Assembly: GCF_002902905.1 (NCBI RefSeq)
Contig: NZ_CP026124.1
Coordinates: 5,952,001-6,016,000 of the forward strand
Length of the DNA stretch: 64,000 nucleotides
DNA from: Achromobacter sp. AONIH1
GTDB taxonomy: Bacteria; Pseudomonadota; Gammaproteobacteria; Burkholderiales; Burkholderiaceae_B
Direction of reading: 5' to 3'
The notes beneath the pieces were generated by a model. The model saw only the letters and a program-made list of their open reading frames with translations. It was not told the DNA's origin and ran no database searches. Numbering within the stretch: position 1 is the first letter of the stretch; the number at the start of each line of letters is the position of its first letter. The translations under genes and the position numbers were made by a program. Of this stretch, positions 1-64,000 are shown piece after piece.

Positions 1-819
1 GGCAAGGCCGAGATCATCTGCTGCGCGCGCAATTTCCACGGCAGGACCACGGGCGTCATTTCCATGTCCTCTTCCGACCGGGCGCGCGCGGGCTACGGAC
101 CGTACCTGGGCGGATTCAGGAACATCCCGTTCGGCGACGCCGATGCGCTGGCGGCGGCCATCGGGCCACACACCGCGGCATTCCTGGTCGAGCCCATCCA
201 GGGCGAGGCCGGCATCATCGTGCCGCCGCCGGGCTATCTGCGGGCATGCGCGGACCTGTGCCGCCGCCACAACGTGCTCTTCATCGCCGACGAGATACAG
301 ACCGGACTGGGACGCGCCGGCCACGTGCTCGCGTGCCAGGAGGACGATGCGCGTCCCGACGGCGTTGTGCTTGGCAAGGCGCTGGGCGGCGGCATGGTCC
401 CGGTTTCCCTGTTCCTGGCGCGGCGCGACGTGATGGACGTGTTCCGCCCGGGAGACCACGGCAGCACGTTCGGCGGCTATCCTCTGGCGGCTGCGGTGGG
501 CCACGAAGCGCTCTGTGTGATGGAAGACGAACAGCTTTGCCAACGGTCCCGGGAAACCGGCGGCGCGCTGAAGGCCGGCTTGCAGGCCGTCGCTGGCGAC
601 GCGCTGCGCGACGTGCGCGGCCGCGGCCTGATGATCGGCGTGGAGCTGGCCGGCGCCGACGCCCCCGCCGGGCGCCTGGCCCATGCGCTGCTCGAGCGCG
701 GCGTGCTGTGCAAAAACGTGGATGAGCACACCATCCGCCTGGCCCCGCCCCTCAACATCCCCCCTGCCCTGGTCGAGGAATTTCTGCATGTCTTTGCCCA
801 TGAACTCACCCGTCTTTGA
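1..819 (+). CDS. rocD: Ornithine aminotransferase (class III, PLP), 5' truncated
   Basis: The gene is open from the first base, so its N-terminus lies outside the window; 272 residues are visible. It reads as a class III PLP aminotransferase of the ornithine-oxo-acid type: the FHGRT motif lies near the visible start, VEPIQGEAG follows, then the cofactor-stacking DEIQTG (about visible residue 97) and the PLP lysine in LGKALGGG (about residue 126). Ornithine aminotransferases convert L-ornithine and 2-oxoglutarate to glutamate semialdehyde/P5C and glutamate. The next gene, an arginase, would supply ornithine, which supports this call over other class III enzymes. The 3' end overlaps the arginase start by 32 bp, so translation is probably coupled. 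Confidence 0.85.
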   Translation, partial: GKAEIICCARNFHGRTTGVISMSSSDRARAGYGPYLGGFRNIPFGDADALAAAIGPHTAAFLVEPIQGEAGIIVPPPGYLRACADLCRRHNVLFIADEIQTGLGRAGHVLACQEDDARPDGVVLGKALGGGMVPVSLFLARRDVMDVFRPGDHGSTFGGYPLAAAVGHEALCVMEDEQLCQRSRETGGALKAGLQAVAGDALRDVRGRGLMIGVELAGADAPAGRLAHALLERGVLCKNVDEHTIRLAPPLNIPPALVEEFLHVFAHELTRL

Positions 820-1720
820 CGCGCCCGCGCTGCGGATGCTGGCCTACGCCTGTGGCATCGCGGGCCAGTTCGCCGGCAGCCGCGATGGCCCATCGGTCTT
901 CCGCGAGGCGCTGTCGACACTGCCGGCGCTCGCCCGCGACATCAGCTGGGACAGCTGGATCGAAGACAGCCGCCCCTTTTCCCAGATCGGCCCCCAGGAG
1001 GCCCTACGGGCCGTCACCGGCCTGGCCGCGGGCCTCGCGGCCGATGCTCGCGCCGCAGCCCTGCGCGGAGGCTTTCCAGTGCTGATCGGCGGCGACCACT
1101 CAGCCGCGGCCGGCTACTGGTCAGGCATCGCGCAGGCGCATCAGCCGCGCGGCGATATCGGACTGGTGTGGATAGACGCGCACATGGACAGCCACACGCC
1201 CTTCACCAGCCCCAATGGCTATGTACACGGCATGCCCCTGGCGGCATTGCTCGGCCATGGCGATCCGGGCCTGACGGGCCTGCTGTCGCCGCGTGCCAAG
1301 CTGCGCCCGGATCGCGTCTGCCTGATCGGGACCCGCGATTTCGAGCCGGAGGAAGCGGCCCTGCTGCGCACGCTGGACGTGCGCGTCTTCTATATGGATG
1401 AGGTCCGGTCCCGAGGGCTGGAACGCGTTCTGGACGACGCGCTGGAGATCGTCGGACGCGCGCCCGCCGGCTTCGGCGTCACACTGGACCTGGACGGCAT
1501 CGAACCCGGCGATGCCCCCGGGGTCAGCACGCCTTCCCCGAACGGGCTGCGCAGCGACGCGCTGCTTCCCGGCCTTCGCCGCCTGCTGCGCGACCGCCGC
1601 TGCGTGGGCCTGGAAATTTCGGAGTTCAATCCTTCCGAGGACAAGGATGGACGCACGCTGGACTTCATGCTGGCCGTGGTAGCGAACCTTGTGCGCGACA
1701 GAGCGGCGGGCGCGTCATGA
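788..1720 (+). CDS. rocF: Arginase (ureohydrolase family)
   Basis: This 310-residue protein belongs to the manganese ureohydrolase family, which hydrolyses arginine to ornithine and urea. The metal-ligand motifs appear in order: GGDHS, WIDAHMDS (Asp-x-His-x-Asp) and a late LDLDGIEP. In that last motif Glu stands where the family usually has the Asp of Asp-x-Asp-x-x-Asp-Pro. The ATG at 788 has a GAGGAA Shine-Dalgarno at 775-780, 7 nt upstream; a second in-frame ATG lies at 800. It overlaps the ornithine aminotransferase upstream and shares ATGA with the MFS gene downstream. Agmatinase or guanidinobutyrase activity cannot be excluded from sequence alone; the aminotransferase neighbour favours arginase. 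Confidence 0.82.
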   Translation: MSLPMNSPVFDAPALRMLAYACGIAGQFAGSRDGPSVFREALSTLPALARDISWDSWIEDSRPFSQIGPQEALRAVTGLAAGLAADARAAALRGGFPVLIGGDHSAAAGYWSGIAQAHQPRGDIGLVWIDAHMDSHTPFTSPNGYVHGMPLAALLGHGDPGLTGLLSPRAKLRPDRVCLIGTRDFEPEEAALLRTLDVRVFYMDEVRSRGLERVLDDALEIVGRAPAGFGVTLDLDGIEPGDAPGVSTPSPNGLRSDALLPGLRRLLRDRRCVGLEISEFNPSEDKDGRTLDFMLAVVANLVRDRAAGAS

Positions 1721-2916
1721 AGATCTCGCTTCCGCTGGGCATCGCCCTGGTGATGATGGGCACGCACGGCTATGGCCTGTTTCTGTTCGGCGCCATCTTG
1801 CCCACGCTGCAGGCCCGCCATGGTTTTGACTACACCTTTGCCGGCATGGCCTCGGCCACGCTCAATACTGCCTACATGACGGGCGCGTTGCTGCTCGGCG
1901 CCTTCGGCCGCCGCCTGCCGGCGAAACGCTGGTTCGTGCTGTCGGTATCGTGCTGCGCGCTGCTGCTGGCGCTGCTGCCGCTGGCTCCCGGTCCGTATGC
2001 CATGCTGGCGGCGTTCATCCCGCTGGGCATGGCTTCCGCCGTCAGTTGGAGCAGCGCGGTGGGCTTCGTGAACGGGCTGGCGAGGATCCAGCGGCGCGCG
2101 CTGATACTGACGCTGGGCGCCAGCGGCGGATCATGGGGCATGCTGACGATCGGCCTGATGACCGGATACGGCACGAAGTTGATGCCGCCGGACTGGTTCT
2201 GGAGTGTAGGCGCGGCCTTCACCCTGGTGGGATTGGCTGTGCTGCTGCCGCTGATGAAGGAGGAAGCCGCCAGCGCATCCGCGCGCGCGGCGCCCGCCAC
2301 GCCCCCCGTGCCACGCTGGGCCGGCAGGCAGCCGCGCGTGGCCAGCCTGGCCATCGCCCTGTCCGGCCTGCTGGGTGCCACGGCCGTGCCGTTCACCACC
2401 TACCTGAGCGCCTATCTCACCAATGAAATCGGGCGGCCGGAGGCCGTGTCCAGCGCGGTCTGGCAAGTGCTGGGCATTACCGGCGCGCTGTCAGGCCTCT
2501 GCATCGGCAGCTTTGCCGACCGTTACGACTACCGCAAGATCATCGCCGTCATATTCCTGGCGTTCGCCGTGGCCTGCGCCTTCCTTTCCTTCGCACCCAG
2601 TTCCTCCTACATCTCGCTGGCCGGCATCGGACACGGCATCGCGCTGAATCCGTTCTGGGGCCTGATCGCGGCGTACATCAGCTTTTTCTTCGCGCCCGCC
2701 GAAACGATGCGCATCGACGCGATGGGCCTGGCGGCCTTCGGCCTGGCCAGCGGCCTGGCCAATTGGTCGATCGGCACCTGGGCCGACAACGGCGGCTCGC
2801 TGGGCGCGGTATACGCCGTCCTAGCCGCCGGGACCGTGGCCATGGCCGGCCTGCTGACGACCGCTCCCAATCCTGATCGAACCAAGACGGAAGCCTCCCA
2901 TGAACGAACAGTTTGA
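1717..2916 (+). CDS. MFS transporter, 12 predicted membrane segments
   Basis: This 399-residue integral membrane protein has the hydrophobic layout of a major facilitator with two six-helix halves. The loop between helices 2 and 3 carries GRRLPAKRW, and the central cytoplasmic loop (about residues 180-205) is Ala/Pro-rich. It overlaps the arginase stop by ATGA and its own 3' end overlaps the methyltransferase start by 17 bp, so it is part of the same operon. The direction of transport and the substrate cannot be read from the sequence. An amino acid or the product of the flanking enzymes is the obvious candidate. Confidence 0.8.
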   Translation: MKISLPLGIALVMMGTHGYGLFLFGAILPTLQARHGFDYTFAGMASATLNTAYMTGALLLGAFGRRLPAKRWFVLSVSCCALLLALLPLAPGPYAMLAAFIPLGMASAVSWSSAVGFVNGLARIQRRALILTLGASGGSWGMLTIGLMTGYGTKLMPPDWFWSVGAAFTLVGLAVLLPLMKEEAASASARAAPATPPVPRWAGRQPRVASLAIALSGLLGATAVPFTTYLSAYLTNEIGRPEAVSSAVWQVLGITGALSGLCIGSFADRYDYRKIIAVIFLAFAVACAFLSFAPSSSYISLAGIGHGIALNPFWGLIAAYISFFFAPAETMRIDAMGLAAFGLASGLANWSIGTWADNGGSLGAVYAVLAAGTVAMAGLLTTAPNPDRTKTEASHERTV

Positions 2917-3628
2917 GCTGAGCGCCCGCTATTACGACGCCTTCTACAGCCAGCGCCCGTACCGCGACGATGTCGCGGCGCTGCAGGCGCTGATTGCCCG
3001 ACACTGCCCGCGGGCGGACCGCGTGCTGGACGTGGCCTGCGGCAGCCACGAGCACGGCCTGCACTTCGATCCGCGCTATCAGGTCGACGGGCTGGACAAC
3101 AACGCGACCTTCCTGGAGATCGCTCGGCGCAAGACCGCCGGACGCCCCCGGCCCGGCGCCTACCACCTGCACTCCATGGAGGACTTCTCGCTCGACGCCT
3201 CCTACGACGCCATCGTCTGCCTGTTCAGCTCCATCGGCTACCTGCCCGACGCGGACGCCCTGCGCCGGACGATGCACACCTTCAGCGATCACCTGGCGCC
3301 GGGCGGCGTCATCGTGGTGGAGCCCTGGCTCTCGGCCCAGCAGCTCGGCGCGTTCCAGTCCTCCCAGCTGGTCTGCGCGGACGGCCTGGAAATCGCCCGC
3401 ATCGCGCGCCACCGCGTGGACGGCGACAAGCTGACCTTGTGGCTGCACTACCTGGCCGGCGGGCCGGACGATGTGCGCTACTTCGTCGAAGAGCATCGGA
3501 TGAGCCTGTTCTCGAACGAGGACTACCGCGACGCCTTCGAACACGCCGGCCTCGAATGCGTCTTCGATCCGGTCGGTCTGTCGTCACGCCGCGGGCTCTA
3601 TGTGTGCCACCAGCGGGACGGCGCATGA
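2900..3628 (+). CDS. SAM-dependent N-methyltransferase-like protein
   Basis: This 242-residue class I (Rossmann) methyltransferase shows motif I as VLDVACGSHEHG near residue 48, an acidic residue ending beta-2 (GLDNN), and the stretch FSSIGYLPD followed by LAPGGVIVVEPW. That combination closely resembles the amino-sugar N,N-dimethyltransferases of the TylM1/DesVI type, which methylate primary amines. I infer an amine substrate, probably small given the adjacent arginine/ornithine enzymes. Motif I has Ser-His where Gly-x-Gly is usual (ACGSHEHG), a variant also seen in that subfamily only in part. It is translationally coupled to its neighbours: it overlaps the MFS gene upstream and shares ATGA with the FAD enzyme downstream. 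Confidence 0.75.
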   Translation: MNEQFELSARYYDAFYSQRPYRDDVAALQALIARHCPRADRVLDVACGSHEHGLHFDPRYQVDGLDNNATFLEIARRKTAGRPRPGAYHLHSMEDFSLDASYDAIVCLFSSIGYLPDADALRRTMHTFSDHLAPGGVIVVEPWLSAQQLGAFQSSQLVCADGLEIARIARHRVDGDKLTLWLHYLAGGPDDVRYFVEEHRMSLFSNEDYRDAFEHAGLECVFDPVGLSSRRGLYVCHQRDGA

Positions 3629-4965
3629 GCGCCGTCGTGACGGCCTTGCCCGGCGAAACGGGTCTCAGCGCCTGGGACGCCTGTTTCCGCCCGCAGCGCC
3701 TGTTTCCCAGCCTGGAACGGGACGAGTCCTGTGATTTCCTGGTGATCGGAGCGGGCTACGCAGGCCTGTCGGCGGCGCGCGCGCTGCGGCTGGACCAGCC
3801 CGGCGCCCGCATCATCGTGCTGGAGGCCTTGCGCGTCGGGCAAGGCGCCGCCGGGCGCAATGCCGGCTTCATGATCGACGTCACCCACGACCTGGGCTCC
3901 GACGACTACGCCGGTGAAGCCCATGCCGACCGGCAGACGATGCGCGAGAACCGCCTTGCCATCGATTTCGCCCTGGCGGCGGCGGCCGATTACGACTTCG
4001 AGCAAGGCATCATGGTCCGGAGCGGCAAGATCAACGCGGCTTGCTCCGAGCGCAGCCTGGCGCTGGCCAGGCGCTACGCGGCCCATCTGCGCAAGCTGGG
4101 TGAACCCTGCACCGAACTGGACGGCGACGATCTCGCCCGGATCACGGGCAGTCCGTACTACACAGGCGGCGTGCATACACCCGGCACGGTCATGATCCAG
4201 CCGGCCGCCTACATCAAGAGCCTGGCGCTCGGCCTGTGGCGCGATGGCGTGCGCGTGCTGGAATGCACGCCGGTGCTGGCGCTGGAGTACGTGCCCGGCC
4301 TCGCCGCGCGCACGGCGGCGGGGACGATCCGCGCCGGCAGGATCATCCTGGCTACCAACGGTCATGTGCGCGCCTTCGGCCACTACCGACGCCAGCTGAT
4401 GGACATCACCACCTTCGCGTCCATCACGGCGCCGCTATCCGCCGACCAGGCGCGCGCGCTGGGCGGCGAGGCGGCCTGGTCCCTCACGCCCGCCGCGCCG
4501 CACGGCTCCACCGTGCGGCGGGTGCGCGGCGCCCTCTACGGCGGCGACCGACTCTTTTTCCGCAGCCTGTTCAAGGCCACGGGGCTAGGAGCGGCCTCCG
4601 CCAGGCTGCTGGCCCGCGCGCAGCGGGAACACCGCATCGGCATCCAACGCCGCTATCCCGTCCTGAAGGATGTGACGCTGTCACACTCCTGGGCGGGGCG
4701 GCTATGCCTGTCCACCAACGCCGGCTCCGCGGTGGCCGAGGTCGAGACCGGGGTCGTCACCGCCTGCTGCCAGAACGGACTGGGTACGGTGCGAGGCACA
4801 TTCAACGGCATGCTGGCGGCGCGCATCACGCTGGGCCTGCCCACGGACGGGCTGGCGCCGGGCGGTTGGCGCCAGCCCGCCCGCGTCCCGCCGCAGCCGC
4901 TGTTGCGGCCGGCGCTGAATGCCTACCTGTCCTGGAAGCGCCATGAGGATGCCCATGAATGCTGA
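3625..4965 (+). CDS. FAD-dependent amine/amino acid oxidoreductase (PuuB-like)
   Basis: This 446-residue DAO-family flavoprotein has a dinucleotide fold FLVIGAGYAGLSAARAL at about residues 38-54 and the motif QGAAGRNAGF typical of gamma-glutamylputrescine oxidase and related N-substituted amine oxidases. A C-terminal segment with WAGRLC and QNGLGTVRGT completes the second half of the FAD site. Members oxidise C-N bonds of secondary or primary amines. The ATGA overlap at 3625 fixes the start. Lying directly behind an N-methyltransferase-like gene and ahead of a P5C-reductase-like gene, it may oxidise an N-methylated or cyclic amino acid; this is inference. Confidence 0.75.
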   Translation: MSAVVTALPGETGLSAWDACFRPQRLFPSLERDESCDFLVIGAGYAGLSAARALRLDQPGARIIVLEALRVGQGAAGRNAGFMIDVTHDLGSDDYAGEAHADRQTMRENRLAIDFALAAAADYDFEQGIMVRSGKINAACSERSLALARRYAAHLRKLGEPCTELDGDDLARITGSPYYTGGVHTPGTVMIQPAAYIKSLALGLWRDGVRVLECTPVLALEYVPGLAARTAAGTIRAGRIILATNGHVRAFGHYRRQLMDITTFASITAPLSADQARALGGEAAWSLTPAAPHGSTVRRVRGALYGGDRLFFRSLFKATGLGAASARLLARAQREHRIGIQRRYPVLKDVTLSHSWAGRLCLSTNAGSAVAEVETGVVTACCQNGLGTVRGTFNGMLAARITLGLPTDGLAPGGWRQPARVPPQPLLRPALNAYLSWKRHEDAHEC

Positions 4966-5794
4966 CACCGACGCCCCCCTGGGCATCCTGGGCGTGGGCC
5001 AGCTCGCCGCCCATCTGGTCAAGGGACTGCGCCGCGCCGGCGTCGACCGCCCCATCCTGCTTCTGCCCAGGAGCCGCGGCATCGCCCTCGAACTGACGCG
5101 GGACTGGGGCTGCGAGATCGCGCCCGACAAGGCCGGGCTGGCATCCCGCTGCCGGCAGATCATCCTGGCCTGCCGGCCGGCGGACCTGCCTGGCGCGGCG
5201 GCGGACCTGCCGCTGACCGCCCGCCACCTGGTCCTGTCCGCCGTGGCCGCCGCCAGCGTCGCCGACCTTGCCGCCCTGCTAGGCGGCGACGTCTCCGTGC
5301 GGCGCTTCATGCCCGGCATTTCGGTCGAGGCCGGCGTGGGCGCGATTCCGCTCTATCCCGGCGACACGCGGGCGCAAGCCTTGCTGTCCGCGCTGGGTCA
5401 GGTCATCGTCGCCGCCGATGAGGCCGCGTTCGACGCGTTGACGGCCGCCACCTGCGCGCACGGATGGTTCTACTCGTTGTTCGACAGCCTGATCAGCGGC
5501 CTGGAGGCGCAGGGCCTTGCGCCGGAGGCGGCGCGGACCGCCGTGCTGCATCACGCGCGCGGCGCCGCCGAACTGTGCCTGGCCAGGCCGGACCTGCGGC
5601 CGCGCGCGATCTCCCGGGACGTCGCCGCGCCGGGCAGCTATACCGCCGCCGGCCTGCGCTACCTGGAAGACGGCGGCGTCCACGCGCGCCTGCGCATCGC
5701 GCTAGAATCCGTCCTGCGCGCGCTACGCCGGCCCCCGGCCGTGACCGCTGGCCATCCAGATCTTTCCCCCCGATCCGCCGACAAGCCGTCATGA
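4955..5794 (+). CDS. Pyrroline-5-carboxylate reductase-like protein (ProC family)
   Basis: This 279-residue protein follows the ProC plan: an N-terminal NAD(P) fold GILGVGQLAAHL, the RFMPGISVEAGVG segment corresponding to the R-MPN motif, and a C-terminal dimerisation domain with DVAAPGSYTAAGLRYLE, matching the family's ASPGGTT-AGL-LE signature. ProC reduces P5C to proline. The match is divergent (His-Gly-Trp where Ser-Gly-Ser-Gly is usual), so a different imine could be the substrate. Three in-frame ATGs (4943, 4949, 4955) are present; 4955 is chosen because GAGGA at 4945-4949 sits 5 nt upstream. It overlaps the FAD gene and ends the operon. Confidence 0.75.
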   Translation: MNADTDAPLGILGVGQLAAHLVKGLRRAGVDRPILLLPRSRGIALELTRDWGCEIAPDKAGLASRCRQIILACRPADLPGAAADLPLTARHLVLSAVAAASVADLAALLGGDVSVRRFMPGISVEAGVGAIPLYPGDTRAQALLSALGQVIVAADEAAFDALTAATCAHGWFYSLFDSLISGLEAQGLAPEAARTAVLHHARGAAELCLARPDLRPRAISRDVAAPGSYTAAGLRYLEDGGVHARLRIALESVLRALRRPPAVTAGHPDLSPRSADKPS

Positions 5795-5879
5795 ACGGAA
5801 CGTGACCCGGATGCCTGCGGGGCGGGGCCGACGTCCCCGCGTGGTTCAATGGCAGCGCTGATGCAAGGAGACAGCCGTC

Positions 5880-6320
5880 ATGACCGAACGATGCCGCGCC
5901 CGCATGGTGCCCGAACTGCTGGTGAGCGACCTGTCGCGCAGCCTGGCGTTCTGGATGGATCTATGTGGATTTGAAATCGTCTACCGCCGGGAAGATGAAG
6001 GCTTCGTCTACCTGGATCTGGAAGGCGCGCAATTCATGCTGGAGGAAGTGCGCGGCGACGACAACTGGATCACCGCGCCGCTGGAAGGGCCGCGCGGCCG
6101 TGGCATCAACTTCGAGATCACGGTGCGGGCGGTCGAACCGCTGCTGGAGCGCCTGGCCGCCGCAGGCTGGCCTCTGTATCGGGAACAGCAGGAGCGCTGG
6201 TACCGCAGCGATGCGATTGAAATCGGCGTGCGCCAGTTCCTGGTCCAGGATCCGGACGGCTATCTGTTGCGATTCTCGCAGCGGATCGGCGAACGGCCGG
6301 CTCACCGGCCGACCAGCTAG
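5880..6320 (+). CDS. Glyoxalase/bleomycin-resistance (VOC) family protein
   Basis: A 146-residue protein with the paired beta-alpha-beta-beta-beta modules of the VOC superfamily: LLVSDLSRSLAFW starts the first module, FVYLDLEGAQFMLEE carries its metal-side strand, and FLVQDPDGYLLRF closes the second. Family members either bind bleomycin-type antibiotics or act as small metalloenzymes; the sequence resembles Ble-type binding proteins but specificity is not decidable. AAGGAG at 5865-5870 lies 9 nt before the ATG. It is separated by 85 bp from the preceding operon and probably has its own promoter. Confidence 0.8.
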   Translation: MTERCRARMVPELLVSDLSRSLAFWMDLCGFEIVYRREDEGFVYLDLEGAQFMLEEVRGDDNWITAPLEGPRGRGINFEITVRAVEPLLERLAAAGWPLYREQQERWYRSDAIEIGVRQFLVQDPDGYLLRFSQRIGERPAHRPTS

Positions 6321-6387
6321 CGGCCACGGGAAACCGGCGGCCTGCCTGAAGACGGCGGGGTCAGACCTGTCCCCGCCGCAAGCTCCC

Positions 6388-6693
6388 TCAGAAGCCTTGC
6401 GCCAGCGCCTTGGCGGTATCGCCGGCCGACTTGCCCTGATTGACCGCGTCGGTCAGTTCCGTGACGAACCAGGGCAGCACCAGCTTGGTGCCGCTATCCG
6501 ACAGCCCGATGCGCAGGCCTTCCCGCGAGGCGGCCGGCGCGGCCGCGCCTTGCGGCGCGTCGTCGGTCCGCACCACGACGGGCTTGGGCGTGTCCGGGGG
6601 AACCTCGGGCGCGACGGGCGCGGCCGAGACGGCCGCCGTCGCGCAGAGCAAGGCGGCGGCGGCAAGGGTCTGCATACGATGTAAGGTCGGCAT
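6388..6693 (-). CDS. Small secreted protein of unknown function
   Basis: A 101-residue protein with a clear signal peptide: a basic start, then LAAAALLCATAAVSA with a probable Ala-x-Ala cleavage near residue 24. A Pro/Val-rich linker follows, then a short conserved-looking tail (LVLPWFVTELTDAVNQ). I recognise no family. The start at 6693 is preferred over the in-frame ATG at 6702 because AGAGG lies 9 nt upstream of the former but abuts the latter. It is convergent with the VOC gene and divergent from the MscS channel. A periplasmic location is inferred. Confidence 0.6.
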   Translation of the reverse strand: MPTLHRMQTLAAAALLCATAAVSAAPVAPEVPPDTPKPVVVRTDDAPQGAAAPAASREGLRIGLSDSGTKLVLPWFVTELTDAVNQGKSAGDTAKALAQGF

Positions 6694-6970
6694 GATGGGC
6701 ATCCTCTGTAAGCGGGAGAAGTCGGTCGCGGCCGCCCGCGCTCCCGCGCGCCCCGGCCATGACTGAGCGCATTGTGCGTCCGGCCCCGGCGCATTTGTGC
6801 GGGAGACTTGTGTTCATCTGTGAAGATCTGTGGGGCGCGGCGGCGTCGGCCCGCCGCCGCCTTTTTCCAAGCCTGGGCTTGGCATTGTCCGGCGCGCGGG
6901 CCGGAGCCGCCCTTGCGGCCCATCCAATACTCCGATAAAACCTGTCCCTATCATCAATACGGAAGCAATC

Positions 6971-9169
6971 GTGCGCGCCTGGACCCGTTCCGCCCTCTTA
7001 CACTGCCTGTCGCTGTTCCTGTTCGTCCTGGGCCTGAACCTCGCCACGACCGCCTCCGCCGCCCTGCCCGGCCCGCTGGGCGCGCTGACCGGAGCCAGCG
7101 CCGAAAAACCGGTCGACAACGCGCAGCTGAAGCAATCGCTCGACCAGGTCATCCAGACGCTGGAGAACGACAAGACGCGCACGGAACTGTTGAACCGCCT
7201 GAAGCAATTGCGCGACGCCACCAAGCAGGATACGCAGACAGCCCAGGGCGGCATCCTCGCCTTCATTCGAGAAGCCGCCGAAAGCCTGGAGAAACAGCTC
7301 GACGGCCCCAACAGCCCGGTGGCGCGCTGGAGCACGCTGTACCGGCAGGCGCGGACCGAGATCACAACCGGCCTGCCCGCCTGGCGCGAATGGCCGTCGC
7401 TGATCCGGGACTTCCTGATCGTCACGGCGATCTGGGCGGGCCTGGCGCTGGGCCTGCGCTGGATCACCCGACGCCTGGCACGCCGCCGCGAGGCAGCCAG
7501 TACTCCGCCCAGCCGGTCGCAGCCCAGGCAGCTGCTGTGGATGGCGGCGGTGCAGCTGGCGCCCTGGGCCATCGCCTTCGTGATCACGCTGTACCTGTCC
7601 GTCGCCATGCCCGATTCCGTGGGACAGCTCGGCGCGCTGGTGCTGGCCTATGTGCTGCTGGCCGGCGCGCTGTTCTCGTCGCTGTCGCTGATCTGCCTGA
7701 CGCTGCTGGACGGCCCGCACCGCACCCGGGCGCTGGACATCCTGCACCGGCGCGCGCTACCGCCGCTGTGGCTGATCGGCAGCCTGGCCGCGCTGGGCGA
7801 TTCGCTGCACGATCCGGAAATCATGAGCGTGTTCGGGCCCGGCGTCTCGCAATTCGCGGGCCTGCTGGCCAACGTGACGGCGGCGCTCCTGAGCGCGCTG
7901 TTCGTGCTGCGCTTTCGACGCCCCATCACCCACCTGATCCGCAACCAGCCGCGCGAGCGCCGCGCCACGCGCCACGGCCTGCAGGAGCTGCTGCGGCTGA
8001 TCGGACCACTGTGGTTCGTGCCGTTCCTGCTGCTGGTGGGCATCTCGCTGATCAGCACAGTGGCGGCCGCCGACGACAGCGGCCAGGTCATGCGCCGGGC
8101 CCTGCTGTGCGCGCTGGTGGCGATCGTGGGCATGGCCGTCGGCGGCGTCATCCGCCGCGCCTATGCGCGCGGCGGCCGCGACGGCAACCGGCGCATGGCC
8201 TACCGGGGGCAGCTCAGGTATTTCGGCTACACCCTGCTCTACATCGCCAACCTGCTGCTGTTCGTGGAAATCGGCCTGCGCGTGCTGGGCATGTCGCTGG
8301 CCGGCCTGATGGAGGGCGGCGGTTCGCAATTCGGCCCGCGCGCGGCCAGCTTCGTCGGCACCATGCTGGTGGCCTGGCTGATCTGGATCCTGACGGACAC
8401 TGCCTTGCAGCACGCCCTGGGCACCAGCGGCAAGAACCGCGCCAATGTCCGCGCGCTGACCATGCTGCCGCTGATCCGCAACACCATCATGGCGACCATC
8501 GCCGTGATCGCCATCATCGTGGCGCTGGCCAACATGGGCATGAACGTCACGCCGCTGCTGGCCGGCGCCGGCGTCATCGGCCTGGCCATCGGCTTCGGCG
8601 CGCAGTCGCTGGTCACGGACCTGATCACGGGCCTGTTCATCATCATCGAGAACTCCCTGTCCATCGACGACTACGTGGATGTGGGCAACCACCTGGGCAC
8701 GGTCGAGGGGCTGACCATCCGCACCGTGCGACTGCGCGACCTGGACGGCGTGGTGCACACGATTCCGTTCAGCCAGATCAAGACCATCAAGAACTACTCG
8801 CGCGAGTTCGGCTACGCCATGTTCCGCTGGCCGGTGCCGGCCACCATGCTGATCGACGACGCCGTGGCCCTGGTCCGCGAAGTGGCGGCGGAGCTGCGCG
8901 GCGACCCCACGATCTATCCCTTCATCTGGTCGCCCATGGAACTGCAGGGCGTGGAGAGCTTCGACAACGGCCAGGCCGTGCTGCGCTTCCGCTTCAAGAC
9001 CGCGCCGCTGCGGCAATGGGAAGTGCAGCGCGCCTTCAATCTGCGGCTGCGCCGCCGGCTGGACCAGGCCGGGCTGGAACCGTCGATGCCGCGCCTGAAC
9101 GTGCAGCTGTCGCGGATGCGCCAGTCCCGCAATCCCGAGCGGGACGAGGCGTCGGACAAGCCGGCCTGA
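6971..9169 (+). CDS. Large mechanosensitive channel (MscS family, YbiO-like)
   Basis: This 732-residue protein has a signal peptide (residues 1-30), a periplasmic helical domain with Lys/Asp-rich coiled-coil-like sequence (about 45-120), roughly nine to eleven membrane segments, and a C-terminal MscS core: the pore helix GAGVIGLAIGFGAQSLVTDLITG followed in the beta domain by VGNHLGTVEGLTIRTVRLRD. The size and N-terminal extension match the YbiO/YjeP group, which release solutes upon osmotic downshock. A GTG at 6971 is chosen as the start because GGAAG sits 5 nt upstream and the signal peptide begins there; longer in-frame versions add low-complexity sequence. Confidence 0.85.
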   Translation: MRAWTRSALLHCLSLFLFVLGLNLATTASAALPGPLGALTGASAEKPVDNAQLKQSLDQVIQTLENDKTRTELLNRLKQLRDATKQDTQTAQGGILAFIREAAESLEKQLDGPNSPVARWSTLYRQARTEITTGLPAWREWPSLIRDFLIVTAIWAGLALGLRWITRRLARRREAASTPPSRSQPRQLLWMAAVQLAPWAIAFVITLYLSVAMPDSVGQLGALVLAYVLLAGALFSSLSLICLTLLDGPHRTRALDILHRRALPPLWLIGSLAALGDSLHDPEIMSVFGPGVSQFAGLLANVTAALLSALFVLRFRRPITHLIRNQPRERRATRHGLQELLRLIGPLWFVPFLLLVGISLISTVAAADDSGQVMRRALLCALVAIVGMAVGGVIRRAYARGGRDGNRRMAYRGQLRYFGYTLLYIANLLLFVEIGLRVLGMSLAGLMEGGGSQFGPRAASFVGTMLVAWLIWILTDTALQHALGTSGKNRANVRALTMLPLIRNTIMATIAVIAIIVALANMGMNVTPLLAGAGVIGLAIGFGAQSLVTDLITGLFIIIENSLSIDDYVDVGNHLGTVEGLTIRTVRLRDLDGVVHTIPFSQIKTIKNYSREFGYAMFRWPVPATMLIDDAVALVREVAAELRGDPTIYPFIWSPMELQGVESFDNGQAVLRFRFKTAPLRQWEVQRAFNLRLRRRLDQAGLEPSMPRLNVQLSRMRQSRNPERDEASDKPA

Positions 9170-9179
9170 CGTCCCGGGC

Positions 9180-9872
9180 TCAGCCGCCTTCGATCTCCGG
9201 CACGAACAGATAGCCCTCGCCCCGGATCGTCTTGATGCGGGATGAGGCATGCCAGTCCGCTTCCAGCTTGCGGCGCAGCCGGCTCACCCAGGCGTCGATG
9301 TTGCTGCGCTGGTCGGAATTGCTGATGCCGCGCAGCCGCAGCATCAGCGCCTGCCGGGACAGCACCCTGCCCGCTTCGCTCGCCAGCGCCCAGAGCACCT
9401 CGAATTCCATCGTGGTCAGGGCCACCTCGGCGCCGCGCTGCCAGGCCAGGCGTTGCTCGCAGTCGATGACCAGTTCGCCGAATGCCAGCCGATGCGGCGC
9501 CAGCGGCGACCGATTGCGCCGGCGCAACAGCGCGCGTATCCGCGCCAGCAGCACATGTGGCGACACGGGCCTCACCACATAGTCGTCGGCGCCCGCGTCC
9601 AGGGCCTGGACTTGCGCCTGGCCGTTGCGGATATCGGAGAGCATCAGGATCGGCACGGCCGAGAGGGCGCGCAGATCGCGGCAGACTTTCAGCCCATCCC
9701 GGCCGGGCGGCGACGCGTCCAGCACCACGATCTCGGCGCAATGCCGACGAAACGCCTGGACGGCCAGATCGCCGCGACTGACCTGCGCCGGGTCGAAATC
9801 GTGCTGCGCGAGAAACGCCGCCATCCGGTCGGACTGCGTCAGGTCGCCGGCGATGAGCAGGATCTTGGCCAT
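9180..9872 (-). CDS. OmpR-family response regulator with atypical receiver
   Basis: This 230-residue protein has an N-terminal receiver and a C-terminal winged helix (about residues 130-225; DAWVSRLRRKLEAD is the recognition region). The phosphoacceptor Asp is present (VVLDASPPGRDG, about residue 52), but the acidic pocket is reduced to IAGD, and the nearly invariant Lys of the K-P motif is Arg (DDYVVRPVSP). Phosphorylation-dependent switching may therefore be weakened. No histidine kinase lies nearby. It sits 14 bp behind the membrane-protein gene on the same strand and is probably cotranscribed with it and the TetR gene. It converges on the MscS gene with only 10 bp between. Confidence 0.85.
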   Translation of the reverse strand: MAKILLIAGDLTQSDRMAAFLAQHDFDPAQVSRGDLAVQAFRRHCAEIVVLDASPPGRDGLKVCRDLRALSAVPILMLSDIRNGQAQVQALDAGADDYVVRPVSPHVLLARIRALLRRRNRSPLAPHRLAFGELVIDCEQRLAWQRGAEVALTTMEFEVLWALASEAGRVLSRQALMLRLRGISNSDQRSNIDAWVSRLRRKLEADWHASSRIKTIRGEGYLFVPEIEGG

Positions 9873-9886
9873 GGGAAAGTCCGTCG

Positions 9887-10519
9887 TCAGTGCAGGGCGC
9901 CGGCCGCCGGCGGGTCGAGCTGCCGCTTGAGCGCGACGCTGGATCCGGCGTCATAACCGGGCCACGGCGCGAAGACCTCGCGATAGTGCCGTCCCAGCAG
10001 CACCGACGTGGGGCAGCGATACTCGGCGACGTCGTCATCCAGGCGCACCAGCAGCACATCGCCCACGCAGGCCCGCTGCTCGCCGGCCAGGGCGGGCGCG
10101 ACCTTGCGCGTGGCGCTCGGGTCGCGGAAGAAGGTCGCATGGTCCACGACGGCCAGGCAGACATAGACGCCGGCGATCGCCCCCAGCCACAAGCGCCCCG
10201 TGCCCGGCGCGGCGCGGCGGCGCCCGCCCGCGGCAACGGCCGGGCGCCGACGCGAGGCCGCCAGGAGCAGGACGCTCAACGCGCCGGCAACGAAATACGC
10301 CAGGGGAGCCCGGTTTCCCGTATCCGGGAGCAGCCCGCCCCAGGCCGGCGGCCCGATCACCTCGGCGCCGAGCAGCAGCCCCGACAGGGCCGCCGCGCCC
10401 GCCAGCGCATGGCCGGCTCCCAGGCATATCGAGCGGCGGTCCAGACGCCCGCCCACGTGGCGCACGGCAGCCGCGATGTTCACGTAGATCAGCAGGTAGC
10501 TTGCGGTGAGGAACAGCAT
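9887..10519 (-). CDS. Uncharacterised integral membrane protein
   Basis: A 210-residue protein with about four hydrophobic segments: FLTASYLLIYVNIAAAV at the start, AGAAALSGLLLGAEVIG, the segment around YFVAGALSVLLLAA, and LWLGAIAGVYVCLAVV. A soluble tail with two Cys (RACVGD, YRCPTS) follows. I recognise no family. The ATG at 10519 lies one base after the TetR stop codon (10521-10523), so expression is likely coupled to it. A longer in-frame version starting at 10561 would add a basic 14-residue stretch inside the TetR gene and is less likely. Its position between two regulators suggests a sensor or envelope-stress role; that is only context. Confidence 0.6.
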   Translation of the reverse strand: MLFLTASYLLIYVNIAAAVRHVGGRLDRRSICLGAGHALAGAAALSGLLLGAEVIGPPAWGGLLPDTGNRAPLAYFVAGALSVLLLAASRRRPAVAAGGRRRAAPGTGRLWLGAIAGVYVCLAVVDHATFFRDPSATRKVAPALAGEQRACVGDVLLVRLDDDVAEYRCPTSVLLGRHYREVFAPWPGYDAGSSVALKRQLDPPAAGALH

Positions 10520-10520
10520 G

Positions 10521-11258
10521 TCAGCGCGACGCCGTGCCGGGCGCCGCCCTGGCGCCGCCAAAGAAGGTACGTCTCACGACCGGCTTGCGCCGGCCCGCGC
10601 CCGCGCCATTGGCCGGAGGCGCCGCGTCGTCGGCCGGGTCCGGCCGTGCGATCAGCGCATGCAGCACCCGCAGCGAACGCGCGTACCGCGGCCTGGCGGC
10701 CACGCCGCTGCGGTAAGGCGTCGCCACGCAGCTGGCGGCCGCTCCCAGCCACCAGGCGGCCAGCAGCCGGGCGCACTCGTGGCCGTCCAGGCCCAGGCGC
10801 AGTTCGCCCGCCGCCTCGGCCCGCCGCAGCAGCCCGCGCAGCAGGCGGAACTCGCGCAGTCCCAGGGCCAGCGTCTCGCGGCGTATGCCCGCGTAGTCAT
10901 CCGCATAGTCATAGGCCCAGGCCAGGATGCCGAAGACGTTCCGGGCATGCGGGTCGCCCTGCAGCGCCTCCATCCAGCGCTGCGCGCAAGCCAGCAGCGC
11001 GGGGACGACGGGTCCCGGCGCCAGCGCGAGACGCCGCAGGTCCTGCAGCAGCGGCAGGCGCCCCCGGGCCAGGACCGCCCTCAGCAGTTCGGCCTTGCCA
11101 CGGAAGTGATAGCTCGCCGCGCCGCGCGACCAGCCGGCCTGCGCCGCGATCGACTCCACCGAGGCGTGGGCGCCGCCCCGCAGGCGGAAGCCGCTTTCGG
11201 CGGCATCGAGCACCGCATCGCGCGTCGCGCCGGCTTCGCCCTGCTTGCGTCTGGCCAT
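10521..11258 (-). CDS. TetR/AcrR-family regulator
   Basis: This 245-residue protein carries an N-terminal TetR DNA-binding domain (ASVESIAAQAGWSRGAASYH, about residues 31-50) and a helical ligand domain with aromatic-rich segments such as ILAWAYDYADDY. The C-terminal 35 residues are Ala/Pro/Arg-rich and probably disordered. It follows oprJ by only 16 bp on the same strand, with an AAGGGA ribosome site in that gap, so it is probably part of the efflux operon transcript. This is in addition to the divergent nfxB-type regulator. It may adjust efflux expression by feedback, but its target operator was not identified. Confidence 0.85.
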   Translation of the reverse strand: MARRKQGEAGATRDAVLDAAESGFRLRGGAHASVESIAAQAGWSRGAASYHFRGKAELLRAVLARGRLPLLQDLRRLALAPGPVVPALLACAQRWMEALQGDPHARNVFGILAWAYDYADDYAGIRRETLALGLREFRLLRGLLRRAEAAGELRLGLDGHECARLLAAWWLGAAASCVATPYRSGVAARPRYARSLRVLHALIARPDPADDAAPPANGAGAGRRKPVVRRTFFGGARAAPGTASR

Positions 11259-11274
11259 GTGCGGCTCCCTTGTC

Positions 11275-12750
11275 TCAACGCCGAGTTGCGGCCTGCGCCA
11301 CCACGTCGTCGTTCCCGCCGCGCCAGCCGCCGCCCAGGGCGCGGAACAGCGAGGCCAGCGCGGCCTGGCGTTCCGTGCGGACCTCGATCAGCGCGATCTG
11401 GTTGGCGAAGTCGCTGCGCTGCGCGTCCAGGTAGCGCAGATAGTTGTCCACGCCGCCGCGATAGCGCGCCTCGGACAGGGCCAGCGCCGCCTGGCTGCTG
11501 GCGGCCTGCGCGCGCTGCGCGTCTTCCTGCCGGCGCAACGTGTCGGTGGCCGCCAGCGCGTCCATGACTTCGCGGAACGCGGTCTGGATGGACTGTTCGT
11601 ACTCGGCCACCGCCATGTCCTTGCGCAGCTTGGCCAGGTCCAGATTCGCCAGGTTGCGGCCGGCGTCGAAGATCGGCAGCGTGACCTGCGGCGCGAAGGA
11701 CCAGGCGCGCTGGCCGCCCTTGAACAGATCCGACAGGTCCGAACTGGCGCTGCCGAACATGCCGGTCAGCGAAATGCGCGGGAAGAAGGCGGCGCGCGCG
11801 GCGCCGATGTCGGCGTTGCGTGCCTTCAGGCGATGCTCGGCGGCCAGGATGTCCGGCCGGTTGGCCAGCATCTCGGACGGCGTGCCCGCCGCCAGCTGCT
11901 GCACCAGCATGGGCGTGGCGCCCTCGTGCGGCGCCAGATACGGGCTCATGTCGCTGACGCCGGCCAGCAGCGTCAGCGCGTTGGTGGACTGGCGGAACTC
12001 GCGCTCCATGCGCGCCAGGTCGGCGCGGGCCTGCTCGGTCAGTCCCCTGGCCTGTTCCAGGTCCAGCGCGCTGCCGATGCCTTCGGCGCGGCGCCGCTCG
12101 ATCAGCTGCAGCGACTGCTCGCGCGAGGCCAGCGTCCGTTCGGTGTGCAGGCCGCGCTCCCTGGCGCTTTCACGCGCGAGGTAGGCATCGATCACTTCCG
12201 CGATCAGGCTGATGCGGGCGCTGCGCGCGCCGCTCTCGGTGGCCAGATACTCTTCCAGCGCGGCTTCCGACAGGCTGCGCACGCGCCCGAACAGGTCCAG
12301 CTCGAAAGCGGTAACGCCCAGGCCGGCGCGCCACTCGCTCTGCACGCCCGCCCTGCCGCTCGGGTTCAGATCGGCGGGATTGTGCTGGCGCGTGCCGCTG
12401 GCCTGCGCGCCGATGGTCGGCAGCCGGTCGGCGCGCTGCACGCGGTACATGGCGCGGGCCGCCTCGACGTTGAGCAGCGTCTTGCGCAGGTCCCGGTTGT
12501 TGGCCAGCGCCGTCTCGATCAGCCCGCGCAGCGACGGGTCGGTCACGAAGTCGCGCCATTCCAGCGTGGCGGCCGACGGGCCGGCATCGGACGCGGCGGC
12601 CGCCTGGCCGTCCACGCTCCATTGCTGCGCGATGGGCGCGGCCGGGCGTTCGTAGGTGGGCGCCATGGCGCAGCCCGACAGCGCGGCCAGGACCGCCGCC
12701 GCCGCGACCAGCGGCTTGAAACGCCGATAAAGATCTTGCAGGGAATTCAT
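11275..12750 (-). CDS. oprJ: Outer membrane efflux lipoprotein (OprJ-like)
   Basis: This 491-residue outer membrane factor has a lipoprotein signal ending in the lipobox LSGC (about residue 26), then MAPTYERPAAPIAQQW, which matches Pseudomonas OprJ closely, and two homologous OEP repeats with long amphipathic helices. RNADIGAARAAFFPRISLTG and the C-terminal LFRALGGGW are hallmark motifs. It forms the trimeric outer-membrane channel of the RND pump. The AAGGAAAG ribosome site lies within the end of the upstream 58-codon gene, so the two are probably coupled. Confidence 0.92.
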   Translation of the reverse strand: MNSLQDLYRRFKPLVAAAAVLAALSGCAMAPTYERPAAPIAQQWSVDGQAAAASDAGPSAATLEWRDFVTDPSLRGLIETALANNRDLRKTLLNVEAARAMYRVQRADRLPTIGAQASGTRQHNPADLNPSGRAGVQSEWRAGLGVTAFELDLFGRVRSLSEAALEEYLATESGARSARISLIAEVIDAYLARESARERGLHTERTLASREQSLQLIERRRAEGIGSALDLEQARGLTEQARADLARMEREFRQSTNALTLLAGVSDMSPYLAPHEGATPMLVQQLAAGTPSEMLANRPDILAAEHRLKARNADIGAARAAFFPRISLTGMFGSASSDLSDLFKGGQRAWSFAPQVTLPIFDAGRNLANLDLAKLRKDMAVAEYEQSIQTAFREVMDALAATDTLRRQEDAQRAQAASSQAALALSEARYRGGVDNYLRYLDAQRSDFANQIALIEVRTERQAALASLFRALGGGWRGGNDDVVAQAATRR

Positions 12751-12753
12751 CGT

Positions 12754-12930
12754 TCACTTTCCTTGATTCGTCGTGGGGTGGCCCGCCGTGGCCGGCGCCT
12801 CGCGGCGCGCGGTCAGCGCATACCCGCCGGCGCACAGCGCCGCCAGGCCCAGCGCGCTAAGCACGGCGGCCATCGCGAAGCCGCCGGCGTCGCTGGCGTT
12901 CAACATGGAGAAGACGCTCATGAACTTCAT
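12754..12930 (-). CDS. 58-aa single-pass membrane protein coupled to mexD
   Basis: A 58-codon frame opens with an ATG whose last two bases form part of the mexD stop (ATGA at 12927-12930) and closes 3 bp before oprJ. Its product has a polar N-terminus, one hydrophobic segment (AMAAVLSALGLAALCAGGYA, about residues 19-38) and a short basic/polar C-terminal tail ending TTNQGK. I know no named family. Its position inside an RND pump operon and its topology resemble AcrZ, the 49-residue partner of AcrB, but no sequence similarity to AcrZ is claimed. The ATGA coupling and the filled gap between two pump genes are the evidence that it is translated. Confidence 0.6.
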   Translation of the reverse strand: MKFMSVFSMLNASDAGGFAMAAVLSALGLAALCAGGYALTARREAPATAGHPTTNQGK

Positions 12931-15900
12931 GCCTTGCCCTCCGTGGCCGCGACCGCGTCCGCCTTGGACTTGCGGCCCTTGGCCAGCGACAGCGTCCAGA
13001 CGAAGAACACCGGCACGAACAGCACGCCCAGGAAGGTGGCGCTGAGCATGCCGCCCAGCACGCCGGTGCCGATGGCGCGCTGGCTGGTGGCGCCGGCGCC
13101 AGTGGCGATGACCAGCGGCACCACGCCCAGGATGAAGGCGACCGAGGTCATCACGATGGGGCGGAAGCGCAGGCGCGCGGCCTCGATCGCGGCTTCCTTC
13201 AGCGAACGGCCCTGCTCGTGCAGATCCTTGGCGAACTCGATGATCAGGATCGCGTTCTTGGCGGCCAGGCCGATGATGGTGACCAGGCCCACCTTGAAGT
13301 ACACGTCGTTGGGCATGCCGGCCACGATCACCGCCGCCACCGCGCCCAGCGCGCCCACCGGCACGATCAGCAGCACGGACGCGGGAATCTTCCAGCTTTC
13401 GTACAGCGCGACCAGCACCAGGAACACCACCAGCAGCGCCAGCGCCAGCAGCATGGGCGCCTGCGAGCCCGTGGCCTTTTCCTGGAACGACAGGCCGGTC
13501 CATTCGTAGCCGATGCCCGGGGGCAGTTCGCCGATCAGGCGCTCGACTTCCTTCATCGCCACGCCCGTGCTGCCACCGGCCGCCGCATCGCCGATCAGCT
13601 TGATGCTGGGGTAGCCGTTGTAGCGGATCAGCTGGATCGGCGCGTGCTTCCAGCCGATTTCACTGAAGGACTCCATCGGCACCAGTTCGCCGGCGCGGTT
13701 GCGCACGTTGAGCTTGGCCACCGATTCCGGCGTGGTGCGGCTTTCAGGCTGGGCCTGCACGATCACGCGCTGCATGCGGCCCTTGTTGGGGAACTCGTTG
13801 ATCAGCGCCGAGCCGAAGGCGGTGGACAGCGCCGAGTTGATGGCGTCGAACGGCACGCCCAGGGCCTCGGCCTTGTTGCGGTCGATGCGCAGGTCCAGCG
13901 CCGGCGCGTCGGACAGGCCCTCGACCATCATGTACGAGAAGATCTGCGGGTTCTCGAACACCTTCTTGATCAGGGTTTCGGTGGCCGACAGCAGGGCCTC
14001 GCGGCCCAGGCCGGCGCGGTCCTGCAGGCGCAGCGCGAAGCCCGAGGAGTTGCCCATGCCTTCGACCGAGGGCGGCACCACCGAGAACAGCGTGCCATCG
14101 GGAACCAGCGCCAGGTTCTGGTTGGCCTGGTCGGCCTCGGCCATGGCCGATTCATTCTTGTCGCGCTTGGCCCAGTCCTTGAACATCACGAAGCCCAGGC
14201 CGGCGTTCTGGCCCTGGCCGGAGAAGCTGAAGCCCTGCACCGTCAGCACATCCGAAACGGCCGGGCGCGTGCCCAGGTACTGCTCCAGGTGCTGGGTCGT
14301 TTCCAGCGTGCGCGACAGCGTGGCGCCCGGCGGCAGCTGCACGTCGGTGTTCATGTAGCCCTGGTCCTCGGTCGGCAGGAAGGCCGACGGCAGGCTCGTG
14401 TAGACATAGCCCAGCCCGCCCACCAGCGCGGCGTACAGCAGCATCATGCGGCCGGTGCGTGCGAGCAGGCGCGCGTTGGTGGCCGAATAGCGGTCGGTCA
14501 TGCGGGCGAACACGCGGTTGAACCAGCCGAAGAAGCCCTTCTTCTCGTGATGACCCTTTTCAATGGGCTTGAGCAGCAGGATGCTGAGCGCCGGCGTCAG
14601 GGTCAGCGCCAGGAAGCCCGAGAACAGGATGGACACGGCCAGCGACACCGAGAACTGGCGGTAGATCACGCCCACCGAGCCGGTCATGAAGGCCAGCGGC
14701 AGGAACACGGCGGCCAGCACCAGCGTGATGCCGACGATGGCGCCGCTGATCTGGCCCATGGCCTTGATGGTGGCGTCCTTCGGCGACAGGCCTTCCTCGG
14801 CCATGATGCGCTCGACGTTCTCGACCACCACGATGGCGTCGTCCACCAGGATGCCGATCGCCAGCACCATACCGAACATGGTCATCATGTTGACGGAGAA
14901 GCCCAACGGCAGCATCACCGCCAGCGTGCCCAACAGGCAGATCGGCACCACGATGGTGGGAATCAGCGTATAGCGCAGGTTCTGCAGGAACAGCAGCATC
15001 ACCAGGAACACCAGGACGACGGCCTCGGCCAGCGTCATCAGCACCTTGGAGATGGCCACCTTCACGAAGATGGAGGTGTCGAACGGCACGCTGTACGACA
15101 CGTCGCTGGGAAAATTCTTCGACAGCTCGGCCAGGCGCGTCTTGATGCCCTGGGCGGTTTCCAGCGCGTTGGCGCCGGGCGCCAGCTGCACGCCCATGGC
15201 GGCGGCCGGCTGGCCGTTCAAGCGGCTCGACATGCGGTAATCCTGGCGTCCCATCTCGACGCGGGCGACGTCGCCCAGGCGCACGGTGGAGCCGTCCGGA
15301 TTGGCGCGCAGCACGATGGCCTCGAATTCCGGAATGCTGCTGAGCTGGCCCTCGACCATGATGCTCGCGGTGATTTCCTGCTCGGACGGGCTGGGCTGCT
15401 CGCCGGTGGAGCCGCCGGAAACCTGCATGTTCTGCGCGGCGATGGCCTTGTTGACCTCGTCGACCGACAGGCCGTAACCGACCAGCTTGGCCGGATCGAT
15501 CCAGATGCGCAACGCGCGCTCGGCCGCGAACATCTGCACCCGGCCCACGCCCGGCACGCGCCGGATTTCATTGTTGATGTTGCGGGCCGCGTAGTCGGCC
15601 AGGCCGACCTGGTCCTTGCCCGCGTCCTTGTACGTCAGCGCGTAGATCAGCAGGAAGCTGGAGCTGGCCTGTTCCAGTTGCAGACCCTGCTGGACCACGG
15701 CCTGCGGCAGGCGCGATTCCACCCGCTTGATGCGGTTCTGCACATCCACCTGCGCCAGGTCGGGGTTGGTGCCCGGCTCGAAGGTGACGGTGGTTTCGGC
15801 GACGCCGGCGCTGTTGCTCTGCGACTCGTAGTAGAGCAGGCCCTTGGCGCCGTTCAGTTCTTCCTCGATGAGGCTGATGACGGTGTTGTTGATGACCTCG

Positions 15901-16061
15901 GCGGACGCGCCCGGATAGGTCGCCTTGATGATGACCTGGGGCGGCGCGACGCTGGGGTACTGCGCCACCGGCAGCGAGGAAATGGCGAGCAGGCCCGCCA
16001 GGGCGATGAAGATCGCGATCACCAACGCGAAGTTGGGCCGCTTGATGAAGAAATTCGGCAT
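12927..16061 (-). CDS. mexD: RND multidrug efflux pump (MexD-like)
   Basis: This 1044-residue HAE-1 transporter starts FFIKRPNFALVIAIFIAL, the MexD-type N-terminus rather than the MexB/MexY type. It has twelve predicted membrane helices and two large periplasmic loops; the proton-relay Asp pair lies in GILVDDAIVVVENV (about residue 407) of helix 4, and GHHEKKGFFGWFNRVFARMT, also MexD-like, lies in the middle. It exports amphiphilic drugs with proton influx through an MFP and outer-membrane factor. The start is 68 bp after mexC, and the stop overlaps the 58-aa gene by ATGA. Confidence 0.94.
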   Translation of the reverse strand: MPNFFIKRPNFALVIAIFIALAGLLAISSLPVAQYPSVAPPQVIIKATYPGASAEVINNTVISLIEEELNGAKGLLYYESQSNSAGVAETTVTFEPGTNPDLAQVDVQNRIKRVESRLPQAVVQQGLQLEQASSSFLLIYALTYKDAGKDQVGLADYAARNINNEIRRVPGVGRVQMFAAERALRIWIDPAKLVGYGLSVDEVNKAIAAQNMQVSGGSTGEQPSPSEQEITASIMVEGQLSSIPEFEAIVLRANPDGSTVRLGDVARVEMGRQDYRMSSRLNGQPAAAMGVQLAPGANALETAQGIKTRLAELSKNFPSDVSYSVPFDTSIFVKVAISKVLMTLAEAVVLVFLVMLLFLQNLRYTLIPTIVVPICLLGTLAVMLPLGFSVNMMTMFGMVLAIGILVDDAIVVVENVERIMAEEGLSPKDATIKAMGQISGAIVGITLVLAAVFLPLAFMTGSVGVIYRQFSVSLAVSILFSGFLALTLTPALSILLLKPIEKGHHEKKGFFGWFNRVFARMTDRYSATNARLLARTGRMMLLYAALVGGLGYVYTSLPSAFLPTEDQGYMNTDVQLPPGATLSRTLETTQHLEQYLGTRPAVSDVLTVQGFSFSGQGQNAGLGFVMFKDWAKRDKNESAMAEADQANQNLALVPDGTLFSVVPPSVEGMGNSSGFALRLQDRAGLGREALLSATETLIKKVFENPQIFSYMMVEGLSDAPALDLRIDRNKAEALGVPFDAINSALSTAFGSALINEFPNKGRMQRVIVQAQPESRTTPESVAKLNVRNRAGELVPMESFSEIGWKHAPIQLIRYNGYPSIKLIGDAAAGGSTGVAMKEVERLIGELPPGIGYEWTGLSFQEKATGSQAPMLLALALLVVFLVLVALYESWKIPASVLLIVPVGALGAVAAVIVAGMPNDVYFKVGLVTIIGLAAKNAILIIEFAKDLHEQGRSLKEAAIEAARLRFRPIVMTSVAFILGVVPLVIATGAGATSQRAIGTGVLGGMLSATFLGVLFVPVFFVWTLSLAKGRKSKADAVAATEGKA

Positions 16062-16129
16062 GATGGAATCCGTCTGGGCTCAGGGCTGCCGCGGCGCGGG
16101 ATGCGGGGCGGCGCGCGGGGCGGTCGCGC

Positions 16130-17263
16130 TCATTGCGCGGCTTGCTGGGCGGGCGCCTGGGCGCCGGCCGCTTGCACGCGCAGCGGCGTGCCGGGCGGGA
16201 TCTTGGCGGCGCCGTCGACGATGACCTGGTCGCCCGCGGCCAGTCCCTGCGTGATCTGCCATTCCGATCCCTGCATGGCGCCGGTCTGCACCGGACGCTC
16301 CTGCGCCTTGCCGTCGGCCGCGACCAGCACCTTGGCCTGTCCGTCGGCGCCGCGCATGACGGCGCGCTGCGGCACGAAGATGGCGTTGCTCTGCACGCCC
16401 TGCTCGGCGCTGACGCGCACGTACATGCCCGGCAGCAGCAGTCCGTCGGGATTGCTGAACTGGCCGCGCAGCATCACCTGGCCCGTGCCCGGATCCACCG
16501 AAACGTCGGAGAACAGCAGCTTGCCCTTGGCCGTGTAGCCGGTGCCGTCGACGCGCACGCTGACCGCCGGCTCGGCCTGCGCCCCGGCCGCCGCCTCGCG
16601 CAGCTTGAGCAGCGCGTTGACGGGCTGGCGGAAGTCGGCATAGACCGGATCGAGCTGCTGGATCAGCGCCATGGGCGTGGATTCGCCTTGGCCCACCAGA
16701 CTGCCCTCGGTCACCAGGCCCCGGCCGATGCGGCCCGAGATCGGCGCGCGCACGCTGGCATAGCCCAGGTCGAGCTGGGCGGTCTTGACGTCGGCCTGCG
16801 CCGACACCTGGTTGGCCTTGGCGGTCTGCAGGGCGGCGACGGCATCGTCGTATTCCTGGCGGCTGACGGCCGCGATCTTCACCAGCGGCTGGTAGCGGTC
16901 GGCCAGCGCCTGGGCCTGGCGGACCTGGGCCTGGGCCCGCGCCAGCGCGCCCTGCGCCCGGGCCAGCGCGGCTTCGAACGGGGCCGGCTCGATCGTGAAC
17001 AGCAGGTCGCCTTCCTTGACGGTCGCGCCTTCCTCGAAGTGGCGCTTCTGGACGATGCCCGCCACCCGGGCGCGCACCTCGGCCACGCGCACCGGCGAGA
17101 TCCGGCCCGGCAGGTCGGCCAGGATGGCCTGGGATCGCGGCGCGACGACGAGCGGGGCCACGTCGATGGTCTGGTCTTGCGCCGCCTGGGGGTCCTGGCC
17201 GCCGCATCCGGCGAGCAAGGCGGTCAGGCTTAGGGCCGCTGCACTGGCTCTGAACTGGGTCAT
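16130..17263 (-). CDS. mexC: RND periplasmic adaptor lipoprotein (MexC-like)
   Basis: This 377-residue membrane fusion protein has a lipoprotein signal with lipobox LLAGC (about residue 19), a barrel-sandwich hybrid split around an alpha-helical hairpin (residues about 95-165, with Ala/Gln-rich helices), and a beta-barrel (DPGTGQVMLRGQFSNPDG) followed by a membrane-proximal domain. It links MexD to OprJ. The start at 17263 is chosen over the in-frame ATG at 17278 because AGAGGA lies just upstream of the former. It is the first gene of the efflux operon and is divergent from nfxB. Confidence 0.92.
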   Translation of the reverse strand: MTQFRASAAALSLTALLAGCGGQDPQAAQDQTIDVAPLVVAPRSQAILADLPGRISPVRVAEVRARVAGIVQKRHFEEGATVKEGDLLFTIEPAPFEAALARAQGALARAQAQVRQAQALADRYQPLVKIAAVSRQEYDDAVAALQTAKANQVSAQADVKTAQLDLGYASVRAPISGRIGRGLVTEGSLVGQGESTPMALIQQLDPVYADFRQPVNALLKLREAAAGAQAEPAVSVRVDGTGYTAKGKLLFSDVSVDPGTGQVMLRGQFSNPDGLLLPGMYVRVSAEQGVQSNAIFVPQRAVMRGADGQAKVLVAADGKAQERPVQTGAMQGSEWQITQGLAAGDQVIVDGAAKIPPGTPLRVQAAGAQAPAQQAAQ

Positions 17264-17313
17264 GTTGTCCTCTGGCATTCCGATGCCGCCCCGGGATTGA
17301 GGCGATTCAGGAC

Positions 17314-17451
17314 CGTATGATATTGATCAGAACAAAATGAGTCAACTTAGATTCAAATTAATTTTTGTGAACTCATTTAATTCTTCGTAGTAGACTGGCA
17401 ACCATCGATTTTTACAGTTAGCTGAATCCAGTCAGATTCATTAGGATCTGA
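17314..17451. promoter_or_regulatory. Divergent mexC/nfxB promoter region with inverted repeats
   Basis: This AT-rich spacer contains three exact inverted repeats: AAATGAGT (17335-17342) with ACTCATTT (17371-17378); TGAATC (17423-17428) with GATTCA (17435-17440); and TCAGAT (17432-17437) with ATCTGA (17446-17451). GATTCA also occurs at 17314 and 17350. NfxB-type repressors act on the intergenic region between their gene and mexC, so these are candidate operators. Which repeat is bound cannot be read from sequence. TTTACA at 17411-17416 is a possible -35 element for nfxB. Confidence 0.5.
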
Positions 17452-17476
17452 CCCTGTTTTTTATCCGGAGAAATCC

Positions 17477-18043
17477 ATGTCCGACCCCCTAGACGACAAG
17501 CTGGCGCGCGCGCTGGCGCTGTCGATCGCGCAGCAACCCAGGGCCAGCCTGCAACAGCTGGCGCGCGCCGCCGGGATCAGCAAGGCCACGCTGTACCGCA
17601 TCTCCCCCACCCGCGAAGGCGTCATCGAGCTGTTGATGACCCGGGCCATCCAGCACCTGCAGGACGCGCTGGCCCGCGCCGACCTGCACACGCCGCCCTA
17701 TCCGGACGCGCTGCAACGGCTGACCGACGTGGTCGTGCAAGGCCGCGAGTACTACGTGTTCTGGAATCACGCCGAATGGGTGCGCATGATCGACGCCAGG
17801 ACCGAAACGGCCGACCTGCCCCTGCCCTCGTTCTACGGACAGACGCTGGAAACCTTCTTCCTGAACGGCCAGAAGGCCGGCGCCTTCCGGATCGATGTGC
17901 CGGCCCTGTGGCTGGTGCGGGCCTACGATTACCTGCTGTACGCGGCGATGGACGCGGTGCAGCGCGGCGAGATCGCGCCGCTGGGCATGGGCGCCATGGT
18001 GCAGAAACTGTTCCTGGAAGGGGCCACGGACGTCCGCGGCTGA
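17477..18043 (+). CDS. nfxB: NfxB-like transcriptional repressor of the efflux operon
   Basis: This 188-residue TetR-like regulator matches P. aeruginosa NfxB in length, architecture and local sequence: an N-terminal DDKLARALALSIAQQPRASL, then the helix-turn-helix LARAAGISKATLYRI (about residues 31-45), and a C-terminal FFLNGQKAGAFRIDV that aligns with NfxB's FFLRGQQKGVFRIDI. NfxB represses mexCD-oprJ, and the gene has the same divergent placement next to mexC here. CCGGAG at 17465-17470 precedes the ATG by 6 nt. Confidence 0.9.
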   Translation: MSDPLDDKLARALALSIAQQPRASLQQLARAAGISKATLYRISPTREGVIELLMTRAIQHLQDALARADLHTPPYPDALQRLTDVVVQGREYYVFWNHAEWVRMIDARTETADLPLPSFYGQTLETFFLNGQKAGAFRIDVPALWLVRAYDYLLYAAMDAVQRGEIAPLGMGAMVQKLFLEGATDVRG

Positions 18044-18051
18044 CGCGCATG

Positions 18052-18097
18052 GTGGAGCGTTCATGACGGTCCGGTTGCAGACCGGGCCGCGCTCCAC
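18052..18097 (+). terminator. Stem-loop after nfxB
   Basis: GTGGAGCG (18052-18059) pairs perfectly with CGCTCCAC (18090-18097), and an inner CCGGT/ACCGG stem lies inside. No T-run follows, so it is either a Rho-assisted terminator or an RNA processing structure between nfxB and the aminotransferase gene. Confidence 0.4.
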
Positions 18098-18177
18098 ATT
18101 CCTTCCACAATTCCTCGACAGTCGAGCAACCTTGGGCGCGCACACTCGCTCCGCGACTTTTACGGAGATCCGCGTCC

Positions 18178-19554
18178 ATGTCCATCGATACCGCCAGCCT
18201 GCTGGCAGATGAAGCCCGCTATTGTTCGTTCGGCGATACGGTGCATTACGTCAATCCGCCCAAGATTTTCACGGGCTGCGAAGGCAGCTACATGTACGAC
18301 GACGCCGGCACCGCGTATCTGGACCTGCAGATGTGGTACTCGGCCGTGAACTTCGGCTACAAGAACAAGCGCCTCGAACAGAAGATGATCGAGCAGCTGC
18401 AGTCCTTGCCGCAGGTCGCCAGCCAGTACCTGCACCCGACCAAGATCGAGCTGGCCAAGTTCATCGCGCAAGATGCGGAAAAGAAGTGGGGCCACACGGG
18501 CCGCGTGCACTTCAACGTGGGCGGCGCCCAGGCCATCGAGGATTCGCTCAAGGTCGTGCGCAACGCCAGCGGCGGCAAGAGCCTGATGTTCGCCTTCGAG
18601 GGCGGCTACCACGGCCGCACGCTGGGCGCCTCCAGCATCACCTCCAGCTACCGCTATCGCCGCCGCTACGGCCACTTCGGCGACCGCGCGCAGTTCATCC
18701 CCTTCCCCTACCCGTTCCGCCGCCCCAAGGGCATGACGGCCGAGGAATACTCGGATTCCATCGTCAAGGAATTCGCGCGCAAGTTCGAGAACGAGTACCA
18801 CGCCATCTGGGACCCCAAGACCAACCAGTGCGAGTACGCGGCCTTCTACGTCGAGCCCATCCAGGGCACGGGCGGCTACGTCGTGCCGCCGCCGAATTTC
18901 TTCAAGGGCCTGAAGAAGGTGCTGGACGATCACGGCGTGCTGCTGGTGGTCGATGAGATCCAGATGGGCTTCTGGCGCACCGGCACGCTGTGGTCGGTCG
19001 AGAACTTCGGCGTCAAGCCGGACGTGCTGGTCTTCGCCAAGGCGCTGACCAACGGCCTGAACGCGCTGTCGGGCCTGTGGGCGCGCGAAGAACTGATCAA
19101 CCCGACCCTGTTCCCGCCGGGCTCCACGCACTCCACCTTCGCCTCCAACCCGCTGGGCACCGCCCTGGGCCTGGAAGTGATGAAGATGACGCACGAGATG
19201 GACTTCGGCCGCCAGGTGCGCGAGTCGGGCGCCTACTTCCTGGAAGGCCTGCGCGACCTGCAGAAGCGTCACCGCGAAATCGGCGACGTCGACGGCCTGG
19301 GCCTGGCGCTGCGCGCCGAGATCTGCACCGAGGACGGCTTCACGCCCAACAAGGCGCTGCTGGACAAGATGGTCGACATCGGCCTGGCCGGCGACCTGGA
19401 CTTCCAGGGCGGCAAGCGCGGCCTGGTGCTGGACGTGGGCGGCTACTACAAGAACGTGATCACGTTCGCGCCGTCGCTCATGATCAGCCGTTCGGAAATC
19501 GACGAGGCCATGGCCCTGCTCGACCAACTGATCTCGCGGGCCAAGCGGGCCTGA
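18178..19554 (+). CDS. Class III PLP aminotransferase of unknown substrate
   Basis: This 458-residue enzyme is longer than acetylornithine aminotransferases and resembles the GABA/L-lysine aminotransferase side of class III. It shows FNVGGAQAIEDSLKVVRN for phosphate binding, FEGGYHGRTLGASS, VEPIQGTGGYVVPP, then VVDEIQMGFWRTG and the PLP lysine in FAKALTNGLNALSG (about residue 288). It transfers an amino group between an amine or omega-amino acid and an oxo acid; the substrate is not evident. It is the first of three plus-strand genes joined by stop/start overlaps (TGATG with the next). ACGGAGA lies 9 nt upstream of the ATG. Confidence 0.8.
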   Translation: MSIDTASLLADEARYCSFGDTVHYVNPPKIFTGCEGSYMYDDAGTAYLDLQMWYSAVNFGYKNKRLEQKMIEQLQSLPQVASQYLHPTKIELAKFIAQDAEKKWGHTGRVHFNVGGAQAIEDSLKVVRNASGGKSLMFAFEGGYHGRTLGASSITSSYRYRRRYGHFGDRAQFIPFPYPFRRPKGMTAEEYSDSIVKEFARKFENEYHAIWDPKTNQCEYAAFYVEPIQGTGGYVVPPPNFFKGLKKVLDDHGVLLVVDEIQMGFWRTGTLWSVENFGVKPDVLVFAKALTNGLNALSGLWAREELINPTLFPPGSTHSTFASNPLGTALGLEVMKMTHEMDFGRQVRESGAYFLEGLRDLQKRHREIGDVDGLGLALRAEICTEDGFTPNKALLDKMVDIGLAGDLDFQGGKRGLVLDVGGYYKNVITFAPSLMISRSEIDEAMALLDQLISRAKRA

Positions 19555-20615
19555 TGCCGGGGCAGTCACTGCGCAACGCACTCGAGCCGGCTGCCCTGCT
19601 CGAGTGCTTCCTGGCGCATCCCCCGGAAGGCTTCAAGATCATCGAAAGCCTGCCGCTGCCGGCCTTCGCCGCGCCGTTCGATCTGCTGACGACGGCCGAC
19701 GACGACTTCAAGACGCGTATCCGCGGCCTGCCGGGCCACGGCTGGTGGTCGCGCTGGCTCACGCTGCGCGCCGCCTTCATCGGCACCACGGTCAGCGAGT
19801 ACGCCTTGCTGCCGGCCGCCGCCGATCCCGATGCGCTGGCGCGGACGCTGCGCCAGGGGCCGGGCAGGCAATACGCCCTGACCATCTTCAAGGATCTGCC
19901 GCTGCGCTCGCCGCTGCTGTCCGAGGCCGACAATGCGCTGGCCGACCAGGTCGTCCAGGCCTGCACGGAGCAGGGCTTCGTGGTGCTGGACGGCCAGGCG
20001 CTGGCCTACGTGCCCATCGACTTCGCCGACGGCGACGCGTATCTGGACCGCCTGCCCAAGGACGCGCGCCGCTACCTGAAGCGCAAGCTGCGCAGCCGCG
20101 AGCAGATCGCGGTGCGGCGCGTGCCCACGGGCGAGGCCTACGCCGACGATGCCCGCGTGGACGCGTACTATGCGCTGTACGAGCAGGTCTACGCCCAGAG
20201 CGAAATCCATTTCGACCGCCTGACGCGGCCCTACTTCGCGGCGCTGCTGCGCGACGGCGGCAGCGGCGGCATCGTGTTCGAATACCGGCATGCCGAGACC
20301 GGCCAGATGCTGGGCTGGAACCTCTGCTTCGACGACGGCGAACGGCTGACCGACAAGTACATCGGTCTCTCGTATCCGGCCTCACGCGAGATGAACCTGT
20401 ATTTCGTGAGCTGGATGGTCAACCTGGAATACGCGCTGGAACGCGGGCTGCGGCACTACATCGCCGGCTGGACCGATCCCGGCGTCAAGGCGCTGCTGGG
20501 CGCCCGCTTCACCGCCACGCGCCACGTGGTCTATGTGCGCAATCCGCTGCTGCGGGCCGTGGCCCGGCGTTTTTCCAGCCGCTTCACCACGGACAGCCAA
20601 TGGATCACCAAGTAG
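19554..20615 (+). CDS. GNAT-fold acyltransferase (Acetyltransf_6/BioF2-like)
   Basis: This 353-residue protein has an unclassified N-terminal half and a C-terminal GNAT-like domain of the Acetyltransf_6 type. Diagnostic segments are RRYLKRKLRSREQIAVRRV, the QVYAQSEIHFDRLTRPYF region, and MLGWNLCFDDGERLTDKYIG, where acyl donor binding is expected. The family includes FemAB-like and N-acyltransferase enzymes that form amides on amines. The ATG overlaps the aminotransferase stop (TGATG), which fixes the start. Following an aminotransferase, it probably acylates the amine made by that enzyme; this is inference. Confidence 0.7.
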   Translation: MPGQSLRNALEPAALLECFLAHPPEGFKIIESLPLPAFAAPFDLLTTADDDFKTRIRGLPGHGWWSRWLTLRAAFIGTTVSEYALLPAAADPDALARTLRQGPGRQYALTIFKDLPLRSPLLSEADNALADQVVQACTEQGFVVLDGQALAYVPIDFADGDAYLDRLPKDARRYLKRKLRSREQIAVRRVPTGEAYADDARVDAYYALYEQVYAQSEIHFDRLTRPYFAALLRDGGSGGIVFEYRHAETGQMLGWNLCFDDGERLTDKYIGLSYPASREMNLYFVSWMVNLEYALERGLRHYIAGWTDPGVKALLGARFTATRHVVYVRNPLLRAVARRFSSRFTTDSQWITK

Positions 20616-21523
20616 AACAATCCGCCCTGCGCCACCCGCCCGTCGTGCTGGACACCGACAGTTCCGTCGGCGCCCTGCCCGGCGAGATCCGGCTGGCGCT
20701 GAACGACGACTGGCGCGAGGCGATCCGCTTCGGCTGCCGCCAGGGCGTGCTGCGATCCTGCATGCGCAACCTGACCAGCCGCATGCCGGCCCCCGCCGAC
20801 CACGGCACCGTCTTCATGGGCAGCGGCGACTTCCATCACCTGAGCTGGCCGCTGATCGAGCGCTGCGCGGCGGGGCGCGCCCCCGCCAGCCTGCGCGTGG
20901 TGGTGCTGGACAACCATCCCGACAACATGCGCTTTCCCTGGGGCGTGCATTGCGGCTCCTGGGTGCGCCGCGTCGCGCGGCTGCCGCAGGTGGCGCACGT
21001 GCACGTCATCGGCATCACTTCCGGCGACCTGGGCGCCGCGCATGCCTGGGAACACAACCTGGGTTCCGTCTGGAGCGGCAAGGTCACGTACTGGAGCACC
21101 GGCGTCGATACGCGCTGGTCGCGCTGGCTGGGCCTGGGGCCGCGCTTTCGCAGCTTCCCCGACCGCGCGACGCTGGTGGAGGCGGCCCGCCAGGAGCTGG
21201 CGGCCAGGCCGATGGATACCTATTTCAGCATCGACAAGGATGCGTTCTCGGCCGACGAGGTGCGCACCAACTGGGACCAGGGCGTGCTGCTGCGCGCCGA
21301 CCTGAAGACGCTGGCGCAGGCCTTGCATGGCCAGATCGTCGGCAGCGATGTCACCGGCGATGTCTCGGTCTGGCACTACCGGACCGCGTGGAAGCGCTGG
21401 CTCAGCGCCGCCGACGGCCAGGACACCGCGCACCAGGACAGGGAACTGCCGCAATGGCAGGCGCGCCAGAACGCGTTCAACTGGCAGATCGTCGAATTGC
21501 TGGACGCGGCGCGCGCGCGCTGA
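20600..21523 (+). CDS. Arginase-fold (ureohydrolase-like) protein, atypical
   Basis: This 307-residue protein is a divergent member of the arginase/deacetylase fold. All three metal-binding motifs are recognisable in order: GSGDFHH in place of GGDH, LDNHPDN for Asp-x-His-x-Asp, and FSIDKDAFSADE for Asp-x-Asp. The ligand set is therefore intact, but the surrounding residues, including the extension TNWDQG, differ from those of arginases and agmatinases. It might hydrolyse a guanidine, formimidoyl or acetyl-amine group. The ATG overlaps the acyltransferase 3' end by 16 bp. It is clearly distinct from the arginase at 788-1720. Confidence 0.65.
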   Translation: MDHQVEQSALRHPPVVLDTDSSVGALPGEIRLALNDDWREAIRFGCRQGVLRSCMRNLTSRMPAPADHGTVFMGSGDFHHLSWPLIERCAAGRAPASLRVVVLDNHPDNMRFPWGVHCGSWVRRVARLPQVAHVHVIGITSGDLGAAHAWEHNLGSVWSGKVTYWSTGVDTRWSRWLGLGPRFRSFPDRATLVEAARQELAARPMDTYFSIDKDAFSADEVRTNWDQGVLLRADLKTLAQALHGQIVGSDVTGDVSVWHYRTAWKRWLSAADGQDTAHQDRELPQWQARQNAFNWQIVELLDAARAR

Positions 21524-21595
21524 AACCGTCTTGTGTCCGCGCCCGCCATGGGGCGGCGCGGCGCCCGCGGGCCGGACCGCCCGGCCAGGCAAGCG

Positions 21596-21616
21596 GCGGC
21601 GGGCCATGCCCGCCGC
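21596..21616. terminator. Bidirectional terminator hairpin
   Basis: GCGGCGGGC pairs perfectly with GCCCGCCGC across a CAT loop, in the 102-bp gap between two convergent operons. No clear T-tract follows on either side. Confidence 0.5.
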
Positions 21617-21625
21617 GCGCGACCG

Positions 21626-22042
21626 TCAGGCGCCGTGTTGCGCCGGCTGCCCCGCATGCTCGATCTTCGGCACCGTCGAGGACTCGCTGACCGCCAGGCA
21701 GCAGATGCCGCCCAGGATGAGCACCGTGCCGAGGATCTGCGGCCAGCCGATGGGCTCGCCGAACCATACCGCCGAAATCACCAGCACCGCGACGATCTCC
21801 AGATACGAGGCGGCGAAGGCCGGCCCGATGGGCGCGTGCTTGAGCAGCACCATCCACGTGAAGAATGCACCCAGGTAGCCGATGAAGGCGCCGTAGATCC
21901 AGGGCTGGCCGAACACGCGCAGCAGCCACGCCGGCGAGAATTCCAGCGGCAGCGCATGCTCGCCCGCCACCTTGAAGCTGATCTGCGCCAAGGTGTCGAA
22001 CGCCATCAGCGCCAGGAAACCGATCAGATAGAAACGCCGCAT
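21626..22042 (-). CDS. Half-size DMT/EamA-type membrane protein (second of pair)
   Basis: A 138-residue protein with four predicted membrane helices, the size of a single EamA repeat or SMR protein rather than a ten-helix DMT transporter. The LAQISFKVAGEHAL segment in helix 1 and WFGEPIGWPQILGTVLILGG in helix 4 are DMT signatures. It lies 4 bp after a second four-helix gene, so the pair probably forms a heterodimer, as ArnE/ArnF do. ArnE/ArnF flip a lipid-linked aminosugar, but nothing in the sequence fixes the substrate here. It is the last gene of the eight-gene minus-strand operon. Confidence 0.7.
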   Translation of the reverse strand: MRRFYLIGFLALMAFDTLAQISFKVAGEHALPLEFSPAWLLRVFGQPWIYGAFIGYLGAFFTWMVLLKHAPIGPAFAASYLEIVAVLVISAVWFGEPIGWPQILGTVLILGGICCLAVSESSTVPKIEHAGQPAQHGA

Positions 22043-22046
22043 TGCC

Positions 22047-22421
22047 TTACCCCTTCAATCCCACGATGCCCACGCCCAGCGACACCAGCAGGATGCCCAG
22101 CACCCGCAAGGGCGTGAGCCGCTCGCGGAAGAACACCCGGCCCAGCAGCATGACGACCACGATGCTGATCGATCCCAGCAGCACGCCGTCCGACAGCGGC
22201 ACCAGGGAGATGAACGCCAGCCACAGGACGAATTCCAGCACGTAGCAGCCTATGCCCAGCCACAGCCAGGGCCGGCGCGCCATCCGGCGCCAGCGGCCCG
22301 CGCCCTCGCCCAGCTTCGGATCGACCGCGGCGGCCTTGAAGATCAGCTGGCCCACGCTGTCGAACAGCAGGTTCAGGATCCACAGCGTCACCACCAGCGG
22401 TGTCATTGCCTCATTCCACAT
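22047..22421 (-). CDS. Half-size DMT-type membrane protein (first of pair)
   Basis: A 124-residue four-helix protein with LLFDSVGQLIFKAAAV in helix 1, ending in FFRERLTPLRVLGILLVSLG, the typical EamA closing helix with its Glu-Arg-Leu motif. The ATG at 22421 overlaps the end of the hydrolase gene and has AGGGGG 9 nt upstream; an alternative start at 22406 would give a 119-residue protein. It should work together with the adjacent paralogue. Transport of a small amine, drug or lipid-linked intermediate is possible. Confidence 0.68.
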   Translation of the reverse strand: MWNEAMTPLVVTLWILNLLFDSVGQLIFKAAAVDPKLGEGAGRWRRMARRPWLWLGIGCYVLEFVLWLAFISLVPLSDGVLLGSISIVVVMLLGRVFFRERLTPLRVLGILLVSLGVGIVGLKG

Positions 22422-23349
22422 CGGCGCCGCCCCCTGGCTTCGCGCCCTCGACCAGCTCGGTCACGAAGGCCGCCGCGCGAGCGATGACCACCCGACGCTC
22501 GCGGTCGATGGTGATCATGTGATAACTGTCGTCCAGCAGTTGCAGCGTGACGGGCGCGTTGACGGCCCGCCGCTGGATCTCGTAGGCGTTCGACACCGAG
22601 GCGATGTCGTCGTTGCGCGCGTGCATGACCAGGCAGGGCGCGCGCAGCGCCGGCATGTTGCGCAGCACCGAGCGCGCCAGCTTGTGCATTTCCACCACCG
22701 ACCACCAGGGGTTGCCCGGCAGGCCCGAGGCGGCGCTGTCGCCGGCGTGCATCTGCGAAACCACGCGGGCGCGCAGCGCCTCGTCCTTGATGCCGTAGGG
22801 CGGCTGTTCCATGAACACGCTGCGCCGGCCGATGCCCAGCGCGCGCATGACGGGCAGCAGGCAGGCCAGCTTGGTATAGCGCGGCATGCTCCAGCCGTCG
22901 TGGCGGAACGCCGGCGACAGCGCCAGCACGCCGGCGATGTGCTCGGGACGCTCCTGCGCCAGGGCCAGCGCCAGCACGGCGCCCATCGACAGGCCGCCGA
23001 CCACCACGCGGTCGACGCGGCGCGACAGCAGGTCCGCGCCGCGCCGCACGCTGGCCAGCCAGTCCAGCCAGCTGGTGCCGACCAGATCGTCCAGCGTGCC
23101 ACAGTGACCGGCCAGCTTGACGGCGTACACGGTGTAGCCCTGCAGGTGCAGGCCACGCGCCAGCACCCGCATCTCGTTGGGCGTGCCGGTCAGGCCGTGG
23201 ATCAGCAGGATGCCGGTGCGCGCGCGCTCGCCCTGCCCTTCGAGCAGGTACTCATCGGCCAGCATTTCCAGCGGCTCGGCGCGTTCGCGCGCTTCGCCCC
23301 GGAGGTATCCCGCGCCGGGCGGCGCCAGGACGGTGGCGGCCTTGTTCAT
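22411..23349 (-). CDS. Alpha/beta hydrolase, carboxylesterase-like
   Basis: This 312-residue alpha/beta hydrolase has the oxyanion segment LLIHGLTGTPNEM, the nucleophile elbow GGLSMG (Ser near residue 123), the acid Asp in HARNDDIAS, and the catalytic His in DSYHMI. That arrangement resembles the carboxylesterase/monoglyceride lipase group (Est30-like). It could release an acyl group or act as a thioesterase. The ATG overlaps the phosphatase stop by ATGA. Its presence in an operon with exporters and a phosphatase points to processing of an acylated or esterified metabolite; this is inference. Confidence 0.78.
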   Translation of the reverse strand: MNKAATVLAPPGAGYLRGEARERAEPLEMLADEYLLEGQGERARTGILLIHGLTGTPNEMRVLARGLHLQGYTVYAVKLAGHCGTLDDLVGTSWLDWLASVRRGADLLSRRVDRVVVGGLSMGAVLALALAQERPEHIAGVLALSPAFRHDGWSMPRYTKLACLLPVMRALGIGRRSVFMEQPPYGIKDEALRARVVSQMHAGDSAASGLPGNPWWSVVEMHKLARSVLRNMPALRAPCLVMHARNDDIASVSNAYEIQRRAVNAPVTLQLLDDSYHMITIDRERRVVIARAAAFVTELVEGAKPGGGADVE

Positions 23350-24065
23350 GCCGTGGACTCCTCGTTCTGGCCGGACAGGATCAGGGGCAGGCGCGACAGC
23401 GCCTCGTCGAAGTCGACGAAGGCGGAATGCACGATGCCGTTGGCGCGGCAGTGATCCAGCAGCTTGGCCTTGGCCAGCACGTGCTCGGCCTTGCCCGAAA
23501 CGCAGAAGTCCGAGCTGCCGTCGCCCACGTACAGCACGCGCTTGCCCGCGGCTTGCTGCCCGGCGAGCTGGCCGCACTTGCAGTTGGCGCTGGCGCAGTC
23601 CGGCCGCGACCAAGGCGTTTCCAGCTTCCAGCGGCGCGGCCCGGCCGGCAGCAGCCGGTTGGCCACGATGGGCAGATCGCCCATGCCCTCGCGCGCCAGG
23701 ATGACCTGGATGGCGTAGTCCAGCCCGTCGCTGACCACCTGCACGCCGATGCCGAGCTGGCGGGCATGGTCGACGAAGCGGACAAAGCCCGGATCGACAT
23801 GGACCTGCTCCAGCGCCTCGCGCAGCTCGGCCACGCTCATGTCCAGCAGCGCCACCTGGCCGCTCATGCACTCGCGCGAACCGATCTCGCCGCGCTCCCA
23901 GGCCTCTTCCAGGTCTTCCCAGCCCGGCATGCCGTGACGCTGCAGCAGCGTGTCGGTCACGTCCTGCAGGCTGATGGTGCCGTCGAAATCGCACTGGATC
24001 GTCCATTCTGGAACGGTCGCCTTGCCACCGTTCCAACGCACTTGCAGCTCGAAGTTGTCATTCAT
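23346..24065 (-). CDS. HAD-IB phosphatase (MtnX/SerB-like)
   Basis: This 239-residue HAD phosphatase has the nucleophile motif QCDFDGTIS (about residue 26), motif II QVVSDGLDY, and the late acidic motif YVGDGSSDFCVSG. The layout resembles MtnX-like phosphatases that act on small phosphorylated metabolites. A Cys-rich insert (ASANCKCGQ) lies before the last motif and could bind a metal. No methionine-salvage genes are nearby, so an MtnX role is unlikely. It overlaps the adaptor gene upstream by 8 bp and the hydrolase downstream by ATGA. Confidence 0.8.
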   Translation of the reverse strand: MNDNFELQVRWNGGKATVPEWTIQCDFDGTISLQDVTDTLLQRHGMPGWEDLEEAWERGEIGSRECMSGQVALLDMSVAELREALEQVHVDPGFVRFVDHARQLGIGVQVVSDGLDYAIQVILAREGMGDLPIVANRLLPAGPRRWKLETPWSRPDCASANCKCGQLAGQQAAGKRVLYVGDGSSDFCVSGKAEHVLAKAKLLDHCRANGIVHSAFVDFDEALSRLPLILSGQNEESTA

Positions 24066-24975
24066 GGAAAGTCACTCTCACGTTTTGGCCGACGATCGCC
24101 TCTGCCGGGCCGTCGAATTCCAGGATGCACTCGACCACGCGCACAGGACCGCGCTGGGCGTCGTCCTGCAGGCGGCCGTTGCCGTAGATGGGGCTGATGC
24201 GCACCAGCTTGGCCGAAGGCAGAGCGGGCGCGGCCGCCGCCGAGTCCATGTCGGACGCCACCGTGGCGCGCATGCCCACGCGCACCGAGGCGACGTAGGC
24301 GGAATTGAGTTCGGCGCGCACGATCAGCGGGCGCGCGGGCAACAGCGTCAGGGCCGGGGCGCCCGCTTCCAGGCGTCCGCCCTGCCGGGCCGTCACGCCC
24401 ACGATCACGCCGTCCTCCGGCGCGCGCAGCTCGAGCTGCTGCAATGCGACCTTGGCCTGTTCCAGGCGCTGCTGCGCGACCGCCGCCTCGGCCGTGGCCA
24501 CCGCCACGTCGGACTGGGCGTCGCGCAGACGCTGCTGCGCGTCATCGGCCAGCTGGGGCTGCGCGGCCCCGGCGCGCACCGCCTGCGCATAACGCGCGGC
24601 GGCCTGCTTCAGCTCGGGCAGGCGGCCCTCGGCGGCCTGCTGCCGCGCGCGGGCCAGCTTCAGCTCGGAAGTGGCGACCGCGACGGCGGCCGAGGACACC
24701 TGGCTGGCCTGCGCCAGCAGCAGCTGGCCACGCTGCACGCGGTCGCCCTCGCGCACCGTCAGGCTGGCCACCGTGCCGGCCAGCGCCGGCGCCAGCGCCA
24801 CCAGCCCGCCGTCGACTTCGATCTTGCCCCGGGCGACCGCAGCCGCGCGCTGGCCGTCCCGCGCCGGCTGCCGTTCCACCGTCTCCTTGGGATCGCTGCG
24901 CTCGGAACACGCGCTCAGCGTCAGGACCGCCACGATGAGGAGCGCGCGCCAACGCGCGCCCGACGAATGCTTCAT
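24058..24975 (-). CDS. Periplasmic adaptor lipoprotein of an ABC exporter (HlyD/MacA-like)
   Basis: A 305-residue membrane fusion protein with a lipobox LSAC (about residue 23), a short lipoyl half (ALAPALAGTVASLTVREGDR), a long helical hairpin of Ala/Gln/Arg repeats (about residues 95-180) and a second lipoyl half (LRAPEDGVIVGVTARQGG), followed by a beta-barrel. It would bridge the ABC permease and the outer membrane factor encoded upstream in the same operon. The stop/start arrangement with the ATPase gene is ATGA. It is shorter than MacA, lacking a well-defined membrane-proximal domain. Confidence 0.83.
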   Translation of the reverse strand: MKHSSGARWRALLIVAVLTLSACSERSDPKETVERQPARDGQRAAAVARGKIEVDGGLVALAPALAGTVASLTVREGDRVQRGQLLLAQASQVSSAAVAVATSELKLARARQQAAEGRLPELKQAAARYAQAVRAGAAQPQLADDAQQRLRDAQSDVAVATAEAAVAQQRLEQAKVALQQLELRAPEDGVIVGVTARQGGRLEAGAPALTLLPARPLIVRAELNSAYVASVRVGMRATVASDMDSAAAAPALPSAKLVRISPIYGNGRLQDDAQRGPVRVVECILEFDGPAEAIVGQNVRVTFHE

Positions 24976-25727
24976 GCTTTTGCTCCTAGTGAATCTGTGG
25001 CGATGCGCCGGTCGCTGCGTATGGCCCCGTCCTCCATGCCGACGACGCGGTCGGCATGCCGGACCAGGCGTGGATCATGGCTCACGCACAGGACCGTGGC
25101 CCCGTGGTTGCGGGCGAAGCGATGCAGGATGTCCACGACCCGTTGGCCGTTCTCCGCGTCCAGCGCGCTGGTGGGTTCGTCGGCGAACAGCAGCTCGGGC
25201 TCCTTGGCGATGGCGCGGGCGATCGCGACCCGCTGTTTCTCGCCGCCGGACAGCTGCGCCGGGCGCATGTGCGCCCGATGCGACAGGCCGACCTCGTCCA
25301 GCGCACGGCTCGCCAGCCGGGCGCTTTCCTGGTCGCGCATGCCCAGGTAGCCCAGCGGCAGCTGGACCTGTTCCAGCGCCGTGAGCGCCGGAAACAGGTT
25401 GAAGCCCTGGAACACGAAGCCCGTATGGTGCAGCCGGAAGCGCTCGAGGTCGCGGCGGCTCATGGCGCCCAGGTCCTGCCCCAGCGCATGGGCCTTGCCG
25501 TCATCCGGATGCTGCAGGCCGGACAGCAGCGACAGCAGCGTGCTCTTGCCACAGCCGGACGGACCGGAAATCAGCGTCAGCTCGCCCGGATACACGGCCA
25601 GCGACAGGCCTTGCAGCACCTGCACCTTCACCACGCCGGACAGGAAGGCCTTGCCCAGCCTGAAGGCTTCCAGGCTCGGCTCGACCGTGGCCTGGACTTC
25701 CGGGGACATCGAAAAATCACGTTTCAT
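24972..25727 (-). CDS. ABC transporter ATP-binding protein (MacB/LolD type)
   Basis: A 251-residue ATPase with Walker A GPSGCGKST, the Q-loop FVFQGFNLFPALTA, signature LSGGEKQRVAIARA, Walker B LLFADEPTSALD and the H-loop VSHDPRL. Its compact form and LFPALTALEQV segment place it with the MacB/LolD/FtsE group that drives mechanotransmission exporters. The ATG at 25727 is preferred because GGAG lies upstream; the overlapping ATG at 25739 (TGATG with the permease stop) has no ribosome site. It powers the FtsX-like permease encoded just upstream. Confidence 0.87.
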   Translation of the reverse strand: MKRDFSMSPEVQATVEPSLEAFRLGKAFLSGVVKVQVLQGLSLAVYPGELTLISGPSGCGKSTLLSLLSGLQHPDDGKAHALGQDLGAMSRRDLERFRLHHTGFVFQGFNLFPALTALEQVQLPLGYLGMRDQESARLASRALDEVGLSHRAHMRPAQLSGGEKQRVAIARAIAKEPELLFADEPTSALDAENGQRVVDILHRFARNHGATVLCVSHDPRLVRHADRVVGMEDGAIRSDRRIATDSLGAKA

Positions 25728-25738
25728 GACCGTCTCCA

Positions 25739-26875
25739 TCAGCGCAGCAGCAGGGCCGGATCGGTGCGGATCAGGCCGCGCACCGCCATCACGCTGGACA
25801 TCAGCGCCATCAGCGCCACCAGCGCCGCGCAGCCCAGGGCCGCCGTCAACGTCATGGCCACCGGCACGTGATAGAACACGGCCACCGCCAGCAGCAGCGC
25901 GCTGGCCACGGCCGCCAGCACCATGCCCAGGCCGCCCACCAGGCAGGCCTGCTCGATCACGACGCGGGCCAGCGCGCCTCGGCTCGCGCCGAGCGCGTTC
26001 AGCGTGGCGTACTCGCGCGCCGACGCCGCCACCACGGCCGCGAAGGACTGGTTGGTGATCACCGCGCCGACCAGGCAGACGATCAGGGCCATGAACAGCA
26101 CGGCCATGCCCGCGCCGGTATCCAGCAGCCAGTACTGCTGTGAGCGCTGCGCGAATTCCTGGGCCGTCCAGACCTGCAGCGGACCGAAGCTGGCGTCGCT
26201 TTGCGCCAGCCGCGCCTGCACCGCCGGCGCCCGCGAAGGATCGGCCAGCCGCGCCACGTAATAGGTGCTGCCCCGGCCGGCCTGCGGTCCGCCGATGACG
26301 CGCGCCGAATCCAGCGACGCCAGCACGTTCACGCCGCCCAGGCCGCGCAGCCCCGCGATCGCGGCGACCACGCGCACCGGGTGCCCGTTGATCCAGGCCT
26401 TGCCGCCTTCCGCCACGCCCAGCGATTCCAGGTCCGCCGAATCGACGATCACCGCCCCCGGCTCGCGCAGGCGCTTGCGCAGGTCCGGCGACAGCAGCTT
26501 CGAGAACAGCATGGCGTCGGGGCCGACGGCAATGCCGGACAGATAGATCGACACGCTGCCGGCGTCGACGCGCTCGGGCGTCCAGTCGCCATCGACCCAC
26601 TGGTAGGGCTCGACCGCCACGACCTCGGGATCCATGCGCAGCCGCATTTCGGCGTCGGCGCTGACCGTGCGTCCGAAATTGACGCTTTGCGTGCCGGGGT
26701 AGCCGGCCCAGAGATCGGCCGAGGACGCGTTCACGTATAGCGCCGAAGCGCCGAAAATGCCCAGCACCAGCGCCGCCTGCACCACCAGCATCAGGCCGGA
26801 GAAGCCGACCGCCAGCACCACGGGCACGAAGCGCCGCCATTCATAGACCAGGGTCTTGCGCGCCAGGGCGATCAT
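25739..26875 (-). CDS. ABC transporter permease (FtsX/MacB-like)
   Basis: This 378-residue permease shows the MacB topology: one N-terminal helix (VVLAVGFSGLMLVVQAALVL), a periplasmic domain of about 200 residues, and three C-terminal helices carrying the FtsX domain (REYATLNALGASRGALARVV). It is a half transporter expected to dimerise, and it should act with the ATPase and adaptor of the operon. The ATG overlaps the outer membrane factor stop by ATGA. MacB-type systems export peptides, siderophores or lipids; this one's cargo is unknown. Confidence 0.82.
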   Translation of the reverse strand: MIALARKTLVYEWRRFVPVVLAVGFSGLMLVVQAALVLGIFGASALYVNASSADLWAGYPGTQSVNFGRTVSADAEMRLRMDPEVVAVEPYQWVDGDWTPERVDAGSVSIYLSGIAVGPDAMLFSKLLSPDLRKRLREPGAVIVDSADLESLGVAEGGKAWINGHPVRVVAAIAGLRGLGGVNVLASLDSARVIGGPQAGRGSTYYVARLADPSRAPAVQARLAQSDASFGPLQVWTAQEFAQRSQQYWLLDTGAGMAVLFMALIVCLVGAVITNQSFAAVVAASAREYATLNALGASRGALARVVIEQACLVGGLGMVLAAVASALLLAVAVFYHVPVAMTLTAALGCAALVALMALMSSVMAVRGLIRTDPALLLR

Positions 26876-28362
26876 GGACGCACCTGCCGCGGTTGTTGCG
26901 CCTGCTCTTGCGCCTGCTGTTGCGCCTGCTGTTCCGGCTGAGGCTGCGGCGCCAGCGGGGCGCCGCCCAGCGCCTTGTAGAGCGCGACGAAGGCCAGGGT
27001 CCGCGCGCCGCGCGCCAGCGCCACGTCGGACTGCGCCTCGAGCAGCGCGCGCCGGCCCTCCAGCCCGTCGTAGGGGCTGGACAGGCCAAGCGACGCCAGC
27101 TTGCGCTGCGAGCCGTTGCGCCGGTCCAGCACCCTCCGCGCCTCGTCCAGCGCGGCGATGCGCTCGCGTTCGCGAGCCAGCGCGGACAGCGATTCCTCGA
27201 CTTCCGACACGCCGGACAACACCGCCTTGCGGTAGCCGGCCAGCGCCGCGGCGATGCCCTGCTCGCCGGCCTTGACCTGCGCCTGGCGGGCGCCCCAGTC
27301 CCACAGCGGAATATCGATCGTGGGACCGCCGGCCGGAACGAAGTTGTTGTTCGAGCGGTGGTTCTGCGTCATGTTGTACGCGTACAGCACCGAACCACCC
27401 AGGCTCAGGCGCGGATACAGCGCCGAGCGCGCCATGCCCAGCCTTGCGGCGGCCCGAAGCACTTCGGCTTCGGCCTCGCGGATGTCCGGACGGGTGCGCA
27501 GCAGGTCGGCCGGCACTTCCCCCAGGGCGAAACCGGGCAGGCCCTGCGACGGCGCCACCGCGCTCCAGCCGGGATCCGGCGCGTCGCGGCCCAGCAGCAG
27601 CGCCAGCGCGCGCGCCGACCGGTCGGCCGCCAGGCGCATCGACGCCAGCGCGGCCAGGGTGCGCTGCCGGCGCACGCTGGCCGTGTCGGCGTCCTGCGGC
27701 GTGCCCAGGCGGGTATTCAGCCGCACCTGCGCCAGCCGCTCGGCCTCGCGGTCCAGCTCGGCCATCTGCGTCAGCAGCGCGATCTGACCGTTGGCCACGC
27801 CCAGGTCCAGATAGTTGCGCACCACGGCCGCGACCACCGACACGCGCAGGCCCTGCTCGCGGGCGGCGGCCAGGTCGGCGTCCGCGCCGGCCTGCAGCCT
27901 GCTGCTCTCGGCCGCGCCGAACAGGCCCAGCTCCCAGACCATGTCGATGCTGGCGTGGAAATAGGAATCCTTGGCCTGGGCGTCCTGCACCGGGCGGGCG
28001 CCGACCCCGAAACCCGGCAAGTAGCGCGAGCGCCAGCGACCGGCGACCTCGCGCTCGCCCTGCAGCAGGCGCGCGGATTGTTCCAGGTCCAGGTTGCGCC
28101 GCAACGCTTCCTCGACCAGCGCGTTCAGTCGCGGATCGTCCAGCGCCGTCCACCAGGACCGCAGATCGACCGCGCGCGCGCCCTCGCCGGCCGCCTGGGA
28201 CCAGGCGCCGGGCACCTGCGCCGGCAGCTCCGGCACGGGCACCGACATGCAGCCCGACAGGAGCGCGCTTGCCAGCAGCGCGGCGCAGCGGAGTTTGAAC
28301 GATTCAGGACAGCGCAGCGATGCATGGGTATCTATGGCGTAGCGGACGGCGGCAGCCGTCAC
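26872..28362 (-). CDS. Outer membrane factor lipoprotein (NodT family)
   Basis: A 496-residue OEP-family protein with a lipobox LLSGC at about residue 38. The N-terminal leader of some 22 residues before the hydrophobic core is long, yet no better start codon exists inside it. Two OEP repeats are visible, with LRTRPDIREAEAEVLRAAARLG and LYPRLSLGGSVLYAYN. The C-terminus is a low-complexity run of Gln/Ala/Pro repeats after LYKALGGAP. It is the first gene of the minus-strand export operon and completes a tripartite ABC exporter. It lies 89 bp after the histidine kinase gene on the same strand. Confidence 0.85.
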   Translation of the reverse strand: MTAAAVRYAIDTHASLRCPESFKLRCAALLASALLSGCMSVPVPELPAQVPGAWSQAAGEGARAVDLRSWWTALDDPRLNALVEEALRRNLDLEQSARLLQGEREVAGRWRSRYLPGFGVGARPVQDAQAKDSYFHASIDMVWELGLFGAAESSRLQAGADADLAAAREQGLRVSVVAAVVRNYLDLGVANGQIALLTQMAELDREAERLAQVRLNTRLGTPQDADTASVRRQRTLAALASMRLAADRSARALALLLGRDAPDPGWSAVAPSQGLPGFALGEVPADLLRTRPDIREAEAEVLRAAARLGMARSALYPRLSLGGSVLYAYNMTQNHRSNNNFVPAGGPTIDIPLWDWGARQAQVKAGEQGIAAALAGYRKAVLSGVSEVEESLSALARERERIAALDEARRVLDRRNGSQRKLASLGLSSPYDGLEGRRALLEAQSDVALARGARTLAFVALYKALGGAPLAPQPQPEQQAQQQAQEQAQQPRQVRP

Positions 28363-28451
28363 GGTTGGCTGGATAACATTGCCAGCATGCCCCCGCGACG
28401 TTGCGGGGCCATGCAGGGTTTATGGAGAATTGATGGACGCGGCCGGGCGCA

Positions 28452-29648
28452 TCACGCGAGGGACGCCTGCCTGCGCCCCGCGGACGCCTTCGCGTCCTGG
28501 CTGATCACGGGAAAGCAGACCTGAATCCGCATGCCGCCGCGCACCGAGCGATCCGCCAGCACCGACCCGCCCTGCTGGTCCACCAGCGCGTGCACGATCG
28601 ACAGTCCCAGGCCCGAACCGCCATGCATGGCGCTGGGCTGGTGCGGAAAGCGTTCGAACGGACGGTCGCGCATGGACGCCGGCAGCCCCGGCCCCGCGTC
28701 GCTCACCGCCAGCACGGCCTGTCCGGCGTGTATGCGCACTTCCACGCCGATCCAGCGCCCGCTGGCCGCGTGGCGCAAGGCGTTTTCCACGAGGTTGGCG
28801 AAAATCTGGCGCAGCCGGTCCGGGTCGGCCATGATCAGCTTGCCCTGCGCGGAGGCGGGCAGCTGCGTGTCCACCTCGAAGCCCTTCTCGGCCAGCCTGG
28901 CCTCGAAGCTGGTCAGCGCGTCGCCGACCAGCGCCACCAGATCCACGGGCCGGGTCTGCAGCGACAGCCGGCCGACCGAAGCCAGCGACAGCGTGTGCAG
29001 GTCCGCGACCAGGCGGCCCAGGTGCAGGGACTGGTCCAGCAGGCCGCGCATTTCCTCGTCGCTGACCGGGATGACGCCGTCGCAGATCGCGTGCAGGCGG
29101 GCGCTGAGCACCGCGATGGGCGTGCGCAGCTCGTGCGAGATGGAGGCCAGCGTCACGCGCTGTTCCCGGTCCAGCGTTTCGAGCGAATCGATCATGTGAT
29201 TGAAATCCCGCACCATTTCGGCCATTTCGCCGCGTGCCTTGCCCACATGGGCCCTTACCGTGAAATCCCCCAGCGCCACCCGGGTGGCCGCCGCGGCCAT
29301 CGAATCCAGCGGCAGGGTGATCACCTTCGAGATGAAGAACCCGGACGCCAGGCCCAGCGGCAGCCCGAGCAGCACGGTGAACAGCAGCGCGAGCTTCTCG
29401 CCGCGCATGGGATCGACGGCCCAGTATTCGCCGTAGATCTGCATCGCGCGCGGACCGTCTTCCAGCCCGCGGGCCGTGAGATCGTCCAGCTCGGCGCGCA
29501 CTTCCACGGGCAGGGATTGCTGGAACTCGCGGTGCTCGATCTTCCAGAACATGACCTGGGTGCCGGCGAGCACGGCCAGCATCAGGGTCATGGTGACCGA
29601 GACCGCCAGGCCGAAGCGGATCCAGATGCGGTCTAGTTTTCGCGCCAT
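28452..29648 (-). CDS. Sensor histidine kinase (BaeS/AdeS-like)
   Basis: A 398-residue kinase with two membrane segments (about residues 11-33 and 84-108) enclosing a short periplasmic sensor of about 50 residues, a HAMP domain, the H-box SISHELRTPIAV (His near residue 171), the N-box NLVENALRHA and a G-box SGLGLSIVHALV. The small sensor and HAMP layout resemble BaeS/AdeS kinases that respond to envelope stress or drugs. Its start overlaps the response-regulator stop by 16 bp. It may control the export operon just downstream. Confidence 0.88.
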   Translation of the reverse strand: MARKLDRIWIRFGLAVSVTMTLMLAVLAGTQVMFWKIEHREFQQSLPVEVRAELDDLTARGLEDGPRAMQIYGEYWAVDPMRGEKLALLFTVLLGLPLGLASGFFISKVITLPLDSMAAAATRVALGDFTVRAHVGKARGEMAEMVRDFNHMIDSLETLDREQRVTLASISHELRTPIAVLSARLHAICDGVIPVSDEEMRGLLDQSLHLGRLVADLHTLSLASVGRLSLQTRPVDLVALVGDALTSFEARLAEKGFEVDTQLPASAQGKLIMADPDRLRQIFANLVENALRHAASGRWIGVEVRIHAGQAVLAVSDAGPGLPASMRDRPFERFPHQPSAMHGGSGLGLSIVHALVDQQGGSVLADRSVRGGMRIQVCFPVISQDAKASAGRRQASLA

Positions 29649-30358
29649 AGACGGTATCCGACGCCGCGCACGGCCTCGATCATGTCGGCCTGCCCGACCG
29701 CATGCAGCTTGCGCCGCAGCTTGGAAATATGCGAGTCGATGACCCGCTCAAGCGCGTCGCTTTCCGGCAGGCAGTGCTCGATCAGGAATCCGCGCGAGAA
29801 GCAGCGCCGCGGCTGGGATGCCAGGCAGGCCAGCAGGCGGAACTCGGTCAGCGTCAGTTGCAGCGGCACGGAGCGCCCGCCGCCCACGTGCGCGACCGCG
29901 ACGTGGTCCTGCTCGTCGATCTCGATGCCGCCGACGCGGATGGGCGCGGCGTTCGCATGCGCCCCCGCGCGCCGCAGCACGGCCCGCAGGCGCGCCACGA
30001 CCTCGGCGGGATTGAAGGGTTTGACGACGTAGTCGTCCGCGCCCAGGCGCAGCCCAAGCAGCTTGTCGACGTCATCGGCCAGCGCCGTGACGATGATGAC
30101 GGGGGTCTGGCCTTCGTCGCGAATGGCGCGCAATACGTCCAGCCCGTCCATGCCCGGCAGATTCACGTCCAGCAGAACCGCGTCGGGACGCAGCTCGCGG
30201 AACAGCCGCATGGCCTCGACGCCGTCCATGGCGGAGCAGGTGCGAAAGCCGTCGCGGCGGAGATAGGCCTCCAGGACGCCGACGATTCCCGGCTCGTCCT
30301 CGGCCACGAGGACGAGCCGCTCCGTGAAGGTGTTCAGGGATGGATTGGGAAAAGACAT
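29633..30358 (-). CDS. OmpR-family response regulator (BaeR/AdeR-like)
   Basis: A 241-residue regulator with a canonical receiver: acidic pair AEDEPG, phosphoacceptor in LLDVNLPGMDG (about Asp 62), switch Thr in IIVTAL and the Lys of DDYVVKPFNPAEVVAR. A winged helix follows, ending VRGVGYRLWREN. The receiver closely resembles those of BaeR/AdeR/SmeR. The start at 30358 is where the receiver begins; an in-frame extension to 30496 adds a Pro-rich stretch with no homology-like features. There is no strong Shine-Dalgarno. It is paired with the overlapping kinase gene. Confidence 0.85.
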   Translation of the reverse strand: MSFPNPSLNTFTERLVLVAEDEPGIVGVLEAYLRRDGFRTCSAMDGVEAMRLFRELRPDAVLLDVNLPGMDGLDVLRAIRDEGQTPVIIVTALADDVDKLLGLRLGADDYVVKPFNPAEVVARLRAVLRRAGAHANAAPIRVGGIEIDEQDHVAVAHVGGGRSVPLQLTLTEFRLLACLASQPRRCFSRGFLIEHCLPESDALERVIDSHISKLRRKLHAVGQADMIEAVRGVGYRLWREN

Positions 30359-31148
30359 GGTTTTGCTGCAAGCGTGGGGCATCGGCGGCGTATCGGCCGG
30401 CGGCAAGCTGGCCCGGGGTGCGCCGCCCTGCTTGCCCGCCCAGGTCGAACTGTCGAACAGGCCGGTTACGGATGCCAGGATGCTGTCACGTTTCATTCAG
30501 GAATCGACAAGGAATCTTTGTGATTTTGTAAAGTTCTATCCATCTTCCCGATCCCCAAATGGGCGTCGGGCCAATCCAGGCCATCTGCCATTCCTTGCGG
30601 GCCTCGCAGGCCCGGCCGCGCAGGACGAAGCCGCGCCTGCCTGACGGCCTCGCGGCGTCGGCTTCGCGGCAACTTCGGCCCCCAGGCGTGGATACGCTTC
30701 CCCGGACACAGAATAGTAATAATTCTTATTCTATAGCGAGCCTTCCCCGCCGGCTCTGCTACAGCGGGAAAGGATATCGCGAACACCTTTCAAATTGCAT
30801 CCTGGGCCGACGGAATGTAGGCCGGATACCACGTTCGGTCCGGAAGCTTGACGCGCCTCAAACTGAAATAATTTCTCCATACAGAAGCGCTGGCGCCGGC
30901 AACAGGGGCGCCAGCGTCTGCGGTTCGCGCGGTCAGCCTGGCCCTGCTACTGGCCCTTTTTTCAAACTGGAACATGACCTGCTTCCGGAAGGCCGCCCCA
31001 TCACCGCATTGCAGCGACCCGCAATGGCTGGTCAAGGTAGCCGCCGTGCACAGGATGAAGCCGCCGCGAACGCGCAGCGGATGAATATCCGAAGCCCCCC
31101 TGACAGGGGCGTGGGGCATGACAACGGCTGGACGGCACCCGCGCCAGA
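30359..31148. other. 790-bp gap without a supported gene
   Basis: No frame here has a credible start, ribosome site and protein-like composition. The stretch holds an AT-rich Fur-like palindrome at 30710-30732, GC-rich segments on both sides, and a 213-bp open frame (30872-31084, + strand) containing a hydrophobic run SLALLLALF but no start codon before it. It may be the upstream region of the response regulator plus the remnant of a lost gene. Confidence 0.5.
30710..30732. promoter_or_regulatory. Fur-box-like palindrome, no adjacent target
   Basis: AGAATA and TATTCT form an exact inverted repeat separated by 11 bp, and the best window scores 12 of 19 against the classical Fur box. The nearest start codons are over 350 bp away (the response regulator on the minus strand, which reads away from it). 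Function uncertain. Confidence 0.35.
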
Positions 31149-31697
31149 TCACGCCAGCAGATGCGCCGAGATCCGCACCAGCATCTCGTCCACGTCGCGC
31201 ACCTGCACGGCGCCGGGCAGCGCCACATCGCCATGCATCACGAACACCGGCGTCCCCCACTTCAGGCCCAGCGCCATTTCCGACAAAGTGCCCATATTGC
31301 CGCCGATGGCGGCCAGGCACACGGCGCTGCGCGCCACCAGGGCGTTGCGCATTTCGCCCATGCCCGTGGCGACGGCGACGCTGAGCCATTCGTTGGCGTT
31401 GCGATCGTCATCCTCGGGCAACAGGCCGATGGCAATGCCGCCGCCGTCGCGCGCGCCGCGTGAAGCCGCCGCCATGACTCCGCCACGCCCGCCATTGACG
31501 ATGCTCATTCCGGCCTGCGCGAGCGCGCGGGCTACCCTGTAGGCGGCTTCGCAGACGCGCGGATCGCCATCGCCGGGCCCGATGATGCCCACGGGACGCA
31601 GATGGCGCCGCGCGCCGCATTGACGTTCGGCCAACTGCGCCATCGAGGAAGCCCAGGGCGCTATTCGCAACGGCGTGTCCGCTCGGTTCTTTTCCAT
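31149..31697 (-). CDS. LOG/TIGR00725-type Rossmann protein
   Basis: A 182-residue single-domain protein with the TIGR00725 signature: VGIIGPGDGDPRV at the start of the Rossmann fold, NGGRGGVMAAASRGA, TGMGEMRNALV and GGNMGTLSEMALGL. Relatives bind nucleotides or nucleotide-like ligands, and the related LOG proteins cleave cytokinin riboside monophosphates; the catalytic PGGxGT of LOG is here GGNMGT. It is the last gene on the minus strand after the ABC permease, 48 bp downstream, so it may share the operon, but a functional link with the importer is not evident. Confidence 0.75.
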   Translation of the reverse strand: MEKNRADTPLRIAPWASSMAQLAERQCGARRHLRPVGIIGPGDGDPRVCEAAYRVARALAQAGMSIVNGGRGGVMAAASRGARDGGGIAIGLLPEDDDRNANEWLSVAVATGMGEMRNALVARSAVCLAAIGGNMGTLSEMALGLKWGTPVFVMHGDVALPGAVQVRDVDEMLVRISAHLLA

Positions 31698-31745
31698 GTC
31701 TTCGAATCCCGCTGGGTAAGGTATGCCCGTGATTGCACAGGCGCT

Positions 31746-32546
31746 TCAACGGCGCCGCCGGGCAAGCGCGTCGCCCACGCCCATGACGGCGACGCACAGC
31801 GCCATCAGCAGCAGCGACAACGCCGCCGCCACGCCGAAATCCGACCCGCCGTCGCCGATCTGGGCATAGAGCATCAACGGCAGGATATTCAGCTGCGTGC
31901 CCGCCAGGGCCAGCGCCGTGCCATAGGTCCCCATGGCAATCGCCGCGACCAGGCAGGCATTGGCCAGCACCGACGGGGCCACCTGCGCCAGCACCGTGTC
32001 GCGGAAGGCGCGCCAGCGCGTCGCGCCCAGGGTACGCGCCGCCAGCATGGGCCGCAGATCCAGGTTGGCGAAAACCGGGTATAGCGACAAGGCCACGCGC
32101 GGCACCAGGTAATAGACATAGGCGAATCCCAGACCGGTCGCGCTGTAGATCCAGGCGCCGACACGGGCGGGGTCGGCGCCCGCGCCGGCCAGCAACTGCG
32201 TGACGAAGCCCGCCCGACCATAGCCAAGAATGAAACCGTAGGCGATGACCAGACCCGAAAACGCCAGCGGCATGCCCAGCAGCGTGATCATCCAGCGCCT
32301 GCGGCGCTCGGGCTGGCGCGCCAGTTCCACGGCCACCGCCGTCCCCACCAGCGCCGACACGCCCCCCGCGGTGAGACCCAGGGCGAGCGTATTGCGCAAG
32401 GCGCCAGGCAACAGCGGATTGGCGTACAGCCGCGCCCAGGCGCCGCCGCCTTCGGCGAGCGCCTCCAGCGCCAGCGCGGCCAAGGGCAGCACGAAGAACA
32501 GGCCCATGAAGGCCCAGGCGGGCCAGGCGCCGAAACGACCGATCAT
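31746..32546 (-). CDS. ABC importer permease (PotB/FbpB-like)
   Basis: A 266-residue six-helix permease with the EAA loop region AARTLGATRWRAFRDTVLAQVAPSV, which contacts the ATPase. The helices and loop order match spermidine/putrescine and Fe(III)-type permeases. The ATG at 32546 lies 7 bp after the solute-binding-protein gene; a longer in-frame reading would begin inside that gene with Cys/Arg/Pro-rich sequence and is rejected. It should pair with the second permease (34689-35456) as a heterodimer. Confidence 0.83.
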   Translation of the reverse strand: MIGRFGAWPAWAFMGLFFVLPLAALALEALAEGGGAWARLYANPLLPGALRNTLALGLTAGGVSALVGTAVAVELARQPERRRRWMITLLGMPLAFSGLVIAYGFILGYGRAGFVTQLLAGAGADPARVGAWIYSATGLGFAYVYYLVPRVALSLYPVFANLDLRPMLAARTLGATRWRAFRDTVLAQVAPSVLANACLVAAIAMGTYGTALALAGTQLNILPLMLYAQIGDGGSDFGVAAALSLLLMALCVAVMGVGDALARRRR

Positions 32547-32553
32547 GGCGCGC

Positions 32554-33630
32554 CTACCTGGCCTGGATGGCCTGGGCCCACAACTGGTCCAACTCGGCCT
32601 TGCGGGCCGCGGCCTTGACCACGTCCAAGGGGCGGATCTGCGGCGCGGCGGGCATGCGCGCGGCGGCCTCGGCCGGCAGGGAGACATCGCGCCGCGACGG
32701 CCGCACGAAGCCTTGCGCGAACAGGCGCTGGCCGACATCGCTCATGATGAAGTTGAGCCACAGCCTGCCCGCGTTCGGATTGGGGCCGTCCTTGACCAGG
32801 CTGATCGCATAGGGCGCCGCCACGCTGGCTTCACTGGGGATCACGATTTCGCAGGCGTCTCCCATCCCGTCCGCGTGCCGGGCTTTCAGGCCATCGTTTT
32901 CGTAGCCGATCCAGACCGGGATCTCGCCCTTCAGGAACTTGGCGTAAGGCGTGGTGCCCTCCACCCGCTGCACATTGCCCGCTGCATGCAGGCGGCCGAG
33001 GTAGTCGGTGCCCGCCTTGACATTGTCCTCGTCGCCGCCGTTGCCGTAGGCCGCCGCGAAAGTCAGCACCTGGCCCACGCCGGTGCTGCGCGGATCGAGA
33101 TAGGTCACCGCGTTCCGGTATTCGGGCTTGAGCAGGTCGGCCCACCCCTCGGGAGCACGGGCGACGAGCTTGCGGTTGACCAGGAAAGCGATGTTCAGCG
33201 TGTGCACCGTGAACCAGCGGCCTTCGGCCTCGCGGAACACCTCGGGCAGCTGCTCGAAGCCCACGGGGCGGAAAGGCGCCACCAGGTCCTTGCGCGCCGC
33301 GTCGACCGCCGAGGCCGCGAAGTAATAGGCGGTGTCGGCCTGCGGGCGTCGCCGCATCTTTTCAAGCGCCACCACCGTGGCGGCGGACCCCAGGTCGTTG
33401 TAGGTCAGCTCGATGTCCGGATAGCGTTGCTTGAATTCGCGGAACAGCGCCTTCCAGTTGGCCCATTCCGGTCCGGTATCGAAAGAGACGCACATCCCTT
33501 CCTTGCGCGCCGCTTCGTACAGCGCCTTCTCGCCGGCATATAGCTCGGGACCGCCCACGGCGGCCGCGCGCCGCGCCAGCGCCGCCAGCGGCAAGGCGCC
33601 GGCGGCCTGGATGAATCGTCTGCGTTGCAT
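32554..33630 (-). CDS. Tat-exported ABC solute-binding protein (family 1)
   Basis: This 358-residue protein begins MQRRRFIQAAGALPLAALA, a twin-arginine signal. The mature part has the family 1 fold used for Fe(III), polyamine and thiamine (AfuA/PotD/TbpA) ligands, with LDPRSTGVGQVLTFAAAYG and IPVWIGYENDG at likely ligand-cleft positions. No three-Tyr Fe site can be assigned with confidence. It lies between the ATPase gene (33 bp gap) and a permease gene in the importer operon. Confidence 0.83.
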   Translation of the reverse strand: MQRRRFIQAAGALPLAALARRAAAVGGPELYAGEKALYEAARKEGMCVSFDTGPEWANWKALFREFKQRYPDIELTYNDLGSAATVVALEKMRRRPQADTAYYFAASAVDAARKDLVAPFRPVGFEQLPEVFREAEGRWFTVHTLNIAFLVNRKLVARAPEGWADLLKPEYRNAVTYLDPRSTGVGQVLTFAAAYGNGGDEDNVKAGTDYLGRLHAAGNVQRVEGTTPYAKFLKGEIPVWIGYENDGLKARHADGMGDACEIVIPSEASVAAPYAISLVKDGPNPNAGRLWLNFIMSDVGQRLFAQGFVRPSRRDVSLPAEAAARMPAAPQIRPLDVVKAAARKAELDQLWAQAIQAR

Positions 33631-33663
33631 CGTGAAGCTCCTTGAGCGGCAAGTGAAATGGGA

Positions 33664-34692
33664 TCAATCGTCCAGCAGGCAAATACGCGCGGGATCGATG
33701 GCGATGGCGCCGGCGACCGGCAGGCTGCCTTGCGCGAGAAAGGGCGCGGACGCCCCGGGCACCTCGAAGTCGTAGCGCGTGACGGCGCCCAGATAACGCA
33801 CGGCGCCGACCCTGCCCTCCAGACGATTGGGCGCGCCAGGCGGCGGATCGGCCTCGACATGCTCGGGACGCACCAGCACATGCACCGCCCGGCCCGGCGC
33901 GCGCGCGCCCGTCGCCGTGGCCAGTCGGGCAAAGCCCACGTCGACGCGATCCGGCGCGGCGACCCGGCCGGGCAGCAACGTGGACAGCCCCACGAACTCG
34001 GCCACGGCCCGGCATGCCGGCCGCTCATACAACACGTGCGGCGCGGCGATCTGCAGCAGACGACCGTCCTTGAGCACCGCCACCCGGTCGGCCATGGCCA
34101 GCGCCTCTTCCTGGTCGTGGGTGACCAGCAGCGTGGTGGCGCCGAAACGCCGCTGCAAGGCGCGAATCTGGTCGCGCAGATAGGCGCGCACATTGGCGTC
34201 CAGGGCCGAGAGCGGCTCGTCCAGCAACAAGGCGCGGGGATCGATGGCCAGCGCGCGCGCCAGCGCGACACGCTGCTGCTGGCCCCCGGACAGCTGGGTG
34301 ACGGCGCGTGCGGCATGCTCGGCCAGGCCGACCAGCTCCAGCAGCTCGCGGGCGCGGCGCTGGCGCTGCGCGGCATCGACCTTGCGCAGCGCCATGCCGT
34401 AGGCCACGTTGTCCGCCACCGACAGATGCGGAAACAAGGCATAGCTCTGGAACACCATGCCGATGCCGCGCCGGTGCACCGGCGTGCCCGCCAGATCCTG
34501 TCCATTCAGCAGGATGCTGCCCGCATGCCCGGTCTCCAGGCCGGCCACCAGCTTGAGCAGGGTGGATTTTCCCGAGCCGCTGGGGCCGATCACGGCCAGC
34601 AGCTCACCCGTGTCGACCTGCATCGAAATGCCATGCACGCCCTGCCGGGCGCCTGGATAAAGATAATCGACGGAGTCAAAGACCAAGCTCAT
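33664..34692 (-). CDS. ABC importer ATP-binding protein (PotA/FbpC-like)
   Basis: A 342-residue ATPase with Walker A GPSGSGKST, Q-loop VFQSYALFPHLSV, signature LSGGQQQRVALARAL, Walker B LLLDEPLSALD and H-loop VTHDQEEAL, followed by a C-terminal TOBE regulatory domain of about 110 residues. This architecture is that of polyamine/Fe(III)/thiamine importers. The ATG overlaps the upstream permease stop by ATGA, so the operon runs permease, ATPase, binding protein, permease. Confidence 0.9.
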   Translation of the reverse strand: MSLVFDSVDYLYPGARQGVHGISMQVDTGELLAVIGPSGSGKSTLLKLVAGLETGHAGSILLNGQDLAGTPVHRRGIGMVFQSYALFPHLSVADNVAYGMALRKVDAAQRQRRARELLELVGLAEHAARAVTQLSGGQQQRVALARALAIDPRALLLDEPLSALDANVRAYLRDQIRALQRRFGATTLLVTHDQEEALAMADRVAVLKDGRLLQIAAPHVLYERPACRAVAEFVGLSTLLPGRVAAPDRVDVGFARLATATGARAPGRAVHVLVRPEHVEADPPPGAPNRLEGRVGAVRYLGAVTRYDFEVPGASAPFLAQGSLPVAGAIAIDPARICLLDD

Positions 34693-35456
34693 TGGGATCC
34701 GCGCAAAAGAAAGGACGACAGCAAGGCGGCGACGCTGGCGAGGATAAGCAGCACCACGGTGGCGGCGCAGGCGAATCCCGTGGCGCCATAGAACGCCTGC
34801 AACAGCAGCACCGGATAGGTGCGATTGTGAAAACCCGCCAACAGGTTGGAGAGATTGAATTCACCGATGGACAGGGCCGCGACCATGACCAGGCCGGACA
34901 GCAAGCTTTGGCGCAGGCTCGGCAGGACGATGCCGGTGAAGCGCTGGTACTCGGTGGCTCCCAGCGTGGCGGCCGCCTGCTCCAGACGATCGAGGCCCAG
35001 ATGACGCAGGTCGGTCAGCAGCGCGTTGGTGAGATAAGGCAGGGTCGCGATGGCATGGGCCGCGATCAGCAGCGGCGTGCTGCCCAGCCAGGGCATGGCG
35101 TCGGTGTTGAATACGATCAGGTAGCCGAAGCCCAACGTGATCGGCGGCACCGCCACTGGCATGGCGGCGACGACGCGGCCGGCGAACGCGCGGCCGGCGC
35201 GCTCGCCACGATGCAATGCGTAGGCCAGGGGCGTGGCCAGCACGGCATTGATCGCGCACGCGGCCAACGCGACCATCAGGCTGGTGGAGAAGGCGCGCCG
35301 GAACGCGGCATCGTGCCACAGCTCGGCATACCACTGGCCGGTCGCGCCATTCGGCAGCAGCGTGTTGGTCCAGTTCTGGCCAAAGCTGCCTATCACCAAA
35401 AGCACGATCGGCAGCAACAGATACGCGCCATACGCCAGGGAAACGCCACGGACCAC
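34689..35456 (-). CDS. ABC importer permease (PotC/FbpB-like), GTG start
   Basis: A 255-residue six-helix permease starting VVRGVSLAYGAYLLLPIVLL, with the EAA motif region AAATLGATEYQRFTGIVLPSLRQ. A GTG at 35456 is chosen as the start because a perfect GGAGGT (35461-35466) precedes it by 4 nt. The longer in-frame ATG at 35519 has no ribosome site, adds 21 residues not typical of the family, and would place the start beyond a palindrome at 35499-35511. It is the first gene of the importer operon and is divergent from the LysR gene. Confidence 0.82.
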   Translation of the reverse strand: MVRGVSLAYGAYLLLPIVLLVIGSFGQNWTNTLLPNGATGQWYAELWHDAAFRRAFSTSLMVALAACAINAVLATPLAYALHRGERAGRAFAGRVVAAMPVAVPPITLGFGYLIVFNTDAMPWLGSTPLLIAAHAIATLPYLTNALLTDLRHLGLDRLEQAAATLGATEYQRFTGIVLPSLRQSLLSGLVMVAALSIGEFNLSNLLAGFHNRTYPVLLLQAFYGATGFACAATVVLLILASVAALLSSFLLRGSQ

Positions 35457-35460
35457 AGCG

Positions 35461-35466
35461 ACCTCC
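35461..35466 (-). promoter_or_regulatory. Ribosome binding site deciding the permease start
   Basis: The minus strand reads GGAGGT here, fully complementary to the 16S anti-Shine-Dalgarno, with 4 nt to the GTG at 35456. It is the reason for the short reading of the permease. Confidence 0.75.
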
Positions 35467-35498
35467 GCATCCAAGAAAACCTGCCGTAATACTTTCCA

Positions 35499-35511
35499 AT
35501 ATGGACCATAT
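35499..35511. promoter_or_regulatory. Perfect 13-bp palindrome upstream of the importer operon
   Basis: ATATGGACCATAT is an exact palindrome centred on an A, lying 42 bp upstream of the GTG start of the first importer gene and 118 bp upstream of the LysR gene start. It could be an operator for the divergent LysR protein, although LysR sites usually follow T-N11-A; ownership is unproved. Confidence 0.4.
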
Positions 35512-35555
35512 GCAGCCATGCCACGCGGTGCATTCTAGGTAAAAAAATAGCCTTT

Positions 35556-35565
35556 TCACATGTGA
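35556..35565. promoter_or_regulatory. TCACATGTGA palindrome in the lysR/importer spacer
   Basis: A perfect 10-bp palindrome in the AT-rich spacer between the divergent lysR and importer genes, 64 bp before the lysR start. It may be part of an operator pair with 35499-35511. Confidence 0.35.
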
Positions 35566-35629
35566 TTTTTATGAATACATTTGAATTTTTGGAAAGTATC
35601 TCGATCAACCTGTTCAAGAGTGCATACCC

Positions 35630-36553
35630 GTGAAACATCAATGCCCTTCCCTGAAGGAATTGCTGGCCTTCGACGCGGTGGCGCGGCAAGGCAGCCTGAC
35701 CCAGGCCGCCAACGTGCTGTGCCTGTCCGTCAGCGCCGTGAGCAAGCAGATCGCGGCGCTGGAGTCCTTTCTCGGCGTGGCCCTGCTGTGCAAGGACGGG
35801 CGCGGCATTCAACTCACCACGCAAGGCCGGGTCTACTGGCAGAAGATCGCCGGCAGCCTGCGCGCCATAGAAACGGCCACCTACGAAACCCGCGCCAGCC
35901 ACGGCGACGCCGGCATGATCACGCTGGCCAGCGTGCCCACCTTCCTCACTCGCTGGCTGATTCCGCGCCTGCCCGAGTTCCGGCGCCGGCATCCCCAGGT
36001 GACGCTGAGCTTCAGCCGTCATCTGGCCCCCGCCGAGGATATGCCCGCCCGAGTGGACGCAGCCATCCGGTATGGATCGGGCAACTGGCAAGGCGTGGTG
36101 ACCGAATACATCGCGGGACGCGAGTTCGTGCTCATCGCGTCGGACGGTCTGGCCGGCGGCCGCAAGGGGCTGCGCCGGCCCGAGGCGCTGCCCGATCGCA
36201 CCCTGCTGCATCACGAGGAAGCCGCCAACGCCTGGCCGCAATGGGCCGCGCGGCATGGCGTGGCGCAGGCGCGCGTGGCGGCCGGTCCGCGCTTCGCGCA
36301 GTATTCGGCGATCATCCAGGCCGCGCGCAGCGGGCTGGGCATCGGCCTGGTGCCGCGCATCCTGGTGGAGGACGAACTGGCTGGCGGTGACCTGTACAGC
36401 CCCTGCGGCGCGTCGGTAGTGGTGGACCAGGGACACTATCTGTGCGTGCGGCCCGACCGGCTGGACCTGCCCGCGTTCGGCGTCTTTCGGGAATGGCTGC
36501 TGGAACAGGGCGCGCTGTCGCGGGAAGCCACGGGATCGTCGGCGCGAGCCTGA
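35630..36553 (+). CDS. LysR-family regulator (GcvA-like)
   Basis: A 307-residue LysR regulator with an N-terminal helix-turn-helix (QGSLTQAANVLCLSVSAVSKQ, abbreviated: SLTQAANVL plus SVSAVSKQIAALE; about residues 20-47) and an effector domain starting ASVPTFLTRWLIPRLPEF, the GcvA-type arrangement. The start is a GTG at 35630 with AAGAG 9 nt upstream. It is divergent from the polyamine/Fe-type importer and is the best candidate to regulate it. The inducer is not predictable from sequence. Confidence 0.85.
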   Translation: MKHQCPSLKELLAFDAVARQGSLTQAANVLCLSVSAVSKQIAALESFLGVALLCKDGRGIQLTTQGRVYWQKIAGSLRAIETATYETRASHGDAGMITLASVPTFLTRWLIPRLPEFRRRHPQVTLSFSRHLAPAEDMPARVDAAIRYGSGNWQGVVTEYIAGREFVLIASDGLAGGRKGLRRPEALPDRTLLHHEEAANAWPQWAARHGVAQARVAAGPRFAQYSAIIQAARSGLGIGLVPRILVEDELAGGDLYSPCGASVVVDQGHYLCVRPDRLDLPAFGVFREWLLEQGALSREATGSSARA

Positions 36554-36635
36554 TCACCACGCCCGGCGGAGCGGTCCCGGTCCTGCCGGGAAACAGGCTG
36601 GCGATTGACCGGCAGATCCGGTACTTTGCTTAAAT

Positions 36636-36654
36636 AATAATGATTTGCAATAAT
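36636..36654. promoter_or_regulatory. Candidate Fur box upstream of the FecI-type sigma gene
   Basis: The AT-rich stretch ATAATGATTTGCAATAAT matches the 19-bp Fur consensus at 12 positions and lies 49 bp before the sigma-factor ATG. A Fur-controlled sigma factor is the classical arrangement for FecIR-type iron uptake. Confidence 0.5.
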
Positions 36655-36703
36655 CGTCAGCTTCTCGCCATCCCCACCGCTGGCCTCACGCCCCTCCCCC
36701 ACC

Positions 36704-37207
36704 ATGCGCCGGACCCGTCCCACCGAACACGGTTGGCTCGCCTACTATCGCGAGCTGCTGGGAACATGGCGGCGCAAGGCGCAAGGCCCGGGCGATGTCG
36801 AGGACTCGGCGCACGACGCCATCGCCAACATGCTGGAGGGCGACGTGTCCGCCATCCGCAATCCCCGCGCCTACCTGCACCGCAGCGTCCATCACGGGCT
36901 GATCAGCCGTCACCACCGGCAGCAGCGCGAAGCCGCCGTGCCGCTGCACGACCTGGCCGAGGACGAGCATCCCGCCCACGAGGATCCCGAGGCCAACGTG
37001 CGCACCGCCCAGCTGTCGCGCGCGCTGATGGAAGCGTTGGCCGAGCTGCCGCAGCCCTGCGCGGCCGTGTTCGCCTGGCACCGCCTGGAAGGCCGCACGG
37101 TCGCGGAAATCGCAGCCCAGCTCGGCCTGTCGAACAGCAGTGTGGAAAAATACCTGACGCGCACCATGCGGCACCTGCATGCACGGCTGCGCCCGTTCTC
37201 CCAATGA
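36704..37207 (+). CDS. FecI-type ECF sigma factor
   Basis: A 167-residue ECF sigma factor with region 2 (DVEDSAHDAIANMLEG, then AYLHRSVHHGLISRHHRQQR) and region 4 (ALAELPQPCAAVFAWHRLEG, then VAEIAAQLGLSNSSVEKYLTR). The region 4 sequence is typical of iron-starvation sigma factors. In the established FecIR scheme it directs transcription of the TonB receptor after release by FecR. The gene is preceded by a Fur-box-like sequence and followed by fecR (77 bp gap). Confidence 0.88.
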   Translation: MRRTRPTEHGWLAYYRELLGTWRRKAQGPGDVEDSAHDAIANMLEGDVSAIRNPRAYLHRSVHHGLISRHHRQQREAAVPLHDLAEDEHPAHEDPEANVRTAQLSRALMEALAELPQPCAAVFAWHRLEGRTVAEIAAQLGLSNSSVEKYLTRTMRHLHARLRPFSQ

Positions 37208-37284
37208 CATGAAGGACCAAGCCGACCCGCCGTCCCGCTCGCGCGGAACAGCCGCGAATTCGCCCATGCTCCCGGATACGCACC

Positions 37285-38277
37285 ATGGACCCCTCTGACG
37301 CCCGTCGCCCGCCGGCCGATCCGCTGGACGCGGCGGCCTACTGGTTCGCCCGCGACAGCGGCGGGCTGATGTCGGCCGCCGAGCGGAGCGAGTTCGACGC
37401 CTGGCGCCGCGCCGATCCCGCGCATGAACGCGCCTACCGCGAAATGCTGGACACCTGGGCGCTGACGCGGGCCGTGCCCGACCACAAGCTGCGCCCGCTG
37501 CTGCGGCCGGCGGCGCCTGAGCGCCGTTTCTCGCCGGGCCGCCGCAGGCTGGCCTGGGGCGTGGGCGCGACCGCCTGCGCGGCCGCCGCCGTGGGCCTGG
37601 CCTCGCCCGGCTGGTGGCTCGCGTCGACGCTGCCCGCGCAGCGCTACGCCACGGCGCGGGGCGAGCGGCGCCGCGTCGATCTGGAGGACGGCTCCGTCCT
37701 CACCTTGAATACCGGCACGCAGACCGAGGTGCGCTACACGCGCTCCGAACGTCGGGTCACGTTGCACCCAGGCGGCGAGATCATGCTGGACGTATCGCCC
37801 GACGCGTCCCATCCCTTCATCGTCGACACGGAGATCGGCCGCGTGCGCGTGACGGGCACGCGTTTCAACGTCCGCCACGACGGCGGCCAGATGGCGGTCG
37901 CGGTGGAATCCGGCTCGGTCGAGGTCATCGCCGGCCCGTGGTGGAACGGACAGCGCGTCAAGCTGCCGGCCGGCTACGGCGTGCGCATGGCCGGCGGCGG
38001 CGAGACGGTGCGCATCCAGCCGGTGGACGTGGCCACGCTGACCGCCTGGCGCCAGGGCAAGACGGTGTTCAACGACACGCCGCTGGCCGAGGTGGTCCGG
38101 GAAGTCAACCGCTACCGCGCGCAGCCCATCCAGGTCGCGCCCGCGCTTGCCCGCGTGCGCATCTCCGGCGTGTTCGACGTGGACGACACCGGCGCCTTCC
38201 TCAAGGCCCTGCCGGCCCTGGTGCCGCTGAGGGTCCAGCCCCGCGCCGACGGCGGCGCCGACCTGCTGGCGCGCTGA
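37285..38277 (+). CDS. FecR-type transmembrane sigma regulator
   Basis: A 330-residue protein with an N-terminal cytoplasmic DUF4880-like segment (DAAAYWFARDSGGLMSAAERSEF then FDAWRRADPAHERAYREM, each short run part of that domain), a single membrane helix after a basic GRRR (about residues 90-112), and a periplasmic FecR domain with DLEDGSVLTLNTGTQTEVRY and GTRFNVRHDGG. It relays receptor occupancy to the sigma factor. The helix includes a Trp-rich end (SPGWWLAST). Its place between sigma factor and receptor fits the role. Confidence 0.88.
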   Translation: MDPSDARRPPADPLDAAAYWFARDSGGLMSAAERSEFDAWRRADPAHERAYREMLDTWALTRAVPDHKLRPLLRPAAPERRFSPGRRRLAWGVGATACAAAAVGLASPGWWLASTLPAQRYATARGERRRVDLEDGSVLTLNTGTQTEVRYTRSERRVTLHPGGEIMLDVSPDASHPFIVDTEIGRVRVTGTRFNVRHDGGQMAVAVESGSVEVIAGPWWNGQRVKLPAGYGVRMAGGGETVRIQPVDVATLTAWRQGKTVFNDTPLAEVVREVNRYRAQPIQVAPALARVRISGVFDVDDTGAFLKALPALVPLRVQPRADGGADLLAR

Positions 38278-38354
38278 GCGGCCGCGCCGCGCCGCCTGGC
38301 GCCGGCATCGTGGACGGAGGAACGACGGGCGTCTGTCATCCATACGGGCAGACG

Positions 38355-38418
<64 letters not shown>

Positions 38419-38541
38419 AAGATACATCCTGTTTCTAATTTGGCATGAGAATTATTCCGGGTTTTTCGGTCCACCCGCTCATACCTAATAACGGCGGCAG
38501 TCGCCGCCGCAAGCCCCCGCCCTGACGGCCAGCCGGCCCGC

Positions 38542-41001
38542 ATGGCCCCAGAACGAATACACATCGTGACCAGACCCGACGCCCGCCTTTCCGCCCGCGC
38601 CCCGCGCCGTGGCGCTCCCCTTCCCGCCGCGCTCAACGCGCTCGCCTTGTCCATGGCGCTGGCATTCGCCGCCGCGCCGCACGCCGTCCTGGCGCAGAGC
38701 GCCGCGCCCGTCAAGATCAGCATCGCCGCCCAGCCGCTGGACAAGGCGCTGCTGCAATTCGGCCAGCAGACCCGGCTGCAGGTCTATTTCCTGCCCGAAG
38801 CGGTGCGCGACCTGAAGGCGCCCGCCGTCTCGGGCTCGCTGACCGCGCAGCAGGCGCTGGACCGCCTGCTGGCCGGTTCCGGCCTGGCGGCCCGCATCGA
38901 AGGCAACACCGCCGTCATCGCGCCCGCGCCCGCCGAAACCGCGACGCTGTCCGCCGTGCCGGTGTACGGCGACGGCCGCGGCGAAGCCGTCGAGGGCCTG
39001 GTCGCGCGCCGCAGCCGCACCGGCACCAAGACCGACACGCCGCTCAACGAGATTCCTCAGACCATCAACGTGGTCACCGCGCAGCAGCTGGAGATGACCG
39101 GCGCGACCGACATCAACCAGGCGCTGCGCTACATCCCGGGCTTCTCCAGCTATGGCTCGGAAAACCGCTCGGATTGGTATTCGGTGCTGCGCGGTTTCAC
39201 CCCCACGGCCTATGTGGACGGGCTGCAGGTGCCCAAGACCCTGAACCTGGCCAGCTGGCGCGTCGAGCCCTACACCATCGACAGCATCACGGTGCTGCGC
39301 GGGCCGACCTCGGTGCTGTACGGCCAGGGCGATCCCGGCGCCATCGTCGACGTGCAAAGCAAGCTGGCCAACGGCGACCGCATCCGCGAGATCGAGGTCC
39401 AGGTCGGCAACTACGCGCGCAAGCAGCTGGCGTTCGACATCGGCGACACCGCCAACAGCGACGGCACGCTGTCCTACCGCCTGATCGGCGTGGGCCGCGA
39501 CGGCAATTCACAGACCGGCCCCAACAAGGACGGCCGCATCGCCTTCACCCCGTCGCTGCGATGGCAGCCCAGCGCGGCGACGTCGCTGACGCTGTCGGCC
39601 ACCTACCTGGACGACCGCAGCGACATCGCCAGCAACTTCCTGCCGGCCCAGGGCATGGTGCTGCACAATCCCAACGGCCGCATCTCGCGCGATGTGTACA
39701 CCGGCGAGCCGGACTTCAACTACTACCGCAAGAAGCAGTGGTCGCTGGGCTATGCCTTCGAGCACAAGCCCGACTCGACCTGGACGCTGCGCCAGAACGT
39801 GCGCCTGATGCACTCGCAGCTGAACAACCGCTCGGTCTGGGGCGGCGGGCTGGACGCCAGCGATCGCACCATGGCCTCGATCAGCCGCTATGCCGGCATC
39901 TTCCAGTTCAACTACAGCCGCTTCGACATCGACAATCAGGCCGAGGCCAAATTCCGCACAGGCGGGCTGCAGCATACGCTGCTGGCCGGCCTGGAATACA
40001 ACCGCCAGTCCACCACCGACAGCGAAATGCTGGCGCAGGCGCCGTCTCTGAACCTGTACAACCCCGCCTACAGCGGAATCGACCATTCGCTGTTCTATGG
40101 TCCCAACGCGTTCCCCCGCACCGACACCTACACCACCATGAACATGGTCGGCCTGTACCTGCAGGACCAGATCAAGTTCGAGCGCTGGGTGCTCACACTG
40201 GGCGGCCGCAAGGATTGGGCCCGCACCAGGCAGACCGACCGCGAGGCCGATACCCGCTCGTCGCAGCTGGACCAGGCCTTCAGCGGCCGCGTCGGCCTGA
40301 CCTATCTGGGCGACTACGGCCTGTCGCCCTACATCAGCTACTCGACCTCGTTCAATCCGGTGGGCAACACGCGCCTGGCCAGCGGCGACTGGGCCGCGCC
40401 CACCAAGGGCAAGCAGATCGAGGCCGGTCTGCGCTGGCAGCCCGACGGCGAGAACCTGACGCTGAACGCGGCGGTCTACCAGATCAAGCAGACCAACGTG
40501 TTGACGCCCAATCTGGACGACCCCACCGGCAGCACCTCGGTGCAGGCCGGCGAGGTGCGTTCGCAGGGTGTCGAGCTGAGCGCCGTGGGCAAGCTGACGC
40601 CCGAGCTGTCCATCGTCGGCGCCTATGTATTCCAGAACGTCAAGAACACCAAGGCCAACGACGAGACCCAGGGCAAGTGGCCGGTGGACATTCCGCGTCC
40701 GCGCCAGATGGCCTCGCTATGGGCCGACTGGACCTGGCGCACGGGCGCACTGGAAGGCTTCGGCCTGGGCGCGGGCGTGCGCTACCAGAGCTCGGCGGCG
40801 GGCGCGTCGGACAACTCGCTGAAGGTGCCCAGCTACACCGTCTATGACGCCGGCCTGCACTACGAGATGCCGAACTGGCGCTTCGCGCTGAACGCCAGCA
40901 ACCTGTTCGACCGCAAGTACGTGAGCGGCTGCCAGTCCTATTCCGTCTGCATGTACGGCAACGGACGCACTGTCATGGCCACGGCCAAGTACTACTGGTA
41001 A
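38542..41001 (+). CDS. TonB-dependent siderophore receptor with STN signalling domain
   Basis: An 819-residue outer-membrane transducer. After a signal peptide ending near ALA-QS (residue 52) comes an STN domain (ISIAAQPLDKALLQFGQQTR and AVSGSLTAQQALDRLLAGSG), then a plug domain (IPQTINVVTAQQLEM, VLRGPTSVLYGQGDPG) and a 22-strand-type barrel ending in the aromatic C-terminus TAKYYW. The layout matches FpvA/FhuE-like ferric-siderophore receptors. The STN domain should contact the FecR protein encoded just upstream. A Cys pair (SGCQSYSVC) lies near the C-terminus. The native siderophore is unknown, and no siderophore synthesis genes are in the window. Confidence 0.92.
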   Translation: MAPERIHIVTRPDARLSARAPRRGAPLPAALNALALSMALAFAAAPHAVLAQSAAPVKISIAAQPLDKALLQFGQQTRLQVYFLPEAVRDLKAPAVSGSLTAQQALDRLLAGSGLAARIEGNTAVIAPAPAETATLSAVPVYGDGRGEAVEGLVARRSRTGTKTDTPLNEIPQTINVVTAQQLEMTGATDINQALRYIPGFSSYGSENRSDWYSVLRGFTPTAYVDGLQVPKTLNLASWRVEPYTIDSITVLRGPTSVLYGQGDPGAIVDVQSKLANGDRIREIEVQVGNYARKQLAFDIGDTANSDGTLSYRLIGVGRDGNSQTGPNKDGRIAFTPSLRWQPSAATSLTLSATYLDDRSDIASNFLPAQGMVLHNPNGRISRDVYTGEPDFNYYRKKQWSLGYAFEHKPDSTWTLRQNVRLMHSQLNNRSVWGGGLDASDRTMASISRYAGIFQFNYSRFDIDNQAEAKFRTGGLQHTLLAGLEYNRQSTTDSEMLAQAPSLNLYNPAYSGIDHSLFYGPNAFPRTDTYTTMNMVGLYLQDQIKFERWVLTLGGRKDWARTRQTDREADTRSSQLDQAFSGRVGLTYLGDYGLSPYISYSTSFNPVGNTRLASGDWAAPTKGKQIEAGLRWQPDGENLTLNAAVYQIKQTNVLTPNLDDPTGSTSVQAGEVRSQGVELSAVGKLTPELSIVGAYVFQNVKNTKANDETQGKWPVDIPRPRQMASLWADWTWRTGALEGFGLGAGVRYQSSAAGASDNSLKVPSYTVYDAGLHYEMPNWRFALNASNLFDRKYVSGCQSYSVCMYGNGRTVMATAKYYW

Positions 41002-41006
41002 GCCGC

Positions 41007-41036
41007 CGGCGCGGGCGGTTCAGCCCGCCCGCGCCG
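41007..41036. terminator. Bidirectional terminator hairpin, 12-bp perfect stem
   Basis: CGGCGCGGGCGG pairs without mismatch with CCGCCCGCGCCG around a 6-nt TTCAGC loop. It sits between the convergent TonB receptor and GMC oxidoreductase genes and contains the stop codon of the latter. Confidence 0.7.
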
Positions 41037-42621
41037 CATCCTCCAGGATCAGCTCGGCGCCGCGCTCGGCCACCATCATCACGGCGGCCTGGGTGTTGCC
41101 GGACACCATCCTCGGCATGACCGAGGCGTCCACCACCCGCAGGCCGTCCAGCCCGTTCACGCGCAGCCGGGAGTCCGTCACGGCATCCGGGTCCGCGCCC
41201 ATGCGGCAGGTGCCGATCGGGTGATAGATGGTCTGGCCGTTCTGGCGCGCGAAGTCCAGCCATTCGTCGTCGCTCTGCACGTCCTTGCCCGGACTCAGCT
41301 CGGCCGCCACGAAGGGCTGCAGGGCCGGCCGCGAGACGATGCGGCGCGCCGCCCGCATGCCGCCGACCAGGCTGTCGCGGTCGATCCGCGCCGCCAGGAA
41401 GTTGGGGCGGATGGCGGGCGCGGCCAGCGGATCGGCCGACACCGCATGAATCGAGCCCGTCGATTCGGGGCGCAGCTGCGCCACGCCGATGGTCATGCCG
41501 GGAAAGCGGTCCAGGATGCGCTCGGCCGCGTTGGCATAGCTGGCGTGCACGAAGAAGAATTGCACGTCGGGCTGCGCGAGCTGCGGCGCGCTCTTGACGA
41601 AACCGTGCGCCAGCCCCGTGCCCAGCGTCAGGATGCCCTGGCGCGACAGCGCGTAGCGCGCCACCTGCCGCGCCAGCCGCCAGCCGCGCGACATCTCGTT
41701 CAGCGTCACCGTGTTCTTCACGCGCCAGTTCATGCGCGTCGCGTAGTGGTCGATGTAGTTCTCGCCCACCTGCGGCAGCGCGTGCGCCAGCGGGATGCCG
41801 AGCCGGGCCAGCAACGCGGGATCGCCCACGCCCGACAGCTCCAGCAGCTGCGGCGATTGCACCGCGCCCAGGCACAGCAGCGTTTCGCGGCGCGCGCGCA
41901 CCATGTGCTCGCCGTCCCTGCCGCGATAGGCCAGGCCGACGCAGCGCCTGCCCTCGAACAGCAGCCGCGTGATGCGCGCGCCGCACTCGACCGTCAGGTT
42001 GGGCCGGCCCGAGGCCGGTTTCAGGTAGCCGTCCACCACGCTCCAGCGTCGCCCCCGGTGCTGCAGCACCTGGTAGTAGCCCACGCCTTCCTGGCTGCCG
42101 GCGTTGTAATCGGGATTGAGCGGCTGGCCGTCCTGCTGCGCGGCCTTCAGGAAGGCCTCGGCCACCGGATAGCGTTCCGAGACTTCATGCAGGCGCATGG
42201 GGCCGTCGTGGCCGCGCCCCGCGCCGCCTTTCTCATAGCATTCGATCTTGCGGAACAGGCGCTCGGCCTGGGCCCAGTTCCAGCCCGCCGCGCCGGCCGC
42301 CTCCCAGCCGTCGTAGTCCGCCGGCTGGCCGCGCACATAGATCATGCCGTTGATCAGCGTGGAGCCGCCCACGCCCTTGCCGCGCGGCACGGCGATGCGG
42401 CGGCCGTGCACGTTGTCCTCGGGCTCGGTGGAGAAGCGCCAGTTGTAGTCGGGATCGACCAGCAGCTTGGAAAATCCCGCGGGAATGCCGATCCAGGGAC
42501 TGCGGGCCTCGTGGCCGGCCTCCAGCATCAGCACGCGGTACTTGCCGTCGGCGCTCAGGCGGTTGGCCAGGATGCAGCCGGCGGTGCCGCCGCCGGCGAT
42601 GATGAAATCGTAATCGCTCAT
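41020..42621 (-). CDS. GMC-family FAD oxidoreductase (choline-dehydrogenase-like)
   Basis: A 533-residue flavoprotein with the N-terminal ADP-binding motif IIAGGGTAGCILANRLS, GMC signature 1 around GKGVGGSTLINGMIYVRG, signature 2 GAVQSPQLLELSGVGD and the C-terminal active-site region YHPIGTCRMG with the catalytic His, then NTQAAVMMVAERGAE. Members oxidise primary alcohols of choline, polyols or terpenols. It lies 4 bp after the AroE-like gene and is the last gene of the transketolase operon, so its substrate is probably a hydroxylated intermediate of that pathway; the pathway is unidentified. Confidence 0.9.
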   Translation of the reverse strand: MSDYDFIIAGGGTAGCILANRLSADGKYRVLMLEAGHEARSPWIGIPAGFSKLLVDPDYNWRFSTEPEDNVHGRRIAVPRGKGVGGSTLINGMIYVRGQPADYDGWEAAGAAGWNWAQAERLFRKIECYEKGGAGRGHDGPMRLHEVSERYPVAEAFLKAAQQDGQPLNPDYNAGSQEGVGYYQVLQHRGRRWSVVDGYLKPASGRPNLTVECGARITRLLFEGRRCVGLAYRGRDGEHMVRARRETLLCLGAVQSPQLLELSGVGDPALLARLGIPLAHALPQVGENYIDHYATRMNWRVKNTVTLNEMSRGWRLARQVARYALSRQGILTLGTGLAHGFVKSAPQLAQPDVQFFFVHASYANAAERILDRFPGMTIGVAQLRPESTGSIHAVSADPLAAPAIRPNFLAARIDRDSLVGGMRAARRIVSRPALQPFVAAELSPGKDVQSDDEWLDFARQNGQTIYHPIGTCRMGADPDAVTDSRLRVNGLDGLRVVDASVMPRMVSGNTQAAVMMVAERGAELILEDAARAG

Positions 42622-42625
42622 CGGC

Positions 42626-43423
42626 TCAGGCCCGCACGCCCATCATCTCGGCCATCAGCGCGATCTGGCAGGCCAGCATGGGCGCGCCATGGTGGACGCG
42701 GCAGCCGCGCGCCGCCGCCGCTTGCAGCAGCGCCGTGTCGCGCGGCTGCATGATGACCTCGCACACCAGTTGGTCCGGCGTCAGGCGGCCGGCGTCCAGC
42801 GGCAGCGGATCCGTGTCGCGCATGCCCAGCGAGGTGCCGTTGACGACCAGATCGTGGCCGGACGGATCCGCCCTGCCGATGTCGATGCGCGCATCGGGAA
42901 GCAGCGACAGGATGCGCGCCTTCAGGTCCTCGGCCTTGGCCGTCGTGCGGTTGGCGATGGTCAGCCGCGCCACGCCGGCCTGCGCCAGCGCGAAGCCGAT
43001 GGCGTTGGCCGCGCCGCCGGCGCCGGCCAGGTAGGCGCTCTTGCCCTTCGGGTCCACGCCGGCCTCGATCAGGCCGCCGACGAAGCCCTCGCCGTCCAGC
43101 ATGTGCGCCGTCAGCCTGCCGTCGGCGTCGCGTCGCACCACATTGGCCGCGCCGATCTTGCGCGCCACCGGCGTGGCCTCGTCGACCAGGTCCAGGATGG
43201 CTGTCTTGTGCGGCATGGTGACGATGAAGCCGCCCAGGTTCTGCAACTGCCGCAGCCCCTGCACCACCTGCGCCAGCTCCGCCGGGCGCGCGTGGAACGG
43301 CACGCACACGCCGTCGAAGCCCAGGCGCGCGAAGTGCTCGTTCATGCGCTGCGGCGTCTTCACGTGGTGGATGGGGTCGGCCAGGATGCCGAACAGCCGG
43401 GTATGGCCGCTGATTTCCTTCAT
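42626..43423 (-). CDS. AroE/YdiB-like dehydrogenase with an altered substrate motif
   Basis: A 265-residue shikimate-dehydrogenase-family protein. It keeps the catalytic Lys in VTMPHKTAI (about residue 71), the nucleotide loop LAGAGGAANAIGFALAQAG and NGTSLGM. However, the N-terminal Ser-x-Ser that binds the shikimate carboxylate in AroE is replaced (ADPIHHVKTPQRMN). It is therefore more likely a catabolic paralogue acting on quinate/shikimate-like or other polyhydroxylated substrates than the biosynthetic AroE. It is third in a four-gene minus-strand operon with the transketolase subunits and the GMC enzyme. Confidence 0.82.
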   Translation of the reverse strand: MKEISGHTRLFGILADPIHHVKTPQRMNEHFARLGFDGVCVPFHARPAELAQVVQGLRQLQNLGGFIVTMPHKTAILDLVDEATPVARKIGAANVVRRDADGRLTAHMLDGEGFVGGLIEAGVDPKGKSAYLAGAGGAANAIGFALAQAGVARLTIANRTTAKAEDLKARILSLLPDARIDIGRADPSGHDLVVNGTSLGMRDTDPLPLDAGRLTPDQLVCEVIMQPRDTALLQAAAARGCRVHHGAPMLACQIALMAEMMGVRA

Positions 43424-43437
43424 GGTGTGCTCCGAGG

Positions 43438-44463
43438 CTATTTCTGTTCCAGCAGCTCGCGCGCCACGGCGGCGATGCCGTCGGCGTCCAGCCGGTAATG
43501 GGCGTACAGCGCGGTGGGCGGCGCGATCAGGCTGTATTCGTCATGAATGCCGTGGCGGCGCAGGCGCACGCCCAGGCCGCCGTCGGCCAGCACCTCGGCC
43601 ACGGCCGAGCCCAGCCCGCCCATCACATTGTGCTCTTCCACCGTCAGCATCCGGCCGGCGGCGCGGGCCGCGGCCAGCACCGCGTCGCGGTCCAGCGGCT
43701 TGATGGTGGGCATGTCGATCACGCCGACCGACAGGCCGGCCTCGCGCAACCGTTCGGCGGCCTGCAGCGCCGCGTGCACGGCGATGCCGCAGGCGATGAT
43801 GTTCAGGTCGCCGCCCAGCGCGTGCGTGATGGCGCGGCCGAACCGGAACGGCGCGCCATCGGCGTAGACCTGTGGATCGCGGCCTCGGCCAATGCGGAAG
43901 TAGATGGGCTCGGGCCAATCGACGCTGGCCTTGATGGCCGAGGCCAGTTGCGGGCCGTCGGCCGGCGACACCACGGTCAGCCCGGCGATGGCGCGCGTGG
44001 TGGAGATGTCTTCGGTGGCATGGTGCGAGGTGCCGTAGAAGCCCAGGCTGATGCCGGTGTGATGACCGATCAGGCGCACCGGCAGCCGGGTATAGGCCAC
44101 GTCCATGCGGATCTGCTCGCAACACAGCAGGCCCAGGAAGGACGCGAAGGTGGCGACGAAGGGCATCAGCCCCGTGGTGGCCATGCCGGCGGCGGCCGAG
44201 ACCATGTTCTGTTCCGAGATGCCGAACTGCACATAGCGTTCGGGAAAGGCGGACGCGTAGCGGTTCAGGCCGTTCGAGTATTGCAGGTCGGCCGAGCCGG
44301 CCACGACGGGATGGCCGGCGCGCGTCAGATCGATGAGCGCGTCGGACAGATAGGACAGGCCGGGCGTGACCGCATTGAGCGCGCGGTACTGCCAGGATTC
44401 GGGGGAGCGCGGCGCGGATGGCGATCCGGAGTGCGGCCGGGTGTGCTGCTGGGATTGCGGCAT
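43438..44463 (-). CDS. Transketolase-like enzyme, C-terminal subunit
   Basis: A 341-residue protein equivalent to the pyrimidine-binding and C-terminal domains of transketolase. After a Pro/Ser-rich start it shows DLTRAGHPVVAGSADLQYSN, then PERYVQFGISEQNMVSAAAG with the catalytic Glu, then the phosphate/sugar-binding region and LTVEEHNVMGGLGSAVAEVL. It must assemble with the separately encoded N-terminal subunit, 6 bp upstream. Split transketolases occur in several carbohydrate-degradation operons; the substrate here is not apparent. Confidence 0.88.
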   Translation of the reverse strand: MPQSQQHTRPHSGSPSAPRSPESWQYRALNAVTPGLSYLSDALIDLTRAGHPVVAGSADLQYSNGLNRYASAFPERYVQFGISEQNMVSAAAGMATTGLMPFVATFASFLGLLCCEQIRMDVAYTRLPVRLIGHHTGISLGFYGTSHHATEDISTTRAIAGLTVVSPADGPQLASAIKASVDWPEPIYFRIGRGRDPQVYADGAPFRFGRAITHALGGDLNIIACGIAVHAALQAAERLREAGLSVGVIDMPTIKPLDRDAVLAAARAAGRMLTVEEHNVMGGLGSAVAEVLADGGLGVRLRRHGIHDEYSLIAPPTALYAHYRLDADGIAAVARELLEQK

Positions 44464-44469
44464 GGCGGT

Positions 44470-45327
44470 TCAGATCTCGCGGGACAGGATTTCGGCGACG
44501 GCGGCATCGGCGTCGGACGGGGCCAGGTAGCCCAGGTGCCAGCCGGGTTCGGTTTCCATATAGGACACGCCCTTGCCCTTGACGGTGCGGGCGATCACGC
44601 AGGCCGGCCGTTCGCGCGTGCCGTCCGCGCGCAGCCGGCGCAGCAGCGCGGTCAGCGCGGACAGGTCGTGGCCGTCGACCTCGTGCACGTCCCAGCCGAA
44701 GGCGCGCCACTTGTCGGCCAGCGATTCCACGCCGATCACGTCGTCGACCCGGCCGTCGAGCTGATAGCCGTTGCGATCGACGATGGCGATCAGGTTGGAC
44801 AGCCGGTGATGCGCGGCGAACAGCGCCGCTTCCCAGACCTGCCCTTCCTGCATCTCGCCGTCGCCCAGCATGACGAAGACGCGGAAATCGCGCTGGCCCA
44901 GGCGCGCGCCGACCGCCATGCCGGCGCCGTTGGACAGCGCGTGGCCGATGGAGCCGGAGCTGAAGTCCACGCCGGGCACCTTGCTCATGTCGGGATGGTC
45001 GCCCAGCGGGCTGCCCAGGCGGGTGTAGTCATCCAGCCATGCGCGCGGAAAGAAATCCTGGTCGGCCAGCACCGGGAACAGGCCGACGGCGACATGCCCC
45101 TTGCCCATGAGGAAGCGGTCGCGGTCCGGCCAGGCGGGCTCGCCCGGCCGCAGCCGCATCACGCCGTAGTACAGCGCGGCGAAGATCTCGGCGCAGGAAA
45201 AGACGGAGCTGTAGTGGCCGACCTTGGCGATCTCGATCAGGCGGATGGTTTCGAGCCGGATGTGGCGGGCCTTGTCCCGCAGCGTCCGAAGCTCGTCCTG
45301 GGTGGGCATTTCCAGGTCCGTGGGCAT
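44470..45327 (-). CDS. Transketolase-like enzyme, N-terminal (TPP) subunit
   Basis: A 285-residue TPP-binding subunit with GHYSSVFSCAEIFAALYYG near the start, GDHPDMSKVPGVDFSSGSIG, and the TPP/Mg motif GDGEMQEGQVWEAALFAA followed by IAIVDRNGYQLDG. The start at 45327 has AGGAG 7 nt upstream; an in-frame ATG at 45372 would extend through the operator at 45349-45361 and is rejected. It heads the minus-strand operon (TPP subunit, C subunit, AroE-like, GMC) and faces the divergent GntR gene. Confidence 0.88.
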   Translation of the reverse strand: MPTDLEMPTQDELRTLRDKARHIRLETIRLIEIAKVGHYSSVFSCAEIFAALYYGVMRLRPGEPAWPDRDRFLMGKGHVAVGLFPVLADQDFFPRAWLDDYTRLGSPLGDHPDMSKVPGVDFSSGSIGHALSNGAGMAVGARLGQRDFRVFVMLGDGEMQEGQVWEAALFAAHHRLSNLIAIVDRNGYQLDGRVDDVIGVESLADKWRAFGWDVHEVDGHDLSALTALLRRLRADGTRERPACVIARTVKGKGVSYMETEPGWHLGYLAPSDADAAVAEILSREI

Positions 45328-45348
45328 GGCGTCTCCTGCCGTTTTTAG

Positions 45349-45361
45349 ATATATCATATAT
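45349..45361. promoter_or_regulatory. GntR-regulon operator, copy 1 (transketolase/gntR)
   Basis: The palindrome ATATATCATATAT lies 21 bp upstream of the transketolase start and 89 bp upstream of the gntR start. The same 13-mer recurs at 48419-48431, and a 12/13 match occurs at 48208-48220. Its placement allows control of both divergent genes. Confidence 0.7.
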
Positions 45362-45450
45362 AATATACCCATCGCGCTCGAATTGGCTATGCCGGGCTAG
45401 AATTCGTTCCGGATTCACCCGTTCCTTCCCATACGCACGCCGCAACCGCC

Positions 45451-46155
45451 ATGCCCAGCCTTAAACCGGTCAAGAAAGAGAACCTGTCCGTCAGGGTCTA
45501 CAACGAAATCCGCAATGCCCTGATCAACGGGCAGTACGAGCCTGGCGAACGCCTGATCATCGGCGAGCTGGCCCAGGAAATGGGCGTGTCCATCACGCCC
45601 GTGCGCGAGGCCATCTTCCGGCTCATCAGCGAGCAGGGCCTGGAGATGCAGGCCGCCACCGCGGTCTACGTGCCCTATGTGAACTCCGAGAAGCTGCGCG
45701 AGATCCAGCAGATCCGCTTCCACCTTGAAGGCATGGGCGCGGCGGAGGCCGCCAAGCACATCACCCGCAAACAGCTCGACAACCTGATCGCGCTGCAACA
45801 GGAATTCCTGTCCTACACGGCCAGCGATCCCAAGCGGGCCAGCTACCTGAACCGCAAGTTCCATTTCGGCATCCTCGAGGCCAGCAACAAGCCCATCCTG
45901 CGCAATACGGTGGAATCGTTCTGGGTCATCACCGGCCCCATCCTGAAGGTCTTCCACGTCAAGACGGCCGGCATCGACTACACGCAGGATGAGCACCGCC
46001 ACGGGGCCGTGCTGGCCGCGCTGGAGGCGCGCGACTCCGAGGCCGCCGCCCGCGCCATCCAGGCCGACCTGGTCTGGGGCGGCAAGATCATGATCGACTG
46101 GCTGGTCGAGCGCGAGAAGGAAATGGACTACCGCCCGCCCGCCCCACGCAAATAG
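45451..46155 (+). CDS. GntR/FCD-family regulator
   Basis: A 234-residue regulator with an N-terminal winged helix (YNEIRNALINGQYEPGERL, then MGVSITPVREAIFRL, about residues 45-60) and a C-terminal all-helical FCD domain containing LNRKFHFGILEASN and DEHRHGAVLAALEARD, whose conserved His/Asp residues usually bind a metal and carboxylated ligand. It is divergent from the transketolase operon and followed after 8 bp by a GldA-like gene. The repeated 13-bp motif in three nearby promoters is its most likely operator. Confidence 0.88.
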   Translation: MPSLKPVKKENLSVRVYNEIRNALINGQYEPGERLIIGELAQEMGVSITPVREAIFRLISEQGLEMQAATAVYVPYVNSEKLREIQQIRFHLEGMGAAEAAKHITRKQLDNLIALQQEFLSYTASDPKRASYLNRKFHFGILEASNKPILRNTVESFWVITGPILKVFHVKTAGIDYTQDEHRHGAVLAALEARDSEAAARAIQADLVWGGKIMIDWLVEREKEMDYRPPAPRK

Positions 46156-46163
46156 GAAACCGC

Positions 46164-47231
46164 ATGCTGACGATCTTCGGCGCTCCCGGCCGCTACATAC
46201 AGGGCCCCGACGCACTGGACACCCTGGGCCGGCAGGCCGCCCTCTTCGGCCGCCGCGCCGCGCTGGTGATCGACGGCCCCATGCATGCCATCCTGGGCGC
46301 GCGCGTCGAGGCGCTGTGCGCCGCCAGCCAGGTGCGGGCAATGCCGCTGATCGTCGAAGGCGACCTGACGCCCGAGACCATCGAAGCGCTGCGCGCGCAG
46401 GCCGGCAGGCTCGACGCCGACATGGTCGTCGCGGTGGGCGGCGGCAAGGCGCTGGACGCCGGCAAGGCGGTGGCGCGCTCGCTGCATTGCCACCTGATCA
46501 CCGTGCCGACCGCGGCGTCGAACGACGCCCCCACCAGCAAGAACTACGTGCTGTACGACGCCGACCACAACCTGCTGGCGGTCGAGCACATGCTGTTCAA
46601 CCCCACCATCGTGCTGGTGGACACCACCGTCATCGCCAGCGCGCCGGCCGCCTTCTTCCGCGCCGGGCTGGGCGACGCCGTGTCCAAGAAGTTCGAGGCC
46701 GAGCAGTGCCGCCGCCACGGCGGATCCAATATGTATGGCGGCAAGCCGCCCCTGGCCGCGCAATTGCTGGCCGAGGGCTGCCTGCGCATCCTGCTGGAAG
46801 ACGGCGCCCAGGCGCTGGCAGCGGCCGGCACCGGCCGGCCCACGCCGGCCTTCGAGCGCGCGGTCGAGGCCATGATCCTGCTGAGCGGGCTGGGCTTTGA
46901 AAGCGGCGGCCTGTCCATCGCCCATGCGCTCACGCGCGGCCTGCCCCGCATCGCCGGCCTGGCCACCTCGGCCCACGGCTTGCAGGTGGCGCTGGGGCTG
47001 CTGGTGCAACTGGATCTGGAAGCGCGCGACGACGGCCTGCTGGCCGAGCTGACGCGCTGGTACGCGCAAGTGGGCCTGCCCGTCAGCCTGCGCGAGCTGG
47101 GCGCCACGGCGCCGACGGACGCGGAACTGGAAACCGCCGCCGCCCTGACCTTGAACGCGCGCCACGCGGCCAACTTCGACCGGACGCTGTCGGTGGCCGA
47201 ACTGGCCGCCGCGCTGCGCCGGCGCGCCTGA
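46164..47231 (+). CDS. Iron/zinc-type alcohol dehydrogenase (GldA-like)
   Basis: A 355-residue group III dehydrogenase with NAD-binding VAVGGGKALDAGKAVA, the VPTAASNDAPTS segment, and the metal ligands FRAGLGDAVSKKFEAE (Asp), GLSIAHALTRGL (His) and TSAHGLQVALG (His), as in glycerol dehydrogenase and glycerol-1-phosphate dehydrogenase. It oxidises a vicinal diol or polyol, or reduces the ketone. It is 8 bp from gntR with AGGAAA upstream, so the two form an operon. Confidence 0.87.
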   Translation: MLTIFGAPGRYIQGPDALDTLGRQAALFGRRAALVIDGPMHAILGARVEALCAASQVRAMPLIVEGDLTPETIEALRAQAGRLDADMVVAVGGGKALDAGKAVARSLHCHLITVPTAASNDAPTSKNYVLYDADHNLLAVEHMLFNPTIVLVDTTVIASAPAAFFRAGLGDAVSKKFEAEQCRRHGGSNMYGGKPPLAAQLLAEGCLRILLEDGAQALAAAGTGRPTPAFERAVEAMILLSGLGFESGGLSIAHALTRGLPRIAGLATSAHGLQVALGLLVQLDLEARDDGLLAELTRWYAQVGLPVSLRELGATAPTDAELETAAALTLNARHAANFDRTLSVAELAAALRRRA

Positions 47232-47341
47232 GCCCGGCCGCCTGAGACGCGCGCCGCGCCCGGGCGCGATGGTCGCGAGCGCGCGCCACGCAGTCTTGCG
47301 CGCCGCGCATTCCTGCCTTTGGCTGTCGCGTGATCAACAAA

Positions 47342-47366
47342 CCGGCGCCGCGATCTTCGGCGCCGG
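47342..47366. terminator. Bidirectional terminator hairpin
   Basis: CCGGCGCCG and CGGCGCCGG form a perfect 9-bp stem with a 7-nt loop in the gap between the convergent GldA-like and SDR genes. Confidence 0.6.
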
Positions 47367-47380
47367 CGGGCCTCATCCCG

Positions 47381-48163
47381 TCAATAGAGTTTCTGCGTGA
47401 AGCCGTCCACCACGATGGCCTGGCCGCTGACGCTGCGCGCCGCCTCGCTGGCGTTGAACAGCACCATGTTGGCGATGTCGCGCGCCGTGACCATGCGGCC
47501 CATCGCGGCCTGGTTCTCGTAGAGCGCGGCGATCTCCTCCACCGGCTTGCCCAGCGTCTCGGCCTTCGCGGCGATGACGGCGCGGATGCGCGGCCCTTCC
47601 ACCGCGCCCGGCAGGATCGCGTTGACGCGGATGCCATGCGGGCCCAGCTCGATGGCCAGCGATTTGGTGAAGCCGATCACCGCCCATTTCGACGCCGAAT
47701 AGACCGAACGGCCGGCGAAGCCCAGGTGGCCGGCGGCCGAGGACAGGTTGATCATCACGCCGGCCTTGGACGCCTTGAGCAGCGGAATGGCCTGGCGCGC
47801 GCACAGGAACTGGCCGGTGATGTTGACGGCCAGCGTGCGGTCCCAGTCGGCCTTGGACAGGGTCTCGACAAAACCGGTGGGCCCCGCCACGCCGGCGTTG
47901 TTCACCAGCACATCCAGCCCGCCCAGCTCGCGCGCCACGGCCTGGAACAGCGCCGCCACGCTGTCCTCGTCCGACACATCGGCGCGCAGCGCGTGCACGC
48001 CAGGCAGCTCGGCGGGCAGCGCGGCCAGCCGGGACTCGTTCACGTCGCAGACGAACACCCGGGCGCCGGCGCGATGGAACACGCGGGCCATCTCCAGGCC
48101 CAGCCCGTCGGCGCCCGCGGTGATCAAGACCTTCTTTCCAGCGAAATCGACTTCTTCGAACAT
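47381..48163 (-). CDS. Short-chain dehydrogenase/reductase (SDR)
   Basis: A 260-residue classical SDR with the cofactor loop ITAGADGLGLEMAR, VNNAGVAGP, the catalytic Ser in NLSSAAG and Tyr-x-x-x-Lys in VYSASKWA. The Asp after beta-2 (VFVCDV) suggests NAD rather than NADP. It is monocistronic, converging on the GldA-like gene, and has operator copy 2 44 bp upstream of its start. It probably carries out one oxidation in the pathway governed by GntR. Confidence 0.88.
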   Translation of the reverse strand: MFEEVDFAGKKVLITAGADGLGLEMARVFHRAGARVFVCDVNESRLAALPAELPGVHALRADVSDEDSVAALFQAVARELGGLDVLVNNAGVAGPTGFVETLSKADWDRTLAVNITGQFLCARQAIPLLKASKAGVMINLSSAAGHLGFAGRSVYSASKWAVIGFTKSLAIELGPHGIRVNAILPGAVEGPRIRAVIAAKAETLGKPVEEIAALYENQAAMGRMVTARDIANMVLFNASEAARSVSGQAIVVDGFTQKLY

Positions 48164-48207
48164 GCTAGCTGCCTCCTGGTTCTCACATGGCCTACGCCAC
48201 TCGGTGA

Positions 48208-48220
48208 TATACGATATATT
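48208..48220. promoter_or_regulatory. GntR-regulon operator, copy 2 (SDR)
   Basis: The minus strand reads ATATATCGTATAT, a 12-of-13 match to copies 1 and 3, 44 bp upstream of the SDR start codon. Confidence 0.65.
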
Positions 48221-48418
48221 TTTTCACTACGCGAAAAAGGATTCCGAAATCCAATGGGGACGGGCTTATCCTCAGGCTGAAACAGCCCCCAATCTTGCGC
48301 ATCGTTGCGCCAGAATCGGCCGCAAAGGCTTTATTCATGCGGCTTGAGGGAAATCCCCGATTCGTCCTCCTGGCACCGCCACTAGAATCCATGGCGAGGT
48401 TTCACGACCCGATATCAC

Positions 48419-48431
48419 ATATATCATATAT
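48419..48431. promoter_or_regulatory. GntR-regulon operator, copy 3 (importer operon)
   Basis: ATATATCATATAT, identical to copy 1, lies 57 bp upstream of the start of the importer's binding-protein gene. GATATC sits directly 5' of it. Confidence 0.7.
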
Positions 48432-48488
48432 TCAAAAGACGGACGCAGCACCGGCCAGTCCGCATCCCATACCGACAAAGGAGCGCAG

Positions 48489-49688
48489 ATGTACAAGTTC
48501 AAGAAACTCGTCCTGGCCTTGGGGCTGTGCGGCGCGGTGGCGACCGGAACCGCGGCGGCGGACATGAAGGTGGGGGCCCTCTTCCCATTCAGCGGCGCGC
48601 TGGCGCTGCTGGGGCAGGAGAGCTATCGCGGCCTGGAGCTGGCCGTCAACGAGATCAACGCCGCGGGCGGCATCAACGGCGAGAAGATCCAGATCGTCAA
48701 GGCCGACGCGGTCGACCCGACCCAGGCCGTGTCCGAAACCAAGCGCCTGATCTCATCCAACGTGATCGGCGTGTTCGGCAGCTACGCGTCCGGCATTTCC
48801 TACGCCGCCTCGCCGGTCACGGAGCTGGCGGGCGTGCCCTACTTCGAGCTGGGCGCCACCGCCCACAAGATCACCACGCGCGGCTACAAGTACCTGTTCC
48901 GCAGCAATCCCAACACGGCGCTGTACGGCGTGTCGGTGGTCAACGCCCTGCACGAGACCATCGCGCCGGGCATGGGGCTGAATCCCAAGGACATCAAGAT
49001 CGGCATCATCCACGAGGACGGCCCCTACGGCACCGACGTGGCCGCCACCGAGAAGAAGCGCGCGCAGGAGCTGGGCTACACGGTGGCCGAAGTGCTGCCC
49101 TATTCCGCCAAGACGGTGGACCTGTCCTCGCTCATCCTGCGTCTGAAGGGCGCCAAGGTGGACGTGGTGCTGCAAACGGCCTACCAGAACGACGCCATCC
49201 TGTTCTTCAGCCAGGCGCGCGCCGCGGGCTTCAAGCCCAAGGTCGTGATCGGCGCGGGCGGCGGCTATTCGCTGGCCGACACCGCCAAGGCGGTGGGCGC
49301 CGACATGAACGGCGTGTTCGACCTGGACTTCCCGCAGTCCTCGATCAATCCGGCCGGCGCGCCGGGGCTGGACAAGTTCCTGGAAGCCTACAAGTCCACC
49401 TACAAGAGCGATCCGCAGTCGGGCCACAGCCTGACCAACTACGTGGGCGCCAAGGCCTTCTTCGACGCCATCGCCAAGGCCAAGTCCACCGACAAGGACA
49501 AGATCCGCGCCTCGGTGCTGGCCTACAAGGTGCCGGCCGGCCAGACCGCAAACGGCTGGGCCTTCGACTTCGGCGAGGACGGCCAGAACAACGCATCGAC
49601 CTTCTACGTGATGCAGTGGCAGGACGGCAAGCTGGTCACGATCGCGCCCAGCAACCTCGCCCTCGGCAAGCCGGTATTCAACAAGTAA
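48489..49688 (+). CDS. ABC importer solute-binding protein (LivK family)
   Basis: A 399-residue periplasmic type I binding protein with a signal peptide (cleavage after TAAA, about residue 24). The mature start MKVGALFPFSGALALLGQES and INAAGGINGEKIQIVKADAV are classic LivK/HAAT features. The family binds branched-chain amino acids but also amides, urea, aromatic and short-chain acids. It heads a six-gene operon that includes two oxidoreductases, with AAAGGAG upstream. The substrate is likely the compound degraded by the GntR-controlled enzymes. Confidence 0.9.
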   Translation: MYKFKKLVLALGLCGAVATGTAAADMKVGALFPFSGALALLGQESYRGLELAVNEINAAGGINGEKIQIVKADAVDPTQAVSETKRLISSNVIGVFGSYASGISYAASPVTELAGVPYFELGATAHKITTRGYKYLFRSNPNTALYGVSVVNALHETIAPGMGLNPKDIKIGIIHEDGPYGTDVAATEKKRAQELGYTVAEVLPYSAKTVDLSSLILRLKGAKVDVVLQTAYQNDAILFFSQARAAGFKPKVVIGAGGGYSLADTAKAVGADMNGVFDLDFPQSSINPAGAPGLDKFLEAYKSTYKSDPQSGHSLTNYVGAKAFFDAIAKAKSTDKDKIRASVLAYKVPAGQTANGWAFDFGEDGQNNASTFYVMQWQDGKLVTIAPSNLALGKPVFNK

Positions 49689-49805
49689 ACGCCGAGCCGG
49701 CATCCGGCGCCAGGACCGCCCGCGGGGGCTCCTCGCGCCGGCCGCCGGACACACGCGGCCCCGCCGTCGCCCGGCCGGGGCCGTGCATCGACTAGAGGTT
49801 GCATC

Positions 49806-50672
49806 ATGGATATCTTCATACAACTGGTCATCAACGGCCTGTTGCTGGGCGGCGCGTACACCATCATCAGCCTGGGGCTGACGCTGATCTTCGGCGTGGT
49901 GCGCGTGGTCAACTTCGCGCACGGCGAGTTCCTGATGGTGGGCATGTACCTGGTCTACCTGATCGCCGCGCAGTTCGGCGTCCATCCCTACCTGGGCCTG
50001 GCGCCGGTCGCCGTCATCCTGTTCGCGCTGGGCGCGCTGACGCAGAAGGGCATCATCCAGCCGCTGCTCAACGCCGACCAGCACATCCAGATCTTCGCCA
50101 CGGTGGGCGTGTCCACCATCCTGCTGAACCTGGCCCTGGTGCTGTTCGGCGCCAACGTGCTGCGCGCGCCGGTGCAGCTGGGCACCAGCGCCATCGACGT
50201 GGGCAGCTACTCGATGGTGAGCGGCCAGATCATCACCTTCGTGGTCGGCATCAGCCTGGCGGTGCTGCTGCACCTGTTCATGCACCGCACCTACCTGGGC
50301 CGGGCGCTGCGCGCCGTGGCCCAGCACCGCTACGCCGCCACGCTGATGGGCGTAAACGTGAACAACGTCTACGCCATCGCGTTCGGCCTGGGCACGGCCT
50401 TCGTCGGCATCGCCGCCGGCCTGCTGGCGCCGCAGTACCCGGTGTTCCCGACCGTGGGCACGTACTTCGTGCTGACGGCCTTCGTCATCGTGGTGCTGGG
50501 CGGGCTGGGCAGCCTGTACGGCGCCGTGGCCGGCTCGATGATCATCGGCATCGTCGACACGCTGGCCGGCTACTACGTCGCGCCCGACCTCAAGGAGGTC
50601 GTGTATTTCGGGATCTTCCTGCTGATCCTCGTCCTGCGTCCGACCGGCCTGTTCGGCGTCGGCACGGAATGA
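49806..50672 (+). CDS. ABC importer permease (LivH family)
   Basis: A 288-residue permease with LivH features: INGLLLGGAYTIISLGLTLI near the start, VVNFAHGEFLMVGMY, and the ATPase-contacting loop RALRAVAQHRYAATLMGVN. About eight membrane helices are predicted. AGAGG precedes the ATG. The gene follows the binding-protein gene after 117 bp and is followed after 23 bp by the fused LivM-LivG gene. Confidence 0.9.
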   Translation: MDIFIQLVINGLLLGGAYTIISLGLTLIFGVVRVVNFAHGEFLMVGMYLVYLIAAQFGVHPYLGLAPVAVILFALGALTQKGIIQPLLNADQHIQIFATVGVSTILLNLALVLFGANVLRAPVQLGTSAIDVGSYSMVSGQIITFVVGISLAVLLHLFMHRTYLGRALRAVAQHRYAATLMGVNVNNVYAIAFGLGTAFVGIAAGLLAPQYPVFPTVGTYFVLTAFVIVVLGGLGSLYGAVAGSMIIGIVDTLAGYYVAPDLKEVVYFGIFLLILVLRPTGLFGVGTE

Positions 50673-50695
50673 ACGGAACGACAAGGAGAAAAAAC

Positions 50696-52477
50696 ATGTT
50701 CCCCGATCTACGCAGTCCCAAGGGCTATGTCGGCCTGATCCTGATGCTGGCCATGCTGGCCGCGCCGCTGGCGCTGGGCACGCCGTTCTGGACCAACCTG
50801 TTCGTGCTGCTGTTCGTGTTCTCGGCCCTGTCGGTGGCCTGGAACATCGTGGGCGGCTACGCCGGCCAGCTGTCGCTGGGCCACGCCGTGTTCTACGGCA
50901 TCGGCGGGTACACCGCCACGCTGCTGACGCAGAACTTCGGCATCTCGCCCTGGTTCGGCATGCTCGCCGGCGCCGTGATCTCGGCGGCCGTGGCCGTCGT
51001 GATCAGCTATCCCACGCTGCGCCTGCGCGGCCCCTTCTTCGCGCTGGCGACCATCGCCATCCTGGAGGTGGTGCGCCTGCTGGTGATCCACGAGGAAAGC
51101 TGGACCGGCGGCTCCAGCGGCATCAGCCTGCCGCTGAACATCGGCTGGACCTGGATCGTGTTCCGCGAGAAGGCCAACTACGTGCTGATCGCCTTCGCGC
51201 TGTTCGCGCTGGTGACCTGGGTGTCCTGGTACATGCGCAAATCGCGCATCGGCCACTACCTGATCGCCATCCGCGAACGCGAGGACGCGGCGCTGGCCGT
51301 GGGCATCCACACCGTGCGCATGAAGATCATCGCCGCCGTGGTGTCGGCCATGCTGACCAGCATCGTCGGCGCCTTCCACATCACCTACCTGACCTTCGTC
51401 GACCCCAGCTCGGCCTTCTCGCTGGAGCTGTCGGTGCAGGTGGCCATGTTCGCGCTGATCGGCGGGCTGGGCACGGTGGCCGGCCCCATCGCCGGCACCT
51501 TCCTGGTGCTGCCCATCGCCGAACTGGCGCGCGGCTGGCTCAGCAGCGTGGGCAACGGCATGCACGGGCTGATCTACGGCCTGATCCTGGTGGCCGTGGT
51601 GCTGACCATCCCGCGCGGGCTGGCCGGCGCGTTCGGCCCGATGATCGAACGCTGGCTGGCGCGCCTGCCCTACCTGGGCGCGCCGCGCCGCCCCGCCACG
51701 CCGCCGCAGCAGGCGCGGCCGGCGGGACCGGCGGCCGCCGGCCAGCCGGTGCTCAAGGCCGACAGGCTGTTCAAGAGCTTCGGCGGCCTGCGCGCCACCA
51801 ACGATGTATCGCTGACGCTGAACCAGAACGAGATCCTGGGCATGATCGGCCCCAACGGCGCGGGCAAGACCACGGTGTTCAACCTGCTGTCCGGCTTCCT
51901 GTCGCCGGACCAGGGTTCGGTGTCCATGCTGAACGCGCGCGGCGAGTGGGTCAGCTGCAAGACGCCGGATGCCTTCGCCCACCAGGGCCTGGGCCGCACC
52001 TTCCAGATCGCCAAGCCCTTCACCGGCCTGACGGTGCTGGAGAACATCATGCTGGGCGCGTTCATCCGCACGTCCAGCCGCGACGAGGCCGAGCAGATCG
52101 CGCTCCGGGTGGCCGAGCAGACCGACCTGACCCGGCACCTGGACACCGAGGCGCGCAACCTGACCGTGGGCGGCATGAAACGCCTGGAAGTGGCGCGCGC
52201 GCTGGCGATCCAGCCGCGCATCCTGCTGCTGGACGAGGTGATGGCGGGCCTGAATCCCACCGACATCGAGAAGTCCATCCAGATGATCCGCCGCATCCGC
52301 GACTCGGGCGTGTCGGTGCTGCTGATCGAGCACATGATGCAGGCCACCATGGCGCTGTCCGACCGCATCGTGGTGCTGAACGAAGGCGCGGTGCTGGTCA
52401 GCGGCGCGCCCAGGGACGTGGTCGAGAACCCCGCCGTCATCGAGGCCTATCTGGGCAAGGAGTATCAGGATGCTTAA
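50696..52477 (+). CDS. Fused ABC permease-ATPase (LivM-LivG)
   Basis: A 593-residue fusion. Residues 1-325 are a LivM permease (NIVGGYAGQLSLGHAVFYGI; loop IREREDAALAVGIHTVRMK). A Pro/Ala-rich linker of about 25 residues follows, and residues 350-593 are a LivG-type ATPase with Walker A GPNGAGKTT, signature LTVGGMKRLEVARAL, Walker B LLLDEVMAGLNP and the IEHMM H-loop. The signature is LTVGGMKR in place of LSGGQ-type. Fusion fixes permease and nucleotide-binding domain in one chain. AAGGAG lies 7 nt before the ATG, and the 3' end overlaps the LivF gene by 8 bp. Confidence 0.92.
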   Translation: MFPDLRSPKGYVGLILMLAMLAAPLALGTPFWTNLFVLLFVFSALSVAWNIVGGYAGQLSLGHAVFYGIGGYTATLLTQNFGISPWFGMLAGAVISAAVAVVISYPTLRLRGPFFALATIAILEVVRLLVIHEESWTGGSSGISLPLNIGWTWIVFREKANYVLIAFALFALVTWVSWYMRKSRIGHYLIAIREREDAALAVGIHTVRMKIIAAVVSAMLTSIVGAFHITYLTFVDPSSAFSLELSVQVAMFALIGGLGTVAGPIAGTFLVLPIAELARGWLSSVGNGMHGLIYGLILVAVVLTIPRGLAGAFGPMIERWLARLPYLGAPRRPATPPQQARPAGPAAAGQPVLKADRLFKSFGGLRATNDVSLTLNQNEILGMIGPNGAGKTTVFNLLSGFLSPDQGSVSMLNARGEWVSCKTPDAFAHQGLGRTFQIAKPFTGLTVLENIMLGAFIRTSSRDEAEQIALRVAEQTDLTRHLDTEARNLTVGGMKRLEVARALAIQPRILLLDEVMAGLNPTDIEKSIQMIRRIRDSGVSVLLIEHMMQATMALSDRIVVLNEGAVLVSGAPRDVVENPAVIEAYLGKEYQDA

Positions 52478-53174
52478 GGTTTCGAAACTGTGCTCGGGCT
52501 ATGGCAAGAGCCAGGTGCTCAACGGCCTGGATTTCGAGGTGCGCGCCGGCGAGATCGTCACGCTGATCGGCGCCAACGGCGCCGGCAAGACCACCACGCT
52601 CAAGACGCTGTGCGGCGTGGTCGCGGCCACCGGCGGCAAGGTCGAGTTCGAGGGCCGCGACCTGACCAACCGTCCGCCCTACGACATCGTCGACGCCGGC
52701 ATCACCATGATTCCGGAGGGCCGCCAACTGTTCCCGCACTTCACCGTCAAGGACAATCTGCTGATGGGCTCGTACAAGCGCGCCGCGCGTCCCATCGTGC
52801 AGCGCAAGCTCGAAGAGGTGTTGCAGATCTTCCCGCGCGTGCGCGAGCGGCTGGCCCAGTACGCCGGCTCGCTGTCCGGCGGAGAGCAGCAGATGGTGGC
52901 GATCGCGCGCGGCATGATGGCCGACCCCAAGCTGCTGGTGTTCGACGAGCCCTCGCTGGGCCTGTCGCCACTGCTGGTGCAGCAGATGTTCGACATCATC
53001 CGCGACGTCACCGCGCACGGCGTGACCGTGCTGCTGGTGGAGCAGAACGTGTTCCGCACGCTGCGCCTGGCCGATCGTGGCTACGTGCTGGAGAACGGCG
53101 CCATCGTGCGCGCCGGCACCGGCGCCGAGCTGCTCGGCGACCCCCATGTCAAGAAGGCCTATCTGGGCCACTGA
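52470..53174 (+). CDS. ABC importer ATP-binding protein (LivF family)
   Basis: A 234-residue ATPase with Walker A GANGAGKTT, PEGRQLFPHFTVKDNL (LivF hallmark), signature LSGGEQQMVAIARGM and Walker B LLVFDEPSLGLSP, then VEQN for the H-loop region. It forms a heterodimer with the ATPase half of the fused protein. It overlaps that gene by 8 bp and is followed 26 bp later by a quinone-oxidoreductase-like gene, so catabolic enzymes are cotranscribed with the importer. Confidence 0.9.
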   Translation: MLKVSKLCSGYGKSQVLNGLDFEVRAGEIVTLIGANGAGKTTTLKTLCGVVAATGGKVEFEGRDLTNRPPYDIVDAGITMIPEGRQLFPHFTVKDNLLMGSYKRAARPIVQRKLEEVLQIFPRVRERLAQYAGSLSGGEQQMVAIARGMMADPKLLVFDEPSLGLSPLLVQQMFDIIRDVTAHGVTVLLVEQNVFRTLRLADRGYVLENGAIVRAGTGAELLGDPHVKKAYLGH

Positions 53175-53200
53175 ATATCACGCAAAAGGAAACACGCGCC

Positions 53201-54196
53201 ATGTCATTGCGCTGCGCTTACATCGACCACGGCAAGGGCGGCCCGCCCGACATCCTGCGCCTGGCCGAAAGAGAAATGGAAGCCCCCGCCGGGCGGCAGG
53301 TGCTGATCGAAGTGGCCTATGCCGGCGTCAACCGTCCGGATGTGCTGCAGCGGTCCGGCTCCTATCCGCCGCCGCCCGGCGCGTCCCCTCACCTGGGACT
53401 GGAAGTGTCCGGCACGGTCATCGCCACCGGCCCGCAGGCCAGCCGCTGGCGGGTCGGCGACCAGGTCTGCGCGTTGACGCCCGGCGGCGGCTACGCGCAA
53501 TACTGCCTGGCCGACGAACGCCATTGCCTGCCGGTGCCACGCGGCATGGACCTGCTGACCGCCGCCGCCATTCCCGAGAATTACTACACGGTCTGGACCA
53601 ATGTGTTCGAGCGCGCGCGGCTGGCGGCGGGCGAGCGCTTCCTGGTGCACGGCGGCTCCAGCGGCATCGGCCTGACCGCCATCCAGCTCGCGCGCGCCTT
53701 CGGCGCCGAAGTCTGGACCACGGTGGGCAACGCCGAGAAGGCGGCGGCCTGCATCGAGGCCGGCGCGCGGCACGCGCTGATCTACCGCGACACCGACTAC
53801 GAGGACGCCATCCGCCAGGCCACCGGCGGCCAGGGCGTGGATGTGATCCTGGACATGGTGGGCGGCGCCTACCTCAACAAGAACATCCGCCTGCTGGCGC
53901 TGAACGGCCGGCTGGTGCAGATCGCTTTCCTGGAAGGCAGCAAGGCCGAGATCGACGCGCTGCCCATCATGACCAAGCGCCTGACCGTCACCGGCTCGAC
54001 GCTGCGGCCGCGCTCGGACGAGGACAAGGGCGAAATCGCCCGCGCGCTGGCCGAACGCGTGCTGCCGCTGATGGAGCAAGGTCAATGCCTGCCGCGCATC
54101 CACCAGGTCTTTCCGCTGGCCGAGGCCGCCGGCGCGCACGCGCTGATGGAAAGCAGCCGCCACATCGGCAAGATCATGCTGCAGGTGCGGCCATGA
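53201..54196 (+). CDS. Zinc-independent NADPH:quinone oxidoreductase-like protein
   Basis: A 331-residue medium-chain dehydrogenase/reductase of the quinone oxidoreductase (PIG3/QOR) type: GVNRPDVLQRSGSYPPPPGA near residue 45, ALTPGGGYAQYCLADE, and the cofactor loop VHGGSSGIGLTAIQLARAFG. Zinc-ligand Cys residues are absent. Such proteins reduce quinones or enones with NADPH. It lies 26 bp after livF and its stop overlaps the next SDR gene by ATGA. Confidence 0.88.
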   Translation: MSLRCAYIDHGKGGPPDILRLAEREMEAPAGRQVLIEVAYAGVNRPDVLQRSGSYPPPPGASPHLGLEVSGTVIATGPQASRWRVGDQVCALTPGGGYAQYCLADERHCLPVPRGMDLLTAAAIPENYYTVWTNVFERARLAAGERFLVHGGSSGIGLTAIQLARAFGAEVWTTVGNAEKAAACIEAGARHALIYRDTDYEDAIRQATGGQGVDVILDMVGGAYLNKNIRLLALNGRLVQIAFLEGSKAEIDALPIMTKRLTVTGSTLRPRSDEDKGEIARALAERVLPLMEQGQCLPRIHQVFPLAEAAGAHALMESSRHIGKIMLQVRP

Positions 54197-55002
54197 GCGC
54201 GGGCACGCATGCGGCCCCGGCATCCGCCACGTCCGGCGCAGCGCGCTTCGCCGGCCAGACCGCCATCGTCACCGGCGCCGTCGGCGGCATCGGCTCGGCC
54301 ATCGTCGAGGGCCTGCTGGCCGAGGGCGCGCGGGTCGGCCTGATCGACTTCAACGGCCTGGCCGGCGATGCCTGGGCCGGCCAGCTGCGCGGCCAGGGCC
54401 GCGCGGTCTGCTTCGCCCTGGCCGATGTGTCGCGCTACGAGGAATGCGAAGCCGCCTACGCCCGCATCAGCGACGAACTCGGCCCGGCCACGATCCTCAT
54501 CAACAACGTCGGCATCTCGCCCAAGACCGAGGGGCGCGCGCTCAAGGTCTGGGAAATGCCGCCCGCCGAGTGGGACCGCGTGGTGTCGGTGAACCTGAAC
54601 AGCGCGTTCTACATGACGCGCCTGGCCACGCCGCACATGGTGGCGCAGCGCAAGGGTCGCGTCATCAACATGTCCTCGGTGGCGGGCAAGGCCTATTGCG
54701 ATATCGTGGCGGCGCACTACGCCGCCACCAAGGCCGCGCTGATCGGCCTGACGCGGCACTGGGCCGCCGAGCTGGGCGAGTACGACGTGACCGTCAACGG
54801 CCTGGCGCCGGGACGCATCAGCACGCCGCTGCTCAAGAGCGTGCCGCAGGAGATCAACGACGCCGTGGCCGGCGTGACGGCGCTGCGGCGGCTGGGCACG
54901 CCCGAGGAAGTGGCCGACGCCTGCCTGTTCTTCGCCTCCGACCAGGCCCGCTTCGTGACGGGTCAGGTGCTGGACGTGGCGGGCGGCTGGTTGATGACCT
55001 GA
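54193..55002 (+). CDS. Short-chain dehydrogenase/reductase (FabG-like)
   Basis: A 269-residue classical SDR with an Ala/Ser-rich N-terminal 18 residues, cofactor loop VTGAVGGIGSAIVEG, INNVGISP, catalytic Ser in NMSSVAGKAYCD and Tyr-x-x-x-Lys in YAATKAALIGL, and the C-terminal LDVAGGWLMT. The Asp in LIDFNG suggests NAD preference. It is the last gene of the importer operon, starting in the ATGA overlap with the quinone-oxidoreductase gene, and is distinct from the SDR at 47381-48163. Confidence 0.87.
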   Translation: MSAGTHAAPASATSGAARFAGQTAIVTGAVGGIGSAIVEGLLAEGARVGLIDFNGLAGDAWAGQLRGQGRAVCFALADVSRYEECEAAYARISDELGPATILINNVGISPKTEGRALKVWEMPPAEWDRVVSVNLNSAFYMTRLATPHMVAQRKGRVINMSSVAGKAYCDIVAAHYAATKAALIGLTRHWAAELGEYDVTVNGLAPGRISTPLLKSVPQEINDAVAGVTALRRLGTPEEVADACLFFASDQARFVTGQVLDVAGGWLMT

Positions 55003-55056
55003 AAGGTCGAGATCTGAAAAAGTTGGCTGCCTGAAAGTCGATGGCCTGAAGCGCGC

Positions 55057-55087
55057 GGACGCCGGTCGGAACACCGACCGCGCGTCC
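55057..55087. terminator. Terminator-like hairpin between convergent operons
   Basis: An outer GGACGC/GCGTCC stem and an inner CGGTCGG/CCGACCG stem around an AACA loop, with one bulged C, form a 13-bp structure in the gap before the convergent D-aminoacylase gene. Confidence 0.6.
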
Positions 55088-55097
55088 CTGCCCAGCA

Positions 55098-56537
55098 TCA
55101 GGCCTCGCGACGCAGCACCTGCCCCGGCCGCTCGCCGGTGGTCTTGCCGTCCCGCCATACCGGCCGGCCATTGGTCCACACCGACACGATGCCCGCCGAC
55201 GGCGCGATCGGCTGCGCGAAGGTGGCGCGATCGGCCACCTGCCCCGCGTCCAGCAGCACCAGATCGGCATGCGCGCCCTCGCGCAGCACGCCCCGGTCCG
55301 CCAGTCCGAAGCGCGCGGCGGTCAGGCCGGTCATCTTGTGGATGGCCTTTTCCAGCGGGAACAGGCCCAGGCCGCGCGCGTAGTGTCCCAGCACGCGCGG
55401 GAAGCTGCCCCACAGGCGCGGGTGCGGCGTCTCGTCATGAGGCAGTCCGTCGGAACCGACCATGGTTTCATCGAACTGCAGGATGCGCGCCACGTCGTCC
55501 TCGTGCATGCGGAAGTAGATGGCGCCGGCCGGCTGCAGGCGGCGCACGGCCTCCTCGACGGGACAGCCCAGCTCGCGCGCGACCTCGTCCAGGTCGCGGC
55601 CCGAGAACTGCGGATGGGCCTTGGACCAGGTGACGATGACGCGGGCGGCGCCATCGACCAGCGCCTGCTCCAGGATGGTGGACGAGGCGTTGTACGGATA
55701 GCAGTCCAGGCAGACCGGTTGCGTTTTCATCTGCTCGGCGATGCGCGCCAACGTCTGGACCGAGCGTCCATGATTGGCCTGCCCCACCACCTTGTGGTGC
55801 GAGATCACCACCGGCACGCCCAGCTCGCGGCCGATGTGAAAGGTCTCCTCCAGGCAGTCCATCACCATGTCGCCCTCGTCGCGCAGGTGCGTGGTGAAGA
55901 TGCCGCCGTGCGCGCGCAGCGGCCGGCAGACCTCGATCACTTCCTGCGTGCTGGCGGCGCGCGACGGCGCGTAGGCCAGCCCGGTGGACACGCCGATGGC
56001 GCCGGCCTCCAGCGCCTCTTCCACCCGCGCGCGCATGACGGCGATCTCGGCCGGCGCAGCCTCGCGTTCCAGGTCAGGCACCGCGGCCACGCGCAGCGTG
56101 ATGTGGCCCAGCAGCATGGCGCAGTTGGTCGCCGCCGGCTGCTCGCGCAGGGCCTGCAGATAATCGCCGTAGCGTTCGTAGCGGAACCAGCCGCCGTCGC
56201 CGTCCAGCAGGTCCAGCGGCGGCACCACGCGCGGAGGGCGCGGCGCCAGCGAGATGCCGCAGTTGCCGGCGATCACGGTGGTGACGCCCTGGCTGACCTT
56301 GGGCGCCATGGCGCCGTCGGACAGCATGGCGCGGTCGTCATGGGTATGGGCGTCGATGAAGCCCGGCGCCAGCACCAGGCCGCGCGCGTCGACCTCGGCG
56401 CGCCCGCGCGCGCCGGCCAGGTCGCCCACGCGGACGATGCGGCCGTCATCGACGGCCACGTCGCCCTCGAAACGCGGCGCGCCCGTGCCGTCGACGATCT
56501 CGGCGCCCCGGATCAACAGGTCATGGATGGCGGACAT
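55098..56537 (-). CDS. N-acyl-D-amino-acid deacylase (amidohydrolase)
   Basis: A 479-residue amidohydrolase with the N-terminal metal motif GFIDAHTHDD (His-x-His), ISHHKVVG in the middle and VGSDGLPHDETPHPRLWGSF, characteristic of D-aminoacylases. It releases D-amino acids from N-acyl-D-amino acids. The ATG has AAGGAA 5 nt upstream on the minus strand; that site belongs to the first unit of a 27-bp tandem duplication. Downstream members of the same strand (binding protein, DadA-like) support a D-amino-acid role. It is the last gene of the operon. Confidence 0.88.
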   Translation of the reverse strand: MSAIHDLLIRGAEIVDGTGAPRFEGDVAVDDGRIVRVGDLAGARGRAEVDARGLVLAPGFIDAHTHDDRAMLSDGAMAPKVSQGVTTVIAGNCGISLAPRPPRVVPPLDLLDGDGGWFRYERYGDYLQALREQPAATNCAMLLGHITLRVAAVPDLEREAAPAEIAVMRARVEEALEAGAIGVSTGLAYAPSRAASTQEVIEVCRPLRAHGGIFTTHLRDEGDMVMDCLEETFHIGRELGVPVVISHHKVVGQANHGRSVQTLARIAEQMKTQPVCLDCYPYNASSTILEQALVDGAARVIVTWSKAHPQFSGRDLDEVARELGCPVEEAVRRLQPAGAIYFRMHEDDVARILQFDETMVGSDGLPHDETPHPRLWGSFPRVLGHYARGLGLFPLEKAIHKMTGLTAARFGLADRGVLREGAHADLVLLDAGQVADRATFAQPIAPSAGIVSVWTNGRPVWRDGKTTGERPGQVLRREA

Positions 56538-56560
56538 GCGGTTTCCTTGATAGTCATCAT
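56513..56560 (-). CDS. Possible 15-codon upstream frame overlapping the deacylase start
   Basis: ATG at 56560 opens a 15-codon frame (MMTIKETACPPSMTC) that runs past the deacylase ATG in another frame and stops at 56513. The second copy of the duplicated AAGGAA (56570-56575) lies 9 nt upstream. It could modulate translation of the deacylase. Evidence is only position and ribosome site. Confidence 0.25.
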   Translation of the reverse strand: MMTIKETACPPSMTC

Positions 56561-56596
56561 TCGAGGCAGTTCCTTGATCGTCGCCATTCGAGGCAG
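56543..56596. repeat. 27-bp tandem duplication containing a ribosome site
   Basis: Units 56543-56569 and 56570-56596 match at 24 of 27 positions and each begins TTCCTTGAT (minus strand ATCAAGGAA), so the Shine-Dalgarno of the deacylase gene is duplicated. Confidence 0.85.
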
Positions 56597-56685
56597 AGTC
56601 GCCCCGCTCGGGGCCGCGCGGATCCGGCTCCGCCGGTCCGCTGCGGCGCCCCCTGGGGGAAGCGCGCAGCGCTTCGGGGGGGACC
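56597..56685. repeat. GC-rich palindrome-rich intergenic element
   Basis: This 89-bp spacer is a chain of short inverted repeats, for example CCCCGCTCGGGG and GGCGCCCCCTGGGGG, and ends in a G-run before the binding-protein stop. Its composition resembles dispersed intergenic elements common in Burkholderiales genomes; copy number cannot be tested in this window. Confidence 0.45.
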
Positions 56686-58266
56686 TCACTTCCCGATATT
56701 CCAGAACAAAGTGACCGGCGCGTCCAGCACGCCCGACAGCTTCTTGCTGTAGGCCGCCGGAATCTGGAACTGCCCCAACGGCGCCACCACGCCCTCGTCG
56801 ATGGCCAGCTTCTGGATCTGCGCGGCGATCTGCTTGCGCTCGGCGATGTCGGCGGCCTTGGCGTATTTCAGGCGCAGGGCCTCGATCTCGGGCACGTCCG
56901 GCCAGCCCGCCCAGGCCTTGCGGCCGTTGGCCGCCAGCGTGGTGTTGCCGAACGGATCGCCGCTGGTGGCCAGGATGCTGTAGGTGGAAAAGATGTTCCA
57001 GCCGCCGTCGGCCGGCGATTTCTGATTGCCCTGCTGCGACACCACGCTCTGCCAGTCCATGGCCTTCATCACCACCTTGAAGCCGGCCTTGCGCAGCGCC
57101 GCGCCCACCACCACCGGCTGCGGCGAGACCATGGCGATGTCGGACGGCTGCAGGATGACCACGGGCGTGCCGTCATAGCCGGCTTCCTTGAGCAGCGCCT
57201 GGGCGCGGTCGATGCGCGCCGGCACCACCCAGTCCTCGCCGTAGTTGTCGCCCATGGGATTGCCGCAGCCCATCACGGCCGCGCAGGTCCGGTAGTACTT
57301 GGGGTTGCCCACCAGCGCCTTGAGCACGTCCTCCTGGCTGACGGCGGCGATGGCCGCCTGTCGCAGCAGCTTGTTGTCGAAGGGCGGGTACAGATGGTTC
57401 ATGCGGAAGTAGGTCCAGGCCCCCAGCTTGTCCAGCACGCGGACCTGCAGGTTGTCCTGGCCCTCGACCATGGGCAGCAGGTCGAACGGCACCTGCTGCA
57501 TGAAATCGACCTCGCCGTTCTGCAGCGCGCTGACCGCCGTCATCTGGTCGGGCATGGCCACCCATTCGACCCGCTCCACCTTGACCACCTTGCCGCCCGC
57601 CGTCCAGCTGGGCGGCTCGGCGCGCGGCACGTAGTCCTTGTTCTTCTCGTACACCACCTTCAGGCCGGGCTTGAATTCCGAGGCCACGAACTTGAACGGA
57701 CCCGAGCCGATGAATTCGGTGATGGGCTGGGCGCTGGGCGTGTCGGCGATGCGCTTGGGCATCATGAAGAGCGGACGCGAGCTGAGCTTGGCCAGGCCCT
57801 CCAGCAGCAGCGAGGTGGGCTGCTTGAGCACCACGCGAAACTGCTTCGCGTCGACCGCCTCGATGCGGTCGATCAGCGTCATCAGCACCTGCCCGGTGGC
57901 GTCGGCGTCGGCCCAGCGCTTGATCGAGGCGATGCAATCCTCCGACGTGACCGGCGCGCCGTCATGCCACTTCAGGCCGTCGCGCAGCGTGAAGACGTAG
58001 GTCTTCCTGTCCTCCGACTCGGTCCAGCTGGCCATCTGCGGCTGCACCTTGAAATGCTCGTCGGTGCCCAGCAGCGTGTCGTAGATCATGTAGCCGTGGT
58101 CGCGCGTCATGAACGCGGTGGTCATCACCGGGTCCAGCACCCGCAGCCCGGACTGCATCACGGCCGTGACCGTCTGCGCCTGACCTTGCGCGGCCGGCGC
58201 CAGCGCCGCCGCCAGGGCCAGCAACAGTGCACCGGCCCCTTGCCGCAAGCGTCGTGTTTGTTTCAT
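56686..58266 (-). CDS. ABC solute-binding protein family 5 (peptide-type)
   Basis: A 526-residue secreted binding protein. The signal peptide (GALLLALAAALAPAAQGQAQ, cleavage about residue 31) precedes a DppA/OppA-like fold with DGLKWHDGAPVTSEDCIASI and YFRMNHLYPPFDNKLLRQA. Family members bind oligopeptides, nickel, opines or N-acyl amino acids. No cognate permease or ATPase is in the window, so it must use a transporter encoded elsewhere. Its location between a D-aminoacylase and a D-amino acid dehydrogenase points to acylated D-amino acids or D-peptides as ligand. Confidence 0.87.
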   Translation of the reverse strand: MKQTRRLRQGAGALLLALAAALAPAAQGQAQTVTAVMQSGLRVLDPVMTTAFMTRDHGYMIYDTLLGTDEHFKVQPQMASWTESEDRKTYVFTLRDGLKWHDGAPVTSEDCIASIKRWADADATGQVLMTLIDRIEAVDAKQFRVVLKQPTSLLLEGLAKLSSRPLFMMPKRIADTPSAQPITEFIGSGPFKFVASEFKPGLKVVYEKNKDYVPRAEPPSWTAGGKVVKVERVEWVAMPDQMTAVSALQNGEVDFMQQVPFDLLPMVEGQDNLQVRVLDKLGAWTYFRMNHLYPPFDNKLLRQAAIAAVSQEDVLKALVGNPKYYRTCAAVMGCGNPMGDNYGEDWVVPARIDRAQALLKEAGYDGTPVVILQPSDIAMVSPQPVVVGAALRKAGFKVVMKAMDWQSVVSQQGNQKSPADGGWNIFSTYSILATSGDPFGNTTLAANGRKAWAGWPDVPEIEALRLKYAKAADIAERKQIAAQIQKLAIDEGVVAPLGQFQIPAAYSKKLSGVLDAPVTLFWNIGK

Positions 58267-58303
58267 GTCGTTCCCCTTGTGTCGTTGGTTGTGCTGCTCG
58301 CGG

Positions 58304-59536
58304 CTACCACTGGAAAAGCGTATCGGATATGGGCGACGGCCGTCCGGCGATGCGGTCGGCCAGCACGCCGGCGCTGCCCGCGGCCAGCGTGAAGCCCAGC
58401 GCGCCGTGGCCGGCGTTGATCCACAGCCCGCGCACGGGCGTGCGGCCGATCAGCGGCTTGCCATCGGGCCGCGCCGGCCGCAGGCCAGCCCATGCCTCGG
58501 GTTCGCCGGCCGGCGCCAGGCGCGGCAGATAGCGCCGCACCTGCTCCTTGAGTTGATGGATCCGGCCGCCGTCGATGCCCGCGTCACGATCGCCGATGTC
58601 GACCATGCCGGCCACGCGCAGCCGGTCGCCCAGGCGCGCGTAGACCACCTTGTTGTGCACGTCGCTCAGGCTGGTGCGCGGCGCGCTGCTGTCCGGTCCC
58701 AGCGCATAGGTCAGGCTGTAGCCCTTGAGCGGGTAGATCAGCGGCTGCAGGCCGGCCTGGCGGCACAGCGCCTGCGCGCCCACGCCATTGGCCACGACAT
58801 AGGCGTCGGCCTGCATCTCGCCCGCGCTGGTTTCCAGCGCCTGGACCGCGCCGCCGCGCAGGCGCAGCCGCCGCACGCGCGTGCCCAGCCGCAGCCGCGC
58901 GCCCAGCCCGCGCGCCAGGGACGCGCACAGCGCCTGGCAATCGGCCGCGTCCTCGCTGGGCGTGTAGACGCCGCCGACCACGCGCTGGCCGATATCGGCC
59001 AGCGCGGGCTCCAGCGCCAGGCATTCGTCGCGTCCCAGCGCGTGCTGCTCGCAGCCCAGGCTGGCCTGGTAATGCATTTGCGCGCGCGCGCCGGCAAAGG
59101 CGGCCGCGTCCTGATAGACCAGCAGCTTGCCGCTGGCGCTGAAGTCGCAGGACAACGCGCCGTCTTGCACCAGCGCGCGCGTCAGTCGCCGGCTGTGCAG
59201 GCCCAGCTGCAACAGCTCGGCGGTCGTGCGCGCGGCGGTGTCGCGGCGGCAGGCCGCCAGGAAACTCAGGGCCCAGCGCCATTGCGCCGGATCAGCCCGC
59301 AGACGCAGGCGCAGCGGCGCGTCGCACCGCGTCAGCCAGCCCGGCAGTTTGCCCAGCACCGAAGGATCGGCCAGCGGCGCGACGAAGCTGTAGCTCAGCT
59401 GCGCGCCATTGGCCTTGCTGGTGCCGACGCCGGCCTGCGCGGCCTCGTCCAGCACGGTGACGTCATGGCCGTCGGCCAGCAGCGCGCGCGCCGTGGTCAG
59501 GCCGATGATGCCGGCGCCGATGACGATGATGTTCAT
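58304..59536 (-). CDS. D-amino acid dehydrogenase (DadA-like)
   Basis: A 410-residue DAO-family flavoprotein. The FAD fold IIVIGAGIIGLTTARALLADG opens the protein (shown in part: GAGIIGLTTARAL), VLDEAAQAGVGTSKANGAQLS matches the DadA substrate-side motif, and the C-terminus has WAGLRPARPDGKPLIG and GHGALGFTLAAGS. DadA oxidises D-amino acids to oxo acids and ammonia and passes electrons to the respiratory chain. It lies 90 bp downstream of an uncharacterised gene and 37 bp upstream of the binding-protein gene. Confidence 0.88.
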   Translation of the reverse strand: MNIIVIGAGIIGLTTARALLADGHDVTVLDEAAQAGVGTSKANGAQLSYSFVAPLADPSVLGKLPGWLTRCDAPLRLRLRADPAQWRWALSFLAACRRDTAARTTAELLQLGLHSRRLTRALVQDGALSCDFSASGKLLVYQDAAAFAGARAQMHYQASLGCEQHALGRDECLALEPALADIGQRVVGGVYTPSEDAADCQALCASLARGLGARLRLGTRVRRLRLRGGAVQALETSAGEMQADAYVVANGVGAQALCRQAGLQPLIYPLKGYSLTYALGPDSSAPRTSLSDVHNKVVYARLGDRLRVAGMVDIGDRDAGIDGGRIHQLKEQVRRYLPRLAPAGEPEAWAGLRPARPDGKPLIGRTPVRGLWINAGHGALGFTLAAGSAGVLADRIAGRPSPISDTLFQW

Positions 59537-59626
59537 CGGACCGCCACCGTCGAGAGGGCGGCGGCGAGCGCCCGCGCATCGAGGGCGGCAAGGGCGGCGG
59601 CAACGCGAGGCCGCGAGCCTAGCGGT

Positions 59627-60553
59627 TCAGCCATTGCCATCCCGCCCCCGCATCAGCATGAAGTCCTGCGCCGCCCCGCCGCCCGGCCAGGCCTGACCGT
59701 CGCGGATCTCGACATACAGTTCAGTGCGCGCATGGCCGATCAAGCGACCATCGCGCCAGATTTCCGCGCCCAGGCAGACCGCCGTGGCGCGCCGGTTCAA
59801 TCCGGCCAGGCGCGGGTCGGCCGTTTCCAGGCCGATGATCCGCCCCGCCGCGTCCACGGTCACGCGGTCGCAGGTGGCGGCGCGCAAGGACAGCGCCTGC
59901 TCCAGCCGCAACCATTGCAGGATGCCGGCCTGCCCGGTCAGCCTGGCCCAGGCCAGTCCGCCCAGCTCATCGGCCAACACGCCGCGCGCGTAGATGGAGT
60001 TGTGCAGCAGCGCCACGCGGCCCTGCTGTCCCTGGCGCTGGAACGCGCCCAGGTCGTCGCGCCGCGCCGCGCGCGCGCTGTTGCCCAGGCCCAGCCCGTC
60101 TTGCGCGTGCAGCGCGATCAGGCCCGCGTCCCATTCGGGATGCGCGGCCAGCACGGCGTCGATCGCCTGTTGCGGCGGCGCGCCCTCGGCCATCAGGTCC
60201 AGCGCCATCCGGTTCAGCGGGCGACCATCGGCGCCCGGCTGATTCGGCAGGCGGTGGCCGGTGACCAGGCCCAGGCCGTCGGCGCCGGCCAGGAATTGCG
60301 TCAGGGGTTCGGGGCGGTCGGGACCGCTGGAAATGACCGCCGCCACGCGCGCATCGCGCCAGGACGCCGGCAGGTCCAGCGCCGTCACGCCGCCGCGCTG
60401 GGTGGTCCGGTATTGCAGCCGGCCCTGCTCGTCCAGCACGGCGAACACGACAAAGCCGCCGATGGCGCCGCGTCCCAGCAGTTCGGCGCCCAGCACCGCG
60501 TCGAACACCGCCGCGCCGGCCTGCGCGCCCGCCGCCGCCACTCCTATCGTCAT
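59627..60553 (-). CDS. Uncharacterised protein heading the D-amino-acid operon
   Basis: A 308-residue soluble protein I cannot place in a named family. It begins MTIGVAAAGAQAGAAVFDAV with no signal peptide, followed by GAIGGFVVFAVLDEQG and a Thr-Thr-Gln-Arg-Gly-Gly motif (YRTTQRGG); later come HNSIYARGVLADELGG and an acidic/aromatic C-terminus. The small-residue N-terminus and early beta-strands recall Ntn-type amidohydrolases, but that is only an impression. ATG 60553 is chosen because GGGGAG lies 5 nt upstream; an in-frame ATG at 60586 would span the palindrome at 60570-60587. It is first in an operon with D-amino-acid genes. Confidence 0.65.
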   Translation of the reverse strand: MTIGVAAAGAQAGAAVFDAVLGAELLGRGAIGGFVVFAVLDEQGRLQYRTTQRGGVTALDLPASWRDARVAAVISSGPDRPEPLTQFLAGADGLGLVTGHRLPNQPGADGRPLNRMALDLMAEGAPPQQAIDAVLAAHPEWDAGLIALHAQDGLGLGNSARAARRDDLGAFQRQGQQGRVALLHNSIYARGVLADELGGLAWARLTGQAGILQWLRLEQALSLRAATCDRVTVDAAGRIIGLETADPRLAGLNRRATAVCLGAEIWRDGRLIGHARTELYVEIRDGQAWPGGGAAQDFMLMRGRDGNG

Positions 60554-60569
60554 ATCGCTCCCCGGATGA

Positions 60570-60587
60570 TGTGACCATAAGGTCACA
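60570..60587. promoter_or_regulatory. Perfect 18-bp inverted repeat upstream of the D-amino-acid operon
   Basis: TGTGACC and GGTCACA are exact reverse complements separated by ATAA, ending 16 bp before the first start codon of the operon. It is a strong candidate operator. No regulator gene is adjacent, so the binding protein is unknown. Confidence 0.6.
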
Positions 60588-60677
60588 AAATCATGCTAGT
60601 GCGGCCGGGAACAAGACGGAAGCTCGGGAAAACCCGTTGCCCGCGAGGCGGCGGGCAAGGCGCGGATGCGGCAGGAA

Positions 60678-61340
60678 TCAGGCGCGTTGCTGACCCAGCC
60701 GGTACACCACGGTGTCGAGCCGGCTCACGCCCGCGGCCTGGAACTTGGGTTCCTTGTCCAGGATGTCGCGGCGGTCGATGATGGCGGCCGGCGCCACGCC
60801 CTGGAACAGGGCCTGGGCCTCGCTGTCGGCGATGGAAAATGGCGGGCCGGCCATTTCTTCCTGCGGGTAGTCCAGCGTGATCAGCAGCCCGCGCCAGGAC
60901 GGCGACAGCTGGCCGTAGACGTGGCGCACATATGACGCCCGCATGGATTCCGGCAGCGCCACCAGCGCGGCGCGGTCGTAGGCGCCGACGCAATGCGACA
61001 GGATCCGGGCATCCAGGTTGTAGATGTCGCCGCAGATGATCTCTATATTGCCCGCCACATAGTGGCGGCCGTAGGACGATTCATGGATCACGGGCCTGAG
61101 TTCGTTCTCGGCGAAGAACTGCTCCACCGCGAGCGGCGCCAGCTCCACGCCCAGCACTTCGTGGCCCTGCGCCGCCAGCCACACCATGTCCAGCGACTTG
61201 CCGCAGAGCGGCACCAGCACCTTGCCGCCAGCCGGCACGTCCAGCCCCGGCCAGTATTTCTGCAGCAGCGGAGTCACCCGCGTCTGGTGAAAATGGGTAC
61301 GCCCTTCGCGCCAGCGCTCCAGCCAGAATTCCGCGTCCAT
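60678..61340 (-). CDS. tpm: Thiopurine S-methyltransferase
   Basis: A 220-residue SAM methyltransferase of the TPMT family: [15 protein letters not shown] at the N-terminus, motif [20 protein letters not shown] (about residues 41-59), [13 protein letters not shown] and [12 protein letters not shown]. Bacterial TPMTs methylate thiopurines, and some methylate selenium or tellurium species. The gene stands alone on the minus strand, divergent from the ECF sigma gene; 165 bp separate the starts. Confidence 0.92.
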
Positions 61341-61430
61341 GACTGCCTGCCTCCTCCGGGGTTGGGATTCAAACGGGCCTCGCGGCGATGCGCGGGCCAG
61401 ACATGGCGGCCATTGTAGTGCGCGGGAAAA

Positions 61431-61451
61431 AGGGTGACGCGCAGGGTGACG
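61431..61451. repeat. Direct repeat AGGGTGACG in the tpm/sigma spacer
   Basis: AGGGTGACG occurs at 61431-61439 and 61443-61451, a 12-bp period, 55 bp before the sigma gene. The spacing is about one helical turn, so it may be a regulator site. Confidence 0.4.
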
Positions 61452-61505
61452 GGCGCGCGCCGCGCCGGTATGCTGTAGCCCGCCTCATCCTGTTCCAGGG
61501 ATACG

Positions 61506-62051
61506 ATGACCGACGCCCAACCGCTGCAGGCCTTGCTCGCGCAGTGCGCCCTCCAGCGCGAATCCGCGCTGGAAGAACTGTACCGCCTTGCGTCCCCGCA
61601 TCTATATGCGCTCGCCAGACGTATGTTGAGAGACCCGGCCGCGGCCGAGGACGTGCTGCAGGAGTGTTTTCTCTCGATCTGGCGACAGGCCGGACAGTAC
61701 CGGCCTGACCAAAGCCAGCCCATGACCTGGATGACCCGCATCGTGCGCAACCGCTGCATCGACCGCCTGCGTCGCCCGGGTCTGGAGCTGCCCGACCCGG
61801 ACGACGCGCTGACGCTGGCCTTCGCCGACGACTCCCCTGGCCCGCTGGCCCGCCTGGCGGCCAGCCGGGAAGGCAACCGCCTGGCCGGCTGCATGGGCGA
61901 GCTGGACGGCCCGCAGCGCGTCGCCATCGCGATGGCGTTCTTCGACGACCTAGCGCATCCCGACATCGCGGCGCGCCTGGACGCGCCGCTGGGAACGGTA
62001 AAGAGCTGGATCCGCCGCGGCCTGCAGCGGCTCAAGAGGTGCATGGAATGA
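61506..62051 (+). CDS. ECF sigma factor (SigK/RpoE-like)
   Basis: A 181-residue sigma-70 family protein: region 2 with YALARRMLRDPAAAEDVLQE and FLSIWRQAGQY, then TWMTRIVRNRCIDRLRRPG, and region 4 with AIAMAFFDDLAHPDIAARLD then GTVKSWIRRGLQRLKRCME. It is followed by an anti-sigma factor gene that starts in its ATGA stop overlap, the standard arrangement for autoregulated ECF pairs. The target promoters and signal are unknown. Confidence 0.9.
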   Translation: MTDAQPLQALLAQCALQRESALEELYRLASPHLYALARRMLRDPAAAEDVLQECFLSIWRQAGQYRPDQSQPMTWMTRIVRNRCIDRLRRPGLELPDPDDALTLAFADDSPGPLARLAASREGNRLAGCMGELDGPQRVAIAMAFFDDLAHPDIAARLDAPLGTVKSWIRRGLQRLKRCME

Positions 62052-62749
62052 ACTACAGCGACCCCGATCTGCAAGACCGCCTGGCCGCGGATTACGTGGC
62101 CGGCGTGCTGCGCGCGGGCGCGCGACGCCGGTTCGCAGGCCTGCTGCGCGAGGACGCCGCGCTGCGCCAGCGGGTGCGCGACTGGGAAGAACGGCTGCTG
62201 CCGCTGGCCCTGGCCCTGCCGCCGCAAGCCCCGCCCGAGCATGTCTGGACCGCCATCGCGGCCCGCATCCGATCACGGCCGGAATCTGTGCCGCCCGCCC
62301 CCGCCGCGCGCCCCCGCCCGCGCGAATGGCGCGGCTGGTCCTGGTGGCGCACGCTGGGCGCCGGCCTGGCCGCGGCCATGGTGGTCCTGGCCTTCCTGGT
62401 GTTGACGCCGTCCACCCAGCGTGAAGGGCTGCGCACGCTGGCGGTGCTGTCCGGCGACCAGGCGCAGGCCGCGCTGGTGCTGAACCGCCTGCCCGACAAG
62501 TCACTGTCCGTCCAGCCCATGCGCGACCTGACGCTGCTGGCTGGCGGTCGCGCGCTGGAACTCTGGGCGATCACGCCGGGCCTGCCGCCGCGCTCGTTGG
62601 GCCTGGTCCTGCCCGGCCAGACCAGCCGGCTCAACCCGCGCCTGCCGCCCTTGCCGGGCGACACCGTGGCCGTCACGCTGGAACCGCCCGGGGGTTCGCC
62701 CACCGGCGCCCCCACCGGTCCGGTGGTGCTCAGCGGCCCCGTCATCTGA
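62048..62749 (+). CDS. Anti-sigma factor (RskA-like)
   Basis: A 233-residue membrane protein: an N-terminal cytoplasmic sigma-binding segment (LAADYVAGVLRAGARRRFAG), one transmembrane helix (TLGAGLAAAMVVLAFLVLTP, about residues 105-125), and a periplasmic RskA domain with LTLLAGGRALELWAITPG. It has no zinc-binding His-x-x-x-Cys-x-x-Cys motif. The start is fixed by ATGA overlap with the sigma gene. It probably holds the sigma factor at the membrane until signalled. Confidence 0.88.
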   Translation: MNYSDPDLQDRLAADYVAGVLRAGARRRFAGLLREDAALRQRVRDWEERLLPLALALPPQAPPEHVWTAIAARIRSRPESVPPAPAARPRPREWRGWSWWRTLGAGLAAAMVVLAFLVLTPSTQREGLRTLAVLSGDQAQAALVLNRLPDKSLSVQPMRDLTLLAGGRALELWAITPGLPPRSLGLVLPGQTSRLNPRLPPLPGDTVAVTLEPPGGSPTGAPTGPVVLSGPVI

Positions 62750-62751
62750 CC

Positions 62752-62793
62752 GCGCTCGCCGGCATCAGGGTTTGTCCCAGGTCCGGCGAGCGC
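62752..62793 (+). terminator. Stem-loop between anti-sigma and fasciclin genes
   Basis: GCGCTCGCCGG and CCGGCGAGCGC form a perfect 11-bp stem with a 20-nt loop containing TTTG. It lies 3 bp after the anti-sigma stop and 60 bp before the next gene, so it is a terminator or attenuator. Confidence 0.5.
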
Positions 62794-62853
62794 ATCCAAG
62801 CGCTCGACTCCCGCGTATCTCCTTGCGACGGCCAACCAAAAAAGGAGATCGTC

Positions 62854-63402
62854 ATGAAACGGATCGTTTGCATTGCCCTCGCCTGCTCCGCGCTTGCCCT
62901 GTCGTCCGCTCAGGCGGCCGACGTCGTGGTGGGCGGCCAACCCATGCTGCCCGGCAAGACCATCGTGGCCAACGCGCTGAACTCCGCCGACCACACCACC
63001 CTGGTGGCGGCGGTGAAGGCCGCCGGCCTGGTCGACACCTTGCAGAGCAAGGGCCCGTTCACCGTGTTCGCACCCACCAACGCCGCGTTCGGCAAATTGC
63101 CGGCAGGCACTGTGGACACGCTGGTCAAGCCCGAGAACAAGGCCACGCTGACCAAGATCCTCACGTATCACGTGGTGCCGGGCAAGTTGGACTTCGACGC
63201 CCTGGCCGCGCAGATCAAGAAGGCCGGCGGCGCGGCCGAACTCACCACCGCCAGCGGCGGCAAGCTGTGGGTGATGATGAACGGCAAGCACAACATCATG
63301 CTGAAGGACGAAAAGGGCGGCGTCGCCAATATCGGCCCCTATGATGTCTACCAGTCCAACGGCGTGATCCACGTCATCGACACGGTGCTCATGCCGAAGT
63401 GA
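62854..63402 (+). CDS. Secreted fasciclin (FAS1) domain protein
   Basis: A 182-residue protein: a signal peptide with cleavage after AQA (about residue 22), then one FAS1 domain with TLVAAVKAAGLVDTLQSKGP, the hallmark FTVFAPTNAAFGKLPAGTVD, LTKILTYHVVPGKLD and a C-terminal NGVIHVIDTVLMPK. FAS1 proteins act in adhesion or envelope interactions. AAAGGAG is 7 nt upstream of the ATG. The gene follows the ECF sigma/anti-sigma pair, and such sigma factors often control a neighbouring fasciclin gene; a shared control is inferred. Confidence 0.9.
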   Translation: MKRIVCIALACSALALSSAQAADVVVGGQPMLPGKTIVANALNSADHTTLVAAVKAAGLVDTLQSKGPFTVFAPTNAAFGKLPAGTVDTLVKPENKATLTKILTYHVVPGKLDFDALAAQIKKAGGAAELTTASGGKLWVMMNGKHNIMLKDEKGGVANIGPYDVYQSNGVIHVIDTVLMPK

Positions 63403-63466
63403 CCCGGTCGGCGCGGCGGCGTGATAGCGGATATCGTAGAGTCCCCTGTCACGCCTATGCCGCGCC

Positions 63467-64000
63467 ATGTCCCGACTGCCCCGCGCCCTCGCCCGCTTGA
63501 TCCTGTCCGCCCTGCTGGCATGCCTGCCCGCCAGCTTCGCGGCCCGCGCCCAGGGCGCCGACGAATTCGATCAGGCCTATCAGGCCGAGCTGCGCACCGA
63601 AAGCGACGCGCTGCGCGCGCGCGTCGCACGCCTGTCGCCCGCCGTGCAGGCGCAGAACAAACAGGTGGCGCAGGCGATCCTCGCGGGCGACTGGCCCGTC
63701 GCCGAACGACTGGGCGCGGACATGGCCCGATTGGATCCGGCCAATGCCGACATCCGCCACTTCCAGGGCAGGCTGCTGGCGTTGCAGAAGCGCTATGCGC
63801 CGGCCATCGAGAAATTCGACGAGGCCATCGCGCTGGACGCCGGCAACCGCTGGTTCCTGGTCAGCAAGGCCGGCGCGCAGGCGGATGCCGGCGATCTGGC
63901 GGGCGCCCTGCGCAGCGCGCAGACCCTGTGCGAACGCTTTCCCGACTGGAGCATCGGCCACAACCTGCGGGCCGCTCTGCTGGACGGCCTGGACCGCGCG
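63467..64000 (+). CDS. TPR-repeat secreted protein, 3' truncated by the window end
   Basis: The frame is open for 178 codons to the window end. It starts with a signal peptide (ALARLILSALLACLPASFAA, cleavage about residue 29) and continues into tetratricopeptide-like helices: AILAGDWPVAERLGADMARLDP, then LLALQKRYAPAIEKFDEAIALD and GDLAGALRSAQTLCERFPDW. Segments repeat at roughly 34 residues. A role as a periplasmic scaffold is likely but cannot be specified without the C-terminus. It follows the fasciclin gene by 64 bp. Confidence 0.75.
   Translation, partial: MSRLPRALARLILSALLACLPASFAARAQGADEFDQAYQAELRTESDALRARVARLSPAVQAQNKQVAQAILAGDWPVAERLGADMARLDPANADIRHFQGRLLALQKRYAPAIEKFDEAIALDAGNRWFLVSKAGAQADAGDLAGALRSAQTLCERFPDWSIGHNLRAALLDGLDRA

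Follow-up and report, generated by a model that had tools for sequence, protein, structure and literature searches.

Three AT-only palindromes as very probable switches of one GntR-family regulator over an import and breakdown gene cluster in Achromobacter sp. AONIH1

A short AT-only word recurs ahead of several catabolic operons in the GC-rich genome of Achromobacter sp. AONIH1, which raises the question of whether these operons are governed by the GntR-family regulator encoded among them. The window analyzed here is a stretch of 64,000 nucleotides (contig NZ_CP026124.1, positions 5,952,001 to 6,016,000) with a G+C content of 69.3%. The identical 13-bp word ATATATCATATAT of the original prediction was found at both of its places, the exact word reading on the plus strand at 45349-45361 (copy 1, separating gntR from the divergent tktNC-aroE-gmc operon) and at 48419-48431 (copy 3, before the importer operon). 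The one-change copy on the minus strand, ATATATCGTATAT (copy 2, before the gene of the short-chain dehydrogenase SDR1), is also real, but it occupies 48207-48219, one base off from the predicted 48208. Written as ATATAT-S-ATATAT, the motif is a palindrome of odd length and is AT-only apart from its C or G center, as had been proposed; on the gntR strand, the center of copy 1 is C here and G in most relatives. Copy 1 is extended by a third half-site (ATATATAATATAC, 45356-45368), and a partial one with two mismatches lies beside copy 3 (ATATCACATATAT, 48412-48424), each 7 bp from the exact word. With up to two mismatches, nine matches were counted in the window against 0.01 expected from shuffled sequences, the nine being both-strand and overlapping readings of only three places.

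To assess how specific the motif is, the whole genome of 6,648,943 bases was scanned. All three perfect matches to ATATATCRTATAT lie at this locus, where about 0.0014 would be expected in the genome; the original prediction had called chance unlikely in view of the base composition. Allowing one mismatch added a single further place (2813397), and ATATATSATATAT was not found anywhere outside the locus with zero or one mismatch. Matches to ATATATSATATAT with two mismatches are little informative, since the motif gave 17 in total per strand and its backwards control gave 9. A scatter of copies over unrelated promoters would have spoken against a dedicated operator; it was looked for genome-wide and not seen. 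These results bear on the possibility that the motif is a shared core-promoter element or an AT-rich element of a nucleoid protein and not an operator at all. Its AT-only composition and its overlap with -10-like sequences would suit such an element, but this explanation was rejected on account of the genome-wide rarity and is highly improbable, also in view of the near invariance of the left and importer sites against diverged flanks and of the way the motif tracks one regulator gene across genera, both described below.

The distances from the sites to the starts of the first genes, read from the sequence, are 21 bp for TktN, 43 bp for SDR1 and 57 bp for the importer binding protein SBP, in agreement with the predicted range of 21 to 57 bp. 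Copy 1 also faces gntR, as proposed, the start of which lies 89 bp away on the other side from TktN. A -10-like TATATT abuts copy 1, and a TATAAT at 45359-45364, inside the third half-site and overlapping copy 1, is a possible -10 element of gntR. In the promoter scan, the only pair returned was the tkt-side one at copy 1; gntR and the other two copies gave none. GntR bound at the copies would block RNA polymerase, given their overlap or direct contact with -10-like elements. It is conceivable that GntR binds these sites and instead activates the catabolic operons, or both activates and represses. Activation by GntR regulators has a precedent in CitO, which is described as binding upstream of the cit promoters and inducing them when citrate is present (PMC4746285), and most of our sites came without a detected -35 partner. 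An activator site, however, normally lies at or upstream of the -35 element, whereas all three sites lie 21 to 57 bp from the start codons and copy 1 holds or abuts -10-like elements, which makes activation unlikely. Repression is the reading followed here.

The genes under the sites are mainly oxidoreductases, transketolase subunits and importer components. Copy 1 stands before a minus-strand operon that begins with the N-terminal transketolase subunit TktN (44470-45327) and continues with the C-terminal subunit (43438-44463), a shikimate-dehydrogenase-family oxidoreductase (AroE, 42626-43423) and a GMC (choline-dehydrogenase-like) flavoprotein oxidoreductase (41020-42621). On the plus strand, gntR (45451-46155) is followed after 8 bp by an iron-type, GldA-like alcohol dehydrogenase (Pfam Fe-ADH, 46164-47231). 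Copy 2 precedes SDR1 on the minus strand (47381-48163), and copy 3 the plus-strand operon of a HAAT (Liv-type) importer, comprising the periplasmic SBP (48489-49688), a LivH-type permease (49806-50672), a 602-aa frame without internal stop that joins a LivM permease to a LivG ATPase (50669-52477, named from sequence), a LivF-type ATPase (52470-53174, a reading frame likewise named), a quinone-oxidoreductase-like protein of the PIG3 family (53204-54196, approximate start; TIGR02824 above cut-off) and a second short-chain dehydrogenase, SDR2 (54223-55002, approximate start). The predicted count of twelve genes besides gntR holds if the fused livM-livG frame is taken as one.

Domain and structure searches of the cluster enzymes did not fix the substrate. 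The best NCBIfam match of the iron-type dehydrogenase was the glycerol dehydrogenase subfamily (323.7 bits, below the cut-off of 336), while the AroE-like enzyme stayed under every listed NCBIfam cut-off and has 5-ketofructose reductase (7cok) among its solved relatives. A 3HCDH-family gene and a BKACE gene come after SDR1 in relatives; the window has neither at this place. Among the enzymes scanned, which did not include LivMG and LivF, an NCBIfam equivalog cut-off was passed only by a relative's BKACE and 3HCDH-family enzyme, the former model being named for 3,5-dioxohexanoate and the latter generically. Judging from these family assignments, the split transketolase and the GldA-like, shikimate-dehydrogenase-like and GMC enzymes suggest a small, polyhydroxylated substrate, and the BKACE and 3HCDH-family enzymes of the relatives suggest a 3-hydroxy acid; deoxyribonate is no more than a lead. 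Clusters of Paraburkholderia bryophila described in PMC6365646 contain the same kinds of enzymes as the SDR1-3HCDH-BKACE arrangement of the relatives, but their regulator belongs to the AraC family, and a P. simiae cluster with a GntR-like regulator has a GTGATCAC palindrome, unlike the one found here. Neither a transketolase nor a GMC enzyme or a Liv importer is mentioned in that paper's passages on the two organisms.

We then asked whether the sites are kept together with the regulator. With orthologues called at E ≤ 1e-50 among 268 family genomes, the motif was present in 65 of the 66 genomes with an orthologue of this GntR and in 15 of the 202 without one; within the own genus, 42 of 43 genomes have the orthologue, and outside this genus the motif was found in 23 of 24 genomes with the gene. 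The exception, G219, has an orthologue of 54% identity and comparable sites that each deviate by one mismatch. When up to one mismatch and a distance of up to 250 bp from the start were allowed (three genomes being counted twice), a site was found before TktN in 43/43, before SBP in 47/47 and before GntR in 55/56 loci. None was found before 335 operon-internal genes, a weak control because the DNA upstream of such genes is mostly GC-rich coding sequence. Where the transketolase genes are missing, the site is found before the next gene: AroE has a site in 12 of 54 loci, and these are the 12 without TktN. Likewise, SDR1 has a site in 34 of 43 loci (six of them sharing that of SBP) and none in the other nine (six distinct genomes), in which it ends the importer operon. 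The related genomes in these counts are not independent samples.

At the left and importer sites, all 13 positions are nearly invariant, with diverged flanks; in the logo of the left site, positions -6 to -1, which bear on the third half-site of copy 1, reach 1.58-2.00 bits over 44 distinct sequences, the logos being built from the best motif match per upstream region, which favors uniformity. The SDR1 and SBP sites are 211-214 bp apart in 27 of the 29 places with both, the window included, the outliers being 202 bp (L073) and 154 bp (L090). A Rhizobiales contig with an orthologue (L110), in which gntR follows tktC and an SDR, showed no site in 6.2 kb, the operon head lying beyond the contig. 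In a class-wide sample, an orthologue at E ≤ 1e-45 was seen in 1 of 369 genomes, our own, among the matches listed and with at most seven candidates scored per genome. Read from the genome comparison, related genera retain this very probable switch ahead of the corresponding operons.

As the 15 genomes without an orthologue show, the motif is not tied to this regulator alone in other genomes. Seven of them were examined (L117-L124), five of about 0.8 Mb as well as G213, G214 and G221 being left out, together with four extra places in genomes that have the orthologue (L125-L128). In 5 of these 12 stretches outside the locus (L117, L118, L123, L125 and L126, from three lineages), another FCD-type GntR gene lies within about 1.7 kb; in the remaining seven, no such gene was recognised nearby, L119, L121, L122, L127 and L128 being read as open frames only. 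An IclR gene adjoins the site in L120, the site of L124 lies within a LysR gene, and those of L119, L121 and L128 lie inside an open frame. Because FCD genes of other lineages thus occur near the same motif and the Achromobacter genome encodes 35 FCD proteins, the true binder might be a different one of these, encoded elsewhere in the genome. The presence of the site near this gntR in all but one of its loci and its rarity where the gene is missing argue against such a protein, as does the fact that this regulator alone of the 35 has Ile at position 45, and we regard that assignment as very doubtful.

The 234-aa product of gntR, to which we return as the preferred binder, has an N-terminal GntR winged helix (PF00392, 53.4 bits) and a C-terminal FCD domain (PF07729, 65.5 bits), both above cut-off, and thus the architecture of the GntR-FCD subfamily. 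In the predicted model m64acd48b9678 (mean pLDDT 83.1), the effector domain comprises six helices (residues 79-226) and lacks the additional helix that FadR has behind its linker, which is the arrangement of the VanR group; McbR, a Brucella GntR and Atu1419 lead the list of fold matches. A search of the anti-phage library gave no match. The recognition helix SITPVREAIFRL is identical in 18 aligned orthologues, whereas the DNA around the sites diverges. Position 45 (FadR numbering; residue 48 of this protein), at which Arg reads guanine in FadR-subfamily operator recognition, is Ile here and Arg in 29 of the 35 FCD proteins of the genome.

The FadR-subfamily operator consensus consists of TKGT/ACMA boxes, i.e. 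NyGTNxACNy (PMC4494728). The 13-bp sites ATATATSATATAT have no paired GT/AC boxes. Partial exceptions are a GTATAT half in the SDR1 site and, in most relatives, a GTATAT as the outer third half-site at the left site. Ile at position 45 fits such an operator. The FCD regulators of other lineages near the motif have Val, His or Pro at this position, so that Arg45 occurs in none of the four lineages with the motif against 29 of 34 other proteins (p = 0.0017, for a comparison chosen post hoc). A general rule by which loss of Arg45 goes with an AT-only operator was only partly borne out among the FCD proteins of the genome: one (L166) of the five others without Arg45 has an AT-only palindrome upstream, L148 has one despite its Arg45, and other Arg45 proteins have AT-rich palindromes. 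A tentative and somewhat doubtful extension is that the regulator and its orthologues form a distinct VanR-type specificity class, in which loss of Arg45 accompanies AT-only ATATAT half-sites with a 7-bp period, and in which a tetramer may span the SDR1 and importer operators, whose spacing amounts to about 20 helical turns; the word would then be private to one regulon because it is so rare in a genome of 69% GC.

Among known systems, the best sequence match is the VanR-group regulator McbR/YncC of E. coli (PDB 4p9f, 104.6 bits), which is also the best fold match (TM 0.80 by query length, 32% identity there) and has in common with our regulator the recognition-helix start SITPVREA and a wing without the usual glycine. 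According to PMC13343897, the McbR site derived from ChIP seems to contain ATATAT. The text of PMC8464067 has no mention of McbR, YncC or ATATAT. McbR is reported at very many AT-rich sites, whereas the motif described here is confined to one locus. In E. coli K-12, ATATATSATATAT is absent at up to two mismatches in 10 kb around mcbR or mcbA, and no operon shared with the mcbR neighborhood was seen. This different neighborhood and the 32% identity would rather argue against orthology of the two regulators. The parallel is therefore loose: the same helix start occurs with no 13-bp site near these genes. Agrobacterium Atu1419, of the same VanR-type fold, is described as a catabolic-cluster repressor with operator ATGTATACAT and, as here, identical palindromes at several promoters including its own, some over the -10 element (PMC7797058). 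It is a tetrameric looping regulator that bridges two operators. Its Arg45 reads guanine, and a G to A change abolished binding (PMC7797058); our regulator differs in its Ile45 and in sites lacking GT/AC boxes. E. coli NanR also uses more than two repeated half-sites, its operator being (GGTATA)3 (PMC8012715), but these are direct repeats containing G, and its match to our model is weak (6on4_A, TM 0.42). In the text covered by our literature search, with regulon databases and supplementary tables outside its scope, no paper naming this regulon or motif was found, and a search for the exact motif gave only eukaryotic papers, judged by title and abstract start.

Taken together, co-occurrence with the regulator gene, sites at operon heads, movement of the site with the operon head and the deviant recognition helix support the predicted GntR-controlled regulon, and the three palindromes are very probably switches of one GntR-family protein over an import and breakdown cluster. 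It is highly likely that this protein is an autoregulated repressor acting at three promoter regions and released by a ligand; its own promoter region and those of the target operons carry the site. GntR would bind ATATAT-S-ATATAT with one half-site per subunit and, to judge from site position, would repress gntR itself as well as SDR1 and the operons of the split transketolase and the importer. The regulated genes would form one pathway, a substrate or intermediate of which would bind the FCD domain and release GntR.

A regulon backed by comparison is now at hand for a regulator present in nearly all genomes of its genus. It places the importer, the split transketolase and a number of oxidoreductases under one signal and so narrows the search for the substrate. 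The operator departs from the GT/AC rule of the family, and the guanine-reading residue has changed along with it, so that GntR recognition becomes directly testable at the level of a single residue and, in each half-site, a single base pair. In GC-rich genomes, restricting an operator to A and T may be an easy way of keeping a regulon private.

In the window (positions 5952001-6016000 of a 6,648,943-base genome in one contig), where gene positions were taken from reading frames and names from Pfam and NCBIfam (LivMG and LivF from sequence), three candidate operators of the form ATATAT-S-ATATAT were located. Copy 1 lies at 45349-45361, flanked by the divergent genes tktN and gntR, copy 2 at 48207-48219 on the minus strand before SDR1, and copy 3 at 48419-48431 before the importer operon. 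The original prediction had placed copies of this motif ahead of first genes, and this observation was confirmed: ATATATCRTATAT is found three times in the genome, as perfect copies all at this locus, compared with 0.0014 occurrences predicted by a first-order model of the window. A genome search with ATATATSATATAT revealed no other place at zero or one mismatch, and for the pattern as originally written the genome holds one more one-mismatch place, at 2813397. With up to two mismatches, nine readings were obtained in the window versus 0.01 in shuffled windows. When three positions were drawn at random 100,000 times within 41020-55002, only one draw put all of them no more than 120 bp ahead of one or another of the four first-gene starts, the 120-bp limit having been set after the data were seen.

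The motif was detected by pattern search in 80 of 268 family genomes, and an orthologue of GntR by protein search (E ≤ 1e-50) in 66 of the same 268. The motif was present in 65 of the 66 genomes with the orthologue versus 15 of the 202 without it, and in 23 of 24 versus 15 of 202 when the own genus was left out; since the genomes are related, p-values for this co-occurrence overstate independence. Ten of 43 genera carry the orthologue, nine of which include an orthologue-bearing genome with the exact motif. The sole orthologue genome without it is G219; its protein shows 54% identity, and the same two heads carry sites with one mismatch each. Five of the 15 motif-bearing genomes without the orthologue are reduced (about 0.8 Mb), a setting in which AT-only words are expected.

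The placement of the sites was assessed by mapping 48 named loci and 20 further stretches with the window's proteins. The tally covers 56 regulator-bearing loci (L064-L116 and L129-L131), among which L112, L113 and L114 duplicate the genomes of L102, L097 and L092, respectively; genes were counted if the match started no later than residue 15 and 200 bp of upstream sequence were available, and sites if they lay no more than 250 bp upstream with at most one mismatch. A site was found ahead of TktN (43/43), the periplasmic binding protein SBP of the importer (47/47) and gntR (55/56). None was found upstream of the operon-internal genes GMC (0/55), the iron-type alcohol dehydrogenase FeADH (0/47), LivH (0/52), LivMG (0/53), LivF (0/53), the quinone-oxidoreductase-like QOR (0/47), SDR2 (0/22) and TktC (0/6), a weak control because the DNA ahead of them is largely coding sequence. 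More telling are two rearrangements. In the 12 loci that lack the transketolase genes, a site lies ahead of the aroE-like gene instead, and in nine loci (six distinct genomes) with the importer operon turned so as to end in SDR1, this gene lacks a site. The other 34 SDR1 loci all have one, six of them (L094-L096, L129-L131) sharing a single site with SBP. Taken together, co-occurrence and operon-head placement support the proposed GntR regulon at the level of sequence.

Among 44 distinct left-site (copy 1) and 46 importer-site (copy 3) sequences, the 13 positions hardly vary, whereas the flanks diverge; the alignment took the best match per upstream region, which favours uniformity, but nearly all matches were exact. 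The palindrome centre is C or G, the window's copy 1 being oriented opposite to most relatives, and at the SDR1 site the base following the centre may be G, C or A. In most sequences the left site continues to GTATATTATATATSATATAT, giving three half-sites with a 7-bp period; within it, TATAAT can be read on the gntR strand and TATATT on the tkt strand. According to PMC4494728, GntR operators can have extra half-sites 7-12 nt from the centre, and the extension could serve as a half-site, as a -10 element or as both. In 27 of 29 places, the window (48207-48431) among them, the SDR1 and importer sites lie 211-214 bp or about 20 turns apart; the exceptions are L073 (202 bp, about one turn less) and L090 (154 bp, without SDR1). 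In contrast, the site-to-gntR distance varies over 23 bp in L064-L089. The kept spacing is at most a hint of helical phasing.

The regulator (45451-46155) contains GntR and FCD domains, and its AlphaFold model (18 sequences; mean pLDDT 83.1, pTM 0.77) displays a six-helix effector domain. The VanR and FadR groups are told apart by the number of effector-domain helices, FadR having one more (PMC7797058). The best solved match, by sequence and by fold, is E. coli McbR. According to PMC7797058, Arg45 reads guanine in FadR and Atu1419, and a G-to-A change in the Atu1419 operator abolishes binding. The corresponding helix of the window's GntR is Ser44-Ile45-Thr46-Pro47-Val48-Arg49-Glu50 (FadR/Atu1419 numbering; Ile45 is its own Ile48). 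Among the 35 aligned FCD proteins of the genome, position 45 is Arg in 29, Ala in four, Phe in one and Ile only in this GntR, whose wing also lacks a glycine present in most of the others. McbR likewise combines an Ile45-type helix with a glycine-less wing, and an ATATAT motif is attributed to it in PMC13343897, although the 13-bp word was absent in a search around mcbR and mcbA. FCD genes near the motif in other lineages encode His, Val or Pro at position 45 (L117, L118, L123/L125/L126). Together with Ile45, the wing and McbR, these residues make the window's GntR a natural candidate to read an operator lacking GT/AC, although the link between position 45 and such operators is not a general one among the FCD proteins of the genome.

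In L118 (5021-5052), L123 (5040), L125 (5046) and L126 (5002), ATATATSATATAT-like sites have in their vicinity other FCD-type GntR genes that encode Val or Pro at position 45, together with a DapA-like gene (L118, by sequence) or a class III aminotransferase gene (L123); these may be separate regulons with the same operator. The L166 FCD regulator (gene G000:C1:6585330-6585731, in the window's own genome), with Ala at position 45, has the AT-only palindrome AATATATATATT upstream.

Loci with SDR1 also encode a BKACE cleavage enzyme (43/43) and a 3HCDH-family dehydrogenase (42/43), in relatives between FeADH and SDR1 (L064, 11826-13713). Both are missing from the window (150-bp gap at 47231-47381, no tblastn match), and the pair was probably lost inside the regulon. 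Four BKACE homologues are encoded elsewhere in the genome (best 66%). L098, L101 and L103-L106, which lack tkt, FeADH and SDR1, keep a core of the aroE-like gene, GMC, the importer, SDR2 and, in all but L105, QOR. A small oxygenated compound, which the GMC and dehydrogenase enzymes would oxidise, is the likely substrate. One 602-aa frame (50669-52477) encodes the LivM permease and the LivG ATPase as a fusion, matched as a single stretch in relatives too. An amidohydrolase gene on the opposite strand (55098-56537), D-aminoacylase-like by reading of the sequence with only weak NCBIfam matches, ends just past SDR2. In L115 (G046, 4101-16135), the AroE-like, TktC and QOR matches are each in two pieces, as seen with gene decay or misassembly.

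Most likely, a GntR dimer bound to the palindrome, which would overlap the -10 regions, would repress its own gene and three operons, and a pathway metabolite would release it. The effectors of McbR and Atu1419 are given as dihydrofolate (PMC13343897) and methylenetetrahydrofolate (PMC7797058), respectively, which shows that an effector in this group may be something other than a substrate of the pathway. A new regulon under a regulator of known kind is well supported by the genomic evidence, and its predicted operator and recognition helix depart from the family norm of GT/AC boxes and a guanine-reading Arg45.
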